Below, one piece after another: positions 1-64,000 of a stretch of DNA of 64,000 nt (its first letter is position 1; each line of letters begins with the position of its first letter). The position numbers and the translations under genes were made by a program. Under the pieces are notes generated by a model. It saw only the letters and a list, made by a program, of their open reading frames with translations, was not told where the DNA came from and did not search any database. The stretch comes from Phytoactinopolyspora limicola (lineage in GTDB: Bacteria; Actinomycetota; Actinomycetes; Jiangellales; Jiangellaceae), in assembly GCF_011320225.1 (NCBI RefSeq), contig NZ_JAAOEN010000001.1:353652-417651 (forward strand), written 5' to 3'.

Positions 1-14
1 CCCCCCCCCCCAGC

Positions 15-136
15 GGTGATCGTCGCCCGATTCGTGCCCTTCCGCTCGGTGATCGTCGCCGGGATTCGGTCGCTATAGCGTCCCAGTCCCGGCGACGATC
101 ACCCACGGCTAGGGCAGAAAAACGGCGACGATCACC
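15..136. repeat. Cluster of four GGTGATCGTCGCC repeats in two orientations
   Basis: The 13-mer GGTGATCGTCGCC occurs at 15-27 and 48-60. Its reverse complement occurs at 91-103 and 124-136. The middle two copies extend to perfect 17-bp arms (48-64 and 87-103) around a loop that contains the palindrome CGCTATAGCG (71-80). The RNA could fold into a strong hairpin. It lies upstream of the sugar ABC operon and may be the terminator of a gene left of the window or a REP-like intergenic repeat. No gene is seen in bases 1-174. Confidence 0.75.
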
Positions 137-174
137 GGGGGTGGTGGCAGTGACCAGTTGAGAGGAGCTCCGGA

Positions 175-1686
175 TTGGCGTTGCTGGAGATGAACGGCGT
201 GCGCAAACGGTTCGGCGGGGTGCTCGCCCTGGACGACGCGTCGTTGTCCGCCGCGGGTGGAGAGGTGCATGCCCTGCTGGGCCCCAACGGCTCCGGCAAG
301 AGCACCCTGAACAAAACACTCACCGGCGTGGTGGTTCCGGACCGGGCCAGCATCACCATCGACGGCTCACCGGTCGCGATCCACGGCCCGCGGGATGCGC
401 ACGCCCACGGAGTCGCCGCTGTGTACCAGCAGTTGAGCGTGGTCGATGACCTGACCGTCACCCAGAACGTCGTCCTAGGTCTGGAACCCACCCGACGGCT
501 CGGTCTTCTCGATCGCCGTGCTGCCCGCACGGTGGCCGCCGAGGTCCTGACCCGGTTTTCTCCGGCCTTCGCCGGCTCGGTGCCCTACGACGCTGCGGTG
601 GGGGCGCTCTCACCGGGTGAGCAGCAGATCGTGGAGATCTGCAAGGCGCTGGCCCGCCGCCCACGCATCCTCGTACTGGACGAGGCCACCGCCTCGTTGC
701 ACAAGGAACAGGTCCACGTCCTCTTCGAGGTGGTCCGGGAGTTGCGGGACAGCGGCGTGCTCGTGGTCTTCACCTCGCATCGGATGGACGAGGTCTTCGC
801 GCTGTGTGACCAGGCGACGGTGCTACGCAACGGCCGCACCGTCGGCACTATCGCCCTGGCCGATGCCACGGAAGACCAGCTGGTCCACATGATGGTGGGC
901 GACGTCGAACGCCGCGAGGAAGCCCGCCGCAGCCACGCATCCGATCGGACCGTGCTACAGGTCCGTGGCCTCACCACGCAGCGGCTGCGCGACGTCTCGT
1001 TCTCCGTCGCCCAGGGGGAGGTGCTCGGCCTCGGCGGACTCCAGGGCCAAGGCCAGTCCGACCTGTTGTTGGCCATGTTCGGCGCCGCGAAGATCCATGC
1101 CGGTGAGGTTCTGTACGACGGCGTACCGCTGCCGCTCACCTCACCGGTCAAAGCCGCCCGCGCCGGTGTGGCTTTGGTACCTGGCGACCGTGGCCGCCAG
1201 GGCATGTTCGCCGTGCGGCCCATCCAGGAGAACCTGTCGATCGCGAGTATGCACCGACGCGCCACAGCTCGGCTCGCGCTGAGCCAGCGGGCCGAACGGC
1301 GCGCGGCCCGCGGCATCGTCGAGCGGCTCAACATCGTCATCGGTGGCCTCGCCGACCGGATCTCCACCCTGTCCGGTGGCAACCAGCAGAAGGTCGTCAT
1401 CGGCAAGTGGCTGCTCAATGAACCTCGGGTGGTCCTCCTCGACGACCCCACCAAAGGTATCGACATCACCGCCAAAGAGGAGGTATACGCCATCATCCGG
1501 GAACTGGCCGACTCCGGTGCCGCGGTGGTGTTCAACTCCAGCGACAACCGCGAATTGTTGGAGATGAGCGACCGCGTACTCGTCCTGTTCGAGGGTGGCG
1601 TCGTCGACGAGTTGACCGACGCGCAGGTGACTGAGGAGGACCTCGTCGCCAGCGCGTTGCGGCTCGAAGCTGGGGAGACGTTATGA
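175..1686 (+). CDS. Sugar ABC transporter, tandem ATP-binding protein (RbsA/MglA type)
   Basis: This is the energising subunit of a CUT2-type monosaccharide importer, 503 aa, the usual length for the family. The first ATPase domain has Walker A GPNGSGKST (residues 36-44), an LSPGEQQ signature (about 144-150) and Walker B ILVLDEA. The second has the degenerate P-loop GLQGQGQSD (about 287) that is normal in this family, a canonical LSGGNQQKV signature (about 398) and VVLLDDP. The TTG start at 175 is chosen because GAGAGGAG lies about 8 nt upstream; an ATG at 190 is an alternative. The gene overlaps the next permease by ATGA, so the two are translationally coupled. No periplasmic sugar-binding protein gene follows; it may lie left of the window. 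Confidence 0.93.
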   Translation: MALLEMNGVRKRFGGVLALDDASLSAAGGEVHALLGPNGSGKSTLNKTLTGVVVPDRASITIDGSPVAIHGPRDAHAHGVAAVYQQLSVVDDLTVTQNVVLGLEPTRRLGLLDRRAARTVAAEVLTRFSPAFAGSVPYDAAVGALSPGEQQIVEICKALARRPRILVLDEATASLHKEQVHVLFEVVRELRDSGVLVVFTSHRMDEVFALCDQATVLRNGRTVGTIALADATEDQLVHMMVGDVERREEARRSHASDRTVLQVRGLTTQRLRDVSFSVAQGEVLGLGGLQGQGQSDLLLAMFGAAKIHAGEVLYDGVPLPLTSPVKAARAGVALVPGDRGRQGMFAVRPIQENLSIASMHRRATARLALSQRAERRAARGIVERLNIVIGGLADRISTLSGGNQQKVVIGKWLLNEPRVVLLDDPTKGIDITAKEEVYAIIRELADSGAAVVFNSSDNRELLEMSDRVLVLFEGGVVDELTDAQVTEEDLVASALRLEAGETL

Positions 1687-2687
1687 ACCCCGCGCCGCCC
1701 GGCACCCGCGAACCTGCCCCGGCTACCCTCGCCCACTGGTGGGGCCGGCTACGGGACATCCAGGTCTCGGGGACCGCCACGGTGGCGATGCTGGTGGTGG
1801 TGATCGCCGTCAACGTCGCCCTACAACCCAACTTCTTCGACCAGTACGCCCTCACGTCGAACTTCGCCACCTTCGTGCCACTGGTGGCGATCGCGGTGGG
1901 CCAGACCATCGTCGTCCTCAGCGGCGGCATCGACCTGTCGCTCGGTGCCCAGGTGACGCTAGCCAGCGTGGTCACCGTGCAGCTCACCGACGGCGAACTG
2001 GGCAATCTGCCGCTGGCGCTGACCGCGGGCCTCGGCGTCGGCGTCGCGTGTGGCCTGTTCAACGGGCTGGTCGTCGTGGTGGCCCGGCTCCAGCCGATCG
2101 TGGCGACCTTTGCCACCAGCTTCGTCTTCTCCGGACTAGCACTGGTAGTGCTGCCCCGGCCGGGCGGGACCATGCCGTCGGAGTTCACCTCCGGCTACCG
2201 CGACTCCGTTCTCGGCGTTCCCGTGGCATTACTCGCCATTCTGGCGATCGCCGCCGGATGGTTGCTGCTGCGCCGGCACCGCGTCACCCGCCACATCTAT
2301 GCGGTGGGTGGCAACGCCGAGGCGGCTTTCGCCTCTCTCGTGCCCGTGGCCCGGACCCGGATCACCGCGTACGTCATCGCCGGGATGTTCGCCAGCGTCT
2401 CCGCCTTCGCCATCCTCGCCAACACCGGCGCCGGCGACCCGTTCATCGGCAACGAACTCACACTCACGTCGGTGGCCGCGGTGGTCATCGGCGGAACGGC
2501 GTTGCGCGGTGGTCGTGGGGGCGCGATCGGCTCGATCCTGGGCGCCATCATCCTCGCCCTCGTGTCGAACATCGTGTTCTTCGCCGACGTCCCGTCCACC
2601 TACCGGCAGCTGGCCAACGGGTTGGTCGTGATCCTGGCTCTGGCGCTGGCCGGAATCCCGGCGCTGCAGAAGCGGAGGTCAGCATGA
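1683..2687 (+). CDS. Sugar ABC transporter permease 1 (RbsC type)
   Basis: A 334-aa polytopic membrane protein of the ribose/xylose/galactose permease family. It has about eight to ten hydrophobic segments, starting at about residue 27 (VAMLVVVIAVNVAL). It carries the family block AIAVGQTIVVLSGGIDLSLG near residues 63-82 and a conserved VIGGTALRGGRGG loop near residue 270. The start codon overlaps the stop of the ATPase gene, and the stop overlaps the start of the next permease. It should form the membrane channel together with the second permease. The sugar is unknown; glycan hydrolases elsewhere in the region suggest an oligosaccharide breakdown product. Confidence 0.92.
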   Translation: MNPAPPGTREPAPATLAHWWGRLRDIQVSGTATVAMLVVVIAVNVALQPNFFDQYALTSNFATFVPLVAIAVGQTIVVLSGGIDLSLGAQVTLASVVTVQLTDGELGNLPLALTAGLGVGVACGLFNGLVVVVARLQPIVATFATSFVFSGLALVVLPRPGGTMPSEFTSGYRDSVLGVPVALLAILAIAAGWLLLRRHRVTRHIYAVGGNAEAAFASLVPVARTRITAYVIAGMFASVSAFAILANTGAGDPFIGNELTLTSVAAVVIGGTALRGGRGGAIGSILGAIILALVSNIVFFADVPSTYRQLANGLVVILALALAGIPALQKRRSA

Positions 2688-3658
2688 ACACCCCCGTCAT
2701 CAGCTCGCTGCGCCCCCCGAAGGTGCTGAGCCCGGTGGTGCTGGCCGCAGGGTTGGCGATCGCACTTCTCATCGTCGGGGAGATCGTCTCCCCCGGCTTC
2801 GCCGGTCACGGCCAGATCGTGAACATGCTGCGGGTCTCGGCCTTCCTGGGGATCATCGCCATCGGGCAGACCATCGTCATCATCTCCGGTGGTGAAGGGA
2901 TCGATCTGTCCGTCGGCAAGGTCGCCACGTTCGCCGCGATCATCGGCTCCCGGGTGATGGACGGCGACAACACCAAACTGCTGCCCGCGTTGACCTTGGC
3001 GCTCACCGTCGCCGCCGCGATCGGGTTGTGCAACGGGCTTGGGATCACGTACCTGCGGATCCCACCGTTCGTCATGACTCTCGGCATGATCGGCGTGGTC
3101 CAAGGGCTCATTCTGGCGTACACGAGCGGTCAGGCACACGGCCGGGCGGCGCCGTTCCTCACGTCGCTCGTCAACGGCAAGGTGATCTTCGATCTGCCCG
3201 GGCTGCTGTTTCTGTGGCTGCTCCTGGCGGTCGCCGTCACGTGGATGCTCCGCCGCACCACGTACGGCTGGCAGCTGTTCGCCGTCGGCGCCAACCGGGT
3301 ATCCGCCCGGTTGTCCGGCATTCCCGTGCGCCGCACGGTGATCCTCGCCTATGTGCTGTCCAGCGTGTTCGCCGGGCTAGCCGGCATCCTCCTGCTCGGC
3401 TACACGGAGTCGGTGTTCCTCGACCTCGCCGACCAGTACATGCTCCCGTCGATCGCGGCTGCCGTCATTGGCGGCACCCTGTTGGCGGGTGGCATCGGTG
3501 GCTACGCCGGAACCGCCATCGGCGCCGTCGTGCTGACCGTCCTCCAGAGCCTGCTCATCACCCTGGAGATCAGCGCCGCCGGGCGTACGGTGATCAACGG
3601 ACTGGTGCTCATCGTCCTGCTCTCGCTGTACGGGCGGCAGCGGCGGCTACGAACGTGA
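2684..3658 (+). CDS. Sugar ABC transporter permease 2 (RbsC type)
   Basis: A 324-aa membrane permease of the same family as its upstream neighbour, with the matching block AIGQTIVIISGGEGIDLSVG and VIGGTLLAGGIGG near the C-terminus. An open frame continues far upstream, but the first part is antiparallel noise over permease 1. ATG 2684 is chosen because it overlaps the upstream stop (ATGA), has GGAGG-like bases at 2674-2678 and starts at the normal N-terminus. Two different permeases suggest a heterodimeric channel. It ends the transporter part of the operon, 94 nt before the oxidoreductase gene. Confidence 0.92.
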   Translation: MNTPVISSLRPPKVLSPVVLAAGLAIALLIVGEIVSPGFAGHGQIVNMLRVSAFLGIIAIGQTIVIISGGEGIDLSVGKVATFAAIIGSRVMDGDNTKLLPALTLALTVAAAIGLCNGLGITYLRIPPFVMTLGMIGVVQGLILAYTSGQAHGRAAPFLTSLVNGKVIFDLPGLLFLWLLLAVAVTWMLRRTTYGWQLFAVGANRVSARLSGIPVRRTVILAYVLSSVFAGLAGILLLGYTESVFLDLADQYMLPSIAAAVIGGTLLAGGIGGYAGTAIGAVVLTVLQSLLITLEISAAGRTVINGLVLIVLLSLYGRQRRLRT

Positions 3659-3752
3659 CGGCGCGCCCACGGCTCCGTCCAGACGTCGTCCCGCCTCGCC
3701 ACAACTCCACTCACGACGTCCACCACGACACACAAGGAAAGAGAGATCAGCA

Positions 3753-5006
3753 GTGGTAGAGAACAGCCAGCGGCTCGGTGTCGGCCTGGTCGGCGCCGGA
3801 TTCATCGGGAACTTCCATGCGACGTCGTGGACCGGAGTCCGAGACGCCGACATCGTCGCGGTGAGCAGCCGGACCCTCGAAGCCGCCCAACAGCTCGCCG
3901 GCCGCTGCCGTGACCTTCGGGTCGGGGACGCCCGGGCCTACGCCGACGTCCGCGAGCTGGTCCGCGACCCACGCGTGGACGCGGTGTGGGTACTCGTGCC
4001 CAACCACGTCCGGATCGACGTCATCGAGGCGATCACCGACGAGGTGACGTCCGGGCGCGCCGACCTTGTCGGCATCGCCGTGGAGAAGCCGCTGGGACGC
4101 AACCTCGCCGAGGCCCGCCGGGTCCTCCAGCTTGTCGAGGATGCAGGTCTGCTGCACGCGTATCTGGAGAACCAGGTCTACGCCCCCTCCGTGACCCGCT
4201 CGCACGATCTATTGTGGACCCGAGGAGCGGCCCTGGCCGGCAGTCCTTACCTGGCTCGATGCGCCGAGGAACACAGCGGTCCGCACGCCGCGTGGTTCTG
4301 GGACGGGACACAACAGGGCGGCGGAGTGCTCAGCGACATGTTGTGCCATTCGGTGGAGGCCGGGCGGTACCTGCTGACCCCACCCGATCGGGATCATTCG
4401 TCCTGGCTGACGCCGAAAGCGGTATCCGCTCAGATCGCTTCATTGAAGTGGTCGCGCCGCCGGTACGCTGCCGAGCTCGCCTACCGGTACGCGGGTGCGG
4501 TCGACTACACCCGAACGCCGTCCGAGGACTACGCCCACGCCACCATCAGCTTCGAGAACGGCGACGGCGACGAGGTCATCGTCGAGGCGACCACGTCGTG
4601 GAGCTTCGTTGGTGCCGGACTACGGCTGACATTCGAGCTGCTTGGGCCCGAGTACTCGATGAGTGCGAACACGCTGAACACCGAGGCCCAGCTGTTCCTC
4701 GGCCGGAGGCTGATTACCCCGGAAGGGGAAGATCTGGTCGAGAAACAGAGTGCCGAGCAGGGGCTCATGCCGCTGGTGTCGGACGAATCGATGACCTACG
4801 GCTACACAGCGGAGAACCGCGAGGTCAGCGCCGATTTCCTCGCTGGTCGTCAGCCACGGGAGAACCTCCGGCACGGCGTTGAGGTCACAGAGCTATTGAT
4901 GGCCGCTTACCTGTCCGCACAATCGGGTGAGACGGTGCGGTGGCCGGTAGACGACCTCGAGTCGTTCATACCCGACGTGGCGAAGGGAACCTGGAAGCCG
5001 CGTTGA
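3753..5006 (+). CDS. Gfo/Idh/MocA family NAD(P)-dependent oxidoreductase
   Basis: A 417-aa cytoplasmic oxidoreductase. The N-terminal Rossmann fold begins GVGLVGAGFIGNFH (residues 8-21). The family motif EKP is at about residue 111 (GIAVEKPLG), where the lysine usually acts in hydride transfer on a sugar or inositol. The C-terminal half is the alpha/beta substrate-binding domain. GTG 3753 is chosen because AAGGAAAGAGA ends about 8 nt upstream. It follows the ABC importer on the same strand and probably acts on the imported sugar. The exact substrate cannot be read from the sequence. Confidence 0.88.
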   Translation: MVENSQRLGVGLVGAGFIGNFHATSWTGVRDADIVAVSSRTLEAAQQLAGRCRDLRVGDARAYADVRELVRDPRVDAVWVLVPNHVRIDVIEAITDEVTSGRADLVGIAVEKPLGRNLAEARRVLQLVEDAGLLHAYLENQVYAPSVTRSHDLLWTRGAALAGSPYLARCAEEHSGPHAAWFWDGTQQGGGVLSDMLCHSVEAGRYLLTPPDRDHSSWLTPKAVSAQIASLKWSRRRYAAELAYRYAGAVDYTRTPSEDYAHATISFENGDGDEVIVEATTSWSFVGAGLRLTFELLGPEYSMSANTLNTEAQLFLGRRLITPEGEDLVEKQSAEQGLMPLVSDESMTYGYTAENREVSADFLAGRQPRENLRHGVEVTELLMAAYLSAQSGETVRWPVDDLESFIPDVAKGTWKPR

Positions 5007-5069
5007 TCAGGCTGACCTCGGGGCTGTAGGCGATCGACGGGCCCGGGCGTTGCCACCGTCACGACGTCG

Positions 5070-6047
5070 TCAGCTCCGATGCGCGACCACCCGGCTCAGC
5101 TCCATCTCACTGGCGTTGGCGCCAGTACACATCACCGCCACCCGGCGGCCGGCGAACCGCTGAGGAAATGCCAGCAGCGCAGCAACGGCCGCAGCTCCGG
5201 CGCCTTCGGCCAACGTGTGCGCATCACGCAGCAGCAGCCACTGAGCGTGTCTGATGGTGTCGTCGTCGACCAGCAGGAAGTCGGCCAGCTGGCTCCGCAT
5301 GATCTGCTGGGTGAGCTCGAATCCAGAGCCGGTGGCAAGACCTTCCGCGCTGGTCTGGTTGGGGCGGTTGACGATCTCACCGGATCTCCAGGAGTCGTGG
5401 GCGCCCGGTGATCCGGCCGCCTGCACGGCGACAATCTCACAACCAGGGGCGACGGCCGCTGCCACCAGGCATGCCGCGGCGGCGCCGCTGCCGCCACCCA
5501 CCGGCACGACGACGACGTCGAGATCTGGGTTTTGCTCGAAGACTTCCAGGTACGCGGTGCCAACGCCCGCGATCAGCTCCGGTTCATTAGCCGCGCTGAC
5601 CAGGCGGGCACCACGCTCGGCAGCGATCTTATCGGCGGCTTCCCAGGCACCCTCGAAGGTGGCACCAGCTTCCACGACTTCGGCCCCCAGCGCCCGGACG
5701 GCCGCCGCCTTGGCGGGGTTGGGGTTCTCCGGCATCACGATGAGGCAGGTGGCACCGGCCCAGGCCGCGGCGTAGGCCAGCGATTGTGCGTGGTTGCCGG
5801 TGGAGTACCCGACAATGCCGCGGGCACGCTCGTCGGGCCCCATCCCGGCCAGCAGGGTCAGCCCTCCGCGGACTTTGAACGCCCCGGTGGGCTGCACGTT
5901 CTCGTGTTTGACGAATACTTCCGCGGCGGTCACCGTCGCGGATAGGGCGGCATACGACCACATAGGTGTTGGAGGTAGCAGTCCATTGAGCACCCGCCGG
6001 GCCCGGAACACGTCACTGATGGTGGGTACGTACATGCCCTCTACCAT
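5070..6047 (-). CDS. Threonine/serine dehydratase-like PLP enzyme
   Basis: A 325-aa fold-type II pyridoxal-phosphate enzyme. The PLP lysine lies in TGAFKVRGG (about K58), followed by the asparagine-containing block STGNHAQSLA and the phosphate-binding loop PVGGGSGAAA. It has no ACT regulatory domain, so it is a short catabolic-type enzyme that would eliminate water from a beta-hydroxy amino acid (for example threonine, serine or a hydroxyaspartate) to give a 2-oxo acid and ammonia. The ATG at 6047 has GGAAG 6 nt upstream; a second in-frame ATG is four codons inside. It is convergent with the oxidoreductase gene and is transcribed from the side of the GntR regulator gene, with 39 bases between the two. 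Confidence 0.85.
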   Translation of the reverse strand: MVEGMYVPTISDVFRARRVLNGLLPPTPMWSYAALSATVTAAEVFVKHENVQPTGAFKVRGGLTLLAGMGPDERARGIVGYSTGNHAQSLAYAAAWAGATCLIVMPENPNPAKAAAVRALGAEVVEAGATFEGAWEAADKIAAERGARLVSAANEPELIAGVGTAYLEVFEQNPDLDVVVVPVGGGSGAAAACLVAAAVAPGCEIVAVQAAGSPGAHDSWRSGEIVNRPNQTSAEGLATGSGFELTQQIMRSQLADFLLVDDDTIRHAQWLLLRDAHTLAEGAGAAAVAALLAFPQRFAGRRVAVMCTGANASEMELSRVVAHRS

Positions 6048-6086
6048 GACAAGCTTCCATCAATAGGTCTATGCGCCGGTACCGCT

Positions 6087-6800
6087 CTACTCCTCGCTGA
6101 AATAGTCCGGGAAACGCTCCTCGAGCGGCTTGAGGGCGTCGAGGGCGAGCTGAAGATGGTGCCGTAAGACCTGCTCCGCGGCCGGAAGGTCTTTGGCCAC
6201 GACGTGGTCGACGATGGCGCTGTGCTGGGCCCGCAACTCCTGCAGGTGGCCGGGATCGGGCATGGGCAGCATCCGGACCCGGTCCAGGTGTGCCTTGGCC
6301 GATGACACGATGGGCCAGATCTTCGGGTGCCCGCCGATCTCCAGCAACGTGCGATGCAGGTCTTCATCTGTGGTGAACCACTGCTGCAGGTCACCCTGCT
6401 GTTCGGCATCTTCCTGCTCGGCCAGGATGCGGCGCAACTTCCGCTCCCCCTCCGGCCCAATACGTTCCACGGCGTGCGGCAACGACGCCAGCTCCAGGGT
6501 TTCCCGGATGAAGCGAACTTCGATCACGTCCTGCACGCTGATGCGCGACACGAAAGTGCCGAATTGGGGAACCACCTCAACCAGCCCCTCATCGGCGAGC
6601 CGGATCAGCGCCTCCCGCACCGGTGTGCGGCTGACCGCATATTGTGCGGCCAGCTCGTTCTCCGAGAGTGCCTGACCGGGAAGCAACTCCAGCGAGACGA
6701 TAGCGCGTCTGATCAGCTGGTACACCTGCGCACGGGTGCTGGCTCCGCGTAATGCGCCGACCTGAGCTCGTCGCGAGGCTCCTAGAGCGCGTACCGCCAT
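6087..6800 (-). CDS. GntR family transcriptional regulator, FadR/FCD type
   Basis: A 237-aa regulator. The N-terminal winged helix-turn-helix spans about residues 28-90 and includes SENELAAQYAVSRTPVREAL and the wing VVPQFGTFVSRI. The rest (about 100-230) is an all-helical FCD ligand domain with histidines that usually hold a metal. Such proteins typically sense sugar acids or carboxylates. It is divergent from the mannonate-dehydratase-like gene and lies just upstream of the dehydratase gene on the same strand. A GTAT-N6-ATAC palindrome in the divergent gap is a candidate operator, so it probably controls this sugar locus. Confidence 0.9.
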   Translation of the reverse strand: MAVRALGASRRAQVGALRGASTRAQVYQLIRRAIVSLELLPGQALSENELAAQYAVSRTPVREALIRLADEGLVEVVPQFGTFVSRISVQDVIEVRFIRETLELASLPHAVERIGPEGERKLRRILAEQEDAEQQGDLQQWFTTDEDLHRTLLEIGGHPKIWPIVSSAKAHLDRVRMLPMPDPGHLQELRAQHSAIVDHVVAKDLPAAEQVLRHHLQLALDALKPLEERFPDYFSEE

Positions 6801-6835
6801 AGGTGGATCCTAACCGTTCATGCCGATGAATGCTT

Positions 6836-6849
6836 GTATGCTAGGATAC
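6836..6849. promoter_or_regulatory. Candidate GntR operator GTAT-N6-ATAC
   Basis: GTATGCTAGGATAC is a palindrome in the 135-bp gap between the divergent regulator and the mannonate-dehydratase-like gene. It is followed by CATG, giving ATACCAT. Related ATACCA or CTACCAT strings occur in the divergent gaps at 12116-12131 and 21897-21902. The position suits autoregulation by the FCD regulator. Inference only. Confidence 0.4.
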
Positions 6850-6935
6850 CATGACGTGGTGGGCAGCATGAACGATCAATGTGACGCGCTAGGGACGCCG
6901 CCGCCGATCCCCACTCCCTGGGTTGAGGAGGTGTC

Positions 6936-7961
6936 GTGAGCATCCGGTTGGCATTGGGCCATATCGAGCAGCTCGACGATGACGTGGTGACCTTCGGCCA
7001 GCAACTCGGGCTCACCAGCGTTCACCTGCACACACCTGGCGATCTCAGCGGCACGGACGGATTCTGGACCGCGGATGAACTGCTTGGGCTCCGGCACCGG
7101 TGTGAGGACGCGGGATTGGTGCTGGAGGCTATTGAGAACGTCCCCTACGCCCACTGGGACAAGGTGCTGCTCGGCCTGCCTGGCCGGGACGCACAGCTGG
7201 AGAATTACTGTCGCACCATCCGCAATATGGCCGCGGCCGGGATCACCACACTTGGCCACCACTTCCTTCCCGGATACGTGTGGCGCACAGATCTGCGTGC
7301 CTCGGGCCGCGGCGGCGCGCTCGTCACGGCCTATGACGAAAGCCGAGTGGCCGAAGGCAACGCCCTGACCGGTTACAAGCTGACTCCACCGGCACCGGTG
7401 GAACACCCGCTGACTGCCGAGCAGATGTGGGAGAACTATCACGTCTTCCTGACCACCGTCCTCCCAGTGGCCGAGGAGGTAGGAGTGCGACTCTCGCTGC
7501 ATCCGGACGATCCCCCCACCACACTCGCCCTGGGCGGCATCGCCCGTATCTTGTCCAGCCCTGAGGGGCTGGAGCGGGCGTACGAGCTCTCGGGCGGCAG
7601 CCCGGCCTGGGGTCTGACCCTCTGCCTTGGCTCGGTCTCGGAGATGGCCGGCGCCCAGAGCGTCGAGCGAGTCATCGACTTCTTCGGCCCCCGCAACCGG
7701 ATCAGCTACGTGCACTTCCGCGACGTGCAGGGCACCGTGCCCAAGTTCGAGGAATGTTTCCTCGGCGAAGGAAACCTCGACCCGGCGGCGGTCCTGCGTC
7801 GGCTGGCCGCCACCGGTTTCGACGGCTTCCTCATCGATGATCATGTTCCGGCGATGCTCGGTGACCCCGACACCTGGGCAGACACCTCGTCGGCGGCCTA
7901 CTGCAGCCGTGGCCGCGCCCACGCGATGGGTTATCTGCAGGGGCTGTTGGCCGCGCTCTGA
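6936..7961 (+). CDS. Mannonate dehydratase-like (UxuA family) TIM-barrel enzyme
   Basis: A 341-aa member of the D-mannonate dehydratase family, which converts D-mannonate to 2-keto-3-deoxygluconate. The diagnostic block RLSLHPDDPP is near residues 185-194. LTLCLGSVSEM, the metal-site segment ISYVHFRDVQG and DDHVPAMLGD follow in family order. The GTG start at 6936 has GGAGG about 6 nt upstream. Because the locus is built around glycan hydrolases rather than hexuronate genes, the physiological substrate may be another sugar acid. It is divergent from the GntR regulator and convergent with the CUT1 transporter operon. Confidence 0.82.
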   Translation: MSIRLALGHIEQLDDDVVTFGQQLGLTSVHLHTPGDLSGTDGFWTADELLGLRHRCEDAGLVLEAIENVPYAHWDKVLLGLPGRDAQLENYCRTIRNMAAAGITTLGHHFLPGYVWRTDLRASGRGGALVTAYDESRVAEGNALTGYKLTPPAPVEHPLTAEQMWENYHVFLTTVLPVAEEVGVRLSLHPDDPPTTLALGGIARILSSPEGLERAYELSGGSPAWGLTLCLGSVSEMAGAQSVERVIDFFGPRNRISYVHFRDVQGTVPKFEECFLGEGNLDPAAVLRRLAATGFDGFLIDDHVPAMLGDPDTWADTSSAAYCSRGRAHAMGYLQGLLAAL

Positions 7962-7972
7962 CCACCAGGTGC

Positions 7973-8830
7973 TCACGTGGTGTCGCGCAACTGCCCCAAC
8001 GACAGACCCTGACGGAACAGCCGCTGGGCGACCAGGAACAACACGATGGTCGGCAGGGACATAATCAGACCCCCCGCCAGCACCGCCGTGGGCGCCGCCC
8101 CGCTGTACATCCCTTGCAGCCCTACCAGCGCGGTCATCGCTGGCCGCACACCGCTGGACTGGGTGAGCGTCAGCCCCATGAGCAGGTCGTTCCACACTCC
8201 GACAAACTGCAAGATGAAGATCGCACCCAGGGCGGCCTTGGCCAGTGGCAGGTAGATCCGGAAGAAGATAGTTAATGCGTGGGCGCCGTCCATCGTGGCG
8301 GCCTCGAACATCTCGTACGCGACGCCGGTGAAGAAGTTCCGCATCACAAAGGTCGCGAACGGCACGTTGAGCGCCAGATGGATGAGGATCATCCCGGCCC
8401 TGGTATCGAACATCCCGGTCCACGCGTATCCGAGAAACAGCGGGGCCAACAGCATCTGCAACGGCACAATGGTCCCGGCGAAGATGACCATGAACCAGAC
8501 GAAGCCGTACTTCAGCCGGAGCGCGATGATGGCGAAACCCGCGGCGGCCCCCACCAGGATCGCCAGCGCTGGCGCCACGGTGGCATAAAGCAGCGTGCTT
8601 GCCGCGCCGGACGCCAGGTCCACCCGGCCCCAGGCGTCGGCGATGTTGTCGAACAGGCCGATCCGCAGGCTGGGGACCCACGCGTTCGCGGTGCTGTACT
8701 CGTCCAGCGGCTTGGCCGCATTGATGATCAGCAAGTAGGTGGGAATCAGCCAGAGCACGGACAGCACACCGAGTACGGTGTACTTGGCGATACTCCCGGG
8801 ACGCACCACAAGTCCAGCTGCTCTGGTCAT
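7973..8830 (-). CDS. Carbohydrate ABC transporter permease, MalG/UgpE type
   Basis: A 285-aa inner-membrane permease with six predicted helices. The EAA loop that contacts the ATPase is visible as EAATMDGAHALTIFFRIYLP near residue 180. The start at 8830 is chosen because its ATG overlaps the upstream permease stop (ATGA). A longer upstream frame exists but runs antiparallel to or inside that gene. It is the last gene of the three-gene CUT1 importer operon, which lacks its own ATPase; actinobacteria commonly energise these importers with a shared MsiK-type ATPase. Confidence 0.92.
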   Translation of the reverse strand: MTRAAGLVVRPGSIAKYTVLGVLSVLWLIPTYLLIINAAKPLDEYSTANAWVPSLRIGLFDNIADAWGRVDLASGAASTLLYATVAPALAILVGAAAGFAIIALRLKYGFVWFMVIFAGTIVPLQMLLAPLFLGYAWTGMFDTRAGMILIHLALNVPFATFVMRNFFTGVAYEMFEAATMDGAHALTIFFRIYLPLAKAALGAIFILQFVGVWNDLLMGLTLTQSSGVRPAMTALVGLQGMYSGAAPTAVLAGGLIMSLPTIVLFLVAQRLFRQGLSLGQLRDTT

Positions 8831-9741
8831 CGCACCTTCTCCGGCCGCTCGGACAGCTGCCGCCGCAGATAGGTCATCGCGGCGATGAAGGTCAACGCGG
8901 TGAGGAAGACCGCGATCGCGGCCCCCATGCCGAAACGCTGCATGGAGAACGTCTCCCGGTACATCGTCACCGCCAGCGTCTCCGAACGCCGACCCGGACC
9001 ACCTTCGGTCATGGTCCAGACGATGTCGAAGGTCTTGAGGCTGGCCACAATCGACAACCCGACGACGACGGTGGTCAAGGGCCGTAGTAGGGGCCAGGTG
9101 ATGTGCCGGAACAGCTGCCACGGCCCGGCCCCGTCCATCCGGGCCGCTTCCAGGGCCGACTTGGGAATCGACTGCAGCCCCACCACGAACAACAACGCGT
9201 TGACCCCGACGGCCTGCCAGGACGCCGCCGCGATCATCGTGAATGTGTTGATCGGCGCATCGATCATGAACCGGGTAGCCGCACCGGGAAGGCCGAGGAA
9301 GTCCAGCATCTGGTTGATGGCGCCGTGAGTCTGGAGCAGGAAACCGAAGACAACACCGATCCCAACCCCGGACAGTGCGTACGGCAGCAGGAACGGCAGC
9401 CGCAGCCAGGTGCCGAACCGGTGGTTGTAGGTCAGCACCGCGATCAGCAGACCCAGCGCAACCGGCACCAAGATGGTGCCGAGCACCCAGATGACGGTAT
9501 TGCGCAGGGAGATGGTGAAGTTCGGATCGTCGAACATGGCGGCGTAGTTGTCCAGCCCGACGAACTCCGGCGCGCCGAGGCCGCGATACTCGGTAAAACT
9601 CAGCAACGCCGCCCACAGAAACGGCAGGTAGAGCAGGACGGCCGCCACGATCACCGCGGGCGCGACAAACATCCGCGCCGTGGCCTGACTGGTGATGGTG
9701 GTCGGGCGGCCGCCACGCACTGAGGTAGCGGGTGCCCTCAT
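8827..9741 (-). CDS. Carbohydrate ABC transporter permease, MalF/UgpA type
   Basis: A 304-aa permease with a cytoplasmic N-terminus and six helices, starting at about residue 27 (VAPAVIVAAVLLYLPFLWAA). The EAA loop reads EAARMDGAGPWQLFRHITWP. Its start follows the stop of the solute-binding lipoprotein gene with no gap, and its own stop overlaps the next permease start. It should form a heterodimeric channel with its downstream partner and take sugars from the binding protein. Confidence 0.92.
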   Translation of the reverse strand: MRAPATSVRGGRPTTITSQATARMFVAPAVIVAAVLLYLPFLWAALLSFTEYRGLGAPEFVGLDNYAAMFDDPNFTISLRNTVIWVLGTILVPVALGLLIAVLTYNHRFGTWLRLPFLLPYALSGVGIGVVFGFLLQTHGAINQMLDFLGLPGAATRFMIDAPINTFTMIAAASWQAVGVNALLFVVGLQSIPKSALEAARMDGAGPWQLFRHITWPLLRPLTTVVVGLSIVASLKTFDIVWTMTEGGPGRRSETLAVTMYRETFSMQRFGMGAAIAVFLTALTFIAAMTYLRRQLSERPEKVR

Positions 9742-10977
9742 CTACTCGGACCAGTGCTGTTCGTGTACTCGCTGAATCTGTTCGAGGTAGTCCATCGGGT
9801 CGCCGAGATCGGCCATGAACGCGTCGAACTGCTCCATCGCTACGGTTGATACCTGCGGCGGCGACGCCTCGAAGTACCGATTGTGGATGCGGTGACCAGT
9901 AGCGATCTGGTCGGACACCTCAACCAGCCGTGGATCGGCGGCCTCGGCGTTCGGGTTGTAGGACATGCCGTTTCGCGCGACGGTGAACTCGGTCTGCGCT
10001 TCGGGCTGCATCCACCAGCGCAGCACCTCCTGTGCCGCGTCGGCGTTGCGAGCAGCTTCCGCCTGGCACAGTGGGCCGAGTTCCACGACGACGGAGGTCT
10101 CGGACAAATCCGGGTTGATGCTGGGCATCACGAAGACGTCGTAATCCTCGCCGGAGGTCAGCTCCAGTCCATTCAGCGGCCCGTGGAACCAGGTGCCGAA
10201 CGGCTGCATCGCCACCACTCCGTCCCGCATCATCTCCGCCGGGCCGATCTCCACACCGGGTTCGATGGTGTAGCCGCCGGCCGCCAGTTCCCGCCACAGC
10301 TCCATCACCTCGACCACCTCGGGGTCGGTGTAGTTGGCGGTGCCGTCGGCCAGCCCCTCGTAGACGTCGGGATACATGCCGAGCATCAGCTGCTGGAACC
10401 AGACGAACGAGAAGATCCCGCCGGGCAGGCTGAAGGGGATCTGGCCGTCGGCGAGCAGGGTATCGGCTATCCGCATCAGCTCGTCCCACGTCTGTGGTGG
10501 CTCGAAACCGTACTCGTCGAAGATGGGGACGCTGTAATACATAACCCAGTAGTCAGAGAGCAGAGGCACACAGTACGTCGCGCCGTCGATCTCGAAGAAC
10601 GATCTAATGTCGGCTGGCACGTCACCGTCGGCTATCGCAGCGTCCCAAAGGTGGCCGGATTCAGCGACCAGCCCCTCCTCGACCAACTCGGCCAACGGAC
10701 CGCCGGTGTGCCAGGTGAACAGGTCGGGCCGTTGGTCGGTGAGGAACGACGAGCGGATGAACGAGTCATAAGCCGCGTCGTCGGCGTATCCAACGACGTT
10801 GAGCTCGGTGCCCAGGGTTTCCTGGGACACGGCGGAGACCGCGGCGAACTCAGCCTCCCACTGCGCTTTGTCGTGGTAAAAACCGACGACACCGTCTGTC
10901 TCGCCACCGCCTCCGCAGGCAACCAGGAGCATTGCGGCTGCCACAAGCGGTGGGATGGTGCGGCGTGTTCGCTTCAT
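9742..10977 (-). CDS. Extracellular sugar-binding lipoprotein of the CUT1 importer
   Basis: A 411-aa family-1 solute-binding protein. The signal peptide ends in the lipobox LLVAC, with the lipidated Cys at residue 21 followed by a glycine run that acts as a flexible tether. The body is Trp- and Tyr-rich (for example PQTWDEL, PGGIFSFVWFQQL, WMQPEAQTEF), as is usual for oligosaccharide binders. It is first in the importer operon, 21 nt after an intracellular GH172 gene on the same strand, so the imported glycan is probably the substrate of that enzyme. Confidence 0.93.
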   Translation of the reverse strand: MKRTRRTIPPLVAAAMLLVACGGGGETDGVVGFYHDKAQWEAEFAAVSAVSQETLGTELNVVGYADDAAYDSFIRSSFLTDQRPDLFTWHTGGPLAELVEEGLVAESGHLWDAAIADGDVPADIRSFFEIDGATYCVPLLSDYWVMYYSVPIFDEYGFEPPQTWDELMRIADTLLADGQIPFSLPGGIFSFVWFQQLMLGMYPDVYEGLADGTANYTDPEVVEVMELWRELAAGGYTIEPGVEIGPAEMMRDGVVAMQPFGTWFHGPLNGLELTSGEDYDVFVMPSINPDLSETSVVVELGPLCQAEAARNADAAQEVLRWWMQPEAQTEFTVARNGMSYNPNAEAADPRLVEVSDQIATGHRIHNRYFEASPPQVSTVAMEQFDAFMADLGDPMDYLEQIQRVHEQHWSE

Positions 10978-10998
10978 GGGCGTGAACCACCTTCACCT

Positions 10999-12087
10999 TC
11001 AGATGACCTCTAGTTGGTCGGGATCCGGATAATCGGGAAACTGCGGCGCTGGCAAGGTCTGGTACCAGAACGCGACCGACGCGATGTCGTCGGTCAGCGG
11101 CAGGTACCGGCTCCCCCGGCGCCAGCCCAGCGCCTGGGTGGTGACCCGGAGGTCGGAAGAGAACCGCACTGGGTCGGTGACGTGCCACCGGTACAGACCG
11201 AATCGGCTTTGGGTCCGGTTGGGGTCGCTGCCGTCTGGCAGGAGAACGGTGGGCATCCCGGCGTAGGGCGTGGTGTAGGCCTGGTACCGGCCGTTGACAT
11301 GGAAGCACCACGCACCACCGAAGTAGTCCTCGGTCCCGGTTCCACAGATGGTGGGGTGCTCGGCATCACCGTCGAGATAGAACTTGACCTCCCCCTCACC
11401 CCACCAGCCGTCGTTGCGGACGCCCCACGCCATCGCGGTACCGACGTAGTGGCCCTGTCCGGTGACGCCGTCGAGGATGGTGTGTACCTCGCGGTACGGC
11501 AACGGGTTGCTCCGCCGGAACTGGGCGTGGAAGTAGCCGGCGTCGGCTGGGACCTCGGTCAGCTGGTAGTTGATCTGATAGAAGAAGATCGCGTCGTCAC
11601 TGGTGAGGTTCTCGACGGTGATCCGGCACCGGGCTTGGAACGGCATCTCCCAGTAGGCGTTGAATCCGTTGGCTGGATTGACGCACACCGCCAGCGACGA
11701 GATCTGCGCGAACGTTCCCCACCCGGAGGCGAAGAAGTCGCCCAACGGCACTTCTACCGACGGCCGATCCGACCCGTCCCAGTAGATCCGTAACGTAAGT
11801 AGACGGGTGGGGGCCGTTGTGGTCATCCAGATCTGCTGGATGGAACCGGGCCCGGCAATATCGGCTACCTCGAAGGTGGCTCCAGGGCTGATCGACACAC
11901 AGGGGCTGATCTTCCAGCCCGGTCCGAGGTCACGAGCGGCGTCGGCACCCATACCGGTGGTGGCGCGGGCCCCACCACCCTTTTCCCCCGTGGGATTCTC
12001 CGCCGAGATGGACCGTGAGCGCGCATCCGACAGCCGATAGAGGTTGCCGAGGTGAGTTCCGAGCCCGCTGCTGTGCCCATCTGTCAT
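10999..12087 (-). CDS. GH172 (DUF2961) glycoside hydrolase, intracellular
   Basis: A 362-aa protein of the DUF2961 family, now GH172, with no signal peptide. It covers the jelly-roll core from N-terminal NLYRLSDARS to the C-terminal FWYQTL region. The signature GTGTEDYFGGAW contains Glu at about residue 253. A second acidic pair in WWGEGEVKFYLDGD lies about 20 residues before it, matching the two catalytic glutamates reported for GH172. Known members are alpha-D-fructofuranosidases and exo-D-arabinofuranosidases. ATG 12087 is chosen over an upstream start because GGGAG precedes it at normal distance and the upstream residues are not conserved-looking. It leads the sugar importer operon and so may process imported furanosides. 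Confidence 0.88.
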   Translation of the reverse strand: MTDGHSSGLGTHLGNLYRLSDARSRSISAENPTGEKGGGARATTGMGADAARDLGPGWKISPCVSISPGATFEVADIAGPGSIQQIWMTTTAPTRLLTLRIYWDGSDRPSVEVPLGDFFASGWGTFAQISSLAVCVNPANGFNAYWEMPFQARCRITVENLTSDDAIFFYQINYQLTEVPADAGYFHAQFRRSNPLPYREVHTILDGVTGQGHYVGTAMAWGVRNDGWWGEGEVKFYLDGDAEHPTICGTGTEDYFGGAWCFHVNGRYQAYTTPYAGMPTVLLPDGSDPNRTQSRFGLYRWHVTDPVRFSSDLRVTTQALGWRRGSRYLPLTDDIASVAFWYQTLPAPQFPDYPDPDQLEVI

Positions 12088-12199
12088 GACCACTCCCGCT
12101 CGCGCTATTAGTGTTCTACCATACCAGTATGTAACAGCTCCCTCACATAGCCGCAACCCTCGGTTCACCTACCGACTCCGACCACAGGAGGCGCTCGAC
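12088..12199. promoter_or_regulatory. Divergent promoter region with CATACCAGTATG palindrome
   Basis: This 112-bp gap separates the leftward GH172-importer operon from the rightward secreted glycan-hydrolase genes. It contains the perfect 12-bp palindrome CATACCAGTATG at 12120-12131, preceded by TCTAC. The CAGGAGG ribosome-binding site of the rightward gene is at 12185-12191. The palindrome shares ATACCA with the site at 6836-6850 and is a plausible operator for the same regulator. Confidence 0.45.
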
Positions 12200-13360
12200 A
12201 TGGCTCACCCGGGACGACGACGGACCCGCGGCAGGCTGGCCAGCCTGGCCGCTCTCACCCTCACCGCATCCCTCATCACGGCCACGGCCTCGGGAAACAC
12301 CGCTTCGCCGGCAAAAGAGCTCAGCTGCGGGTTCGGCCCCCGCCCGCTGCCGGCCCAGCCGGCGCAGCCGGACGAGGAGTTCTGGGAACTGTTCGAGCAG
12401 TACGGTCCCGGCTGGACCGGCGCGGACAGTACCTACTCGGTGCTACTTCCGGACGGCCGCACCGCATGGCTGTTCTCCGACACCTTCCTGGGGGCGGTCA
12501 ATCCGGATCGGTCCCGCCCGGACGACGGCGTACATCTCGTCAACAACTCGATCGTCGTCCAGGACGGCGACGAACTGACCACTCTGGTCGGTGGCACCCT
12601 CGACGAACCCGAGTCGCTGTTCATCCCAACCGACGGGTCATCGTGGTACTGGGTGTACGACGGCGTGGTCGAGGACGACGAGTTGCAGATCTTCCTCATC
12701 AAGTTCACCCGGTTCGGCGACGGTATGTGGGACTGGGAATGGTCCGGAACGGACGTCGCGACGCTCTCGCTGCCCGACCTCGAGATTCAGGAGTTCGTGC
12801 CACTCGAGGTGGACAACGGCATCCAGTACGGCGCCTACGTGCTGCCGCACCGTGACTACACCTACATCTACGGCATCGAGGATCGTGGCGTGCCCAAACT
12901 CGGCCACGTTGCCCGGGCTCCCCGCGGCGAGGTACTCGCCCAGGACGAGTGGGAGTACTTCACCGGGAGCGGATGGTCGGCCGACCCCGCGGCGACCGCT
13001 CCGTTCCTGGGCGACTCGATCGCCAACGAGTACAGCGTCACCCCGATGCGCGGAGGGTACGTCCTCATCACGCTGGACACCTCGGTGCCGCTCGACGAGT
13101 GGCGCGACGTCGTCGCCTACTACTCGTGCAGCCCGGAAGGTCCGTGGACCAAACGCACCGTCATCTACGAGGCCCCCGAAGCCGACGACCCAGAACTGTG
13201 GCCGTACAACGCACACGCCCACCCGCAGTTCACCAAGAACGGCCAGTTGCTGATCTCTTACAACGTCAACACCACGGACTTCTTCTCGTTGTGGGACGAC
13301 GCCGACCGGTATCGGGCTCGGTTCATCCGGGCCGACCTACCCGGCGTCTGGCGACACTAG
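12200..13360 (+). CDS. Secreted five-bladed-propeller protein, DUF5005/DUF4185-like
   Basis: A 386-aa secreted protein. The N-terminal signal peptide (about residues 1-35) has an Arg-rich start and the hydrophobic core LASLAALTLTASLITATASG. The mature part begins with a propeller-type motif, GPGWTGADSTYSVLLPDGRT, followed by AWLFSDTFLG and later NAHAHPQF and LLISYNVN, typical of the DUF5005/DUF4185 group. DUF4185 includes the endo-D-arabinanases of GH183; DUF5005 is a related family without settled activity. ATG 12200 is chosen for the CAGGAGG 8 nt upstream. The next gene, a secreted GH172, starts 6 nt later, so the two probably act together outside the cell. Confidence 0.75.
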   Translation: MAHPGRRRTRGRLASLAALTLTASLITATASGNTASPAKELSCGFGPRPLPAQPAQPDEEFWELFEQYGPGWTGADSTYSVLLPDGRTAWLFSDTFLGAVNPDRSRPDDGVHLVNNSIVVQDGDELTTLVGGTLDEPESLFIPTDGSSWYWVYDGVVEDDELQIFLIKFTRFGDGMWDWEWSGTDVATLSLPDLEIQEFVPLEVDNGIQYGAYVLPHRDYTYIYGIEDRGVPKLGHVARAPRGEVLAQDEWEYFTGSGWSADPAATAPFLGDSIANEYSVTPMRGGYVLITLDTSVPLDEWRDVVAYYSCSPEGPWTKRTVIYEAPEADDPELWPYNAHAHPQFTKNGQLLISYNVNTTDFFSLWDDADRYRARFIRADLPGVWRH

Positions 13361-13366
13361 GCGCCG

Positions 13367-15895
13367 GTGATGGTGCGTAGAGGAACGGCGGCCACCGCAG
13401 TCGCCCTCGGGACGGTGCTCGTGGCGGCGCTCACGGCGGTACCAGGCACCAGCGTCACGAGTGCTCCGCCCGACGTGCCGGGTTCACCGACACCAGCGTC
13501 GAAGGGTCCGGTCGGGTGGGACGTCTACCGACAGCTCGACCGGCTCCCGGAACTGACCACCGGCGTCGACACCCGGCAGTTCTCGAGCTTCGACCGGACC
13601 GGCGGGAACGACGACGGCTTCTTCGGGACCTACTCCTGCCTGGACATCGATAACGAAGGCCGGTGTGTCATCGCCGACCACTCCGGGCCGGGCGAAGTGC
13701 AATCGATCTGGTCCACGCGCGGCTTCTTCGGCGACTCCGGCGACGTCAGCGAGACCGGGACCATCCGTGTCGAACTGGACGGGGAGGTGGTCCTGGACGC
13801 GCCGTTCCAGGACGTCGTCGACGGTGTCCTCGGGCCACCGTTCGTCCACCCACTGGTGGCCAACACCGACCAGACCTCCGGTGGAGTGTACGTGCGGGTG
13901 CCGATGCCGTACCGGACCTCAATGCGCATCAGCACCGAGCACAATTCCAGCTTCTACCACGTGAGTTACCGTGTGTTCGGGGACCCGGCGGGTGTCGAAA
14001 CGTTCGATCCGACCGACGAGGCCACCGACGTCCTCGACGTCCTACAGAACTGGGGCACCGCGGATCCCAAGCCGGACCGACGCCGGTCACGGTCGGCGGA
14101 ATCGGCCCCTACCACACTCGCACCGGGTGAGTCCGTTGTGCTCGCCGACCTGCGCGGCCCAGGAACGGTGGACGAACTGGAGCTGCGGCTACCCCACCTC
14201 ATCAGTCCGGAACTCGGACAACAGGTCACCGACGACGGCCGGGCGTTCCTCGACGGCAGCCGCTTCACCATGGCCATTGATCCCGCCAACGACGGCGTGC
14301 TGCTGACTCGGCGCCTGGACGCGAACGTCGGTGAACAGCGGGCAACGATCTCCGTCGACGGTGAACCGGTGGCCGAATGGGAGCCACTGCCATCGAGCGG
14401 CGGGGGCCAGTGGGCCGACCAGACCGTCGAACTGCCGGCAACCGCCACGGCCGGCAAGTCCGAGATCACCATCGAGAACACCTTCGTGTCGTCGAACGGC
14501 GACGTCAACGAGTTCAGCTACTGGGCAGACTCACTGGTGGGCGGTTCCCCGGTCCGCACCGACGAGCTGTCCGTGGGTATCCGCTCGCTCGCCGACGAAG
14601 CCGCACACGGCTACGAGATCGACGGGCAGTCGTGGCAAGGGGTGCGGACCTTCCGATATCCGGCGCCCGAGCAGGACCTCGAGCCGGTACTGGCCACCGA
14701 CGAGATCCTGGCCGATGTCCGGGTCCGGATCAGCTTCGACGGTCAGCAGACCGTCGACGCACCGCTGGGCGAGTTCTTTGGCACCGGCCTAGGGCTCTAT
14801 CCCGTTCGGTCGCTGTTCTTCGCCGTTGACCCTGTCGAGCGGACATTCACCTCGTGGTGGCCGATGCCGTTCCGCTCGCGCGCGGTGGTCGAGTTGGTCA
14901 ACGACTCCGAACACATCGTCGAAGATCTCGACGCCGCACTCCGGTGGCGGCTCGCGCCGGCCAACACCCGCGGGCTGGGCCCCCGGGGCGAGCTCGGACA
15001 TTTCCACGCCACGTCCCGGCACGGTGAGACGGTGCCGGGCGAGGACTGGGTGTTCCTCGACACCACCGGCCGCGGCACCTTCGTCGGCGCCACCCACACC
15101 ATGGAAGGGCTGGCCACCGAGGTTCCGCTGCGCAACTATCTCGAGGGTGACGAACGGGTCTACGTCGACGGCACCCGGACCCCACAGCTGCATGGGACCG
15201 GCACCGAGGACTTCTACCAGGGCGGCTGGTACTTCCTGCACGGCCCGGTCTCCCTGCCGTTCAACGGTGCGCCCGCCCACGAGCTACGCGACTTCGGCTG
15301 CGTCAACGAGTGCGACAGCGCATATCGCCTCATGATCGGCGACGCGGTCCCGTTCGGTTCGTCCTTGCGCTTCGGGATCGAGGTCGGCCCCGGCAACGAC
15401 GTCCCGGCCGTCTACAGCTCCACCGCGTTCTGGTACGGCCGCCCCGAACCGGCGCTGACCGTCACCGACGTGCTCGACGTGGGTGTTCCCGCCAGCGAGG
15501 ACGACCACGCCTACACCTCAGCCGATCCGGGTGAACCGGTGGAGTTGACCAGCGTCTTCGAGGGCGACGCCGACCACATCGAGGTCACTGACGTCGGGCG
15601 GGCTACCACGGCGCCGGTAGCGTTCCGGCTCGCGGTGTCACGCGACAACGACGGTGTCGTCCTGCGCCGACGGTCGGACCAAGAGCACGCGTACCAGGCC
15701 GCCCGGGTGTTCGTCGACGAGTCCTTCGTCGGCATCTGGCGGCAACCGCTCGGCAACGGAACTCAGCGGTGGCTGGAGGACCGGTTTATGGTGCCGGCCG
15801 ATTTCACCGCGGGCCAACACGAGATCGAGGTGCACCTGGAGCCGCTAGGCGACGCACCATCCTGGCACGCCGCACGTTACGAAGCACTGTCTTAG
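13367..15895 (+). CDS. Large secreted GH172 (DUF2961) glycoside hydrolase
   Basis: An 842-aa exported protein. The signal peptide covers about residues 1-33 (core [18 protein letters not shown]). An N-terminal DUF2961-like part (about 45-205, with [12 protein letters not shown] and [14 protein letters not shown]) is split from the catalytic part by an inserted beta-rich module (about 215-400). The second part carries [12 protein letters not shown] and [13 protein letters not shown]; the two candidate catalytic glutamates are exactly 21 residues apart, the second near residue 614. A C-terminal beta-sandwich follows (about 690-842). GTG 13367 and ATG 13370 are both possible starts and neither has a strong ribosome-binding site. 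It is twice the length of the intracellular GH172 and probably trims a polymer outside the cell. Confidence 0.86.
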
Positions 15896-15908
15896 GCACG
15901 GAGGGTAG

Positions 15909-18900
15909 ATGGACATCGATACCGCACTCGACCGCCTTCGCACGGCGGCCGATCAGATCCGCTCGGGCTGGACGCCACCACGATGGCACTGGCGCCGGCC
16001 GGACGGCACCGAGAGTGAGATCGCCGGCTTCGCCGATCTCGATCTCGCACCCGGCACCTGGCAGGAAGTGCGGGCGCCGATGAACCTTCCATCGCGGCTG
16101 CATGGGGTCGATCTGAGCGGCGACACCCTCCAGGTGCGCGCCGAGAGTATCTTCCCGATCCGAATCAGCCTCGACGGTGAGCAGCTGGTCAACGAGGGCC
16201 GCCCGGCGCTGGCCACCGGGCCGGTGCTCATTGATGCCGGAAAGGTGCACGCCGACGGCAACGGCACCCTCCAGGTCGAGATCCTGCGCCCGGCCAGCCA
16301 CGGTGCGGGTCCGGCGTGGGCCAACTGGTTCAGTGTCCACATCACAACGCCCCGGCTGCAGGAGCGGTTCGAACTGCTCGACGTGGCCTGGTCCCGTCTC
16401 CTGCTGGCCCGAGAGGTGGCCGCCGACGCCGCCGAACTGGCTCATTGCGAACGGGCCGCCGCGCTGGTGCCCGAGCAGCTAGCCGAGCTCGCCGACCACG
16501 AGCTTCACGCCGTGCTCTCCGGGCTAGCGGAGACGCTCGCACCGCTGGCGGCGGCTGCGTCCCGGGTGCCGGTGCACGTCGTCGGGCATTGTCACATCGA
16601 TCTGGCTTGGCTGTGGACGTGGGAAGAGACCAGGGAGGTGATCAAACGGGACCTGCGCAGCGTGGTCGGGATCATGCGGGACTATCCGGAAGCCACCTTC
16701 ACCCACAGCCAACCAGCCGGATACGAAGTAGTCCGCCACGACGAACCCGAGCTGTTCGCCGAGATCCAGCGGCTGGTCCAGGACGGCCGCTGGGAGCCGG
16801 CAACAATCCAATGGGTCGAGGGTGATACCCACCTCGCCGGTGGTGAAGCCATGGCCAGCCAGCTTCTGGAGGGAGTGGCCTACACCAAGGAACACCTGGG
16901 GGTATCGCCGCGCGTATTCCTCGCACCGGACACCTTCGGGCACAGCGCGAACCTTCCACAGCTCGCCGCATCCGCCGGCGCCCAGGTGTACTACCACCAT
17001 CGCGGCAATCCCGGCGGACGGCACGGTCGATGGCCCGCCTACTGGTGGGAGGGCATCGACGGTACCCGCCTGCTGTCCGTGTCGACGGTTACCTACAACG
17101 GCGAGTTCACCGCCCAGGGTGTCGCCGAGGCCGCGGTGGAGGCGATCCGGGCGGGGGTATCGGCGGCATTGTTGTTCGTTGGTGTCGGCGACCACGGCGG
17201 TGGCCCAACCCGCGAGGGACTCGACCGGCTGCGACGCATCGGACGGGCAGGCGGGCTCCCTCCGGCGTTCTGCTCAACCATCTCCGCCTACGCCGAAGCG
17301 GTCCGCACCGACCAGCTGCCCGTGCACCGCGGCGAATCACCGCCAATTTTCGAGGGCTGCTACACCACCCACGCCGATGCCAAACGGACCAACCGGGACG
17401 GTGAGAACCTCCTGACGACCGCGGAGACCGTGGCGGCGCTGGCTCGGCTGGATCGACCTTCTGGTCTGACCTCGGCCTGGCGCGACCTGTGCTTCCACCA
17501 ATTCCACGACATCCTCCCGGGCTCGGCGATCCACGAGGTCTACGAACACACCGCACGCGACCACGCCCGGCTGGCCGAGACCGCAGGTGCCGTCGTCGAG
17601 GACGCCTTGGCCGTCCTACACGCCGGACATCCGGCCGGGGCCATCGCCGTGACCAACCCGCTGGGACACGATCGCACCGACGTGGTGACGGTGGCCGGGC
17701 TCAACACCGGTGATGCCCGCGCGGTGACCGTCGTCGGCGCGGATGGCACCACCACCCCTGGTCAGGTCACCGGGGAAGGGGTCACGTTCGTCGCCCGAGT
17801 GCCGGCCTTCGGCACCACGTCGTACACGCTGAGTTCAGTGGATACCGCGGATTCCGGCGCTGCCGAATCAGCGGCCGGACCGCAGGTCCGACCGGAGGGT
17901 GGAGCAGCCGGATCGCCCCGTTACTGGCGGGTGGAGACCCCGCACTTCACCGCCGCGATCCGCGCCGACTCCGGGATCATCACATCGTTCGTCGACCGCC
18001 GGGCCGACCGGGAGCTGGTGGCTTTCGGTATGCAGCGCATGAGCGACTACATCGACGCGGCCCGGCCGGACCTCGGATTGAACGTGCTGCAGGTGGTGGA
18101 AGAGCGGCCACACGCGCTGTCGGCGTGGCAGTACGCCGAAGTGGGTGCCGAACACACGCTGGTGGACGGAGCGCGCACCGAACTGATTGAGGCTGGACCG
18201 GTGCGGGTTGTGCTCCGAGTACGGCACACCTTCCGCGCGTCGACCGTCGTCGAAGACATCACCTTCTACCGCGACTTGCCCCGGGTGGACCTCGCCCTCC
18301 AGGTCGACTGGCAGGAACCAGGTGGACCGGAGCACGGAGTGCCCAACCTCAAACTCGCGTTCGCACCCGATCTCGACGAGGTGGAAGCCTGGTATGAGGT
18401 CCCGCACGGCGCCGTGCGGCGCCGGTCCAACGGCCAGCAGGTGCCGGCGCAACGGTGGGCCGACTTGGATGATGAAGGCTACGGAGTGGCCGTACTCAAC
18501 GACGCCATATACGGTCACGACGCGCTCGGCGCCCGGCTGCGGCTCACCCTGCTGCGGACCGCCTACGAGCCCGACCCCCGCAGCGACCAGGGTGAGTATG
18601 TGTTCCGCTGCTCGCTGGTCCCCCACCTTGGCGACTGGCGCCAGGCCGGCATTCCGGCCGCGGCCGCCGGGTTCAACCAGCCCTTGCTGGTGCGGCTGGT
18701 GTCCCGTGCCGACGCCCCTGCTGGAGGTGGCTGGCGGCCCCGCGTCGAAACCACGGGTGTGGTGACGACGGCCCTGCGCGTGGCTAGAGACGGCAGCGGT
18801 ACGGTGATCCGACTCGTCGAAGCCGCCGGCCAGAGGACCCCGGTTCAGCTCCGTGGCTTGCCGGCTGGCGCATCGGTCTGGCGGGCGGACGTGACCGAAC

Positions 18901-19001
18901 ACCGGCGGGTGCTCGCTGGCACCGGGCCGGAGGTATCGCTGATGTTGCGGCCATGGCAAGTCGACACCATCGTCGTTGACCCACCCCGCTTGTGCACCTG
19001 A
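15909..19001 (+). CDS. Alpha-mannosidase, glycoside hydrolase family 38
   Basis: A 1030-aa cytoplasmic GH38 enzyme of normal length. The zinc-binding and substrate motif GHCHIDLAWLWTW is near residue 229, and the nucleophile aspartate lies in LAPDTFGHSANLPQ near residue 340. Another conserved segment is FHQFHDILPGSAIHEVYE near residue 530. The C-terminal half is the beta-rich GH38C region. ATG 15909 follows GGAGGG at 15901-15906, 13 nt after the GH172 stop, so it belongs to the same operon. It should remove alpha-mannose from imported oligosaccharides. The last codons and the TGA stop lie inside the terminal repeat of the 551-bp element, so the original C-terminus may have been replaced. Confidence 0.93.
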   Translation: MDIDTALDRLRTAADQIRSGWTPPRWHWRRPDGTESEIAGFADLDLAPGTWQEVRAPMNLPSRLHGVDLSGDTLQVRAESIFPIRISLDGEQLVNEGRPALATGPVLIDAGKVHADGNGTLQVEILRPASHGAGPAWANWFSVHITTPRLQERFELLDVAWSRLLLAREVAADAAELAHCERAAALVPEQLAELADHELHAVLSGLAETLAPLAAAASRVPVHVVGHCHIDLAWLWTWEETREVIKRDLRSVVGIMRDYPEATFTHSQPAGYEVVRHDEPELFAEIQRLVQDGRWEPATIQWVEGDTHLAGGEAMASQLLEGVAYTKEHLGVSPRVFLAPDTFGHSANLPQLAASAGAQVYYHHRGNPGGRHGRWPAYWWEGIDGTRLLSVSTVTYNGEFTAQGVAEAAVEAIRAGVSAALLFVGVGDHGGGPTREGLDRLRRIGRAGGLPPAFCSTISAYAEAVRTDQLPVHRGESPPIFEGCYTTHADAKRTNRDGENLLTTAETVAALARLDRPSGLTSAWRDLCFHQFHDILPGSAIHEVYEHTARDHARLAETAGAVVEDALAVLHAGHPAGAIAVTNPLGHDRTDVVTVAGLNTGDARAVTVVGADGTTTPGQVTGEGVTFVARVPAFGTTSYTLSSVDTADSGAAESAAGPQVRPEGGAAGSPRYWRVETPHFTAAIRADSGIITSFVDRRADRELVAFGMQRMSDYIDAARPDLGLNVLQVVEERPHALSAWQYAEVGAEHTLVDGARTELIEAGPVRVVLRVRHTFRASTVVEDITFYRDLPRVDLALQVDWQEPGGPEHGVPNLKLAFAPDLDEVEAWYEVPHGAVRRRSNGQQVPAQRWADLDDEGYGVAVLNDAIYGHDALGARLRLTLLRTAYEPDPRSDQGEYVFRCSLVPHLGDWRQAGIPAAAAGFNQPLLVRLVSRADAPAGGGWRPRVETTGVVTTALRVARDGSGTVIRLVEAAGQRTPVQLRGLPAGASVWRADVTEHRRVLAGTGPEVSLMLRPWQVDTIVVDPPRLCT

Positions 19002-19540
19002 TCTCCGTTTTGTCACCTGATCTTTCGCACCGGGGTGATCAGATGCGCGGCGGTGCCGACCGCCAGTATCGGATGTGGTGATACCGCATCTGATCTTTCC
19101 CCTGTGTGGACCTGCTGGCTCAGAATTGCGGATGGACGGCTCAGACGCCGCCTATCCGCAATTCTGAGCCAGCAGGTTCAAGGCGCGTAACCACGCACCG
19201 TGGGCGACGACCAACCCGTTCCCAAGAGGTCGTCCTGCACGGGACGCTGGCACACGATCAACCGTCGTTGTGCGCCAGCCTCGCACCAAGATGCACGCAC
19301 CCACGCCCCCCATCCGCGGTCACCACCGCGGCTCATAACACCGACGGGCACCGCGCCGGACGATCAGGTGCACAACACGCCCCGAATCGGCCATTCATGC
19401 ATCTGATCGCCAACCGTCCACATCCCGAGATGCGATCAGATGCACCAACCGTGCCGTCGTCCGCGGTCAACACGTCGCCACCCGCATCTGATCACCCCGG
19501 CGCAAAAGATCAGGTGACAAAACGGAGATCAGGTGCACAA
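18990..19540. mobile_element. 551-bp non-coding element with 58-bp terminal inverted repeats
   Basis: Bases 18990-19047 and 19483-19540 are inverted repeats matching at 56 of 58 positions. Between them lie 435 bp without a convincing gene. The core motif GATCAGATGC or its complement recurs at about 19037, 19087, 19397, 19434 and 19483. There is no transposase and no obvious target-site duplication. The element separates two convergent genes and supplies the stop codons of both. It looks like a MITE or another palindromic repeat. It fills the only gap of more than 300 bp in this region. Confidence 0.75.
19110..19177. repeat. Perfect 24-bp inverted repeat inside the 551-bp element
   Basis: Bases 19110-19133 and 19154-19177 are perfect reverse complements around a 20-nt loop. 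The arm begins ACCTGCTGGCTCAG. As RNA this would be a very stable hairpin able to act as a terminator in either direction between the alpha-mannosidase and enolase-like genes. Confidence 0.85.
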
Positions 19541-20781
19541 CTGGCTTCGATCTCCAGCAGCCGGTTCCACTTCGCCGTCCGCTCCGAACGGGTGGTGGAG
19601 CCGACCTTGATCTGGTCGGCCCGCCACCCCACGGCGAGGTCGGCCAGCCAGTGATCCTCGGTGTCGCCGGACCGTGCCGACACAACCACCTGGTATCCGA
19701 GCCGGCGCGCGGTGGCGACGGTTTCCGCGGCCCGGCTGAGGATGCCCCGCTGATTCGGCTTGATCAGCACGGACGTACCTACCCCGCGCCGCGCCGCCTC
19801 GGCCACGCGGTCGGCGGCGGTAGAGAACAGGTCGTCGCCGACGAGCTGCGTGCCGCGCAGCCGCCGGGTGGCCTCCGCCCATCCGTCCCAGTCTTGGTCG
19901 TGGAGTGGGTCTTCGATACTGACCACTGGATACTTGGCGACCCAGCCGGCCAACTCGTCGATCAAGCCGGCCGCGTCCAGACGGCGGCTCTCGGCGGCCA
20001 GCCGATACGACGAGCCATCCCACAACTGGTTCGCGGCGACGTCGACAGCTAGCGCCGCATCGTGCCCAGGTTCCAATCCCGCGGCCTCGATCGCCTCGGT
20101 CACCAGGCCGAGGGCCGCGGCATTGGAAGGCAACTGAAGTCCCAAACCACCCTCGTCGGCGACGAGCGTAGTCACCAGACCACGCCGCTCCGCCAGAGCT
20201 GCCGCCTGCCGACGAACCCGCCAGGCCCATTCGATGGCGGTACGGAACGAACCTGCCCTCAAAGGCATCACCAGGACGTCCTGGATGTCGACGGCGCCGC
20301 CCGCGTGTGCCCCGCCCGAGACGACGTTGACCATCGGGGTGGGCAGGCGGTGCGGCAGACCGCCAGCGAGCAGCTCGTACAACGGGACGCCGGCTGCCCG
20401 CGCGCGGGCCCGGTGTGCGGCCACCGACACTCCCAAGGCGGCGTGCACCCCCAGCTCCGCCAGATCGGTGCTCGGGTCCCAGGATTCCAGCACGGCGTCC
20501 ACCTCCCTAGCCGGTACACCGGCCAGGGCGGGCCCGATCTCCTCGATCACAACACGGACCGCACCCGCCACGCCCAGCCCATCCCAGCTCTGGCCACCGT
20601 CACGACGCTCCCGAGCGTCGTGGCTGCCGGTCGATGCGCCGGACGGAACGATCGCCCGGCCAGCGGCTCCTCCGGCGAGGACGACGGAGCAACCCAAGGT
20701 CGGCGTGCCCCGAGAGTCGAGCGCCTCCCACGCCCGGACGGTCGCGACCGCATCGTCGGCGCCTATCGATGTCTCACTCAT
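19510..20781 (-). CDS. Atypical enolase-family protein
   Basis: A 423-aa enolase paralogue. Clear family blocks are VPSGASTGSHDA, VSGGAHAGGAVDIQD, ADEGG, DVAAN, VSIEDPLHDQDWDGW, GDDLFST, LIKPNQRG and IKVGSTTRSERTAKWN. Several catalytic positions differ from glycolytic enolase. The normal SHRSGETED is SARSGDTED, so the active-site histidine is alanine. The normal DIQE is DIQD. It is therefore probably not the housekeeping enolase. ATG 20781 overlaps the stop of the kinase gene (ATGA). The last ten residues (SCAPDLRFVT) are encoded by the terminal repeat of the neighbouring 551-bp element and replace the usual C-terminus. Confidence 0.85.
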   Translation of the reverse strand: MSETSIGADDAVATVRAWEALDSRGTPTLGCSVVLAGGAAGRAIVPSGASTGSHDARERRDGGQSWDGLGVAGAVRVVIEEIGPALAGVPAREVDAVLESWDPSTDLAELGVHAALGVSVAAHRARARAAGVPLYELLAGGLPHRLPTPMVNVVSGGAHAGGAVDIQDVLVMPLRAGSFRTAIEWAWRVRRQAAALAERRGLVTTLVADEGGLGLQLPSNAAALGLVTEAIEAAGLEPGHDAALAVDVAANQLWDGSSYRLAAESRRLDAAGLIDELAGWVAKYPVVSIEDPLHDQDWDGWAEATRRLRGTQLVGDDLFSTAADRVAEAARRGVGTSVLIKPNQRGILSRAAETVATARRLGYQVVVSARSGDTEDHWLADLAVGWRADQIKVGSTTRSERTAKWNRLLEIEASCAPDLRFVT

Positions 20782-21845
20782 CGTTCGTCCACCACCTCGT
20801 CCCACGTCTCGTCGAGATCAGTCACGCCGCCGACCAGCCGGCGGCCGAGCTGGCGCACCCATTCGACCGCCGGAGGGTCCAGATAGTCGACGCACGACGT
20901 GCCGTCGACCCGCGCCAGCAGGAGGCAGCCGACGTTCCGGGCCAGCTCGACGGCGGGTCCGGCCGCCCGCTCAGCCACCGGCTCGGCGGCCGCTGCCCCC
21001 GTGGCCGCGGACGCGGCCGACGCCAGCCCGGCGGCTCGGCGGTGCGCATCGGTAAAAACACCGGCGCTCACCCGCAGCGGATGCGCCATGCGCCGCATCG
21101 CCACGGCCTTCAACAGCAGGTGTGTCTGGAGGAACGCGACGTCGAAGACCGGATGGCCGTGATGAGCCACCTCGAAGTCGATCACCCACAGTCCGGACGC
21201 CCCGACCAGCACGTTCTTCGGGGAAAAGTCACCGTGGACCAAGCCATGCCGAGCGGACCGTAGAGTGGTCGCCACATCTGCGATCGTCTCGGCCAGGTCG
21301 GGATGCCGTTGCGCGACCACCGCGTGGAATGGCCGCAACCGCAGCGCCTCCATGCGGTCCATACCATCGAGCCGGCGCAACACGCCGACGGTGTCGGCGG
21401 CGCTGCCGGCGCCGGCCGGCGCAATGGAGGAGGCGCGCCGCCAGGTGCCCAACACCGTGCCGAGGGTCTCGGCGACGACCGGGTGGACGGTGCCGGCCAG
21501 GAGGTCCGTCTTCCAGTCCCGCCAATCGGCGGGCGCGGCGGCGATCGCCATCGTGGCGGTGTCCGGGTCGGTGGCCAGCACAGGCGGGACGTACTCCGGC
21601 GTGATGCCCGCGACCAGCCGCAATACCTCGGCCTCAGCGAGCGCCCGATCGGCCGAGGCATGCCATTCCACCGGGGTCCGGAGCCGAGCGAGCGCCCGTT
21701 TGACGACGATTCTGGTGGAGCCGTCGTCCACGACGACCGTGTCATTGGAGACACCCCCGCCGAGCGGGGCGGCCCTCACTTGCGGCCCGGAAACGAGGCC
21801 GAAGGTCCGAACGAAGTCGATGGCCTGCGCCGGCGTGAGCGTCAC
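20778..21845 (-). CDS. Aminoglycoside-phosphotransferase-fold kinase (APH family)
   Basis: A 355-aa protein with the APH/choline-kinase fold. N-terminal strands carry LGGGVSNDTVVVDDG and the ATP-binding lysine in IVVKRAL. The catalytic loop is VHGDFSPKNVLVG, and the metal-binding motif is VIDFEVAHHGHPVFD. Such kinases phosphorylate small hydroxylated molecules such as sugars, choline or antibiotics. Its stop overlaps the start of the enolase-like gene, so the two proteins are made together. The kinase may provide the phosphorylated substrate of the enolase-like enzyme. This pairing, not drug resistance, is the best guide to its role. Confidence 0.87.
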   Translation of the reverse strand: MTLTPAQAIDFVRTFGLVSGPQVRAAPLGGGVSNDTVVVDDGSTRIVVKRALARLRTPVEWHASADRALAEAEVLRLVAGITPEYVPPVLATDPDTATMAIAAAPADWRDWKTDLLAGTVHPVVAETLGTVLGTWRRASSIAPAGAGSAADTVGVLRRLDGMDRMEALRLRPFHAVVAQRHPDLAETIADVATTLRSARHGLVHGDFSPKNVLVGASGLWVIDFEVAHHGHPVFDVAFLQTHLLLKAVAMRRMAHPLRVSAGVFTDAHRRAAGLASAASAATGAAAAEPVAERAAGPAVELARNVGCLLLARVDGTSCVDYLDPPAVEWVRQLGRRLVGGVTDLDETWDEVVDER

Positions 21846-21937
21846 CCGAGCACCTCCCCAGCCTGGGTCGACGTCGCGAAATCGGGTACTAGCACGCTAC
21901 CATGTAAGCACGAAGCGCTGAGAGGGTGATGCGACTC

Positions 21938-22735
21938 ATGACCGAGTTCGACGGCAAGGTGGCGTTGGTCACCGGTGGCAGCTCCGGCATCGGGCGGGCG
22001 GTCGTGGAGCGGCTGGTCGACGGCGGGGCGACGGTCGCCTATTGCACCAATGACGCAGCTCAGGCCACGAGTTCACAGGCCGAACTGGACGCGGCGGGCC
22101 GATCCGCCCACGCCGTCGTCGCCGACGTCGCGAACGCCGCGGATGTGCAGCGCTTCGTCGACGACACGGGCGCCGCGTATGGCGGCATCGACATCGTCGT
22201 CAACGCCGCCGGCATCCAACGCTACGGAACCGCGGAGGAGACGTCGGAGGAGACATGGGACGCCGTCCTCGACGTCAACCTGAAGTCTGTGTATCTCGTC
22301 GCCCGGTTCGCCGTTCCCCACCTACGAGCCCGGGGTGGCGGAGCGATCGTCAACATCGCGTCGGTCCAAGCCCACGTGGCCCAGCGCGGGGTCGTCGCCT
22401 ATGTGGCATCCAAGGGCGGCATCGTGTCGATGACCAGAGCGCTGGCCATCGACCACGCCGCCGACAACATTCGGGTCAACGCCGTCTGCCCCGGTTCGGT
22501 GGACACACCGATGCTGCGGTGGTCGGCCGGCTTGCATGCCGGTGCGGCCGGCGCGGACGAGTTGGTCGCCGCCTGGGGCCGCAGCCATCCCATCGGCCGG
22601 GTGGCGCGGCCGGCCGAGGTCGCCGAGGTCGTTGCCTTCCTGGCCAGCGACCGTGCGTCGTTCATCACCGGAGCCGAGCACCGCGTCGATGGTGGGCTGC
22701 TGTCGGCCGTACCCGTGGCGCTACCAGATCCGTGA
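21938..22735 (+). CDS. SDR family NAD(P)-dependent oxidoreductase
   Basis: A 265-aa classical short-chain dehydrogenase. It has the cofactor motif VTGGSSGIGRAV, NAAG with the following catalytic Asn region, a Ser in NIASVQAH, the YxxxK pair in YVASKGG, and the C-terminal ASFITGAEHRVDGG. ATG 21938 is chosen because it begins MTEFDGKVALVTGG and GAGAGGG lies 11 nt upstream; starts at 21926 and 21929 are also in frame. It is divergent from the kinase-enolase pair across a 92-bp gap with a CTACCAT string, so the three may share one regulator and form a sugar or polyol oxidation route. Confidence 0.88.
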   Translation: MTEFDGKVALVTGGSSGIGRAVVERLVDGGATVAYCTNDAAQATSSQAELDAAGRSAHAVVADVANAADVQRFVDDTGAAYGGIDIVVNAAGIQRYGTAEETSEETWDAVLDVNLKSVYLVARFAVPHLRARGGGAIVNIASVQAHVAQRGVVAYVASKGGIVSMTRALAIDHAADNIRVNAVCPGSVDTPMLRWSAGLHAGAAGADELVAAWGRSHPIGRVARPAEVAEVVAFLASDRASFITGAEHRVDGGLLSAVPVALPDP

Positions 22736-22747
22736 CTCCGGCGCGGC

Positions 22748-22821
22748 CCCTCGTCCCCATGATCATTGGCTTTTGACTACCGGATCCGGTAGCTAAGAGC
22801 CAATGATCATGGGGACGAGGG
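22748..22821. terminator. Long perfect hairpin between convergent SDR and cobS
   Basis: Bases 22748-22771 and 22798-22821 are perfect 24-bp inverted repeats; the arm begins CCCTCGTCCCCATGATCATT. The loop itself contains the 16-bp palindrome CTACCGGATCCGGTAG (22777-22792). The position between convergent genes suits a bidirectional terminator. The right arm also encodes the last residues of CobS. Confidence 0.8.
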
Positions 22822-23584
22822 CGGTGAGACTGGCCGCCAGGGACACTTCGACGACAGCGCCCAGAACGTCGCCGGTCACCCCGCCGAAGCGGCGCACACA
22901 GCGCCGGAGCACCACTCCAGTGGCCACGATCGCAGCCACCACGGCCACCGGCACCGCCCACCACGGGACCACATGGGCCCGGTCGGCCACACTCAACACC
23001 GCGGCGAGAGCCCCAGTTACGACGATGCACATACCGATCGCGGACAGCCGGCCGACTGATCCGGCCACCGCCGCACCCAGCCCATCGGGCCGCGCCGATG
23101 GCACACCACGGACACAGCACACGGCCAGCATCGCCCGCGACACGGTGATCGCAACCCCGAATCCCACCGCCGCCAGTGCCGGACCCGCCTGCGCGAGCTG
23201 GGCGGCTGCCGCCACCTGGACCAGCAGGACCAGCACCAACGCCACGGCCCCGGCCGGGCCGGTATCGCCGGTGCGCATCACCGCCAGCGCCCGCTCGCGG
23301 TCGTAGGAGGCAGCCAGGCCGTCCGCGGTATCGGCCAGCCCGTCCAGGTGAAAGGCGCGGTCGCCGAGCCGCAACGCCATCACCGCCAGGGCAGCCGCCA
23401 GCCACCCACCGGTGCCCACCGTCGCCGACAACCACAGCACTGCCCCGCCGAGCAACCCGAGCAGGCAGCCGGCTACCGGTGCGAGCAGCATCGCCCGACC
23501 GGCCACCACCCGGGTCACCTTCCCCGGCGGCGGCACCCGAACCGTGGTGAGGGTGCCGAGGGCCAACCTCCAGGCATCACCCAC
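22793..23584 (-). CDS. cobS: Adenosylcobinamide-GDP ribazoletransferase (cobalamin synthase)
   Basis: A 263-aa polytopic membrane enzyme that joins adenosylcobinamide-GDP to alpha-ribazole, the last step of the nucleotide-loop pathway. The Asp-rich active-site block GDRAFHLDGLADTADGL is near residues 92-108, followed by an SYDRERALAVMRTGDTGPAG block and about six hydrophobic segments. It lies 9 nt after the cobUT gene on the same strand. The C-terminal LVPMIIGS is encoded by an intergenic hairpin arm, so the tail is probably not ancestral. Confidence 0.93.
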   Translation of the reverse strand: MGDAWRLALGTLTTVRVPPPGKVTRVVAGRAMLLAPVAGCLLGLLGGAVLWLSATVGTGGWLAAALAVMALRLGDRAFHLDGLADTADGLAASYDRERALAVMRTGDTGPAGAVALVLVLLVQVAAAAQLAQAGPALAAVGFGVAITVSRAMLAVCCVRGVPSARPDGLGAAVAGSVGRLSAIGMCIVVTGALAAVLSVADRAHVVPWWAVPVAVVAAIVATGVVLRRCVRRFGGVTGDVLGAVVEVSLAASLTALVPMIIGS

Positions 23585-23593
23585 GGGTGGTGG

Positions 23594-25222
23594 TCACAGC
23601 TCCAGGTCGGCCAGCGCGGCCATCCGGGTGCTGACGGCCACCGCCGATCGGATGGTGGGAAGCGCCGCGAGTGCTCCGGTCCCTTCACCGAGGCGCATCC
23701 GCAGATCGACGATGGGCTCCAGGCCGAGGTGATCGAGGGCGAGGGAATGTGCCGGCTCGACCGATCGGTGCCCGGCCAGCCACCAGGCGGCTGCGCCCGG
23801 TGTCAGCAACTCCGCCACCAGAGCAGCCGAGGTGACGACGGCGCCGTCGAGAAGCACGGGGGTTCCCTGCTCGGCGGCCCCCGCGAGGAAACCGGCCATC
23901 GCGGCGAGATCGGCTCCGCCGATCCGGGCGAGCAAAGCCCCTGGGTCGTCCCGGACGGTCCGAGCCCGTTCGATCGCCGCGGCGACGATCTCCGTCTTGC
24001 GGCGCAGGGTGGTGTCGTCGATGCCGGTGCCGCGGCCGGTGACCTTCTGCGCGTCCTGCCCCAGGACGGCCCCGGTCAGCGCCGCGGCCACGGTGGTGTT
24101 GCCGATCCCGAGGTCACCAGCGATCAGCAGATCCGCCTGCTGGTCCGCGGCAAGCGCTCGCCCCGCCGCGATGGCCTGCCGGACGTGGTCGGAGCTCAGC
24201 GCGTCCTCGGAATCGATCCGACCGGTCCCCCGGCGCACTTTGTGTTCGACGATCTCGGCCGGGAGGTCGGCGAGCTCCGCGTCCACTCCGAGGTCGCGCA
24301 CCCGCACCGCGGCGCCGTGTTCGGCGGCCAGGGCATTGATGCCGGCCTGTCCAGCGGCCACGGTGCGAACCATAGCCCCGGTGACCGCGGGTGGGTAGGC
24401 CGAAACGTCCGCGGCGACACCGTGATCGCCGGCGAACACGGTCACTGCGACCCGCGAGGGCCCGGCCGGGGGAACACGACCCTGCCGTCCGGCGAGCCAG
24501 ACAGCGATCTCCTCCAGCCGGCCGAGGGAACCCACGGGTTTGGCGAGCCCGTCGATCAGGCTCCGGGCGCGGGTCTCGGCGTCATGGTCGATGGGAGCAG
24601 GGACACCGGACCGGACGGTGGCGACGCCGCCCACCGGCGCCGGGTACGCGGCGCCGGCGCCTGGCCAGCGCGGCACCGATGGTGGCGGGAGCTCCAATAC
24701 CCGGCCCGCCACACACAGGACAACCCGGTCCGTCACGGCGGCCAGCCGCTGGTTGAGCAGACCGAGTTGGTCCCGGAAGAGCCGGCCGGAGCGGGTGGCG
24801 GGCACAACCCCGGAGCCGATCTCGTTGCTGACGGCCACGACGTTGGCAGTGGTGGTGCGCCAGGCATGCTCCAGCTCATCGACCGCCGCCTCCACCGCCA
24901 GGAAGGGAGGTTGACCGTCATCGTCCCAGGCCCCGGCCTCGTCGAGCACCACCGATAGCCACAACGCCAGGCAGTCGACCACGACCGTACCGGTGGCCGC
25001 CCGCAGCACGGATGCGACGTCGGTGGTCTCGACCGTCGTCCAGCCGGCCGGCCGGCGCTGCTGGTGCCGCGCGACCCGATCGGCCCATTCCGCGTCACCC
25101 GGCCGGTGTCCCGCGGTGGCGACATACGTGACGGAGGCCGCGCCGGCCCGTTCCCGGGCCCACTCCTCAGCCAGCGCCGACTTACCCGAACGCGCTCCTC
25201 CGAGCACAAGCAGCTTGTCCAT
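23594..25222 (-). CDS. Fused CobU-CobT cobalamin nucleotide-loop assembly enzyme
   Basis: A 542-aa fusion of two enzymes. Residues 1 to about 175 are adenosylcobinamide kinase/guanylyltransferase (CobU), with the P-loop GGARSGKSALAEEWA near residues 7-21, the TYVATAG segment and VVDCLALWLS. Residues from about 200 to 542 are nicotinate-nucleotide:dimethylbenzimidazole phosphoribosyltransferase (CobT), with KPVGSLGRLEE, FAGDHGVAADVSAYP, AGDLGIGNTTVAAA and DLRMRLGEGTGA. Such fusions are known in actinobacteria. ATG 25222 is chosen because GAAGGGAA precedes it and the CobU fold starts there; an open frame continues upstream through the riboswitch but is not coding. The cobalamin riboswitch upstream should repress it when B12 is plentiful. 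Confidence 0.93.
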   Translation of the reverse strand: MDKLLVLGGARSGKSALAEEWARERAGAASVTYVATAGHRPGDAEWADRVARHQQRRPAGWTTVETTDVASVLRAATGTVVVDCLALWLSVVLDEAGAWDDDGQPPFLAVEAAVDELEHAWRTTTANVVAVSNEIGSGVVPATRSGRLFRDQLGLLNQRLAAVTDRVVLCVAGRVLELPPPSVPRWPGAGAAYPAPVGGVATVRSGVPAPIDHDAETRARSLIDGLAKPVGSLGRLEEIAVWLAGRQGRVPPAGPSRVAVTVFAGDHGVAADVSAYPPAVTGAMVRTVAAGQAGINALAAEHGAAVRVRDLGVDAELADLPAEIVEHKVRRGTGRIDSEDALSSDHVRQAIAAGRALAADQQADLLIAGDLGIGNTTVAAALTGAVLGQDAQKVTGRGTGIDDTTLRRKTEIVAAAIERARTVRDDPGALLARIGGADLAAMAGFLAGAAEQGTPVLLDGAVVTSAALVAELLTPGAAAWWLAGHRSVEPAHSLALDHLGLEPIVDLRMRLGEGTGALAALPTIRSAVAVSTRMAALADLEL

Positions 25223-25321
25223 GACCGTTCCCTTCGGCCACCAGCGGAGGGAGACAGCGCCTCGACCCTGGGCGCGATCTCGGCTCCACTCGCAGTCCTC
25301 GACGAGTCTCGAAAGCCGTCC

Positions 25322-25440
25322 ACACGTCCGGGCAATCCGGCTCACCACATGGCCCCACCGCGAAGGCGGGGGTGGTCTACGGTTGCGGGTCAGCGCCGGG
25401 ATCCGACCGGCTTCCCCCGCACGCGGGACACCTGGTGCAC
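25322..25440 (-). promoter_or_regulatory. Cobalamin riboswitch upstream of cobUT-cobS
   Basis: Read on the minus strand, the leader contains GGTGTCCCGC, then GGGGGAAGCCGGTCGGA, then CGCTGACCCGCAACCGT, the conserved core of AdoCbl riboswitches. A B12-box-like GAGCCGGATTGCC follows near 25333-25345. The leader between this and the cobUT start is about 100 nt. Binding of adenosylcobalamin is expected to lower cobUT-cobS expression. Exact ends are approximate. The remaining part of the 309-bp gap (25441-25531) is the probable promoter zone for both directions. Confidence 0.88.
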
Positions 25441-25531
25441 GATGCCGGCCGGCACTCGACCGTCCGGTGCCGCACACCCACATGGAAGAATGCCACATCT
25501 CACGAATCCCACGAGGAGGCGGCCCGTCGAC

Positions 25532-26539
25532 GTGAGCTGGACTACCACAACCGGCCTGGTAGCCGGTGTCACCGTCGACGCTGCCTGCGGAGATCCGCGG
25601 CGTGGCCATCCGGTCGCCGGCTTCGGCCGGGCGGCCCACACCCTCGAGCGACGGTGGTGGGCCGACTCGAAGCCGCGGGGTGCGCTCTTCACCACCGTCT
25701 GCGTCGCGGTGCCGGTCGCCGTCGGCGCCCTGATTGAGCGGACGCTTTCACAGCCCACCACCTCAACCGGATCAGACCGGCCGGCCACTGCACTCCCGGT
25801 GGCGGTTCGGATCGCCACCACGGCCGCCGCCACGTGGGTGGTGCTCGGTGGGCGCAGTCTGACCCGCGAGGCCACCTTGCTGGCCCGGTCGCTGGAATCC
25901 GGTGATCTCGACGCCGCGCGAGCCCGCCTTCCACACCTGTGTGGTCGCGACCCACACCCGCTCGACACCGCCGGGCTGGCTCGGGCGACGGTCGAGTCGG
26001 TCGCCGAGAACACCTCCGACGCCGTTGTCGCTCCTTTGGTCTGGGGCGGGGTAGCCGGGTTGCCCGGCCTGGTCGGCTACCGCGCGGTGAACACGCTGGA
26101 CGCCATGGTCGGTCACCGTAGCGAGCGGTATCGCAACTTCGGGTGGGCCGCGGCCCGCCTGGACGATGCTGCCAACCTCGTCCCGGCGCGGCTCGCCGGC
26201 GTCCTGACCGCGGCGGCCGCTCCGCTCGTCGGCGGTCGCCCCCGCGACGCTCTACGGGCGTGGCGGCACGGTGCCCACCGGCATCCGAGCCCCAACGCGG
26301 GGGTGGTCGAGGCCGCGTTCGCCGGTGCGCTACACCGCACCCTCGGCGGACGCACCGTGTATCCATACGGCGTGGACGAGCGGCCGACCCTCGGCACCGG
26401 CCCGGAGGTGACCACGGCCGACATCCGGCGGGCGACCCGGCTTTCCCAAGCCGTGTCGGTCGGCGCGCTGGTCACCGTCGTGGCGGCCCGGGCGGCCGCT
26501 ACGACCCTCCTCCGGCGGCGCCGGCGGAAGCAGCCATGA
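25532..26539 (+). CDS. cobD: Adenosylcobinamide-phosphate synthase CobD/CbiB
   Basis: A 335-aa membrane enzyme that attaches the aminopropanol arm to adenosylcobyric acid. Typical segments are DAACGDPRRGHPVAGFGR near residues 16-33, ARATVESVAENTSDAVVAPL near the middle, and NTLDAMVGHRSERYRNFGWA. GTG 25532 is chosen because homologues start at this point and GAGGAGG lies 12 nt upstream; an ATG about 16 codons earlier is possible. Its stop overlaps the start of cobQ (ATGA). It is divergent from cobUT. Confidence 0.92.
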   Translation: MSWTTTTGLVAGVTVDAACGDPRRGHPVAGFGRAAHTLERRWWADSKPRGALFTTVCVAVPVAVGALIERTLSQPTTSTGSDRPATALPVAVRIATTAAATWVVLGGRSLTREATLLARSLESGDLDAARARLPHLCGRDPHPLDTAGLARATVESVAENTSDAVVAPLVWGGVAGLPGLVGYRAVNTLDAMVGHRSERYRNFGWAAARLDDAANLVPARLAGVLTAAAAPLVGGRPRDALRAWRHGAHRHPSPNAGVVEAAFAGALHRTLGGRTVYPYGVDERPTLGTGPEVTTADIRRATRLSQAVSVGALVTVVAARAAATTLLRRRRRKQP

Positions 26540-28128
26540 CCGGCCGCGGACTGTTGGTTGCCGGCACCACGTCGGATGCGGGTAAAAGCCTGGTGGCGGC
26601 CGGATTGTGCCGCTGGCTGGCCCGGCAGGGCGTGCGGGTAGCACCGTTCAAGGCGCAGAACATGTCGAACAACTCCATGGTGTGCGCGGACGGCGCGGAA
26701 ATCGGCCGCGCCCAGTGGGTCCAGGCGATGGCGGCCGGAGTTGTTCCCGAAGCGGCGATGAACCCGGTGCTGCTGAAGCCGGGCAGCGACCGCACGTCGC
26801 ACATCGTGCTCATGGGCCGGGCCGACGGAACACTACGCAGCGGCGAGTACGCGACCGGCCGCGGACGGCTGGCCGAAGCCGCCTTCGCCGCTCTGGATGA
26901 TCTACGCCGCCGGTTCGACGTCGTCGTCTGCGAGGGGGCCGGGAGCCCAGCCGAGATCAACCTGCGCGCCGGGGACTACGTGAACATGGGCCTGGCCCGC
27001 CGGGCCAACCTTCCGGTGGTGGTGGTGGCCGACGTCGACCGGGGCGGATCGCTGGCTGCCATGTACGGGACGCTGGCGCTGCTGGAGCCGGCCGACCAGC
27101 AGCACCTGGCCGGGTTCGTGGTGAACAAGTTCCGCGGCGACGTCGAGGTGCTCCGGCCTGGGCTGGAGCGCATCACCGAGCTGACCGGTCGCCCGGTGTA
27201 CGGGGTGTTGCCGTGGCTCGACGGGGTGTGGATCGACTCCGAGGATGCGCTCGCCGTTGGCGGCTGGCAGCACAGCGTCCTACACCGCGAGCGCCCCGAC
27301 GCTCGCCCGGCAGGACGCAACACGCGCATCCTGAACGTGGCGGTCGTCCGCTTCCCCCGCATCTCGAACGCCACCGACGTGGACGCGCTCGCCTCCGAAC
27401 CCGGCATCAACGTCACCTTGACCGCGGACCCCGACGTTGTGGCCAGCGCCGACCTCGTGGTCCTGCCGGGCAGCAGGGCCACCGTGTCCGACCTGGCCTG
27501 GCTGCGCCAGCGCGGCCTGGACGCGGCGGTGGCCGCGCGGGCGGCTGCCGAACGGCCGGTCCTGGGCATTTGTGGCGGGTATCAGATGCTGGCCCGACGG
27601 ATCGTCGACCCAGTGGAGTCCGGTTCGACGGTCGACGGCCTCGGGTTGCTGCCGACGGAGGTGGTGTTCTCGACGGAGAAGCAACTGGGCCGTCCCGTCG
27701 GGTCGTGGCGCGGGCACGAGGTGAACGCGTATGAGATCCACCACGGCGTCGCCACCATTGACCACAACGTCCTGCACGGTGAGGCCCCCGACGCTCGCGG
27801 TGCAGGACGCAACGGAGGCGAAACGTTCCTCGACGGCTGCCACGTCGGCAGCGTCTGGGGCACCACCTGGCACGGCACGTTCGAGAACGACGGGTTCCGG
27901 CGGGCCTGGCTCGCGGCGATCGCCGGCCAGATCGGCCACGCGTGGCGGCCGACGGACGCACCGGGGTTCGCCGTGCAACGCGAGATGATGCTGGACCGGC
28001 TCGCCGACGCGGTGGACCAGCATCTCGACACCGCCGCCCTGCGCCACCTGATCGAGCACGGCGCCGCGCCGGACTTGCCGACTCTGACGTCGTCACACCT
28101 CAGTACCGATGTGTCGCCTTCCAGGTGA
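26536..28128 (+). CDS. cobQ: Cobyric acid synthase CobQ/CbiP with two inserted palindromic elements
   Basis: A 530-aa amidase that uses glutamine and ATP to amidate four side chains of adenosylcobyrinic a,c-diamide. The N-terminal synthetase domain has the P-loop VAGTTSDAGKS and PFKAQNMSNNS. The C-terminal class I glutaminase domain has its nucleophile in GICGGYQM and the catalytic His in YEIHHG. Two 16-residue stretches, 247-262 (SVLHRERPDARPAGRN) and 411-426 (NVLHGEAPDARGAGRN), are encoded by copies of the 44-nt palindromic repeat. The first sits in the linker between domains and the second in a loop just after YEIHHG. All catalytic motifs remain, so the enzyme is probably active. cobD is coupled upstream. 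Confidence 0.94.
   Translation: MTGRGLLVAGTTSDAGKSLVAAGLCRWLARQGVRVAPFKAQNMSNNSMVCADGAEIGRAQWVQAMAAGVVPEAAMNPVLLKPGSDRTSHIVLMGRADGTLRSGEYATGRGRLAEAAFAALDDLRRRFDVVVCEGAGSPAEINLRAGDYVNMGLARRANLPVVVVADVDRGGSLAAMYGTLALLEPADQQHLAGFVVNKFRGDVEVLRPGLERITELTGRPVYGVLPWLDGVWIDSEDALAVGGWQHSVLHRERPDARPAGRNTRILNVAVVRFPRISNATDVDALASEPGINVTLTADPDVVASADLVVLPGSRATVSDLAWLRQRGLDAAVAARAAAERPVLGICGGYQMLARRIVDPVESGSTVDGLGLLPTEVVFSTEKQLGRPVGSWRGHEVNAYEIHHGVATIDHNVLHGEAPDARGAGRNGGETFLDGCHVGSVWGTTWHGTFENDGFRRAWLAAIAGQIGHAWRPTDAPGFAVQREMMLDRLADAVDQHLDTAALRHLIEHGAAPDLPTLTSSHLSTDVSPSR
27275..27318 (+). repeat. 44-nt palindromic element, in frame in cobQ (copy 1)
   Basis: The outer arms GCGTCCT and AGGACGC and inner arms CGCGAGCG and CGCTCGC give a long imperfect hairpin. 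Within cobQ it is read as SVLHRERPDARPAGRN (residues 247-262). The same 44-nt length and the same reading phase are seen in the other coding copies. Confidence 0.9.
27767..27810 (+). repeat. 44-nt palindromic element, in frame in cobQ (copy 2)
   Basis: It begins ACGTCCTGCAC and ends GTGCAGGACGC, a hairpin with 11-bp outer arms. It is read as NVLHGEAPDARGAGRN (residues 411-426 of CobQ), in the same phase as copy 1, 492 nt upstream. Confidence 0.9.
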
Positions 28129-28212
28129 TCATCAGCAGATTGCAGTCGCAGAACCGCGGCACCAACCCGCCAACGATCACCTCACAGCAACACCAAGCTG
28201 CTGATGATCACC
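28124..28212. repeat. 15-bp inverted repeat between cobQ and jetA
   Basis: GGTGATCATCAGCAG at 28124-28138 is perfectly complementary to 28198-28212, with 59 nt between the arms. The left arm includes the cobQ stop. It may be the cobQ terminator or a REP-like repeat. Nothing else is recognised in 28129-28320. Confidence 0.6.
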
Positions 28213-28321
28213 GCCGACGTGGGACGTCACCGCCCAACACCGGCACCTCCCACACCTGACGGACGGCGCACTCGGCGAGCGCGGCCGGTCGTACGAGTCG
28301 TCGTGGAGCACCAGCATCGAT

Positions 28322-28327
28322 TATGGT
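28322..28327 (+). promoter_or_regulatory. Candidate -10 box for a leaderless jetA transcript
   Basis: TATGGT lies 8 nt upstream of GTG 28336, and there is no ribosome-binding site before that GTG. This spacing would put the transcription start at or next to the start codon, as in actinobacterial leaderless mRNAs. Confidence 0.45.
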
Positions 28328-28335
28328 GTCGAAAC

Positions 28336-29886
28336 GTGAGGGGGAAGGAGCGAAGCGCTGAGCAACTGTGGCACGAGTTTCGCACCAACGCCACCGCGGA
28401 CGGCACCCTCTCCCTGCTCCGCTCCAAGGACGCGTTCCTGCATCTCGCCTTGATGGCCGCTCATCTCGGACACGGCCAGGTCGTCGACGCCGAAACCCTC
28501 ACCGCCCGCATCGACGCCGACCTGTCCGGCCCGATGCGCGGCTACCTACCTACCGACGACGAACCCGGATTCAGCCCCGCACCCGACGCCGACACGCTGC
28601 TGACCAGGTGGACCAAGAAGGGCTGGGTGCGGCGCAGCATCGATCCCGACACCGGTTCGGAGCGGTACCAGCTGACCTCCGGTGCCAGCCAGGCGGTACG
28701 GCAGATGGCCAGCCTCCGGCGGCACACGTCGCTGGCCACGGAGTCGGCGTTGTCGATGGTGATGGCTGAGATCCATCAGATCGCCACCGAAGCTAGTCCG
28801 GATCCCGCGGCGCGCCGGCAGGCGATCGACGAGCAGATCGCCATGCTCACCGCCCAGCGCGACGCACTCGACGAGGATCCCGAGCCGGCCGTCGACCAGC
28901 GCGACCTGATCGACAAGGTCACCGCGCTCACCCAGTTGATCGAGCGGATCCCGGCCGACATCGCTCGGTACGGCGAACAGATGCAGGCCAACACCACGGC
29001 TCTGATCCAGCAGAGCCTCGGCGACGACCCCTCCGCGTTCGCCGATTCGCTGGACCGGATGTTCGAGGGCCACGATGTGATCTCGGAGGCGGCGGAAGGG
29101 CAGGCATTCCGGGCCTTCGCCACCCTCATCGCTACGCCGTCCCAGCGCACGCAGCTGGAGTCGGACATCGCCGACATCATCGAACATGTCGACGAGTTGT
29201 CTCCGGACATCACCCACGCGCTGGAGAGCTTCATCGACGCGATGTGGGATCGGGTACGTGAAGTCGAAGAGGCTCGCGCGGTGGCGTTCCGCCGGATCAA
29301 CAACTTCGTCCGCGGGGGCGACGCCCTGCACTACCGCAGCATGCGGGTCCTGGTCAACGAAGCCCAGGCGGCCGCCGCGGAAGCGTTCCAGCACACCCAC
29401 GGCAGCCGGGATGTGAGCTTCGCCGTCCCGTTCAGTAGCGCCGACACCTCGTCGATCGGGCGGCTCCGGCTGCATGAGGGCGTCGGGGACCCGCCTGACC
29501 CGCTGGCGGCGGAGAACGGCGAGTTCACCGTCGACCCGGCCCGGCTTGCCGGCCAGGAATCCATCGACTGGGCGAAACTGCGCACCGCGGTGAACTCCGC
29601 GGTCAGCGCGGCGGAGGGCCCGGCTCACCTGTCCGACGTCTTGGGCACGTTCGATCGGCCCCGCACCGGCGACGTAGTCGGCTTGTGGTCGCTGGCGACG
29701 CGCTGGGGCACGGTCGACCCACTGGTACACGTCACGACCACCGTGTACACCCGCCACGGAGTCCGCGACATCCGGGTGCCCGCTGCCGTGTTCACCGAAC
29801 AGGTCACCGATCCCGCGGCACCACACGCCCCACACCGAACCCTGCGTATGCAGGCTCTTCTCCTGGAAGAGGCGATTGATGACTGA
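28336..29886 (+). CDS. jetA: Wadjet/MksF-like kleisin protein JetA (DUF3375)
   Basis: A 516-aa protein recognised as DUF3375 by its N-terminal winged-helix region (LLRSKDAFLHLALMAAHLGHG, then the RYQLTSGASQAVRQM segment) and a central helical part with heptad-like patterns (about 150-350). It is the kleisin-like subunit of a MukBEF-type condensin complex used in Wadjet plasmid defence. GTG 28336 is chosen because the family N-terminus begins shortly after it; the frame is open further upstream. Its end overlaps jetB by 8 nt. The presence of jetB and jetC in the right order supports the call. Confidence 0.86.
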   Translation: MRGKERSAEQLWHEFRTNATADGTLSLLRSKDAFLHLALMAAHLGHGQVVDAETLTARIDADLSGPMRGYLPTDDEPGFSPAPDADTLLTRWTKKGWVRRSIDPDTGSERYQLTSGASQAVRQMASLRRHTSLATESALSMVMAEIHQIATEASPDPAARRQAIDEQIAMLTAQRDALDEDPEPAVDQRDLIDKVTALTQLIERIPADIARYGEQMQANTTALIQQSLGDDPSAFADSLDRMFEGHDVISEAAEGQAFRAFATLIATPSQRTQLESDIADIIEHVDELSPDITHALESFIDAMWDRVREVEEARAVAFRRINNFVRGGDALHYRSMRVLVNEAQAAAAEAFQHTHGSRDVSFAVPFSSADTSSIGRLRLHEGVGDPPDPLAAENGEFTVDPARLAGQESIDWAKLRTAVNSAVSAAEGPAHLSDVLGTFDRPRTGDVVGLWSLATRWGTVDPLVHVTTTVYTRHGVRDIRVPAAVFTEQVTDPAAPHAPHRTLRMQALLLEEAIDD

Positions 29887-30646
29887 GACCGCATCCGATG
29901 TCACCCAGGTCGGCGGAGACGGCTTGTTTACCGAGGAGAGCGCGGTCCCGCCGTCGACCCTCGACCCGACGGACGTGTTCGACGAAGCCGCGCGGGTGCG
30001 TGGGACTCGGGTGGCTCGCACCGCACCCGAACCGAGGTTCGACGGCGACACCAGCCAGCTGCCGCCGGACGTGTGCTGGGCGTTGCAAGAGCTGGTCGCC
30101 GCACCACACGTCGGCGGAAAAGACAGCCGGCACTGGGCGGTCATCCTCCAGCACGAGGAGGTGCTACGCAGCCGCCTGTCCGAGCTCGGTCTCATCTTGG
30201 AGATCAACCACGAGCAGCGCTTCGCATTCACTCGGCAGGCCGACGACCCCAGCCCGCACAGCCGCAGTGTTCTGCGCACCAAAACGCTGAGCCTGGCGGC
30301 GAGCACCCTCGCGCTCTACCTCTACCAGCAGTATTTGGCCGCGCCCCACAGCCCTGTCGTGGAGACGGCGGACATGATCGATTACATGATGGCGTACCAG
30401 CGGGCCGACGACACCGACGAGGCGTCGTTCCAGAAGAAGGTGGTCGCCGCGATCAACTCGCTGGACGACGCGGCCATCATCAAGCCGGTGAAAGGCACCA
30501 GCCGCTACCTCATCCACGGCGCCATCACGGCCATCCTCACCGCGGACCGGGTGGAAGCCCTGACGCAGCGGTACCAGGCGATCGCCCGCGGTGAGGCAGT
30601 CCCCGAGGAATCCGAGAACGGTAGGGCCAACACCGATGGGCGATGA
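29879..30646 (+). CDS. jetB: Wadjet/MksE-like protein JetB (DUF4194)
   Basis: A 255-aa protein of the DUF4194 (KITE-like) type. The recognisable core starts at VCWALQELVAAPHVGGKDSR and continues through RLSELGLILEINHEQRFAF, a tandem winged-helix fold that in MukBEF-like complexes binds the kleisin. ATG 29879 is chosen because GGAAGAGG lies about 8 nt upstream; a TTG one codon earlier is possible. Its start overlaps the end of jetA and its end overlaps the start of jetC by 11 nt, so the three proteins are coupled. Confidence 0.86.
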   Translation: MTETASDVTQVGGDGLFTEESAVPPSTLDPTDVFDEAARVRGTRVARTAPEPRFDGDTSQLPPDVCWALQELVAAPHVGGKDSRHWAVILQHEEVLRSRLSELGLILEINHEQRFAFTRQADDPSPHSRSVLRTKTLSLAASTLALYLYQQYLAAPHSPVVETADMIDYMMAYQRADDTDEASFQKKVVAAINSLDDAAIIKPVKGTSRYLIHGAITAILTADRVEALTQRYQAIARGEAVPEESENGRANTDGR

Positions 30647-33600
30647 CGGCCGCGAGCGCATTCTGTTTGGCTCGAACACCGCGGTGAGCGAGCGCACCGT
30701 CTTCCTTGGGCAGTTCCGGCTGATCCGGCTGCAAGTGATCAACTGGGGGACCTTCCAGGGTTACAAGGACCTCCCTATCGACGAACGTGGGGTGCTGTTC
30801 ACCGGACCGTCGGGCTCCGGGAAGTCCTCACTCATGGACGCTCATTCCGCTGTGCTGCTGCCCACCCACGATCAGCGGTTCAACGCCTCGGCCGACCTCA
30901 CCGTCCGCGGGGCCAAACAGGGCACTCGCAGTGTCGCCGACTACGTGCGCGGCGCCTGGTCGGAGACGAACGACGAACACCACCGGTCGAAGATGCGGTA
31001 CCTGCGGGGCGGCAAACCCACCTGGTCGGCGGTCGCGGCCACGTACGCCGACGGTGTCGACGCCATGACCACCGCCGTCGTCGTCAAATGGTTCACCGGC
31101 GCGGAGACCGACGGCGGGTCGTTGAAGACGATGTATCAGCTGCACCACGGTCAGTTCGACCTCACCGCACTCGACGAGTGGGCACAACGCAACTTCGACA
31201 CCCGATGGTTCAAGGCGGCACACCGGGGCGCGCACTATCCCGAAACCCAGGCCGCCTACCTTCGTGAGCTGCGCAAACGTATCGGCCTCGGTTCGTCGAA
31301 AACGGCGTTGTCCCTGCTGGGCAAGGCCAAGGCGATGAAGAACGTCGGGGACCTGAACTTCTTCATCCGCGAGAACATGCTCGACGAACCCGGCACCTTC
31401 GCCGCGGCGCAGAAGATGCTCGACGCGTTCACACCACTCAACGAAGCGTACGAGACCGCCCGCCGGGCACATGCCCAGGAGAAGGTGCTGCGCGAGGTGC
31501 CGGATAGTTGGGCCGCCTACCGCGACTCGAGCCGAACGCAGTCACTCGCCGAGGTTCTGCTGGGCGCCGCGTCCGAGCGCTACATCCGGGGGGTCCACGT
31601 CCGGGCGATCCGGGACGCCCTGGACGAACTAGACCAGGACGTCAAGGCGATCGACGCTGACCTCGGCGAGCAGGAACGCCGTTATGAGGAGGCCAAAGCC
31701 GCCTACGTGTCGCTCGACGAACAGCTCCGACGCGAAGGACAAGTGCTGGAGGACGTGAAGGTGCGCCTCGCCGCGGCCGAACAGGAGGTCGAGTCGCGGG
31801 TGCGGACCTACCAGGGGTACGCCAAGCTCACTGAGCGGGTGGGGGAAACCTGCCCGGAGGACGAGCCGGCGTTCACCGCCTTGCGCGAGCGGCTGCCGCA
31901 GATCGTCGAGCAGGCCCGCCACGACCGCGCGGAGATCGAACCACGCCGGCATGCTCTCTTCGCCGCGTCGGGCCAGGCCCGCAAACAGCACGAGGCCAAG
32001 GTCAACGAGCTCTCCGCGTTGCAGTCCTCGCGTTCGCTGGTCCCCCGCCGGGAGGCCGACCGGCGCGAGCGCATCGCCGACGGCGCCGGTGTACCCGTGA
32101 GCGAGCTCCCTTACGCGGCTGAGCTGATCGACGTGGCCGGCGACGAAGAACGCTGGCGGCCCGCCGCCGAGAAGGTGCTGCGTAGCTTCGCGTTACGCCT
32201 GCTGGTTCCGCAGCAGCACCGGCAGGCCGTTCAGCAGTTCGTCGATAACCACGACATGCGGGGCGTCGTCGAGTACAGCGTCGTGCCTAGCGCCCGGGAG
32301 ACCGTTGCCCAGCCGGAACCGGGAACGCTGGCCAGCAAACTCACCGTCAACGACACCCATCCGTGCGGGCCGTGGCTCGCTGGCGAGCTGGCCCGGCGGT
32401 TCGAGCATGTGTGCGTCGAGACCTCCGCCGACCTCGAGCAGCATCGCGTCGCCGTCACCGTCCGTGGAACCGTCAAGCTACCGGGTGGACATTTCCGCAA
32501 AGACGACCGAACGGCACTGACCGATCCGGCGTCGTATGTGCTGGGCGGCAGCATCGGGGTGAAACGAGCGGCGCTGGAGACCGAGGTCACTCGCCTGGCC
32601 GAAGCCGAAGTGCGGGCCCGAGCCGAAGCCGACGAGCTGGATCAGCGCTACCGTCAGCTCGAGGCGACCATCGACGCCGCCACCCAGCTCCAGGGTTACT
32701 CGAGCTGGACACAACTCGACCACTGGTCGGCCACCTCCAACGCGCAGGCCTACGCCCGGCGTATCGAGGAACTCAAGGCGGACAACGTCGACTTGCAGCG
32801 GCTCGAAGACGACCGGGGCGCGGCCGAGCAGCGCTGGCAGTCCGTCGCCGACACCCGGTCGGATCTGCGCAACCGGCTCAGCACGCTGCGGACGCGCCGG
32901 GACGGGTGGCAGGAAACACTGGAGCAGGAGACCGGTCAGCCGCGGACGGTCGACGACGAGACGCATCGCGGTTACCTCGATGACGTGCTCGCCGACCTGG
33001 AAGTGCCGGTCACTCCGGACACCATCGGTCAGGTACGCATCGCCTTCCGCAAAGAGTTGGAGCGACGCCGCGACGCAGCCGATGCCGATCGTCGGTACGC
33101 GCTGGCCGGTCTGACGTCGGCCATCGGGCGTTTCGTGGAACAGTGGCCGGAGTCCGCACCGGATTCCAGCGGCGACGTCGACCGCTCCGGCGCGGACTTC
33201 GCGGCCCTGCACGCGGACATCGTCCGCCGCCGGCTGCCCAACGCCATGGGCCGGTTCCAGCAGATGATCAGCGAGGACATGGTCCCGTCGATCAGCGTTC
33301 TGCAACGCGCGATCGAGAACGCCGGCGACGAGATCAACAGCCGGGTCGCCATGGTCAACGCCGGTCTCTCCCGGGTGGAGTTCAACCCGGGCACACACTT
33401 GCAGATCGCCTACACAGCCAGCGTGCCCAGCGAGGTCAAGGAGTTCCGCGGCATCGTTGAGGCGCTGCTACGCGACGCGCCCACCGCACGGCGGGACCCG
33501 GAGAAGCTGCTCGCCCAGTTCCGCCGGGTGCAGGCGTTGATGACCCGTTTCACCGACGACGACGCCGAGGCCCGACGATGGCGGGACGCCGTACTGGACG

Positions 33601-34025
33601 TGCGGTCCAGCTACTTCTTCTACGGCACGGAGGTGGACGACACGGACGCCGTCGTCGCCACGTACCGCAATACCGCGTCGAGTTCCGGCGGCGAGCAGGA
33701 AAAACTCGTCGCGTTCTGCCTGGCCGCGGCGCTGAGCTACAACCTTGCCGATCCGGACTCCGACGGCCGGCCGCATTTCGCGCCGTTGATGCTCGACGAA
33801 GCCTTCAGCAAGTCCGACGAAGCGTTCTCCCACCAGGCGCTGGCCGCATTCGACGAGTTCGGCTTCCAGATGATCATCGCGGCACCGATCCGGATGTCGG
33901 GGATTCTGGAGCCGTTCATCGGACAGGTTGTCCTGGTCGACAAACGGGTCACGCCCGATGGAGCCCGGTCGAACGCGAGTTCGGCGACGTTCGGGGAGCT
34001 CGCAGCTGCCGGCGCCGGGAATTGA
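30636..34025 (+). CDS. jetC: Wadjet/MksB-like SMC ATPase JetC
   Basis: A 1129-aa SMC/MukB-like ATPase. Walker A FTGPSGSGKSSLMDA is near residues 52-66, after the typical LQVINWGTFQGYKDLPI strand. Two long coiled-coil stretches (about 260-490 and 640-830) flank a hinge-like middle. The C-terminal half-site has the signature SSSGGEQEKLVAFCLAAAL and Walker B FAPLMLDEAFSKSD. It should load on DNA with JetA and JetB and extrude loops. In Wadjet the nuclease JetD (DUF3322/DUF2220) normally follows; here a GNAT gene follows 39 nt later and no JetD is seen in the window. Confidence 0.9.
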   Translation: MGDDGRERILFGSNTAVSERTVFLGQFRLIRLQVINWGTFQGYKDLPIDERGVLFTGPSGSGKSSLMDAHSAVLLPTHDQRFNASADLTVRGAKQGTRSVADYVRGAWSETNDEHHRSKMRYLRGGKPTWSAVAATYADGVDAMTTAVVVKWFTGAETDGGSLKTMYQLHHGQFDLTALDEWAQRNFDTRWFKAAHRGAHYPETQAAYLRELRKRIGLGSSKTALSLLGKAKAMKNVGDLNFFIRENMLDEPGTFAAAQKMLDAFTPLNEAYETARRAHAQEKVLREVPDSWAAYRDSSRTQSLAEVLLGAASERYIRGVHVRAIRDALDELDQDVKAIDADLGEQERRYEEAKAAYVSLDEQLRREGQVLEDVKVRLAAAEQEVESRVRTYQGYAKLTERVGETCPEDEPAFTALRERLPQIVEQARHDRAEIEPRRHALFAASGQARKQHEAKVNELSALQSSRSLVPRREADRRERIADGAGVPVSELPYAAELIDVAGDEERWRPAAEKVLRSFALRLLVPQQHRQAVQQFVDNHDMRGVVEYSVVPSARETVAQPEPGTLASKLTVNDTHPCGPWLAGELARRFEHVCVETSADLEQHRVAVTVRGTVKLPGGHFRKDDRTALTDPASYVLGGSIGVKRAALETEVTRLAEAEVRARAEADELDQRYRQLEATIDAATQLQGYSSWTQLDHWSATSNAQAYARRIEELKADNVDLQRLEDDRGAAEQRWQSVADTRSDLRNRLSTLRTRRDGWQETLEQETGQPRTVDDETHRGYLDDVLADLEVPVTPDTIGQVRIAFRKELERRRDAADADRRYALAGLTSAIGRFVEQWPESAPDSSGDVDRSGADFAALHADIVRRRLPNAMGRFQQMISEDMVPSISVLQRAIENAGDEINSRVAMVNAGLSRVEFNPGTHLQIAYTASVPSEVKEFRGIVEALLRDAPTARRDPEKLLAQFRRVQALMTRFTDDDAEARRWRDAVLDVRSSYFFYGTEVDDTDAVVATYRNTASSSGGEQEKLVAFCLAAALSYNLADPDSDGRPHFAPLMLDEAFSKSDEAFSHQALAAFDEFGFQMIIAAPIRMSGILEPFIGQVVLVDKRVTPDGARSNASSATFGELAAAGAGN

Positions 34026-34064
34026 GTTGAACGCGCACGGCGGCCTGGGCATGCTTGTGCAGCG

Positions 34065-34586
34065 ATGATGATTCGCCAGGAAGCACCCGCCGACGTCGAC
34101 GCCATCCGCGCTGTCCATGGTGCCGCGTTCGCCCGAACCGCAGAGCCGGGTACCACCCCGGTTGAGGCCGGCCTGGTGGACGCGTTGAGGTCGGACCCAG
34201 GGTGGATCCCCGCGTTGTCGCTGGTGGCTGTCGACGACACGGGCGCGATCGCGGGCCACGTCGTGTGTACCCGGGGATGGGTCGCGTCGGTTCCCGTCCT
34301 GGGTTTGGGGCCGCTTGGTGTGTTGCCGCGGTATCAGGGCCGCGGGATTGGCAGCGCGCTCATGCACGCCGTGCTTGGTGCGGCCGACGCGCTCGAGGAG
34401 CCACTGGTAGCGCTGCTTGGGGAGCCAGCCTATTACCGTCGATTCGGATTCCGGCCGGCGAGCGGCTACGGCATCGGGGCGCCGGTACCCGCGTGGGGCG
34501 AGTACTTCCAGGTGCGTGCGCTCTCCGCCTACCAGGCCGCTCTTCGCGGGGACTTCACCTATGCCACACCGTTCAACGAAGTCTGA
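34065..34586 (+). CDS. GNAT family N-acetyltransferase
   Basis: A 173-aa acetyltransferase. The acetyl-CoA binding segment [20 protein letters not shown] (residues about 82-101) contains the Q-x-x-G-x-G/A pattern, and [13 protein letters not shown] is the usual motif B. It resembles the YhbS-like branch, which is widespread and of unknown substrate. ATG 34065 or the next codon is the start; no strong ribosome-binding site is seen. It is 39 nt after jetC but does not belong to known Wadjet sets. Confidence 0.85.
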
Positions 34587-34623
34587 GTCACGACGCTGAG
34601 GGTGCCGGACCGACCTCCTGGAA

Positions 34624-34681
34624 GCGTGTGCATGAACGTGCACATTATTCCATTGCGCACGTTCATGCACACGCCTAGAAT
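34624..34681. promoter_or_regulatory. 18-bp perfect inverted repeat and promoter of the HipB-like gene
   Basis: GCGTGTGCATGAACGTGC at 34624-34641 is perfectly complementary to 34657-34674, with a 15-nt AT-rich loop. Candidate boxes TTGCGC (34653-34658) and TAGAAT (34676-34681) are 17 nt apart, so the right arm fills the spacer. A further ACGTGCAC lies at 34690-34697. The layout suits an autoregulatory operator; the hairpin could also terminate the GNAT transcript. Confidence 0.55.
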
Positions 34682-34716
34682 GGGCAGGTACGTGCACATC
34701 GATCAGGGAAGGCGCC

Positions 34717-34995
34717 GTGCGGATCGCAAGTGCTCGGGACCTCGGCCTCTACATCCGCGATCGTCGGCTAGCGTCGGGACTCACCCAGTCCGAACTGGCT
34801 CATTTAGCGGGAGTCAGCAGGCGGTGGCTCGTGGCGTTCGAAGCAGGGAAGAGCTCGGCTCAGTTAGATCTAGCCCTCCAAACCCTGAACGCGCTTGGAT
34901 TGATCCTTGATGCTCGCGCGGCGCCGCCACCACCAGCCGGGATCGACCTAGACCACCTGCTCGAACGACATCGATACACCGATCGCGAGGAATGA
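34717..34995 (+). CDS. HipB-like helix-turn-helix protein, orphan
   Basis: A 92-aa protein with an XRE/Cro HTH at residues 8-62 (IRDRRLASGLTQSELAHLAG, then VSRRWLVAFEAGKSS). The rest, ALQTLNALGLILDARAAPPP, resembles HipB antitoxins. The GTG start has AGGGAAGG 6 nt upstream. HipB genes are normally followed by hipA, but here a minus-strand kinase gene follows, so the toxin gene is missing or elsewhere. It probably binds the palindrome upstream and represses itself. Confidence 0.8.
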   Translation: MRIASARDLGLYIRDRRLASGLTQSELAHLAGVSRRWLVAFEAGKSSAQLDLALQTLNALGLILDARAAPPPPAGIDLDHLLERHRYTDREE

Positions 34996-35033
34996 TCGTG
35001 AATGACGCGCGGGCCAAGACGCGGTACCGATCT

Positions 35034-35552
35034 TCAGAGTAGTGTCATGACCTTCTTGGCCACCTCGGATGGAGTCAGTGGCGTCGTATCGACGACCTCA
35101 GCCTCGGAGCGCAACCAGTTCTGCGCACCGCGGTAGGCGCCTAGGTGGTCCAGCCGCCACTGCCGCGCCCCGGCCTCCACCTCGTCGGCTTCGATCCGCC
35201 GGATCAACTCCGGCTCGTCTACGTGCAGGAGGACGTGCTGTACGGCAACACCGTGGCCACGCAGGCGGGTGAACACCTCGTCGGCGTACTCCCTGCGGAG
35301 CAACGTCATCGGGACGATCAGCGGGCCGCCGTAGTGGCGCAACAGTTCGTGTGCGGTCTCGGCCGCGAGGACCCGCCACGACGGCCAGTCCTGAAAGTCC
35401 TGAACCGGCTCGGTGATGAAGTGCCGGAGCATGAAGCCGACGTATTCGGGGTCGAACAGCCTCGCCCCGGCTACCTCTGCCACCAGCTCCCGGGCGGTGG
35501 TGGTCTTGCCGGCACCGAACGTTCCGTTGAGCCATACCAGGTCTTTCGCCAT
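35034..35552 (-). CDS. TmrB-like P-loop kinase (tunicamycin-resistance family)
   Basis: A 172-aa ATP-binding protein. The P-loop LNGTFGAGKTTTARELV is at residues 8-24. The following DPEYVGFMLRHF, FQDWPSWR and GGPLIVPMTLLRREYADEV match the order of blocks in TmrB of Bacillus, which confers tunicamycin tolerance. The reaction is unknown and other members are simply called AAA-family ATPases. The start at 35552 is the first Met before the P-loop; a longer frame upstream runs through repeat DNA. It stands alone. Confidence 0.8.
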   Translation of the reverse strand: MAKDLVWLNGTFGAGKTTTARELVAEVAGARLFDPEYVGFMLRHFITEPVQDFQDWPSWRVLAAETAHELLRHYGGPLIVPMTLLRREYADEVFTRLRGHGVAVQHVLLHVDEPELIRRIEADEVEAGARQWRLDHLGAYRGAQNWLRSEAEVVDTTPLTPSEVAKKVMTLL

Positions 35553-35577
35553 GAGGCACCAGCCTAGGTGGGGTCCT

Positions 35578-35619
35578 ACGTCCTGCGGGTGTGGCCGGGG
35601 CCCACACTCTGCAGGACGC
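35578..35619. repeat. Palindromic element, 42-nt variant
   Basis: It begins ACGTCCTGCGGGTGTGG and ends CTGCAGGACGC, with GGTGTGG complementary to CCACACT in the middle. It belongs to the GCGTCCTGC...GCAGGACGC family but is two bases shorter than the other copies. Its right half continues into the 114-bp direct repeat. Confidence 0.7.
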
Positions 35620-35716
35620 AAATCGCCGCTACGACGGGTGGCCGCTCCCCACCCCCATGGGTGCAGCGTTCGTTGGGGACCGCCGTTCCGGGCGCAGCAG
35701 GTCACGCCAGTCGGCT
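35603..35716. repeat. 114-bp direct repeat, left copy
   Basis: Nearly identical to 40224-40336 in the same orientation, with a few substitutions and one 1-bp gap. It contains the right half of a palindromic element, the sequence around CGACGGGTGGCCGCTCCCC and the last part of the DoxX gene. The two copies bracket a 4.5-kb block. Confidence 0.88.
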
Positions 35717-36087
35717 GGCCAGTTGGCCAGGGCGATCGCCGCGGAGACCAGCAGCAACGTGGGGGCGAACACCCGGTCGGACACCTCCGAACCGGCGATG
35801 ATGTGGGTGGTATTGGCGCCGACCAGCAGCAGCACCAGGGCAACGGCACCAAGGAACCGCGAGCGTCGGCGCGGGATGACGAGCAGCACCGCGCAGACAC
35901 CCTCGATGCCGCCAACCACGAACCGGAACCACATTGGATATCCCCACTCAGCGAACTTCTCCGAATACGCCGGACCGAAGAACGTCGGGCCAGGCCAGAA
36001 CTTGGTCACGAATCCCAAGAAGAAGCTCGTGGCCAGCAGCCAGTAGCCGGCCGTGGCCAGCCGATGGCGCCACTCGTGTGCAGACAT
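35629..36087 (-). CDS. DoxX family membrane protein
   Basis: A 152-aa protein with four hydrophobic segments (about 13-28, 53-70, 76-92 and 105-121), including GYWLLATSFFLGFVTKFWPG and FRFVVGGIEGVCAVLLVIP, matching the DoxX/SURF4-like pattern. Biochemical role is unknown. The last 25 or so residues (after PADWRDLLRPE) are encoded by the 114-bp direct repeat and end in GVGSGHPS. It lies 30 nt after a VOC gene on the same strand. Confidence 0.82.
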   Translation of the reverse strand: MSAHEWRHRLATAGYWLLATSFFLGFVTKFWPGPTFFGPAYSEKFAEWGYPMWFRFVVGGIEGVCAVLLVIPRRRSRFLGAVALVLLLVGANTTHIIAGSEVSDRVFAPTLLLVSAAIALANWPADWRDLLRPERRSPTNAAPMGVGSGHPS

Positions 36088-36117
36088 AGCTGTCCTCGTC
36101 TCGTTCTCAGAAGCCGA

Positions 36118-36501
36118 CTACGCCGAGGACGCGACCTTCCACAGGTACCCGTCCGGGTCGCTGAAGTAGCCGAAACATCCCCAGTCCGTCGCGGTGGCTT
36201 CCTTGATGACGGTGGCACCGGCCGCCACCGCGTCGCGCATGGCCTGCTCGACGGCCTCGGGCGAGTCGACGATGTAGTGGAGCGAGAAACCCCGGAATCC
36301 GGATCCCTCAGCGGGCACGCCAGCATCGTCGGCTACCTCACCCCACGGGTACAGGGCCAGCGAAGACGAGTCCTTGCCGAGATCAAGGTTGACGAAGCCG
36401 GGGTAGTCCTGGCTGACGGTGGCGCCCAGATTGACATAGAACTGCTTGGCACGGGCCAGATCCGAAACACCGATCATGATGGTGGTCGCCTGCAGGGGCA
36501 T
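36118..36501 (-). CDS. VOC family (glyoxalase/bleomycin-resistance fold) protein
   Basis: A 127-aa single-module pair of beta-alpha-beta-beta-beta repeats. It starts MPLQATTIMIGVSDLARAKQFY and ends with the family tail GYFSDPDGYLWKV. Members bind a metal and act on small molecules; the substrate cannot be inferred. It is the first gene of a two-gene unit with DoxX. Confidence 0.85.
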   Translation of the reverse strand: MPLQATTIMIGVSDLARAKQFYVNLGATVSQDYPGFVNLDLGKDSSSLALYPWGEVADDAGVPAEGSGFRGFSLHYIVDSPEAVEQAMRDAVAAGATVIKEATATDWGCFGYFSDPDGYLWKVASSA

Positions 36502-36743
36502 TGTTCTCTCCTCTTCCGATGGATTCAGGTGATGTGCCTGTCTACGGAAATCACGCTAGGCGTGCATCCGTGATGGGCGCTTCTTGATTCCTGACCGTTC
36601 CGAACACATCCCTAGTGCCCTGCGGCGACAACGTGCGGACTCCGCGTTGACGCCCTCGGCCACCGACGTGGAAGGCCCCGAATCCAAACTTTCGCCGCAT
36701 TGAGGACACATTCGGCGGACACTGGAGAGAGGTTCTATTCGTT

Positions 36744-36759
36744 CGTTCCGAAAGGAACG
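36744..36759 (+). promoter_or_regulatory. Small GAAA-loop hairpin covering a ribosome-binding site
   Basis: CGTTCC-GAAA-GGAACG forms a 6-bp stem with a GNRA tetraloop. The right arm contains the AAAGGAAC ribosome-binding site of the gene that starts 7 nt later. Such a stem could lower translation. The rest of the 36502-36743 gap shows nothing recognisable. Confidence 0.5.
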
Positions 36760-36765
36760 GCCATC

Positions 36766-37050
36766 ATGGACACTTCCACCCGCCACGGTCGCCGCCCGTT
36801 CGTCGTCGCGATACTCACCTGCCTCGCGGGATTACTCGTGGGGTTTGCCATCGGTGTCCCGGTTGGTCGGGGCGGCGCCGACACCAGCCTCCCAGACCCC
36901 TGTACTCGAGCGCTGACCGCAGCCGACGCGGTGGCCACGGCCGTCGAGGAAGAGTGGGCCACCGCGTCAGCCGCGGTGGACGCCGCCCAACAGGAACTAG
37001 CGGCGTCCAACTTCCGCGCCCACCTCACTACCTGCTTCGACCTCCAGTGA
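36766..37050 (+). CDS. Small single-pass membrane protein of unknown function
   Basis: A 94-aa protein with a positively charged start (MDTSTRHGRRP), one hydrophobic helix (FVVAILTCLAGLLVGFAIGV, residues about 12-31) and an outer part rich in Ala and Glu with two cysteines (PCTRAL and TTCFDLQ) that could pair. The alanine-rich part looks helical. It resembles no family I recognise. ATG 36766 is chosen for the AAAGGAAC upstream. Confidence 0.65.
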   Translation: MDTSTRHGRRPFVVAILTCLAGLLVGFAIGVPVGRGGADTSLPDPCTRALTAADAVATAVEEEWATASAAVDAAQQELAASNFRAHLTTCFDLQ

Positions 37051-37166
37051 CACATCGCGTCGGCCTCCGATTGCCAGGCCGGGGACACCGCCGTGCGGAG
37101 CTGTGGGCAACGTCGGCGATGCATCCCGCACGGCAGGAACCGGCTGGCGGACCATACACTCATTCG

Positions 37167-37604
37167 GTGGAAACACCCGGTGCTGACCTCGTCGATGCTC
37201 ACCCCGCCGCGTATTACCAGCACGCCGCCCGCCTGTTCGAGGACGGGCACAAGGACGATGCGGTCTTCTGGTTCTACGCAGGGCAGCTGCGATTCCGGTT
37301 TCATCTCATGGCCAACCCGGACCTACCGCGGGATGAGGATCCAGCACTCTTCGCGGCGCTGTCGCAGAGTGTCGGCGCGCCCCTGAACCTCTACGCCGTC
37401 GGAGACGTCGACGCCTTGGTCGCGCAGATAGACGCGGTGCTCGAATGGGACACCACCACACCCAACAATTTCACCTCTCGCGAGGATCATCGGACGGAAT
37501 GGGAGAACGTCCGTGGCGGGCTGACTGCGCTACGCGACACGTTCCTCCGCGACGCCGACGCGATCCGGGCCGAACGCACCCGACGTGGGTTGGAGAACCG
37601 TTAG
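37167..37604 (+). CDS. Hypothetical cytoplasmic protein, probably leaderless
   Basis: A 145-aa protein starting VETPGADLVDAHPAAYY. A helical region follows (HAARLFEDGHKDDAVFWFYAGQLRFRF), which resembles a tetratricopeptide-like helix pair, and the C-terminus is charged. I do not recognise the family. GTG 37167 is chosen because the string TACACT ends 6 nt before it and no ribosome-binding site is seen, which suits a leaderless transcript; an open frame extends further upstream but lacks protein-like content. It abuts the PucR stop with no gap. Confidence 0.65.
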   Translation: METPGADLVDAHPAAYYQHAARLFEDGHKDDAVFWFYAGQLRFRFHLMANPDLPRDEDPALFAALSQSVGAPLNLYAVGDVDALVAQIDAVLEWDTTTPNNFTSREDHRTEWENVRGGLTALRDTFLRDADAIRAERTRRGLENR

Positions 37605-39080
37605 CTAGTGTCGCGCACCGGAGTGGCTGCGCCAGCGCAGGGCGAACCACAGCTCCATCCGCACATCCGGGTCGTTCAGGTCACGGTCGAGTAGCCGGGC
37701 CGCGTGGTTGATGCGATTCCGCACCGTATTGCGGTGGACGCCTAGGTCAGCAGCGGTGCGGTCCCAGTTGCCGTGGTGGGTGAGCCAGCTCATCAGGGTG
37801 GTCAGCAGTGGGCCTGGGGCACCACCGGGCCGGCCGTCCAGGACGGCGAGGACGTCGTCGGTATAACGATCGGCCCGTCCGCCGTCCACCAGCCCCAGCA
37901 CCCCGGCCGGTCGTGCCCCGGCGACAGCGCTCGCGCCGCTCAGCAGTGCACCGTTCAGGGCCACGCCGGCATCCGCCCACGCTCCTTCGATGTCCGGGGC
38001 GGAATGTGGTCGGCTGATCCCGGCGATCAACCCTGCCTCGTCGATGATGTCGCACACCTCGTCGACGGGCCGGTCGGCCGGGATAAGAGCAACGAACCCG
38101 TCGTCGCTACGCTGCACCAACGGGGTGCCAAGAAGCGCGGCGAACCGCTCATCCGGGCCCTCCCGCCCCACCTTCGCTCGCCCCCTGACGACCCGCAACA
38201 GCACGTCGTCGGAACGATCAACCACAACCGCCAGGTCACGGCTCAGCGTCGGCAGCCGCAACAGCCCACTGACCACGGCCGCACCCAACACGTCCTGGCT
38301 GGCATCCGCCTCGGCATCGGTGAACAGCAACGACAGCGCACTCGCCGCTACACCGGTCAGCCCACGGTCGGCGATCGAGAACGGACGCGGCCGCACCACC
38401 GCCATGCCGTACCCGGCTGGGGCAGGGCCGATCAAACGCTGCACCTCCGCGTGTCCGCCCGCCGAGGCGACCGCGGCACTCATCGGAGTCCGACTGGTAC
38501 ACACCCGGCGCAGCGCCGTCGCCACCTCGCGGTCGTGGCTCATCGTCCCGGCTGTCCAGCGGCGCCCCCGGTGGTGATCGACCACCACCACACCCGCCTC
38601 CAGCAGTTCCGCCAGCCGATCCACCACCGTCTGCACCGGCGCCGGTCCACTCGCGGCCCGAATCAGGACGGACTGCCCGTCCGCCAGCCGTCGCAGGTCG
38701 CGTGTCTCCGCGCGGGTCAGCTCCATGTGGTGCATCTCCACCACGGCCGAGAACGGCACCTCCGGTGGCACTTCCAGCAGCACGAGATCCTGCCGGTCAC
38801 AGGCGGCCACCAGTTCGGCGGGAACGGTGTCGAACACCGGCGTGACACCGAAACCAACCGCCGTCACACCAGCGCGGACCAGCCGCTCCACATAGTCGAC
38901 GCTCTCCTCGGGCCGGTAGCTGGTGCCGGCCAGCAGCAGGAACTCGCCGCCGCGCAGGTACGGCGATGGATCGGGTAGCTCGCTGATGTGCACCCACCGC
39001 ACCCGGTGGTTATGCGGCTTGGCCGAGCCGCGCACGGTGAGGCCGAGCCGCTCGACGAAGAGCTGGAGCGACACCACCAT
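37605..39080 (-). CDS. PucR family transcriptional regulator
   Basis: A 491-aa regulator. The N-terminal PucR domain (about 1-130) contains VRWVHISELPDPSPYLRGGEFLLLAG. The C-terminal helix-turn-helix (HTH_30) is WLTHHGNWDRTAADLGVHRNTVRNRI near residues 430-460. Such proteins usually activate purine, amine or guanidino-compound catabolism. The gene lies 52 nt downstream of an agmatinase-family gene on the same strand, which suggests it controls that gene. An ATG or GTG near 39080 is the start; no strong ribosome-binding site is seen. Confidence 0.9.
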   Translation of the reverse strand: MVVSLQLFVERLGLTVRGSAKPHNHRVRWVHISELPDPSPYLRGGEFLLLAGTSYRPEESVDYVERLVRAGVTAVGFGVTPVFDTVPAELVAACDRQDLVLLEVPPEVPFSAVVEMHHMELTRAETRDLRRLADGQSVLIRAASGPAPVQTVVDRLAELLEAGVVVVDHHRGRRWTAGTMSHDREVATALRRVCTSRTPMSAAVASAGGHAEVQRLIGPAPAGYGMAVVRPRPFSIADRGLTGVAASALSLLFTDAEADASQDVLGAAVVSGLLRLPTLSRDLAVVVDRSDDVLLRVVRGRAKVGREGPDERFAALLGTPLVQRSDDGFVALIPADRPVDEVCDIIDEAGLIAGISRPHSAPDIEGAWADAGVALNGALLSGASAVAGARPAGVLGLVDGGRADRYTDDVLAVLDGRPGGAPGPLLTTLMSWLTHHGNWDRTAADLGVHRNTVRNRINHAARLLDRDLNDPDVRMELWFALRWRSHSGARH

Positions 39081-39132
39081 GTCACTCTAGGCCGCGCAGG
39101 CACCCCACCGGCCGGGGGTGCCGTGACGGTGG

Positions 39133-40104
39133 TCAGGCACCTCGGTTGGCGGCCAGCACTCCGAGGAGCTCGAAGCCGACGTGCGCCGCGGCGATCCCGG
39201 TGATCTCGGCATGGTCATAGGCCGGAGCGACCTCGACGATGTCAGCTCCGACCACGTCGATCCCGACCAGCCCGCGCAGGGTCGTCAGAAGCTCCCGGCT
39301 GGTGAGACCACCGGCCTCCGGTGTCCCCGTGCCCGGTGCGTGAGCTGGATCGAGGACGTCGATGTCGACCGACACGTAGACGGGACGGTTGCCCAGCCGC
39401 GCCCGCATCCGCTCGATCACCGCGGCCGTCCCGGCGGTTTCGTAGTCGTCGGCGTGGATGGTCTGGAAGCCGAGGACGGCGTCGTCGGTGAGGTCCTGCC
39501 GTGAGTAGAGCGGGCCACGGATCCCGATGTGCAGGCAGTGTTCAAGGTCCAGCAAGCCCTCCTCGCTCGCCCGGCGGAACGGAGTGCCGTGGGTGTACGG
39601 GGCGCCGAAATAGGTGTCCCAGGTATCCAGGTGCGCGTCGAAATGCACCACCGCGATCGGCCCGTGGTCGCGGAACATCGACCGCAACAGCGGCAGGGCG
39701 ATGGTGTGGTCGCCGCCGATCGTCAGCAGCTGAGCGCCGTCGGCCCGGAGCGCGTCGGCGCTGCGTTCGATGGTGGTGATGGCGTCGTGCAGGTCGAACG
39801 GGTTGACCGCGATGTCACCGGCGTCGGCGACCTGCTGGCGGTGGAACGGCTCGATGTCCAGACCAGGGTGATAAGGCCGCAGCAGCTTCGACGACGTGCG
39901 GACGTGCCCAGGACCGAACCGGGCGCCCGGCCGGTAGGACACCCCGCTGTCGAAAGGCACCCCCACCACGGCGACGTCCACCCGTTCGACCTGGTCTACG
40001 CGGGGCAACCGGGCGAACGTGCCTGGTTCGGTGTACCGGGGGGTGCGGGTCGCGTCCACGGGTCCGACCGGCGAACTGTGTTCCGGCGGCGGGGTGTCGG
40101 TCAT
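39133..40104 (-). CDS. Agmatinase/ureohydrolase family protein
   Basis: A 323-aa arginase-fold enzyme. The binuclear manganese motifs are all present: [21 protein letters not shown], and [22 protein letters not shown]. The family hydrolyses a guanidino group to urea and an amine. Closest in style to agmatinases and guanidinobutyrases; Ni-dependent guanidine hydrolases are also in this superfamily, so the substrate is open. The PucR regulator follows. The pair resembles a nitrogen-scavenging module. Confidence 0.9.
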
Positions 40105-40223
40105 GGTGCGACTCCTGCGGGATCATGCGGGCGGCGGAGGCTACACCACGACCCTAAGAGACACAGTCGCCTCCGCGCAGCTAGACGAATACGCCACTGA
40201 ACCGCGTGCCGTTGTACGCTCCG

Positions 40224-40336
40224 CACACTCTGCAGGACGCAAGTCGCCGCTACGACGGGTGGCCGCTCCCCACCCCACGGGTGCAGCGTTCGTTGGCGAC
40301 TGCCGTTCCGGGCGCAGCAGGTAACGCCAGTCGGCT
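40224..40336. repeat. 113-bp direct repeat, right copy, with DoxX gene remnant
   Basis: Near-identical to 35603-35716. The copy includes a fragment equal to the 3' end of the DoxX gene (in frame ADWRYLLRPERQSP on the minus strand) with no gene around it, so it is a remnant. The rest of the 40105-40471 gap has no gene; frames that cross it are antisense to or through the repeat. Confidence 0.85.
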
Positions 40337-40471
40337 ACCTGCGGCACGCAGAAGGCCAGCGCGGCTCCCGCTCGACAACTCACCTGATCCGCGGTCCACC
40401 AAATGGCAGTTGCACACCCCGCCCGGTGCCCGCCCCACGGCGTCCACCTCGCAGCAGCACGTCGGCGGCGA

Positions 40472-40930
40472 CTAGCGGGACGCACGGGCGGCGTCGTTGG
40501 ATTCCAGCACCCGCCGCAGCAGCGACACCAGCATCGCCTGTTCATCCGGGGTGAGGACGTCGAGTAGCCCTTCCTGGGATCGAGCGCCGACGGGATGCAG
40601 CTCCGCGACGAGTACCTGGCCGGCATTAGTGATGTGGAGCTGATTACGACGCCGGTCACCCGGGTCCCTCACCCGCTTGACCAGCCCCCGCTCCTCAAGT
40701 AGGTCGATGTGCGCAACAAGGTGGCTCTTGTCAAAGTCCAGCGCCGCAGCTAGCTCCTGCTGCGACAGCGGACCGAGCTCGTCTAGCGCGGTCAGCGCCG
40801 CGTAGTGAACGAGCGCCAGGTTGCGCTCCGCCAGCGCATTCTCGATGAGCCGTCGACCGTACTTCGAAACCTGCGAGGCCAGGTATGACGGTTGCGTCAG
40901 CAGCGTGGGCGGACGTCGGCTTGGACTCAT
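40472..40930 (-). CDS. MarR family transcriptional regulator
   Basis: A 152-aa winged-helix regulator. The DNA-binding part is SQQELAAALDFDKSHLVAHIDLLEERGLVKR with the wing RDPGDRRRNQLHIT, and the terminal helices form the dimer face. It is divergent from the Tat-SDR gene across an 85-bp gap that holds TAGGCAATTCG and TTGCTACTA, a loose inverted repeat (GCAA to TTGC) that may be its operator. It probably represses that gene and itself. Confidence 0.88.
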   Translation of the reverse strand: MSPSRRPPTLLTQPSYLASQVSKYGRRLIENALAERNLALVHYAALTALDELGPLSQQELAAALDFDKSHLVAHIDLLEERGLVKRVRDPGDRRRNQLHITNAGQVLVAELHPVGARSQEGLLDVLTPDEQAMLVSLLRRVLESNDAARASR

Positions 40931-41015
40931 GCGAATATCGTAGCCTAGGCAATTCGTTGCAGTTTGCTACTATCAGCGTCGTCAACTGATGGACGTCTTA
41001 AGGAGAGCGATCGAC

Positions 41016-42053
41016 ATGTCCGCACATGATGTGACCCGGCGCTCCGTGCTTGGTGGTGCCCTTGGGCTTGGGGTCGCCGCTGGGCTGGGAGCTGTCCCCA
41101 TCACCCAGGCCGCAGCCAGCGAACGCGCGGCGGGCCGGCCACATCCAGACCGCAAGGTGGTCCTCATCACGGGTAGCAGCAGCGGGTTCGGTTACCTGAC
41201 CGCACTCACGCTCGCCCGCGCCGGCCATTGGGTGTTCGCCTCAATGCGGAACACGCGCACCAGCAACGCCGCGGCCCGGCGAGAACTCCTGACCGTCGCC
41301 GGCAAAGAAGATCTCGACCTGGAAGTCATCGATCTCGACGTCCGCCGCGAGCAGTCGGTCAACCAGGCCGTGAGCAGGGTGTTACGCCGGGCACGGCGGA
41401 TCGACGTCCTGTACAACAACGCGGGCACGTTCTCCCCAGCGGTGTTGGAGACACTCACCATCGACGACATCAAGGAGTCGTTCGAGACCAACCTCTTCGG
41501 TCACCTCCGGCTCAACCGCGCGGTCTTACCGGCGATGCGGGAACAGCGGGAAGGGCTCGTCGTGCAGATGACCACCGCGCTCGGCCGGTTCGTGCTGCCG
41601 TTTATGGGGCCCTACGTCGGGGCCAAATGGGCGCTGGAAGCGATGACCGAAAGCAGCCGGTACGAGTTATCGCGCTTCGGCGTGGAATTCGTCATCGTTG
41701 AACCAGGTGCCTATCGCACGAACTTCCTGGAACCTAACGGGCAGAGGTACTACGACGAATATCTGCGTAGCCTGTCCCGAGACAACGCGCGCCGGCGCAG
41801 TGAATACGGCGAGCTAGCCGAGCGGGCCGAAGCCCACCTGGCCCTGGGCCGCGATTCATTGGACTCGCACGAGATCGCCGACGCCATCGCCTCCGTCGTC
41901 CGAGCGCCACGCGGAGAGCGCCCACTACGCCTCGTCGGCCCTGGCATGGAGCCGTTCCTCGACGAGCTGAACGAGCTGACCGAAGGCGTCGCCCGGGGCG
42001 CCATGACCGGGCGCGGGTGGGACGACCTGCTGGAGCTGGACACCGGATCGTGA
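41016..42053 (+). CDS. Short-chain dehydrogenase with a Tat-like signal
   Basis: A 345-aa SDR. The N-terminus VTRRSVLGGALGLGVAAGLG has the twin Arg and the hydrophobic core of a Tat signal. The SDR fold follows: VVLITGSSSGFGYLTAL, DVLYNNAGTF, and YVGAKWALEAMTESSRYE containing the YxxxK pair. ATG 41016 is chosen because AGGAGAG lies 9 nt upstream; an ATG at 40989 would give a shorter-lived extension. An exported SDR is unusual because its NAD(P) must be carried folded, which is what Tat allows. It is divergent from the MarR gene. Confidence 0.82.
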   Translation: MSAHDVTRRSVLGGALGLGVAAGLGAVPITQAAASERAAGRPHPDRKVVLITGSSSGFGYLTALTLARAGHWVFASMRNTRTSNAAARRELLTVAGKEDLDLEVIDLDVRREQSVNQAVSRVLRRARRIDVLYNNAGTFSPAVLETLTIDDIKESFETNLFGHLRLNRAVLPAMREQREGLVVQMTTALGRFVLPFMGPYVGAKWALEAMTESSRYELSRFGVEFVIVEPGAYRTNFLEPNGQRYYDEYLRSLSRDNARRRSEYGELAERAEAHLALGRDSLDSHEIADAIASVVRAPRGERPLRLVGPGMEPFLDELNELTEGVARGAMTGRGWDDLLELDTGS

Positions 42054-42080
42054 CCGCTAACCGCCCTTGCCCATCCGCCA

Positions 42081-42124
42081 GCGTCCTGCACCGCGAGCGC
42101 TCCCGCCCTCACCTTGCAGGACGC
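42081..42124. repeat. 44-nt palindromic element, intergenic
   Basis: It begins GCGTCCTGCACCGCGAGCG and ends CTTGCAGGACGC. It lies between the SDR stop and the DsbA-like gene. Its 5' half is identical over 17 nt to the next copy 64 nt later. Confidence 0.9.
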
Positions 42125-42144
42125 AGTGTGCGGGGCGCAGCGTA

Positions 42145-42188
42145 GCGTCCTGCACCGCGAGCGCTTCCGGCCACGCGGTGCAGGACGC
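42145..42188. repeat. 44-nt palindromic element, intergenic
   Basis: It begins GCGTCCTGCACCGCGAGCG and ends GCGGTGCAGGACGC. It is a near-perfect hairpin. Direct tandem with the copy at 42081-42124, separated by 20 nt that include GCGCAGCGTA. Confidence 0.9.
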
Positions 42189-42194
42189 TGGCGG

Positions 42195-42788
42195 TTAGCT
42201 CCCTCCGAGAGCCTGCCTAAACGCCCGCTCAGACTGGCTGCCAACAAGCGGCACCGCGCCGTCGAAGGCAAAGACTGGTACTCCCCGGATACCGCTGCGT
42301 CGCACCTTGTCCAGTTCGGCTCGGACGGCGTTCGCACCAGCATCGCTCCACCGCACCCCTACCTCGGCTGCCAGCCTGGTCAGAACCGAACGATCAGCGA
42401 TGTTGACCTCGTCAGTGTTCTGGGCACGAAACAACCGCTCAACCATCTGCTCCCCGAGGCCCTGGTCACTAGCCACCGAGATCAGACGGTGCGCCTCGAA
42501 CGTGTTCGTCCAGATCGTGTGCCGCCCGAAACTGACACCTACGTCAGCTCCTAGGACATTCAGCTCGGCCACCGCAGCCTCCGCGTCGAAGTCGGCGCCA
42601 AAGTACCGGCGTTCAACCTCGTGTTTGGGTACTCCTTCGCTGGTGGCAGTGGGGTCCAGTTGGAAGGGCCGGAAGACGACATCGAGCTCACCTCCGCCGT
42701 CACGATATTCGCCAGCCACCCGCTGAAACCGGGCGTAGGACAGGTAAGACCACACGCAAACCAGATCGATCGTCACTTCAACTCTCAT
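42195..42788 (-). CDS. DsbA/FrnE-like oxidoreductase
   Basis: A 197-aa thioredoxin-fold protein of the FrnE/DsbA-like group. The family start DLVCVWSYLSYARF retains the first Cys of the CxxC but has Ser in place of the second (CVWS), as in several FrnE relatives. RSGIRGVPVFAFDGAVPLVGSQ is the cis-Pro block. It is 1 nt overlapping with the MFS gene (TAATG), so the two are co-translated. Cytoplasmic; the redox partner is unknown. Confidence 0.85.
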   Translation of the reverse strand: MRVEVTIDLVCVWSYLSYARFQRVAGEYRDGGGELDVVFRPFQLDPTATSEGVPKHEVERRYFGADFDAEAAVAELNVLGADVGVSFGRHTIWTNTFEAHRLISVASDQGLGEQMVERLFRAQNTDEVNIADRSVLTRLAAEVGVRWSDAGANAVRAELDKVRRSGIRGVPVFAFDGAVPLVGSQSERAFRQALGGS

Positions 42789-44386
42789 TATTTCTCCTCG
42801 TTCACCTGTGTCGTCGCCGCCACCAATTCGTGTTCATCGCCACCGTCGTGCCCGCCATGCTCGTCACCGCTCAGCGGAGGCACGTGCCGGAGGAAGAAGC
42901 CAACGGCGACCGCGAGCACGGCGACGATGCCAGCCGAGGTGAACGCCACCGCATGCAAACCTTCAATGAACGCTTCCTGAGCGGCGGACACCATGGGGCC
43001 CGCTTGTGTCACGGGTAGCTGATCGGCGGCGGCTACCGCCGCGCCCAGTGTTTCCCGCGCCTGGTCAGCTTGTTCCGCCGGAATACCGCCCGGCAACAGT
43101 TCGTCGATGCGATTGCGGTAGACCGCCATTCCGACACTGCCCAGCCCAGCCAGGCCAAGCGCCATACCGAGCTCGCCTCCGGTTTCCTGAATGGCGGACG
43201 CGGCGCCGGCGCGTTCCACCGGCGCGCTGCCCACCACCAGACCCGCGCCCAACGCCATAGTCGGGCCAAACCCGGCACTGACGATAGCGAAGGCGACAAC
43301 TGCCAGACCGACCCCCGAGTCCGCGTCGACCTGAGTCAGCATGCCGATACCAACCGTCGTTATCGCTAGGCCCACGCTGATGACCCAGGCCGGACGGACG
43401 CGACTGGCAATCGCCGGAGCCATCATCGTGGCCACGATGTTCACGGCGGTGGTCGGCAACACCCACAGGCCCGCCCGCAGCGGCGACAAATCCAACACGA
43501 GCTGCAGGTATTGCACGAAGAACAGTTGGACGCCACCAATAGCGAACAGGACGAACGTCTGGGCGCCGAGGGCCGCATTGAACGATTTACGCGAGAACAG
43601 CGCCAGGTACAGCAGCGGGTTCTCCAACCGGTTTTGGCGGCGAACGAACAACACACCTATGGCCAGGCCAAGCAACAACGCACCCGCCGCCGACGCGCTG
43701 AGGCCGTCTTTGGCGACCTCCTTGAGCCCGTAGACCATCAGCAGCATCGCCGTGAGCGATTGTGCGACGCTGAGCAGATCGATCCGTCCAGCATCCGGGT
43801 TACGGGATTCTGGGAGCAGGACCGGCCCTGCCAGCAGCAACAGTGCCATCACGGGCACCGCGAGCAGAAAGACCGATCCCCACCAGAACCACTCGAGCAG
43901 TACACCGCCGACGACGGGCCCCAGAGCACCGCCGACGATAAACGACATCATCCACACCGCCAGCGCGAATCCACGCTGCTTCTCATCGGCGAACATGCTG
44001 CGGATCAACGACAACGTCGACGGCATCAACGTGGCCCCAGCGATCCCGAGCAGCGCGCGGGACACAATCAGCATCTCGGCACTCGTAGAGAACGCCGCCA
44101 ACAGCGACATCGCACCAAAAACAACCGCTCCAATGAGCAGCAGCCGGCGGCGGCCGATTCGGTCACCGAGCGCTCCCATGGTGATGAGGAACCCGGCGAT
44201 AAGGAAGCCGTAGACGTCGATGATCCACAAGAGCTGGGACGCCCCCGGCTGTAGGTCAGCACTGAGGTGCGGCACGGCGAAGTGCAGCACGGTCAGATCC
44301 ATAGTGAGCAGCATCGCGGGAAGCGCCAGCACGGCTAACCCGATCCACTCCCTAGGCCCGGCTTTCGCCGGCGCGGCAATGGACAT
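42788..44386 (-). CDS. MFS transporter, DHA2 (14-helix) drug exporter family
   Basis: A 532-aa membrane exporter. The DHA2 motifs are present: LTMDLTVLHFAVPHLSADL near the N-terminus, MGALGDRIGRRRLL (motif A), and the motif C-like GGALGPVVGGVLLEWFWW. About 14 helices can be counted. ATG 44386 is chosen because GGGAG lies 7 nt upstream. The C-terminus is His-rich (DEHGGHDGGDEHELV). It is coupled to the DsbA-like gene downstream. A LuxR C-terminal fragment lies just upstream on the same strand. Confidence 0.9.
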   Translation of the reverse strand: MSIAAPAKAGPREWIGLAVLALPAMLLTMDLTVLHFAVPHLSADLQPGASQLLWIIDVYGFLIAGFLITMGALGDRIGRRRLLLIGAVVFGAMSLLAAFSTSAEMLIVSRALLGIAGATLMPSTLSLIRSMFADEKQRGFALAVWMMSFIVGGALGPVVGGVLLEWFWWGSVFLLAVPVMALLLLAGPVLLPESRNPDAGRIDLLSVAQSLTAMLLMVYGLKEVAKDGLSASAAGALLLGLAIGVLFVRRQNRLENPLLYLALFSRKSFNAALGAQTFVLFAIGGVQLFFVQYLQLVLDLSPLRAGLWVLPTTAVNIVATMMAPAIASRVRPAWVISVGLAITTVGIGMLTQVDADSGVGLAVVAFAIVSAGFGPTMALGAGLVVGSAPVERAGAASAIQETGGELGMALGLAGLGSVGMAVYRNRIDELLPGGIPAEQADQARETLGAAVAAADQLPVTQAGPMVSAAQEAFIEGLHAVAFTSAGIVAVLAVAVGFFLRHVPPLSGDEHGGHDGGDEHELVAATTQVNEEK

Positions 44387-44456
44387 GTGATTTCTCCCAG
44401 TCACGTCGATGGAATGAAGTGCCACCGACGCTATGGGCGCTCAAGGTCGCATAGCC

Positions 44457-44768
44457 TCAGTCATCTGACTGGTTGAGCAGCTGGTGAAACCGACCTAACT
44501 CGGCACGAGTGGCCACGCCCAGCTTGGGATACGCCTTGTAGAGGTGATAACCCACCGTGCGGGGACTGAGGAATAGTTGCTCACCGATCTGCCGATTAGT
44601 CAGACCCTGAGAGGCCAACTTGACCACCTGCAGCTCCTGCGGAGTCAGTTCCCGGCCCAGCATGGTCATCACAATACGGCCGAGGGTCTGAACCACCGGA
44701 GACGATGTCGCGTTGCGTCCTGCAGAGCGTGCGCCCCAGCCCTCAGGTGGCAGGACGTAGTGCAACAT
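44457..44768 (-). pseudogene. LuxR-type HTH remnant with palindromic element at its start
   Basis: A 103-aa frame whose last 70 residues are a complete LuxR/GerE helix-turn-helix: GRELTPQELQVVKLASQGL, then TNRQIGEQLFLSPRTVGYHL. No receiver or sensor domain precedes it, and the frame upstream of residue 30 is the palindromic element (YVLPPEGWGARSAGRN) followed by DNA that is coded on the other strand by a GNAT gene. It is probably the surviving 3' end of a larger regulator. It could still encode a small DNA-binding protein. Confidence 0.7.
44715..44758 (-). repeat. 44-nt palindromic element, in frame in the LuxR remnant
   Basis: On the minus strand it begins ACGTCCTGCCACCTGAGGG and ends CTGCAGGACGC. 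It encodes YVLPPEGWGARSAGRN in the same phase as the cobQ and cobN copies. It sits at the point where the similarity to LuxR regulators stops. Confidence 0.85.
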
Positions 44769-44798
44769 CGTGGAGCTCTCGGCTGCGAAGATCGTCAC

Positions 44799-45245
44799 GT
44801 GACGGTCACACGCACACTTGCTGGCTACGAGTTCGACGACGACGCCTCCCGGATCGATCGCGATGTGATCTGGAACTTCATGTCCGAACACGCCTACTGG
44901 GGGCGGTGGCGCAGCCGGGAGATCGTAGAAGTACAGATCGACGGTGCATGGCGCGTCGTCGGTGCCTATCACTCGGCTAGCGGAGACATGGTCGGTTTCG
45001 CGCGAGCACTATCCGATGGCGTTTCCCTCGCCTACTTGGCCGACGTGTTCGTCGACTTCCCCCATCGCGGCAAAGGTGTTGGTGTTTCGCTTGTCGCGGC
45101 GATGATCGAGGACGGGGGCGGCGCTGACTTCCGATGGATGTTGCACACCGTCGATGGGCACGAGCTCTACGCCAAGTTCGGGTTCACCACGCCCGAGCAC
45201 AACAAATACATGGAGCGGGCCGAGCGTAGAGCGGACTCGACCTGA
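44799..45245 (+). CDS. GNAT family N-acetyltransferase
   Basis: A 148-aa acetyltransferase. The acetyl-CoA motif is LADVFVDFPHRGKGVGVSLV near residues 80-100, and HTVDGHELYAKFGFTTPEH is motif B. It resembles E. coli YjgM/YhbS-like GNATs in having SEHAYWGRW near the start. GTG 44799 is chosen because the family start lies there; the ribosome-binding site is weak. It faces the LuxR remnant head to head. Confidence 0.82.
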   Translation: MTVTRTLAGYEFDDDASRIDRDVIWNFMSEHAYWGRWRSREIVEVQIDGAWRVVGAYHSASGDMVGFARALSDGVSLAYLADVFVDFPHRGKGVGVSLVAAMIEDGGGADFRWMLHTVDGHELYAKFGFTTPEHNKYMERAERRADST

Positions 45246-45269
45246 CGGCGGGGTGCGGGACGCTGCGTA

Positions 45270-45313
45270 GCGTCCTGCAACCCGAGGTCCGGAGCACACG
45301 CGCTGCAGGACGT
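45270..45313. repeat. 44-nt palindromic element, intergenic, with a degenerate partner
   Basis: It begins GCGTCCTGCAACCCGAGGTCC and ends GCTGCAGGACGT. A second left arm, TGTCCTGCACGGCGTGC at 45321-45337, begins a degenerate copy that ends near GGGACGTCAC at 45368-45377. Together they fill the gap between the GNAT and DUF559-like genes. Confidence 0.8.
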
Positions 45314-45389
45314 TGCGAAGTGTCCTGCACGGCGTGCACCCCGCCCCTGCCCCTGCCCCTGCCGACGGGACGTCACGCAACGCCCCCGG

Positions 45390-46298
45390 TCATGCGGCCG
45401 CGCGGCGGCAGCGAGCCAACAGGTGCGCAACCTGATTCATGAACGCGTCTGGCTCGAGTCGAAGCCCGACAACCGGGATGCGCAGCACCCCGTCGCCGTG
45501 GACAAACAGGTGATTCTGGCGCAGCGCGTCGCTGATCGCCATACCAGGATCCAGGTGCTGCGCCCCCTCGATCTCCACGACAACACCCCACTGATCCCAG
45601 TAGACGTCGAGGTAAATGCGCCCATCCGGACCCCGTCGCACGACCTGCCGGGTGGGTTCGGGCAAGCCACGGACCCGACACATGCGGGCGAAGTCCAACT
45701 CACCCATTGACTGGACGCCATTCACCAGATCAGCCAGAACAGTTCGGAGGAACGAGCGCCGACGGTGCCGTTTGACCGACGAGAACGCCTCATTCAACGC
45801 GTCTGGGCGAAGAATCCGCTGCTGGATCGGCATCAGCCACAACAGGGCCGCCTGCCGGTTCGACACCGCCCACAGGGCAGCTCGCACGGCGGCGATCTCC
45901 GGGCGGACCCGCGGCAGGCCACCGTCGAGCACGTCGTCCGGTTTCCTGCGTCGTGTCTCGTAAACGCGCACGCCGGCCAGGCGTCGGTAACGAGTACCTC
46001 GGGAGACCGAAACTTGGATCAACGATGTCTCGAAGCCCGTCAACCCCGCGGCCTGCAGAGCGGATGCTCCGTCCAACGCCGCGTCCGCACCAACCTCCCA
46101 AACGGCCCGCCACCATTGCGCCGCGCCGTCCAGGGGGCCGGTATGGACACCAATGGTCTGCCGACCGTGCGAGCGCCACCGGCCGGCTTGCAGCTGGGCC
46201 TTAACTTGCCAGCGGGTCAGCCTGAGGGCATATAGCTGCCGACGGCTGACAACGCCCGACTGGCTAGCTGCGAGTTCCTCAACGGCTGGGTAGCGCAT
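45390..46298 (-). CDS. AbiEi-like/DUF559 protein
   Basis: A 302-aa protein. The N-terminal part (about 1-90) resembles AbiEi antitoxin-like winged helices: EELAASQSGVVSRRQLYALR. The C-terminal part has a DUF559/Vsr-like nuclease fold: FARMCRVRGLPEPTRQVVR, DVYWDQWGVVVEIEGAQHL, with the conserved D and E of the PD-(D/E)xK type. ATG 46298 is chosen because GGGAAGGG lies about 9 nt upstream; the frame further upstream passes through palindromic repeats. No AbiEii partner is present. Function is unknown. Confidence 0.7.
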   Translation of the reverse strand: MRYPAVEELAASQSGVVSRRQLYALRLTRWQVKAQLQAGRWRSHGRQTIGVHTGPLDGAAQWWRAVWEVGADAALDGASALQAAGLTGFETSLIQVSVSRGTRYRRLAGVRVYETRRRKPDDVLDGGLPRVRPEIAAVRAALWAVSNRQAALLWLMPIQQRILRPDALNEAFSSVKRHRRRSFLRTVLADLVNGVQSMGELDFARMCRVRGLPEPTRQVVRRGPDGRIYLDVYWDQWGVVVEIEGAQHLDPGMAISDALRQNHLFVHGDGVLRIPVVGLRLEPDAFMNQVAHLLARCRRAAA

Positions 46299-46369
46299 GT
46301 TCGCGACCCTTCCCGTCGGCCAACCCCAGATCAAGATGCCGTTGTGCATCTGTGGAAAACCTCGGCGTT

Positions 46370-46413
46370 GCGTCCTGCACGGCGAGCGCTCACGGCCGCA
46401 GCGGGCAGGTCGC
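46370..46413. repeat. 44-nt palindromic element, intergenic
   Basis: It begins GCGTCCTGCACGGCGAGCG and ends GGGCAGGTCGC. It carries one mismatch in the outer arm (AGGTCGC in place of AGGACGC). First of two copies upstream of the cobN riboswitch. Confidence 0.85.
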
Positions 46414-46443
46414 AACGGGGCGCCGCCCCGCCGCTGTCGCGTT

Positions 46444-46487
46444 GCGTCCTGCGAGGTGTGCGTCCCCACCCGCAGCCTGCAGGACGC
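46444..46487. repeat. 44-nt palindromic element, intergenic
   Basis: It begins GCGTCCTGCGAGGTGTGCG and ends CCTGCAGGACGC. It is 38 nt upstream of the conserved part of the cobalamin riboswitch. Confidence 0.88.
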
Positions 46488-46524
46488 TACGTAGAGTCCG
46501 GCAGCTAGGATCGACACCGACCAC

Positions 46525-46720
46525 CGACGTCACGGCAGGAACACCGGTGAGGGCGCATGCGCCCAACTCCGGGGCGGTCCCGCCACTGTGACCGGGGAGC
46601 AGGTCCTCACCGCATGGCCACTGGAGTGGGTCACCACCTCGACCCGCCTCTGGGAAGGCTTGAGGACCCGTGCCGATCCGGGAGCCAGGACACTGCCCAG
46701 CGTCGTCCACCGATCCGGGT
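46525..46720 (+). promoter_or_regulatory. Cobalamin riboswitch upstream of cobN
   Basis: The leader has GGCAGGAACACCGGTGAGG, then ACTCCGGGGCGGTCCCGCCACTG and a B12 box GGGAGCCAGGACACTGCC (46680-46697). The block order is that of AdoCbl riboswitches. The cobN ribosome-binding site GAGAGAGGA follows at 46734-46742. Adenosylcobalamin should repress cobN. The candidate -10 TAGGAT is at 46506-46511. Confidence 0.9.
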
Positions 46721-46746
46721 GCGGGAAACACCCGAGAGAGGACGCC

Positions 46747-49700
46747 ATGAGCCAGCCCCGCCTTCTGCTGCTGTCTACCGCCGACACCGACTTGCTCACC
46801 GCTATCCGCGCCGACGGTCGTTGGGTGGTGGCCAACCCGGCCCGTACAGCCGCGGAGGACGTTCCCGCCCTGCTGGAAGGGGTGGGCGCCGTGGTCGTGC
46901 GGCTGCTCGGCGGCCGCGAGGCCTGGCCGGACGGGCTCGACGCGGTCCGCGCCTCCGGAGTCCCCACCGTGGTGGTCAGCGGCGAGTCCAGCCCGGATGC
47001 TCAACTCCACGCACTGTCCACGGTGCCGTCCGGGGTCGCCACGGAAACCCAGCGCTACCTCGTCGCCGGCGGGCCGGCCAACCTCCGTCAGCTGGCCGCT
47101 TTCCTCAGCGACACCGTCCTGCTCACCGGTGAGGGCTTCGAGCCCCCGGCCGAGCAGCCCCGCTACGGCGTCCACAGCTGGCCCGGTGAGGGTGCACGGG
47201 ACGCTGAAGAGCGGCCAGTGGTGGGAATCGTGTACTACCGTTCCCACGAGCTGTCCGGCAACACCGCGTTCGTCGACGTTCTCTGCGAGCAGATCCACGC
47301 CGCGGGCGGCACACCGCTGCCGGTCTTCACCGACACCCTTCGCGGCGCGGATCATGAGAACTACGCCGAGCTACGCCAGTTGCTGGCTCGGGCCGATGTG
47401 CTGATCACCACGGTGTTGGCCAGCGGCGGACTGGTGGCCAGCACGGCCACCGCGGGTGCGGAAGACGATGCCTGGAGCACCGCGATCTTCGAAGAGCTCG
47501 GCGTCACCGTCATCCAGGGGCTCACCTTGACGAGTTCGCGAGACGCCTGGCACGAAAGCGACGGCGCGATGAACCCGCTCGACGCCGCCACCCAGATCGC
47601 GCTGCCGGAGTTCGACGGCCGGATCATCGGCGTCCCGTTCTCGTTCAAAGAGGTCGGCTCCGACGGCGTGCCGCGTTACGTCGCCGACCCGGAACGTGCC
47701 CGGCGGCTGGCCGGCATCGCGGTCCGGACGGCCCGGCTGCGGCACACGCCGAACGCGGACAAGCGGCTGGCGCTGGTGCTGTCGAACTACCCAACCAAAC
47801 ATGCCCGGGTCGGCAATGCCGTCGGGCTCGACACCCCAGCCAGCGCGGTCGAACTGCTGCGCAGCCTGAGCGATGCCGGTTACGACATCGGTGACCTCGA
47901 CCTCGACGCCCTCGGGCGCGGGACGGGTAGCGACGGCGCGGACCAGCCGCCCGGAGATGCGCTGGTGCATCAACTGATCGCCGCGGGCGGCCACGACGTC
48001 GAATGGCTCACCGAGGAACAGCTGACCCGCGCCGTCGCCAGTGTCCCCACGTCGCGGTACAGCCGGTGGTTCGCCACCCTTCCGGAGTCGCTGCGCGAGG
48101 GGATCACCGAGGCATGGGGTGAGCCGCCGGGTGAGCTGTACGTGGATACCACGGGCGGCGAGCCGGCGATCGCGATCGCCGGTCTGGTGTTCGGCAACGT
48201 CGTGCTCATGATCCAGCCACCGCGGGGATTCGGCGAGAACCCCGTGGCCATCTACCACGATCCGAACCTCGCACCGTCGCACCACTACGTAGCCGCCTAC
48301 CGGTGGCTGCAGGAGCCGGTCGAGCAGGGCGGTTTCGGCGCCCATGCCGTGGTTCACCTCGGCAAACATGGCACGCTGGAGTGGCTCCCGGGTAAGGGGC
48401 TGGGGCTGTCCGACGGATGCGCGCCGGACGCTGTGCTCGGCGACCTGCCGCTGGTCTACCCGTTCATCGTCAACGACCCCGGTGAGGCGACGCAGGCCAA
48501 GCGCCGGGCACATTCGGTGTTGATCGACCACATGATCCCACCCATGGCCCGCGCCGACACCTACGGCGATCTCGCCAAGCTGGAGCAACTCCTCGACGAG
48601 TACGCCACGGTGGCCGAACTCGACCCGGCCAAAGCACCCACGGTCCAGACCCAGATCTGGGAGCTGGTGACCCAGGCGCAGCTCCACCACGACCTCCACG
48701 CCGAGCACATGCCCGGTGAGGACGACTTCGACGACTTCGTTCTGCACATCGACGGCTACCTGTGCGAGATCAAAGACGTGCAGATCCGGGACGGGCTGCA
48801 CGTACTCGGCCGGGCGCCGGAGGGCCCGGAGCTGGTCAACGACGTGCTGGCGGTGCTGCGGGCGAGGCAGGTATTCGGTGGCGAGACGGCGCACCGTGGC
48901 TTACGCGGGGCATTGGCCGCGTGGGCCGGGCTGGACGAGCAGGTGCTGCTGGCCGAACCGGGCGCCGCTGTAGACGCCGGCCCCGGGGTGGACGCACTCG
49001 CCGCTGCTGCCGCTAGCGTCCTGCGCGACGAGGGCTCCGACGCTCCCGTTGCAGGACGCAAGGCCCACCGCACGGCGTCCGACATCGTCGACCTCCTCGA
49101 GGACGTTGCGCGCGGGCTGGTCACCGAACTGGCCCGACGAGAGTGGCGGCCGGAGGAGAGCAAGGCCGTAGTCGCCGACGTCCTGGGGGCAGACGTGGCC
49201 GAGGTCGCCGACGTGTTGCGCTTCGGTGCCGAGCAGTTGATCCCCCGGTTGGCCCGGACCACCGACGAGATCACGAACACGATCAATGCCCTCGACAACC
49301 GGTATGTCGCCCCCGGACCGTCCGGATCGCCCACCCGTGGCCTGGTCAACGTGCTTCCCACCGGGCGCAATATGTACGCCGTCGACCCCAAGGCAATCCC
49401 GTCGCGCAACGCCTGGGATGTCGGGGTCGCTCTGGGCGACTCTCTGCTGCGTCGGCACAAGGCGGACACCGGTGCGGTGCCCACGTCGGTGGGTCTCACC
49501 ATCTGGGGTACCGCGGCGATGCGCACCCAGGGTGACGACCTCGCCGAAGCACTGTGGCTGATCGGGGTACGCCCGGTGTGGGACGACGCGTCGCGCCGCG
49601 TCACCGGGTTCGAGGTCGTCCCGGCCGATGAGCTATCGCTGGACGGTGAACCCCGGCCACGGGTGGATGTCACCATCCGCATCTCGGGTTTCTTCCGCGA

Positions 49701-50556
49701 CGCGTTCCCCCACGTCATCGGCTTACTCGACGACGCCATCCGGACGGTCGCGGAACTCGACGAGCCGGCTGCCGTCAACCACCTACGTCAGCATGTCGTC
49801 GACGACGTCGCCGCCGGCACCGACACCCGTCGGGCGACCACCCGCATCTTCGGGTCGAAGCCGGGCGCCTACGGTGCCGGGATGCTGCCGCTCGTCGACG
49901 CACGGAACTGGCGCACCGACGCCGACCTCGCCGAGGTCTACGCGGTGTGGGGCGGTTACGCCTACGGCCGCGGTCTGGACGGCGTGGAGGCCCGTGCCGA
50001 CATGGAGAAGGCGTACTCGCGTATCCAGGTGGCCGTGAAGAACCAGGACACCCGCGAACACGACATCGTCGACTCCGACGACTACTACCAGTACCACGGC
50101 GGAATGGTGGCCATGGTGCGCAACCTCACCGGAACCGCTCCCGCGGCCTACGTGGGCGACTCCGCGGTACCCGAACACGTGCGCACCCGCTCACTGTCCG
50201 AGGAGACCGCCCGCGTGTTCCGGGCCCGCGTGGTCAACCCGAAGTGGATCGCGGCCATGCAGCGGCACGGCTACAAGGGTGCGTTCGAGATGGCTGCGAC
50301 GGTGGACTATCTCTTCGGGTACGACGCCACGGCCGGAGTCGTCGAAGACTGGATGTACGAGACTCTGACCAAGGAGTACATCAACGACCCTGAGGTGGCC
50401 GAGTTCTTCCGGCAGTCCAACCCCTGGGCTCGCAAGGGAATGGCCGAACGTTTGTTGGAGGCCGCCCAGCGGGGGTTGTGGGCAGAACCGTCGGCCGACG
50501 CCCTCGAAGCGCTCCAGCAGGCTGTCCTCGAGACCGAAGGTGACCTCGAAGAGTAG
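46747..50556 (+). CDS. cobN: Aerobic cobaltochelatase subunit CobN with an inserted palindromic element
   Basis: A 1269-aa large subunit that inserts cobalt into hydrogenobyrinic a,c-diamide, with CobS/CobT-type AAA partners not seen here. Conserved regions include IVYYRSHELSGNTAFVDVL (about residues 160-178), VVHLGKHGTLEWLPGKGLG (about 536-554), TNTINALDNRYVAPGPSGSP and IFGSKPGAYGAGMLPLVDAR. The segment SVLRDEGSDAPVAGRK (residues 757-772) is encoded by the palindromic element in a poorly conserved Ala-rich linker. ATG 46747 is chosen for GAGAGAGGA upstream. It is controlled by its own B12 riboswitch. Confidence 0.93.
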   Translation: MSQPRLLLLSTADTDLLTAIRADGRWVVANPARTAAEDVPALLEGVGAVVVRLLGGREAWPDGLDAVRASGVPTVVVSGESSPDAQLHALSTVPSGVATETQRYLVAGGPANLRQLAAFLSDTVLLTGEGFEPPAEQPRYGVHSWPGEGARDAEERPVVGIVYYRSHELSGNTAFVDVLCEQIHAAGGTPLPVFTDTLRGADHENYAELRQLLARADVLITTVLASGGLVASTATAGAEDDAWSTAIFEELGVTVIQGLTLTSSRDAWHESDGAMNPLDAATQIALPEFDGRIIGVPFSFKEVGSDGVPRYVADPERARRLAGIAVRTARLRHTPNADKRLALVLSNYPTKHARVGNAVGLDTPASAVELLRSLSDAGYDIGDLDLDALGRGTGSDGADQPPGDALVHQLIAAGGHDVEWLTEEQLTRAVASVPTSRYSRWFATLPESLREGITEAWGEPPGELYVDTTGGEPAIAIAGLVFGNVVLMIQPPRGFGENPVAIYHDPNLAPSHHYVAAYRWLQEPVEQGGFGAHAVVHLGKHGTLEWLPGKGLGLSDGCAPDAVLGDLPLVYPFIVNDPGEATQAKRRAHSVLIDHMIPPMARADTYGDLAKLEQLLDEYATVAELDPAKAPTVQTQIWELVTQAQLHHDLHAEHMPGEDDFDDFVLHIDGYLCEIKDVQIRDGLHVLGRAPEGPELVNDVLAVLRARQVFGGETAHRGLRGALAAWAGLDEQVLLAEPGAAVDAGPGVDALAAAAASVLRDEGSDAPVAGRKAHRTASDIVDLLEDVARGLVTELARREWRPEESKAVVADVLGADVAEVADVLRFGAEQLIPRLARTTDEITNTINALDNRYVAPGPSGSPTRGLVNVLPTGRNMYAVDPKAIPSRNAWDVGVALGDSLLRRHKADTGAVPTSVGLTIWGTAAMRTQGDDLAEALWLIGVRPVWDDASRRVTGFEVVPADELSLDGEPRPRVDVTIRISGFFRDAFPHVIGLLDDAIRTVAELDEPAAVNHLRQHVVDDVAAGTDTRRATTRIFGSKPGAYGAGMLPLVDARNWRTDADLAEVYAVWGGYAYGRGLDGVEARADMEKAYSRIQVAVKNQDTREHDIVDSDDYYQYHGGMVAMVRNLTGTAPAAYVGDSAVPEHVRTRSLSEETARVFRARVVNPKWIAAMQRHGYKGAFEMAATVDYLFGYDATAGVVEDWMYETLTKEYINDPEVAEFFRQSNPWARKGMAERLLEAAQRGLWAEPSADALEALQQAVLETEGDLEE
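49016..49059 (+). repeat. 44-nt palindromic element, in frame in cobN
   Basis: It begins GCGTCCTGCGCGACGAGGG and ends CGTTGCAGGACGC. It is read as SVLRDEGSDAPVAGRK (residues 757-772 of CobN) in the same phase as the cobQ copies. Confidence 0.9.
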
Positions 50557-50726
50557 AAACCCGCGCGTTCTAAGCCAGGGTGCGGGTAGCGGGGACGGTC
50601 ATGATCTTTTATGACATCTCAGCGTCACCGGCTGTTCATACCGAATAGCTAACTTTCCTCTCAATAGACACAGTGCCTAGTGCGGTGCAACGCTCCGGGC
50701 CGTTCCTCAACGGAGAGGACTCAGCA

Positions 50727-51881
50727 GTGCCAACAACCCAACCACCATCCCGGCGATCTCCAAACTGGCGGACTGTGCTGGCCACCGCGGCCGGCACGGC
50801 GATGCTGGCCACGCTGCTGCTGCCTTCCGGGGCCCAGGCGGACCCGGACCCCTCGTCCGCTCCGCTGGTTCCGCCCGACGGCACGTCGGCCGAACACCTG
50901 ACCGCGACCACCCTGGTCACGACACTAGGCGATGACCGAACCGGCGGGATCTACGAGAACAGCGACGGGGAGATCGTTGTCACCGTGACGGACAAGGCCA
51001 CGTCGGCGGCCGTCAGCGCAGCGGGAGCCATCCCAGAAGTGGTCGCCTATAGCACGGCCGAACTGAACGCCATCCACGCCGGACTCGACGAGCTACCGGT
51101 GATCGGTGGCACCGCGTGGGGTACCAACGTTCCCGACAATCAGCTGGTTGTGTCCGTCGACGGCACCGTCTCCGACACCGACCTGGCCAAGATCAAGGCG
51201 GCCACCGCTCCCCACGGGGACGCGGTCCGCATCGAGCGCATCGCGGGCGAGATTCAGATCATGACCTCGATCGTCGGCGGAATGGGCATCAGCGATCGAG
51301 ACGCTCCCGGTGCGTACTGCTCCCTCGGCTTCAACGTCCAGGACAACAACGGGCGCAAATGGGGCCTGACGGCGGGACACTGCACGAGGTACACACACCT
51401 GTGGAACCGCCGTGCGAACGGGGTTTACATCGGCTGGAGTTCTGGATCTCAGTACCCTGGTCGCGACTTCGGCCGGATCCGCTACACCGACAGCACCCGA
51501 CCGCTCGGCACCGTCTGGGTCAACGGCGCCGAACAACAGATCACCAACTCACGCAACCCCAGGGTGAACGAGAAGGTGAAGCGGGTGGGAACCGTCAGCT
51601 CGGATCTGATCGGCAAGGTGATCGCCACTGGCGTGACGACCAACGCCTATGACCCGAATCTCGGCGAGAACGTGCGCCTGACCAATATGACCTACACCAC
51701 CCTGTGTTCCAAGTCCGGTGACAGCGGTGGTCCCCTGTTCACCGGCACGACCGCACTGGGTCTGCTCTCGGCCGGCAACACACCGAGAGCCGCCAAATGC
51801 AACTCTGCGGTCAGTGATTACCGCACGTGGTTCCAGCCAGTGCAGCCCGCACTCAACTACTACGGCCTGAAGGTGTACTAG
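50727..51881 (+). CDS. Secreted trypsin-like serine protease, streptogrisin type (S1)
   Basis: A 384-aa precursor. The signal peptide covers about residues 1-38 (core TVLATAAGTAMLATLLLPSGAQA). A prodomain of about 160 residues follows (from ADPDPSSAPLV). The mature protease has its catalytic His in LTAGHC (about 218), Asp in PGRDFGRIRY (about 247) and Ser in SGDSGGPLF (about 333). GTG 50727 is chosen because GGAGAGGA ends about 7 nt upstream. It is probably a nutritional exoprotease. The 170-bp upstream gap has no other recognised feature. Confidence 0.9.
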   Translation: MPTTQPPSRRSPNWRTVLATAAGTAMLATLLLPSGAQADPDPSSAPLVPPDGTSAEHLTATTLVTTLGDDRTGGIYENSDGEIVVTVTDKATSAAVSAAGAIPEVVAYSTAELNAIHAGLDELPVIGGTAWGTNVPDNQLVVSVDGTVSDTDLAKIKAATAPHGDAVRIERIAGEIQIMTSIVGGMGISDRDAPGAYCSLGFNVQDNNGRKWGLTAGHCTRYTHLWNRRANGVYIGWSSGSQYPGRDFGRIRYTDSTRPLGTVWVNGAEQQITNSRNPRVNEKVKRVGTVSSDLIGKVIATGVTTNAYDPNLGENVRLTNMTYTTLCSKSGDSGGPLFTGTTALGLLSAGNTPRAAKCNSAVSDYRTWFQPVQPALNYYGLKVY

Positions 51882-51931
51882 CACGGACCGGACTACGGTC
51901 TGTCCTACGGACCTAGAACCCGCGCGTTCCT

Positions 51932-51970
51932 AGTGTGCCGCCGGCTGCGTCGTCGGGCCGGCGGCACACT
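51932..51970. terminator. 14-bp perfect hairpin between the protease and OsmC genes
   Basis: AGTGTGCCGCCGGC at 51932-51945 pairs perfectly with 51957-51970, with an 11-nt loop. Located between convergent genes, it suits a bidirectional terminator. Confidence 0.85.
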
Positions 51971-51986
51971 CGTACGTGTCGCTTGA

Positions 51987-52466
51987 TCAGGATGCGACGC
52001 GGGTCTCGGCCTGGTGGCCGACCGGGAAGTTCACGGACCGGGCGATGAAACACTTCTCGGCGGCCCGCTCGTGCAGGCGCTCGATCTTGGTGATCATGGA
52101 CTCGTCGGTCACGGTGATCGACGGCCGTAACACCACCTCGGTGAACTGACCGGAGCCGTCGCTCTTGTCCAGCGTGAGGGTGCCCACCGGGGTATCGACG
52201 TACTCGGTGACGACGACGTCCGCGACCGCCGCCAGGTGCAGGAACCACAACATGTGGCACTGCGATAGCGATGCCACGAGCAACTCCTCCGGGTTCCACC
52301 GCTCGGGGTCACCCCGGAACGTGGGATCGGCGGTTCCCGCGATGGTCGTCGGCTTGCCGTCTCGCCGTACGTCGTGATCACGGCCGTAGGCGCGGTAGTT
52401 GGCGGTGCCCGCCCCGCGGTTACCGGTCCACTCGACGGTGAGTTCATAGTGATGCTCGGTCGACAT
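51987..52466 (-). CDS. OsmC family peroxiredoxin
   Basis: A 159-aa cytoplasmic thiol peroxidase. The two reactive cysteines are in LLVASLSQCHMLWFLH (about residue 80) and AEKCFIARSVNFP (about residue 140). It resembles the YhfA/OsmC-like branch. The start 52466 is chosen for AGGAGAAA at normal distance. It is divergent from the HIBADH operon and may share that control region. Confidence 0.88.
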   Translation of the reverse strand: MSTEHHYELTVEWTGNRGAGTANYRAYGRDHDVRRDGKPTTIAGTADPTFRGDPERWNPEELLVASLSQCHMLWFLHLAAVADVVVTEYVDTPVGTLTLDKSDGSGQFTEVVLRPSITVTDESMITKIERLHERAAEKCFIARSVNFPVGHQAETRVAS

Positions 52467-52620
52467 CAGCCGTTTCTCCTTACGTGTGGGGGTAACCCGC
52501 CCGGCACATCGCGCCGGCGTGAGTGCGGTCCATCCAGCCCGGCTCGTCACTCTACGTCGGTGGGTGCGGGACACGGGTGTCTCACACCCGCTACGGCACT
52601 GCCCGACCGGCGGCCATGAA

Positions 52621-52634
52621 CTGCAATCGATTGT
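52621..52634. promoter_or_regulatory. LacI-type operator candidate 1
   Basis: CTGCAATCGATTGT contains the palindrome CAATCGATTG. Its exact reverse complement is at 52744-52757. Both match the TGnAAnCGnTnnCA form used by LacI-family regulators. The 52467-52770 gap (304 bp) otherwise shows nothing recognised. Confidence 0.5.
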
Positions 52635-52743
52635 CCTTTCTTCTTGGTCAATCGGATGATTGCTGCTAAGTGCCGCCCGACGATGCTACGTCTTTACAGG
52701 TGAAAGGTGTCAAATATCGCCACTCCGCACCATCTTGGCAAAT

Positions 52744-52757
52744 ACAATCGATTGCAG
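52744..52757. promoter_or_regulatory. LacI-type operator candidate 2
   Basis: ACAATCGATTGCAG lies 13 nt before the HIBADH start codon and is the exact inverted copy of the site at 52621-52634. It overlaps the leader of the operon, where repressor binding would block transcription. Confidence 0.55.
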
Positions 52758-52770
52758 TACGGTGAGACAC

Positions 52771-53739
52771 ATGAGTGAGTCGAACATGGACAGCCCGCCC
52801 CCGTCGGTGGGCTGGATCGGCACCGGCCGGATGGGCGCGGCGATGGCGGCCCGGCTAGCCAAGGCCGGGGTGCCACTGACGGTCTGGAACCGCACCCAGG
52901 CCAAGACCCGCCCGCTGGCCGAGTTGGGCTGCGCCGTCGCCGCCGGCATCCCCGAACTCCGCCGACTCGACGTGGTCTTCACCATGGTCGCTACACCTGA
53001 CGACCTCGAACAGGTCCTCCTTGGTCCCAGCGGACTGCTCAGCGATACGGACCACACACCCGGCATCGTCGTGGACTCATCCACGGTCTCCGTCGAGTCG
53101 TCGGCGGCGATCCGGCAAGAGTGCGAGCGGCGCGGCGTCGCATTCCTCGCCGCCCCCGTGAGCGGCAATCCGCGGGTGGTCGAGGCCGGAGATCTCAGCA
53201 TGGTCGTATCCGGCCCGGCCGACACCTACTCCCGCGTCGAACCCTTACTCACCCACATCGCCCGATCCAGCACCTACGTCGGCGACGGCGACGTAGCGCG
53301 GTTGGTAAAGATCTGCCACAACCTCATGCTCGGTGTCGTCACCCAGGCCATGGCCGAGATCACCGTGCTGGCGGAGCGGGGCGGCGTCTCCCGGGCGGCG
53401 TTCCTCGACTTCCTGAACAACAGCGTGATGGGCTCGGTGTTCACCCGCTACAAGACGCCGGCGTTCGTCAATCTCGACTACACACCCACATTCACCCCGG
53501 TCCTGCTGCGCAAAGACTTCGACCTCGGCTTGGCGGCCGGCCGCACCCACGACGTTCCGATGCCGGTCACCGCGGTCACCGCGGAACTCGTGCAGTCCAG
53601 CGTCAGCAGCGGTCGCGTCGACGAGGACTTCGCGATCCTGCTCGACCTACAGGCGGCCAGCTCAGGGCTCCACCTGGAGCCGGAAGGTGTCGTGGTCGAC
53701 GACGGACTAAGCGCCGCTGACGAGGTGGTGCCGTCATGA
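52771..53739 (+). CDS. 3-hydroxyisobutyrate dehydrogenase-like NAD(P) oxidoreductase
   Basis: A 322-aa beta-hydroxyacid dehydrogenase. The cofactor motif is GWIGTGRMGAAMAARLAKAG (near residues 12-31), followed by FLAAPVSGNPRVVEAGDLSM, the substrate-binding DAPVSGG-type loop, and the catalytic Lys in VKICHNLMLG. Members oxidise 3-hydroxyisobutyrate, tartronate semialdehyde or 3-hydroxypropionate. ATG 52771 is chosen because GGTGAGA precedes it. It is first in an operon with the DddP-like and SSADH-like genes. Confidence 0.88.
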   Translation: MSESNMDSPPPSVGWIGTGRMGAAMAARLAKAGVPLTVWNRTQAKTRPLAELGCAVAAGIPELRRLDVVFTMVATPDDLEQVLLGPSGLLSDTDHTPGIVVDSSTVSVESSAAIRQECERRGVAFLAAPVSGNPRVVEAGDLSMVVSGPADTYSRVEPLLTHIARSSTYVGDGDVARLVKICHNLMLGVVTQAMAEITVLAERGGVSRAAFLDFLNNSVMGSVFTRYKTPAFVNLDYTPTFTPVLLRKDFDLGLAAGRTHDVPMPVTAVTAELVQSSVSSGRVDEDFAILLDLQAASSGLHLEPEGVVVDDGLSAADEVVPS

Positions 53740-54980
53740 GTGACGCCGCTCCCCTGGCCGCCCCCGGACACATGGGTGTCGATTTCGAGCAACGGGTCGA
53801 CTTCGATCGACTCCGCCGCTATCGGCTGGGCCGGGCACGCGCATCGCTGGACACCAGCGGATGTGGAGCGTTCCTTCTCTTCGACTTCTACAACATCCGG
53901 TACACCACCCAGACCTGGATCGGTGGTGCACTCGGGGACAAGATGACGCGATATGCGCTGCTCACCCGGGGTGAAGAGCCGCGGCTGTGGGACTTCGGCT
54001 CGGCCGCGCGGCATCACCGGCTGTACTCCCCCTGGCTCCAGCCGGAACGCTGCCACGCCGGCATGCTGGGATTACGTGGTGCCATCGCTCCGTCCGCGGG
54101 GCTCATGGAGTCGGCCGTACGCGAGATCAAGGCCCTGCTCGACGATGCCGGAGTCGCCGACGAGCCGGTCGGGGTAGACATCGTCGAACCCGCGTTCCTG
54201 TTCGAGATGCAACGCCAAGGGCTACACGTCGTCGACGCCCAGCAGTTCATGCTCGACGCCCGCCAGATCAAATCAGCCGACGAGATCATGCTGCTGACCC
54301 AGGCCGCCGCCATGGTCGACGGTGTGTACCAGGACATCGTCGACGTGCTCAAACCCGGCATCCGGGAGAACGAGATCGTCGCACTGGCGAACAAGCGGCT
54401 CTACGAGATGGGCTCGGACCAGGTGGAGGCGATCAACGCGGTCTCCGGAGAGCGCTGTAACCCCCACCCGCACAACTTCTCCGACCGGTTGATCCGGCCG
54501 GGCGATCAGGCGTTCTTCGACATCATCCACTCGTTCAACGGCTACCGCACCTGCTACTACCGCACGTTCAGCGTCGGCAGCGCGACCCCCAGCCAGCGTG
54601 CTGCCTACACCAAGGCGAGGGAGTGGATGGATGCCTCGATCGCGATGGTCCGGCCTGGCGTCGGTACCGACGAGATCGCACAGGTGTGGCCGGCCGCGCC
54701 GGAGTTCGGCTTCGAGAACGAGATGGCCGCGTTCGGCCTGCAGTTCGGCCACGGTCTCGGTCTGGGGCTTCACGAACGGCCGATCATCTCCCGCTTGAAC
54801 AGCATGACCGAGCCGGTCGAGTTGCAGGCCGGCATGGTGTTCGCACTGGAGACGTACTGCCCGGCCGACGACGGCTTCTCCGCGGCCCGGATCGAGGAGG
54901 AGGTCGTCGTGACCCCCGACGGGCCTCGCCTGCTCACGCTCTTCCCCGCGCAAGAACTGTTCATCACCAACCCGTACTGA
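53736..54980 (+). CDS. M24 family metalloenzyme, DddP-like
   Basis: A 414-aa protein with the creatinase/aminopeptidase P (M24) fold. The N-terminal domain reads VDFDRLRRYRLGRARASLD, then LWDFGSAARHHRLYSPWL, as in the DMSP lyase DddP group. Metal-ligand candidates are Asp in AFFDIIHSFNGY, His in FGHGLGLGLHERP, Glu in FALETYCP and Glu in ARIEEEVVV. The second Asp of the classic M24 pair is replaced by Cys (GYRTCYYRTF). Members of this group are not all lyases. The ATG overlaps the HIBADH gene (ATGA). Substrate uncertain. Confidence 0.78.
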   Translation: MSDAAPLAAPGHMGVDFEQRVDFDRLRRYRLGRARASLDTSGCGAFLLFDFYNIRYTTQTWIGGALGDKMTRYALLTRGEEPRLWDFGSAARHHRLYSPWLQPERCHAGMLGLRGAIAPSAGLMESAVREIKALLDDAGVADEPVGVDIVEPAFLFEMQRQGLHVVDAQQFMLDARQIKSADEIMLLTQAAAMVDGVYQDIVDVLKPGIRENEIVALANKRLYEMGSDQVEAINAVSGERCNPHPHNFSDRLIRPGDQAFFDIIHSFNGYRTCYYRTFSVGSATPSQRAAYTKAREWMDASIAMVRPGVGTDEIAQVWPAAPEFGFENEMAAFGLQFGHGLGLGLHERPIISRLNSMTEPVELQAGMVFALETYCPADDGFSAARIEEEVVVTPDGPRLLTLFPAQELFITNPY

Positions 54981-55033
54981 GCAGTGCCGCGTCTCAGACC
55001 CTCGACGAATCCGCGATGACCACCGGAGCCGCC

Positions 55034-56476
55034 ATGACCACCCGCGATCTACCTACCGATCTCTATCTCGACGGTCGCTGGGTGCCGGCCAGCGACACCG
55101 GCAGATTCGACGTCACCGACCCGTCGACCGGTGAGATCATCACCTCTGTTGCTGACGGCACCGTCGACGACGCCCGGACCGCGGTCGACGCAGCGGACCG
55201 GGCCGCCGCGGGATGGGCACAGACACCCCCACGCCAACGGGCCGAAGTACTGCGGCGCACCTTCGAGCTGATGACCGACCGCGCCGAGCAGTTAGCCCGC
55301 CTGATCACCGCGGAGAACGGCAAGGCGCTGGCGGATGCCCGCGGCGAGGTTGCCTACGCCGCGGAGTTCTTCCGCTGGTACTCCGAAGAGGCGGTCCGCG
55401 CGTCCGGCACTGTTCAGACGGCACCGTCGGGGGCCAACCGGATCCTGGTCGTCCCCCAGCCGGTCGGGATCTGTGTGCTGGTGACGCCGTGGAACTTCCC
55501 GGCGGCGATGGCCACCCGGAAAATCGGGCCGGCGCTCGCGGCCGGTTGCACCATGGTGCTCAAGCCGGCCAGCGACACCCCGCTGACCGCGCTGGCGATC
55601 GCCGCCATTCTCGACGAGGCAGGGGTTCCTCCCGGCACGGTGAACGTCCTACCGGCGCGTCGCTCCGGCGCCGTGGTGTCCGCGATGCTGCACGACCCGC
55701 GGGTCCGCAAACTCTCCTTCACTGGCAGCACCGAGGTGGGCCGGGTGTTGCTCAAGGAGGCCGCCGACCACGTCGTCAACACGTCGATGGAGCTTGGCGG
55801 CAACGCCCCGTTCCTCGTCTTCGCCGACACCGACCTCGACGCCGCGGTCGACGCAGCGATGGTGGCCAAGATGCGTAACGGCGGGGAGGCATGCACCGCG
55901 GCCAACCGCTTCTACGTGGAATCGCCGATCGCCGCGGAGTTCGCCGCCCGGCTCGGCTCCCGGATGGCCGCCCTGCACGTCGGCCCCGGCCTGGACGAAC
56001 GGAGCCAACTAGGTCCATTGATCAACGAACCAGCGGTGGACAAGGTCGCCACGCTGGTCGACGACGCCGTCGCAGCTGGCGCACAGCTGGTCACCGGCGG
56101 AGCGCGGATCGACCGGCCCGGCTCCTACTTCCAACCAACCGTGCTGGCCGACGTTCCACCGGACGCGGCCATCCTCGGCACCGAGATCTTCGGACCGGTG
56201 GCTCCCGTCGTCGCCTTCGACGCCGAAGACGAGGCCATCCGCCTGGCCAACGCCACCGAGTACGGCCTGGTCTCCTACGTCCACACCGGTGACCTCGCCC
56301 GGGGACTGCGCGTCGGCGAGGCGTTGGAGTCGGGCATGGTCGGCATCAACCGTGGTGTGGTCAGCGACCCGGCAGCACCGTTCGGTGGGGTCAAGGAGAG
56401 TGGAATTGGCCGAGAAGGTGGCCACGACGGCATGCTCGACTACCTGGAGCCCAAGTACCTCGCCGTCGACTGGTGA
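55034..56476 (+). CDS. Aldehyde dehydrogenase, succinate-semialdehyde dehydrogenase-like
   Basis: A 480-aa NAD(P)-dependent aldehyde dehydrogenase of the GabD type. The cofactor region is VTPWNFPAAMATRKIGPALA, followed by FTGSTEVGRVLLKEA, the catalytic Glu in MELGGNAPF, and the nucleophile Cys in NGGEACTAANRFYV. ATG 55034 is preferred over 55016 because CCGGAG lies 7 nt upstream. It lies 53 nt after the M24 gene. The trio suggests oxidation of a hydroxyacid via a semialdehyde to a carboxylate. Confidence 0.9.
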   Translation: MTTRDLPTDLYLDGRWVPASDTGRFDVTDPSTGEIITSVADGTVDDARTAVDAADRAAAGWAQTPPRQRAEVLRRTFELMTDRAEQLARLITAENGKALADARGEVAYAAEFFRWYSEEAVRASGTVQTAPSGANRILVVPQPVGICVLVTPWNFPAAMATRKIGPALAAGCTMVLKPASDTPLTALAIAAILDEAGVPPGTVNVLPARRSGAVVSAMLHDPRVRKLSFTGSTEVGRVLLKEAADHVVNTSMELGGNAPFLVFADTDLDAAVDAAMVAKMRNGGEACTAANRFYVESPIAAEFAARLGSRMAALHVGPGLDERSQLGPLINEPAVDKVATLVDDAVAAGAQLVTGGARIDRPGSYFQPTVLADVPPDAAILGTEIFGPVAPVVAFDAEDEAIRLANATEYGLVSYVHTGDLARGLRVGEALESGMVGINRGVVSDPAAPFGGVKESGIGREGGHDGMLDYLEPKYLAVDW

Positions 56477-56524
56477 TTCCCGGCGCCGGGTGCGTTCCTG
56501 GGGGCGCTGCGTACGCCACCGGCG

Positions 56525-56944
56525 CTACCCTCCCGGTGCCACCACGGCCAGAGCGTTGGTGCGGCAGGCCGCTCCGAGCCGGTTGTCATACGTGATCACC
56601 GTATCGGCGTCGAGCAGAATAGCCGTGGCCAGATGAACGGCATCGAGAGTGCGCAACACCTTGGGCGCTAATCGTCGGGCCAGGCTGACGACATCGGTGG
56701 TGATCTGGCGCTCTGCGACTCCGGACAACGCGACGTCGAATGCTTCGTTCACCTCGTCGGCGGTGATCGCAAGCTCTTCCAGCCGCGACTGTAGGGCTCT
56801 GCTGACCTCGATCCAGGCCAGCGACGACGTCACCACGACATCACCATGGTCGAAATGCTCGGCCAGGGTGGCGTCCAGCGCATCCGACTCCGGTTCTTCC
56901 ACCGACCGTTTGATCAGGGCGCTGCTGTCGACGTAGACCCGCAT
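56525..56944 (-). CDS. VapC-type PIN domain toxin
   Basis: A 139-aa PIN nuclease. The four acidic positions are in MRVYVDSSALIKR, SSLAWIEVSRAL, LRTLDAVHLATA and VITYDNRLG. It should cut RNA when released from its antitoxin. The ATG at 56944 follows the antitoxin stop with 1 nt gap; a start at 56959 is also possible. Antitoxin-first order is normal for VapBC. Confidence 0.88.
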   Translation of the reverse strand: MRVYVDSSALIKRSVEEPESDALDATLAEHFDHGDVVVTSSLAWIEVSRALQSRLEELAITADEVNEAFDVALSGVAERQITTDVVSLARRLAPKVLRTLDAVHLATAILLDADTVITYDNRLGAACRTNALAVVAPGG

Positions 56945-56945
56945 G

Positions 56946-57221
56946 TCACACGCGGTCATCGCGGTCGAGGAGGTCCGCGCTGGTGATTCCCCTGGGCAGT
57001 CGCAGCCGGCGAAGGGCCCGCCGGTAAGGCGACCGCGGCGGACCTACCGCGCCGGTGGCGACCAGGCGGTCCAACTCGCTCATCTGTTCCTTCCCGTCCG
57101 GCAGGCCGAGATACCGGTCGATCGCCGCACGGATCACCTCCTGCTGGGAGCGCCCCGACCGGGCGGCCTCACCACGGACGGCTTCCTCCGCGTCGGCGCG
57201 GAGACGGAGATTCGTCGCCAT
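56946..57221 (-). CDS. VapB-type ribbon-helix-helix antitoxin
   Basis: A 91-aa protein. The ribbon-helix-helix region is MATNLRLRADAEEAVRGEAA followed by SGRSQQEVIRAAIDRYLG. The C-terminal tail (YRRALRRLRLPRGITSADLL) should wrap the PIN toxin. It should bind the three GGTACC repeats just upstream and repress the pair. Confidence 0.88.
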   Translation of the reverse strand: MATNLRLRADAEEAVRGEAARSGRSQQEVIRAAIDRYLGLPDGKEQMSELDRLVATGAVGPPRSPYRRALRRLRLPRGITSADLLDRDDRV

Positions 57222-57229
57222 AAGAAAAT

Positions 57230-57258
57230 GGTACCAGCGCGGTACCAGGTGCGGTACC
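57230..57258. promoter_or_regulatory. Three GGTACC repeats, candidate VapB operator
   Basis: GGTACC begins at 57230, 57241 and 57253, so the copies are 11 and 12 nt apart, about one helical turn. They lie 9-37 nt upstream of the antitoxin start. Ribbon-helix-helix dimers typically bind such phased repeats. Confidence 0.65.
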
Positions 57259-57331
57259 GATCATCGTTCGGTGCGGCAGCGATGTCAGTCCTCGCGAGAG
57301 GGGGTTCGCACCCTACTGTCCTGCGCTCATC

Positions 57332-57670
57332 TCAGCTGTCGCGAGTGGCGTGCCTACGGAGATCATGGACGGCTTCTTCGAGTTCGGGGAGGTCGTACTC
57401 GACGGTTGCCTGAAGGATGGCATGTGAGGTGTCGAAGTAGTGGTGGGCGAGACGATCACGCATCCCGGCAACTTCTTTCCACGGGATACCGGGTTGATGG
57501 TCGAGTAGCGTGCTCGGCAGCGCCTTGACGGCTTCCCCGATCTCGATGAGCCGCACCCGGACCGCGTCGAAGACCAGTCCATCGTCGAGTCCGCCCCGGG
57601 TCAGGTGCTGGCGGATGGTGTGGATGGCCGTGCTGATGTCGTTCAGGCGTTGCTGGTCACGACGGGTCAT
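57332..57670 (-). CDS. hepT: HepT-like HEPN toxin (DUF86)
   Basis: A 112-aa helical protein. The HEPN ribonuclease motif RDRLAHHYF (R-x4-H-x-Y) is at residues about 71-79; the Tyr is the residue that MntA AMPylates in characterised systems. Its ATG overlaps the stop of the XRE-MntA gene (ATGA), so antitoxin and toxin are coupled. It belongs to the MntA-HepT type VII toxin-antitoxin class. Confidence 0.88.
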   Translation of the reverse strand: MTRRDQQRLNDISTAIHTIRQHLTRGGLDDGLVFDAVRVRLIEIGEAVKALPSTLLDHQPGIPWKEVAGMRDRLAHHYFDTSHAILQATVEYDLPELEEAVHDLRRHATRDS

Positions 57671-58185
57671 AGCGGCACGAGGTCTTGCTCGATCTCGGCC
57701 CGCACCATGGGCTTCAGCTCACTGGCGGGGATCACGTCGACCGGAACGCCGAGGATGGCTTCGAGCTCTCGCTGGAGTCGGGCCAAGGTGAACAGGCTAG
57801 GACCAGCCGAGAAGTCAGCTAGTAGGTCGACATCGCTGCTGTGGGTGTCCTCACCACGGGCCGCGCTGCCGAACATACGCAGGTTGGATGCACCGTAGGC
57901 CGCTGCGGCCCGGCGGAGCTCGGCGCGGTGGCGCAGCACCTTGCTCCCCAGTCCACGTTGCTGCTCCGGCGCAGCTCGGCGCGGCCGCAGAACCATGTCG
58001 ACATCTTGGCCAGTCGCCTCGATCAGCCGCGTCAGCGTCGCCAACGCCGGCTGGCGCCGACCGGATTCATACGCGCTGACGACACTTTGAGTGACACCGG
58101 CGAGCCGGGCCAGCTCCACCTGCGTGAGGCCAGCCTGCCGTCGGGCCTCGCGCAGGATAGTCCCCGCCGAGCGCAGCGTGTCCAT
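57667..58185 (-). CDS. Fused XRE helix-turn-helix and MntA-like nucleotidyltransferase
   Basis: A 172-aa antitoxin. Residues about 1-70 are an XRE HTH (ILREARRQAGLTQVELARLAG, then VTQSVVSAYESGRRQP). Residues about 85-172 are a minimal nucleotidyltransferase with LRMFGSAARGEDTHSSDVDL, the GS-x-DxD motif. MntA transfers AMP to HepT and inactivates it; the added HTH gives the antitoxin its own DNA binding. The ATG at 58185 lies 7 nt after TATAGT, with no ribosome-binding site, so the mRNA may be leaderless. Confidence 0.88.
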   Translation of the reverse strand: MDTLRSAGTILREARRQAGLTQVELARLAGVTQSVVSAYESGRRQPALATLTRLIEATGQDVDMVLRPRRAAPEQQRGLGSKVLRHRAELRRAAAAYGASNLRMFGSAARGEDTHSSDVDLLADFSAGPSLFTLARLQRELEAILGVPVDVIPASELKPMVRAEIEQDLVPL

Positions 58186-58192
58186 AACCCAA

Positions 58193-58214
58193 ACTATAGC
58201 GGATTGTCGATAGT
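58193..58214 (-). promoter_or_regulatory. Promoter and operator of the XRE-MntA/HepT operon
   Basis: On the minus strand TATAGT (58193-58198) is the candidate -10. ACTATAG at 58193-58199 and CGATAGT at 58208-58214 form an inverted pair over the -10 and spacer, suitable for the HTH part of the antitoxin. No other feature is recognised between 58215 and 58408 apart from the CMD gene leader. Confidence 0.55.
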
Positions 58215-58408
58215 GCACCTTCGCCCTTGTCGGCTTGCGGAATGGCCCGACGCTCCACCGTCTCGCAAGAAATTCAGATGGGCGGGAATCGAAGCTAGTG
58301 CCTAATGGTTGAAGACCCTTGAATCCATTAGTCAGGCGTCGATTCCGCCGGTCAGATGGCGCCTCTGGTTGCCGGCCTGTCGTCGTCTCACCACCGAAAG
58401 GAAGGGCT

Positions 58409-58951
58409 ATGTCCCGTCTCCCCCTGATCCAGCCCGAGGCCGCCACCGGCACCACCGCCGAGCTGCTCGCCGCCGTGAACAAGGCGCTAGGGGTCACTCC
58501 GAACATGACCAAGGTGCTAGCGAACAGCCCCGCCGCGCTCAAGGCGTACCTGGACTTCTCCGCCGCGCTGAACGGTGGGAGCCTGCCCGCCGCCCTGCGG
58601 GAGCGGATCGCGATCCTGGTCGCACAGGAGAACGGCTGCGACTACTGCTTGTCGGCGCACACCTACATCGCTACGAAACTGGCCGGACTCGACGAGGCCG
58701 AGGCGACCCGGGCGCGTACCGGCCAGGCCGGCGACGCGAAGGCTCAGGCGGTACTGAGCTTTGCCGCTGCGACTCTACGCAGCCGAGGTGGAGTCGACGA
58801 CGCCGAGCTGAAGGCCGCCCAGGAGGCCGGGTTGTCCGACGGTGAGATCACCGAGGTGATCGCGCACGTCGCGCTGAACGTCTTCACCAACTACATCAAC
58901 AAGGCCGCCGACACCGACATCGACTGGCCGGTCGTCCACCACCACCACTGA
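58409..58951 (+). CDS. AhpD-like carboxymuconolactone decarboxylase family protein
   Basis: A 180-aa protein. The redox-active pair CDYC lies in [21 protein letters not shown] (about residues 71-90), the alkylhydroperoxidase-like pattern ExxxCxxCxxxH. AhpD-like proteins reduce peroxides or act as disulfide hubs. ATG 58409 is chosen for AAAGGAAGGG upstream. The natural C-terminus ends VVHHHH. It leads a three-gene unit with DUF1348 and PNPOx-like genes. Confidence 0.9.
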
Positions 58952-59019
58952 TGAATCCCCGGGGCGGCCCGCAACCGATAAGGTCGCGGCCGCCCCGGAC
59001 ACCCCTCACAGGAGCAGAC

Positions 59020-59442
59020 ATGACCCGCCCGCCGCTTCCCCCGTTCACCGCCGAAACCGCACAACAGAAGGTGCAGCTCGCCGAGGACGCGTGGAACAGC
59101 CGCGACCCCGAACGGGTCGCGCTGGCCTATTCCCCCGACTCGGTGTGGCGCAACAGATCCGAGTTCCTCACCGGCCGCGCGGAGATTGCCGCCTTCTTGA
59201 CCCGAAAGTGGGCCAAAGAACGCGACTACGCCCTACGTAAAGAGCTGTGGGCGTACACCGACAACCGCATCGCCGTCCGGTTCACCTATGAGTGGCACGA
59301 TGCCGACGGACAGTGGTGGCGCAGCCACGGCAATGAGCTGTGGGAATTCGACGCCGACGGGCTCATGGTGCGACGCGAGGCCAGTATCAACGACCTCGAG
59401 ATCGACGCGACTGACCGCAGCATCTTCGGGCCACGCTCATGA
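59020..59442 (+). CDS. DUF1348 (SnoaL-like/NTF2 fold) protein
   Basis: A 140-aa protein. The family pattern is [20 protein letters not shown] followed by [11 protein letters not shown] and [23 protein letters not shown]2-like folds bind small molecules; the function is unknown. The ATG at 59020 is preceded by AGGAGC. Its stop overlaps the next gene (ATGA). Confidence 0.88.
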
Positions 59443-60059
59443 GCCGTTTCGCCCAACTTGCCTTCACCGACGGTGTCCGGGCCCAGCAGAAGGCACACGG
59501 CAGCGACCGCGCCTATCGCCGGGCGTTGGACGACACCGGCGGACCCGATCGGCTCGGCCCCCATGAACGAGCCTTCATCGCCGAACGGGACAGCTTCTAC
59601 CTGGCCACCGTTGGCGAAACCGGCTGGCCGTACATCCAGCATCGGGGCGGCCCGCGCGGATTCCTGCGGGTCATGGACGATCACACCCTCGGCTTCGCCG
59701 ACTTCCGTGGGAACCGGCAGTACATCACCCTGGGGAACCTGGATCACGACGACCGGGTCTCGTTGTTCCTGATGGACTACGCCCGGCAGACCCGGCTGAA
59801 GATTCTCGGCCGGGCTCGAGTGGCCGACGGCGAGCGGGGGTTGGCGGTTCCGGATTACCGGGCGAAGGTGGAGCGGGAGGTGCTCATTAGCGTCGAAGGG
59901 TTCGACTGGAACTGCCAGCAGCACATTCCGCAGCTGTTCCCGCGCGACGCCGTCGAATCCACGCTCGGGCAGCTCCAGGATCGCGTCGACGCGTTGGTCC
60001 GGGAGAACACACAGCTACGAGCCGCCGCCACTAGCGCTCGTGTCAGGCCGGTGGACTAG
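59439..60059 (+). CDS. Pyridoxamine 5'-phosphate oxidase-like flavin-binding protein
   Basis: A 206-aa protein of the PNPOx-like split-barrel family. The FMN-binding region is [20 protein letters not shown], followed by [16 protein letters not shown] and the dimer segment [10 protein letters not shown]. Role: a flavin reductase or general oxidoreductase of unknown substrate. A Leu-rich C-terminal helix ([18 protein letters not shown]) may pair. It overlaps the convergent VOC gene by 4 nt. Confidence 0.87.
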
Positions 60060-60544
60060 GTGGCACGGTCGAACGCCTTGCCACCGGGGTATGAGACCAG
60101 CTCGAACTGCATCCCCCACGGTGCCAAGAAGTAGACCCACCGCTGCCCCTCGCTCGGCCCCTTGCTGGCGGTAGGCGCTCCCATGAGGGTGACACCGTGC
60201 CGCTCCAGATGTGCGACGGCGACGTCGAGGTCGTCGACATAGAGGGCGACGTGGTGACCACCGATATCGCTGTTCTTCGGCTGGGTGCGGTTCTGGTCCG
60301 GCGATTCGTACTCGAAGACCTCGAAGATCGCCTGATCTCCACAACGGAAGAAGTGCAGCTGACGCATGACCGCCCGCGGATGGACACCAAGGTGGTCCCG
60401 CATCCAGGTGTCGTCGTCGCGATACGGACCCAGGGTGTACATGTACTCGCAGCCGAGCACTTCGGTGAGGAACCGACGGGCCTGTTCGAGGTCGGGCACG
60501 GTGAACCCGATGTGATCGACACCGCGCAGCCCTGGCAAAGCCAT
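60056..60544 (-). CDS. VOC family (dioxygenase-like) protein
   Basis: A 162-aa metal-binding VOC-fold protein. It begins LRGVDHIGFTVPDLEQARRF, with the first ligand His in VDHIGF, and continues through GHHVALYVDDLD and YFLAPWGMQFELVSY, with the final Glu. The layout matches single-domain extradiol-dioxygenase relatives. ATG 60544 is chosen because GGAGG lies 6 nt upstream. It is divergent from the E1 gene and shares a control region with it. Confidence 0.85.
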   Translation of the reverse strand: MALPGLRGVDHIGFTVPDLEQARRFLTEVLGCEYMYTLGPYRDDDTWMRDHLGVHPRAVMRQLHFFRCGDQAIFEVFEYESPDQNRTQPKNSDIGGHHVALYVDDLDVAVAHLERHGVTLMGAPTASKGPSEGQRWVYFLAPWGMQFELVSYPGGKAFDRAT

Positions 60545-60585
60545 CGCCGCCTCCAAATCGTCGTTATGGATCCTAAGATCCAACC

Positions 60586-60599
60586 ACAAACGATTGCAC
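60586..60599. promoter_or_regulatory. LacI-type operator candidate 3
   Basis: ACAAACGATTGCAC differs from the site at 52744-52757 at two positions. It lies between the divergent VOC and E1 genes. ATGGATCC occurs at 60566-60573 and again at 60629-60636, a second repeated motif in this gap. Confidence 0.45.
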
Positions 60600-60660
60600 T
60601 ACGTCTATAGGTACGGTTAGATGAGTATATGGATCCAATTTATGCCGCTGGAGGTTGTTG

Positions 60661-62841
60661 GTGACCAAGCACCAGCGTTTAGAACCGGCCTCGCCCTGGG
60701 TGCGGCTGACCGTCGACACCACAGACTGGGACAACGCCGAACCCGCACTGCTGACGGGGATGCTCAGCCAGCTGATCATCATCAGGACGTTCGAGGAGTA
60801 CGTCCTCGACCTGGCCGGCGCCGGGCTAGTCCACGGACCGGCCCACTCCAGCATCGGCCAGGAAGGCGGTGCGGTGGGCTCGGTTCTGGCGCTCGCCCCC
60901 GGGGACGTCGTCAACGGCTCCCACCGGGGGCACCATCAGTTCTTGGCCAAAGCGCTGCACCACCTCGCACCCAAAGGCCTCGACCCCAACGCCGAGCTGC
61001 CCGCCGACGTCCGCGAACTCCTGTTGCGCACAGTGGCCGAGATCTGCGGCCTCGACCGAGGGTTCAGCCATGGCCGGGGCGGATCCATGCATCTGCGCTG
61101 GACCGCCGCCGGTGCGATCGGCACCAACGCGATCGTGGGCGGCGGAGTCCCCCAAGCGGCGGGCTTCGCGTGGGCACACCGCCAGGCCGGGACCGACGCG
61201 GTCGCGGTCACCTATTTCGGCGATGGCGCGGTGAACATCGGATCCACCCTGGAGACGTTCAACCTCGCCGCCGCCTGGCGACTGCCACTCTGCTTCTTCA
61301 TCGAGAACAACCAGTACGCCGTCGCCACCACCGTCGCCGAAGCCACCGGCGAGCCCCGGCTGTCCGCTAGGGGCCTGGGTTTCAACATTCCCAGCTGGAA
61401 GGTGGACGGCATGGACCCGCTCGCAGTCCATGCCGCCATGACCGAGGCGGTGGCGCATATGCGTTCCGGCGCCGGACCCACCATCGTCGAGGCCGACACC
61501 TACCGGTACTTCCACCAGAACGGGCCGTTCCCGGGCAGCGCCTTCGGATACCGGCCGAAGGACGAGGAGAAGCAGTGGCGGCAGCGCGATCCGATCGCTC
61601 AGCTGGCCGGTCACCTGGACCGCCGCGGCCTCATGACCACCGACGAGATCGAGGCCACCCAGGCCCGGACCAAAGAGTCGCTGGCCGCTATCGGTGCCGA
61701 GCTGTTCGAGCCACTCCCCGGCGGCAAGTCCGGACAACGACGGATCAAGGAAGCCGAGTGGCCCGATCCCGCATTCGTGGACGTCGGGATCCGCAGCGAC
61801 CTGCACGAGCTCGACGGAGTCCGGGTGGCCGACGCCGAGACGTTCACCGGGGCGCTGACCGAGCAGAAGCTAGTGGAAAGCATCGCCCGAGTGCTCGGCC
61901 GCCGCATGGAGACCGACGAGTCCGTACTCGTCCTCGGCGAGGACGTCCACCGGCTCGGCGGCGGCACGAACGGCGCCACCAAGGGTCTGGCCGAACGTTT
62001 CCCCGACCGCGTGCTCGGCACCCCGATCAGCGAGAACGCCTTTGCCGGCCTCGGCGGCGGGATCGCCATGGACGGCCGGTTCACGCCGGTGGTGGAGTTC
62101 ATGTACGCCGACTTCATGTGGGTCGCCGCCGACCAGCTGTTCAACCAGATCGGCAAGGTCCGCCACATGTACGGCGGTACTAGTGACGTCCCCTTTGTCT
62201 TGCGCTCCAAGGTCGCGATGGGCACCGGCTACGGATCACAGCACTCCATGGATCCCGCCGGCGTCTTCGCCACCGCCCCCGGCTGGCGTATCGCCGCACC
62301 CACGACGCCGTTCGACTACATCGGGGTGCTGAACACCGCCCTTCGATGCAAGGACCCGGTGGTGATCCTGGAACACGTCGACCTCTACACCACGACCGGA
62401 CCGGCGCCGGTGGACGATCTCGACTACTACCTTCCGGTTGGCCGTGCCGCCGTCCGCCGCCGAGGTTCGGCCGTCACCGTCATCTCATATCTGGCCATGG
62501 TCGCCGAAGTCCTCCACGCCGTCGATTCGCTGGACGACGTCGACGCCGAGGTGATCGACCTGCGCTGGCTCGACCGGGCGAGCCTCGACTGGGAGACGCT
62601 CTCGACCAGCGTGCGCAAGACCAACCGGGTGTTGATCGCCGAGCAGGGCCCTCCCGGCACGTCGTACGGCGGGTGGCTGGCCGACGAGATCAACCGGCGG
62701 CTGTTCGACTGGCTCGATCATCCGGTCCAACGGGTCACCGGTGGTGAGGCGTCACCAAGCATCAGCAAAATTCTGGAACGAGCCGCCGTCGCCGGCCGCG
62801 ACGAGGTCGCCACCGCCCTCACGGAAATGACGAGGTTCTAA
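60661..62841 (+). CDS. Fused E1 alpha-beta subunit of a 2-oxoacid dehydrogenase
   Basis: A 726-aa thiamine-diphosphate enzyme joining E1-alpha (about 1-355) and E1-beta (about 395-726). The TPP motif is YFGDGAVNIGSTLETFNLAAA, ending in the FIENNQYAVAT pair about 25 residues later. E1-beta shows LVLGEDVHRLGGG, TPISENAFAGLGGGIAMDG and PVEEFMYADFMW-like blocks. Related to branched-chain 2-oxoacid and acetoin dehydrogenases. GTG 60661 is chosen because GGAGG lies 6 nt upstream. It is followed 3 nt later by the E2 gene. Confidence 0.9.
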   Translation: MTKHQRLEPASPWVRLTVDTTDWDNAEPALLTGMLSQLIIIRTFEEYVLDLAGAGLVHGPAHSSIGQEGGAVGSVLALAPGDVVNGSHRGHHQFLAKALHHLAPKGLDPNAELPADVRELLLRTVAEICGLDRGFSHGRGGSMHLRWTAAGAIGTNAIVGGGVPQAAGFAWAHRQAGTDAVAVTYFGDGAVNIGSTLETFNLAAAWRLPLCFFIENNQYAVATTVAEATGEPRLSARGLGFNIPSWKVDGMDPLAVHAAMTEAVAHMRSGAGPTIVEADTYRYFHQNGPFPGSAFGYRPKDEEKQWRQRDPIAQLAGHLDRRGLMTTDEIEATQARTKESLAAIGAELFEPLPGGKSGQRRIKEAEWPDPAFVDVGIRSDLHELDGVRVADAETFTGALTEQKLVESIARVLGRRMETDESVLVLGEDVHRLGGGTNGATKGLAERFPDRVLGTPISENAFAGLGGGIAMDGRFTPVVEFMYADFMWVAADQLFNQIGKVRHMYGGTSDVPFVLRSKVAMGTGYGSQHSMDPAGVFATAPGWRIAAPTTPFDYIGVLNTALRCKDPVVILEHVDLYTTTGPAPVDDLDYYLPVGRAAVRRRGSAVTVISYLAMVAEVLHAVDSLDDVDAEVIDLRWLDRASLDWETLSTSVRKTNRVLIAEQGPPGTSYGGWLADEINRRLFDWLDHPVQRVTGGEASPSISKILERAAVAGRDEVATALTEMTRF

Positions 62842-62844
62842 CCG

Positions 62845-64000
62845 ATGGCCACGTTGCTGCGCCTACCGGCTGTCGCCGCCGGATCGACCGAGGCGGTCCT
62901 CCAGGACTGGTCGGTGAACGAGCACCAGGCGTTCACCGCCCTCGACGTGATCGCGACGGTTGAGACCGACAAGGCCCTGGTGGAGGTCGAGGCCGAGGCG
63001 GACGGTGTTGTCCTCAAGACGCTGGTGCCGGCCGGTTCCGTCGTCGAGGTCGGAGCACCGATCGCGGTCCTCGGCGAGCCCGGCGAGCAGGTCGACGACC
63101 TCAATACTCTGCTCGCCGACCTCGGTGTCGACATCGATCGACCAGCCCGGGCCGCCGAACGTCGCGACCTCACCGAGCCGGCTCCAGAACCAGCCGCCGC
63201 CCCGGATGGAGCCACATCGACCGCGGCACCACCGGCCACCAACGGGTCGGATCCGGAACCAGAGGACCCCGGCAACCGACGTATCTTCAGCAGCCCCTTG
63301 GCTAGACGGTTGGCCAGGGAGGCCGGCCTGTCCCTCGACGACATCACCGGAACCGGGCCACGCGGACGGATCGTCCGGCGCGACGTCGAATCCGCCATCA
63401 CCCAGCGCCAGGTACTGGACGCCCCGCAAGCACCCCCGGATCCAGCGGCGGGCACCAGTTCGTCGACGACCAGCGACGCACCTGGCCCGGAGGTGGAGGC
63501 CAGCACGTCGGCTCCCCGGGATCAGCCGGCCAGCACCCGTGTCCCGCACAGTCGGATCCGGCGGGCGACCGCCACCCGTCTCGCGGAAAGCAAACGCGAA
63601 GCGCCACATTTCTATGTACGCGCCTCAGCTCGGGTCGATGAGCTGATCACGTTGCGGACCCGGCTCAACGAGGTCAGCTCCGTCCGGATCTCGCTGAACG
63701 ACCTGGTGATCAAGGCGGTCGCCGTGGCGCATTCCAGGGTTCCCGAGATGAACGTCATCTGGACCCCCGACGCCGTCGAGACGTTCTCGGCCACCGACGT
63801 CGCTGTCGCCGTCGCCACCGACCGTGGTCTCGTGACCCCCGTGCTGCGCGGCGTCGACACGATGTCAGTGGGTGCGATCGCCGCCGCGAGCCGGGATGTG
63901 ACCGAACGCGCCCGCGCCGGGACGCTCCGGCAGGACGAACTCACCGGCGGCACCATCACCGTGACCAACCTCGGTATGTACGGTGTGGAAGAGTTCTCGG
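62845..64000 (+). CDS. Dihydrolipoamide acyltransferase (E2) of the 2-oxoacid dehydrogenase, partial
   Basis: At least 385 aa, cut off by the window end. The lipoyl domain (about 1-80) has its lysine in TVETDKALVEVE (about K43). A Pro- and Ala-rich linker (about 100-140) precedes a peripheral-subunit binding domain, SSPLARRLAREAGLSLDDITGT and GPRGRIVRRDVE. The catalytic domain begins near VPHSRIRRATATRLAESKR and continues through SLNDLVIKAVAVAH and GGTITVTNLGMYGVEEF. The HxxxDG active site lies beyond the end. The E3 gene is not in view. Confidence 0.9.
   Translation, partial: MATLLRLPAVAAGSTEAVLQDWSVNEHQAFTALDVIATVETDKALVEVEAEADGVVLKTLVPAGSVVEVGAPIAVLGEPGEQVDDLNTLLADLGVDIDRPARAAERRDLTEPAPEPAAAPDGATSTAAPPATNGSDPEPEDPGNRRIFSSPLARRLAREAGLSLDDITGTGPRGRIVRRDVESAITQRQVLDAPQAPPDPAAGTSSSTTSDAPGPEVEASTSAPRDQPASTRVPHSRIRRATATRLAESKREAPHFYVRASARVDELITLRTRLNEVSSVRISLNDLVIKAVAVAHSRVPEMNVIWTPDAVETFSATDVAVAVATDRGLVTPVLRGVDTMSVGAIAAASRDVTERARAGTLRQDELTGGTITVTNLGMYGVEEFS

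Follow-up and report, generated by a model that had tools for sequence, protein, structure and literature searches.

The locus described here, from a soil-type actinobacterium, appears to be a compact, singly regulated gene set for the trimming, import and digestion of small sugars that combine a rare arabinose-like ring with mannose. It lies in a stretch of 64,000 nucleotides, hereafter called the window. The reading that we prefer, to which we assign a probability of roughly 0.45, is a GntR-regulated oligosaccharide-salvage locus in which two divergent operons share one operator region and act on substrates that combine an alpha-D-arabinofuranose-type residue with alpha-mannose. The locus looks related to, yet separate from, the machinery for mycobacterial cell-wall arabinan carried by the same genome.

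Two tight operons diverge from an intergenic region of 112 bases (12088-12199). The one on the minus strand, running from 12087 to 7973, encodes in order a cytosolic DUF2961 enzyme of the ExoMA1 clade (GH172-1, 10999-12087; PF11175, 314 bits), a CUT1 solute-binding lipoprotein (9742-10977; PF13416, SBP_bac_8), and two CUT1 permeases with PF00528 (BPD_transp_1), one of MalF type (8827-9741) and one of MalG type (7973-8830). The plus-strand operon, running from 12200 to 19001, encodes a secreted DUF5005/DUF4185-like five-bladed propeller, a putative glycosidase with a visible signal peptide (12200-13360), a second, secreted GH172 protein, also with a visible signal peptide (GH172-2, 13367-15895; PF11175, 222 bits), and a GH38 alpha-mannosidase (15909-19001; PF01074, PF09261, PF07748 and PF17677), in whose product no signal peptide was seen. 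Gaps between genes do not exceed 21 bases in either operon. On the other side of the malG gene lie a UxuA-like sugar-acid dehydratase (6936-7961, plus strand; PF03786, 186 bits) and, divergent from it, a GntR-FCD protein (6087-6800, minus strand; PF00392 and PF07729), the predicted regulator of the locus. All the named genes are open frames with strong family matches. The most likely starts are 8830 for MalG and, for the propeller, the ATG at 12200, which is preceded by AGGAGG. The first-pass annotation had described an import-and-hydrolysis locus with two GH172 proteins (one intracellular and one secreted), a secreted propeller, a GH38 enzyme and a CUT1 importer; the genes and their positions were confirmed, and together with the signal peptides they bear out this general description. 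The signal peptide of GH172-2 agrees with the proposed localization, and the start of GH172-1 had to be corrected, most likely to the ATG at 12087 and not 12168.

The divergent promoter region contains an operator-like palindrome, CCATACCAGTATGT (12119-12132, plus strand); here CTACCATACCAGTAT is identical over 15 bases to a site upstream of the gntR orthologue of a genome belonging to another genus (G008). The 12-base core of the palindrome, CCATACYAGTAT, occurs a single time in the 6.59 Mb genome, at this very site. In G008, related sites are found upstream of the GH172-1 orthologue and of a second GH172 gene. A scan of 34 kb of G008 for the palindrome returned 1, 4 and 9 strand-wise matches at up to 1, 2 and 3 mismatches, respectively, the sites being fewer than the matches because palindromes count on both strands; ten shuffles of the same sequence gave 0 matches at 1 or 2 mismatches and a mean of 0.8 at 3. 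A second, weaker operator-like site, CTAGCATACAAGCAT (6830-6844, minus strand), lies between gntR and uxuA; it differs from CTACCATACCAGTAT by 3 mismatches, and the window holds two matches against the 0.20 expected. The short gaps within the operons and the operator-like site between them, shared with another genus, argue that the genes are grouped beyond chance.

The GntR orthologue of G008 is 73% identical over positions 1-234 (the next best match reaches 33%) and its gene directly precedes a GH172-1 orthologue, and GntR, UxuA and GH172-1 are reunited in that genome. Recurrence of the palindrome beside the orthologous GntR and GH172-1 genes suggests that the regulator of the locus is probably the GntR protein at 6087-6800, which is thus tied to both operons by computational prediction.

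GH172-1 is 56% identical to ExoMA1 (8ic8), a biochemically proven exo-alpha-D-arabinofuranosidase (PMC10509167). It matches PF11175 above the cut-off and keeps both catalytic glutamates, located in the motifs WGEG and GTGTED (residues 258 and 280 in the 389-residue frame). In a quick maximum-likelihood tree of 108 rows, built without bootstrap and without DgGH172a, DgGH172b, NocGH172 and MycGH172, the protein falls inside the ExoMA1 clade (89 rows, SH-aLRT 97), away from the fructofuranosidase alphaFFase1, which lies outside it. When the neighbourhoods of 80 GH172-1 relatives in public genomes were surveyed up to 10 kb on each side, a GH183 gene was found near 4/80, a GH38 near 2/80, a GH116 near 1/80 and a UxuA match near 0/80. 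The direct neighbours are diverse, with AraC-type regulators as the most frequent and DUF4185 accounting for 2/136 in a Pfam tally. Given this diversity and the few GH183 genes nearby, the GH172-1 clade usually occurs outside D-arabinan polymer loci, which speaks against the GH172 plus GH183 set on which the earlier interpretation was built.

The propeller passes the Pfam cut-offs of both DUF4185 (PF13810; 42.4 against 39.5 bits, with positions 156-289 of 309 in the profile aligned) and DUF5005 (35 against 29.6 bits), each as a partial match, and true GH183 paralogues in the genome score 295-398 bits on the DUF4185 profile. Searched against the PDB, a profile of 12 propeller homologues retrieved 4hbs (E=5.7e-19), EndoMA1 (E=1.5e-10) and nothing further, and hhalign aligned the propeller family with true GH183 at a probability of 97%. 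The AlphaFold2 model (pLDDT 79) has the five-bladed fold of EndoMA1: its best fold matches were 4hbs (Z 31.6) and EndoMA1 8ic1 (Z 28.3; rmsd 3.2 over 296 residues), the next structure being at 19.8. The 4hbs entry is the DUF5005 protein BACOVA_04882, also the best PDB sequence match, at 22-23% identity, and the likeness to it lends no substrate.

The residues D33, D51 and E243 of EndoMA1, whose catalytic roles are taken from PMC10509167, align with D76, D94 and E277 of the propeller (frame from 12200), which are invariant in the 12 homologues; the spacing between D76 and D94 is 18, as in EndoMA1. In the stretch corresponding to EndoMA1 Arg198, where the alignment is loose, the propeller family has R, Q, H, L or V. 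In EndoMA1 itself, Arg198 holds the sugars at subsites -3 and -2. The conserved Asp/Asp/Glu set, with an apparently unconserved counterpart of Arg198, suggests that the propeller plausibly works like GH183 enzymes, possibly on a different glycan. From its sequence matches, the propeller is a distant relative of GH183 and not a clear member. The likeness to GH183 suggested at first holds for the fold and the catalytic residues, whereas the nearest protein is of the DUF5005 family.

The genomic context of the propeller varies. In one genome (G021), it forms a unit with a GntR gene, an SBP (46% identical to that of the window, and adjoining the DUF5005 protein), MalF (64%) and MalG (60%) homologues, a mandelate racemase-family enzyme, and a 698-residue protein that may be an MGH1-like glycosidase, its score lying under the Pfam cut-off; a search of G021 at E<=1e-10 gave no GH172 gene. 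Within the 16.5 kb surrounding a related propeller on contig C37 of the genome under study, neither a GH172 nor a CUT1 homologue is present, and several related genomes carry the propeller gene singly, with unrelated genes on either side.

GH172-2 consists of one partial and one full DUF2961 unit (residues 91-213 and PF11175 at 449-690, respectively) and two beta-rich accessory stretches, one of which (287-432) occurs alone in another protein. It belongs to GH172, with PF11175 over the cut-off and E593 and E614 invariant in 7 homologues, and the catalytic residues are thus retained in all three furanosidase-type enzymes of the locus. Homologues with 55-58% identity come from six related genomes, and seven could be aligned or matched along their whole length; the partial and the full DUF2961 unit and the accessory stretches are common to them. 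Most are the last gene of a run that also includes a GH116, a CobW-type protein and a CUT2 importer, and one relative in G008 adjoins a GH67 alpha-glucuronidase; they keep other company than the gene set of the window. The AlphaFold2 model of GH172-2 had a pLDDT of 59 and was left out of the fold search.

The strongest competing explanation, which follows the first-pass annotation and which we regard as unlikely although a serious contender, is a locus dedicated to the degradation of D-arabinan or lipoarabinomannan. In it, the propeller would be a GH183-type endo-D-arabinanase, the GH172 pair would finish the arabinan, and GH38 would remove the mannose caps. The position and identity of GH172-1 relative to ExoMA1 and the EndoMA1-like fold and Asp/Asp/Glu residues of the propeller are in line with it, as are the true GH183 genes of the organism and the layout of GH172-2, with about 1.5 DUF2961 domains as in DgGH172b, an enzyme active on arabinogalactan. 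The Microbacterium arabinogalactanolyticum D-arabinan locus, with EndoMA1/2, ExoMA1 and ExoMA2 (PMC10509167), shares with the window an actinobacterial host, a GH172 exo-enzyme that belongs to the same clade and has no signal peptide, a secreted five-bladed propeller, and a CUT1-type importer with an SBP_bac_8 protein. The window differs from it in lacking a clear GH183, a GH116, an isomerase and a kinase, in the Cys that replaces the gate Asn of the GH172 enzyme (see below), and in its additional secreted GH172-2, cytosolic GH38 and GntR operator. With PUL42 of Dysgonomonas gadei (DgGH172a-c and DgGH4185a-b; PMC10115798), the window shares several GH172 types in one locus, one of them the 1.5-domain type, whereas true DUF4185 enzymes and a fucose-isomerase-type gene are found only in PUL42, and the two loci are unlike in their importer type and their regulation.

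The rest of the genome (6.59 Mb in 40 contigs, 99% complete) weighs against this explanation. Three DUF2961 and six DUF4185-type matches were found genome-wide. Contig C34 carries an EndoMA1 orthologue (E=4.6e-173 to 8hhv), including the carbohydrate-binding domain, together with two further DUF4185 proteins, a CUT1 importer, a LacI-type regulator, a FucI-like isomerase and a GH172 that resembles BACUNI_00161, DgGH172c and alphaFFase1 more than it does ExoMA1; on contig C2, a further GH183 is accompanied by a CUT1 importer, a LacI-type regulator and an FGGY kinase, the names of the isomerase, LacI and SBP genes on the two contigs resting on the look of the sequence or on distant matches. The C34 locus is closer to the Microbacterium locus than the window is. 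No GH116, D-arabinose isomerase or kinase was found among the annotated genes of window positions 1-24000, the single GH116 match of the genome is on contig C23, and clear GH183 endo-D-arabinanases are absent from the window and present on C34 and C2.

In view of these findings, the locus in the window is a second, different one and not the D-arabinan locus of the genome. The apparently unconserved Arg198 position in its loosely aligned stretch, the altered gate of GH172-1, and the occurrence of propeller and importer in G021, where no GH172 was found, point in the same direction, and the last of these also counts against the single functional set originally proposed. The D-arabinan interpretation is supported in part, by the GH172-1 clade, the propeller fold with its catalytic residues, and the lack of an Emb family. 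As to that family, no match to Emb arabinosyltransferases (PF04602) was obtained in the genome, which suggests that the organism more likely consumes arabinan than synthesizes it. Remodelling of the cell's own wall arabinan was rejected on the same grounds, a rejection that rests on this one family.

The GH38 protein has all four GH38 domains and the motifs HIDLAW and PDTFGHS, as Ams1-type alpha-mannosidases do (6lz1; Ams1-like, E=1.6e-68), from which it is divergent. Its best full-length relatives are about 28-38% identical, and orthology to the many GH38 genes of the order was rejected, the best identity being 38%. The best full-length relatives come from small-genome Actinomycetota, where they adjoin an importer of the same type (G040) or a UxuA-like gene (G068), so that importer, UxuA and GH38 recur together in distant lineages. 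The importer itself (7973-10977) comprises the solute-binding protein and two permeases and has no ATPase gene. Its SBP family is rare (4/396 Actinomycetota genomes at E<=1e-60), and its MalF has a 67% identical paralogue at C1:617 kb. The UxuA-like protein scores below the NCBIfam cut-off for true UxuA; its homologues are found near GH172-1 and GntR in G008 and next to GH38 in G068.

These associations would also fit a locus devoted mainly to the salvage of mannosides and uronates from a fungal, plant or bacterial glycan, with importer, GH38, UxuA and regulator as its core and the GH172 and propeller enzymes trimming side groups. Importers of this family are found again together with GH38, or with the possible MGH1-like glycosidase and the mandelate racemase-family dehydratase, UxuA is present in two related loci, and the GH67 beside the GH172-2 relative of G008 would also suit uronates. 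We consider it improbable, as the catalytic residues of both GH172 enzymes are intact and one of the two has an operator of its own, conserved across two genera, which makes the pair more than accessories.

The conserved pieces of the locus recur as separate modules, namely propeller with importer, GntR with GH172-1 and UxuA, and GH38 with importer or UxuA, which makes one common substrate for all of them less certain. A second locus in which propeller, GH172-2 and GH38 are neighbours was not seen around the 80 GH172-1 relatives, in the 22 genomes of the order (all of one family) or in the other neighbourhoods examined.

The gate residue of GH172-1 bears on its ring specificity. This position is Asn253 in ExoMA1, Gly299 in alphaFFase1 and Cys288 in GH172-1, and the Asn, found in 67/98 rows, has been linked to arabinose specificity (PMC10509167). 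In the subclade of GH172-1 (Verrucomicrobium, window, Microlunatus and G008) the gate is Cys or Gly, with the Gly of alphaFFase1 in the two closest relatives; ExoMA1 orthologues from the organism's own bacterial family retain Asn, and several of them (L108, L109 and L111) adjoin GH183 genes. The assignment of GH172-1 as a putative D-arabinofuranosidase is supported by its clade, although its subclade has lost the specificity-linked Asn.

A non-Asn gate could let GH172-1 accept a ring with an anomeric substituent, and the window could then be an alpha-D-fructofuranoside or other furanoside locus. Coherently, alphaFFase1 of Bifidobacterium dentium has the GH172 fold, is likewise cytosolic and adjoins an ABC importer (PMC8605356). 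However, that enzyme, with its Gly gate and fructofuranose substrate, belongs to another clade and is 34% identical to GH172-1, fructofuranose was considered to clash with a Cys of BACUNI_00161, and the locus has no GH32 or GH91 gene. Since DgGH172c, a proven D-arabinofuranosidase, also has a Cys gate, arabinofuranose would remain the likeliest ring, without certainty, and a fructofuranoside locus appears very unlikely. A difructose anhydride pathway was dismissed, GH32 and GH91 being absent among the annotated window genes, and xanthan, which papers describe as a substrate route involving GH38, was set aside, as no PL8 or GH88 was found among the annotated genes.

In the salvage route that we prefer, the propeller (putatively endo-acting) and GH172-2 (putatively exo-acting) would trim a glycan or glycoside outside the cell, and the lipoprotein-fed CUT1 importer, presumably powered by an ATPase encoded elsewhere, would take up the pieces. 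In the cytosol, GH172-1 would remove an alpha-D-arabinofuranose-type residue and GH38 the alpha-mannose. The freed sugars could be processed partly next door, by the UxuA-like dehydratase and perhaps a GFO/IDH oxidoreductase, with mannose passing through mannonate to KDG, a route suggested by distant family matches, and partly in trans, by the D-arabinose isomerase at C34 and the FGGY kinase at C2. The analysis itself shows the genes and their operon layout, the conservation of the operator, the fold and catalytic residues of the propeller, the clade of GH172-1 and the existence of a separate D-arabinan locus, whereas the substrate, the endo and exo modes and the mannonate route are inferred.

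The best-known source of both arabinose and mannose is arabinomannan fragments from mycobacterial envelopes. Arabinomannan fits as a candidate substrate, and lipoarabinomannan is a possible one, mainly through GH38. In the literature searched, DUF5005 was mentioned once, in passing. A further proposal, rather unlikely in our judgement, is that secreted DUF5005 propellers are a sister group of GH183 with the same Asp/Asp/Glu machinery and a different furanosyl glycan, and that, with the gate-altered GH172 subclade, a GH38 and a GntR operator of their own, they make up a previously undescribed pathway for the salvage of a mixed furanose-mannose glycan.

If the preferred reading is true, actinobacteria that produce no arabinan can reach arabinofuranose glycans by more than a single route, with C34 serving the polymer and the present locus small mixed fragments, and a catalytic mechanism open to testing can be proposed for DUF5005 propellers. 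Through its conserved operator, the regulon lends itself to immediate testing, and new enzymes acting on glycans that contain mannose and arabinofuranose would help to determine the structure of mycobacterial lipoarabinomannan.

The GFO/IDH gene (3753-5006, plus strand) is the last of a CUT2-type importer operon (175-5006). As no operator-like site was seen upstream of it, this operon is left as a possible member of the regulon. A PLP-dependent dehydratase-like gene (5070-6047, minus strand) lies between it and gntR.

The genome of Phytoactinopolyspora limicola also carries a D-arabinan locus of the EndoMA1 type (EndoMA1 being the GH183 endo-D-arabinanase of Microbacterium arabinogalactanolyticum) on contig C34 (545000-572670; stretches L010 and L011), which comprises three DUF4185 proteins, a GH172 protein, a CUT1 importer, a LacI-type regulator and a FucI-like isomerase. 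On contig C1 of the same genome (607501-627000; L199), a paralogue of the window importer was found, with identities of 47, 67 and 56%. Behind it come an SDR, a dehydratase of the mandelate racemase family and a protein of some 700 residues that resembles glycosidases. The genome's second DUF5005/DUF4185-like propeller (L012:7836-8960) has no importer of its own.

Homologues of the secreted enzyme GH172-2 are the last genes of a conserved run in which a GH116 and a CobW-type protein are accompanied by a CUT2 importer (L143, L144, L149-L151). This run is a candidate for a second route of arabinofuranoside use, in which monosaccharides would be freed extracellularly. In G008, a genome of another genus, about 55 kb of contig C33 (38-112 kb; L145-L148) hold a GH67 and a GH172-2 together with two relatives of the propeller, two more GH172 proteins, UxuA and a GntR regulator.

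In a Microlunatus stretch, a gene whose protein matches Ceramidase_alk (L015:8655-9953) lies ahead of the relative of the cytosolic GH172-1 and comes after an oligopeptide-type importer. The repeats at L142:1242-2343, in translation of the RIIPACAGST/DHPRVRGEH type, are probably a CRISPR array. Downstream of the window locus, at 19510-23584, are genes resembling, on inspection of the sequence, those for enolase, a phosphotransferase-like protein, an SDR and a cobalamin-synthesis protein, which on the same basis appear unrelated to the locus.
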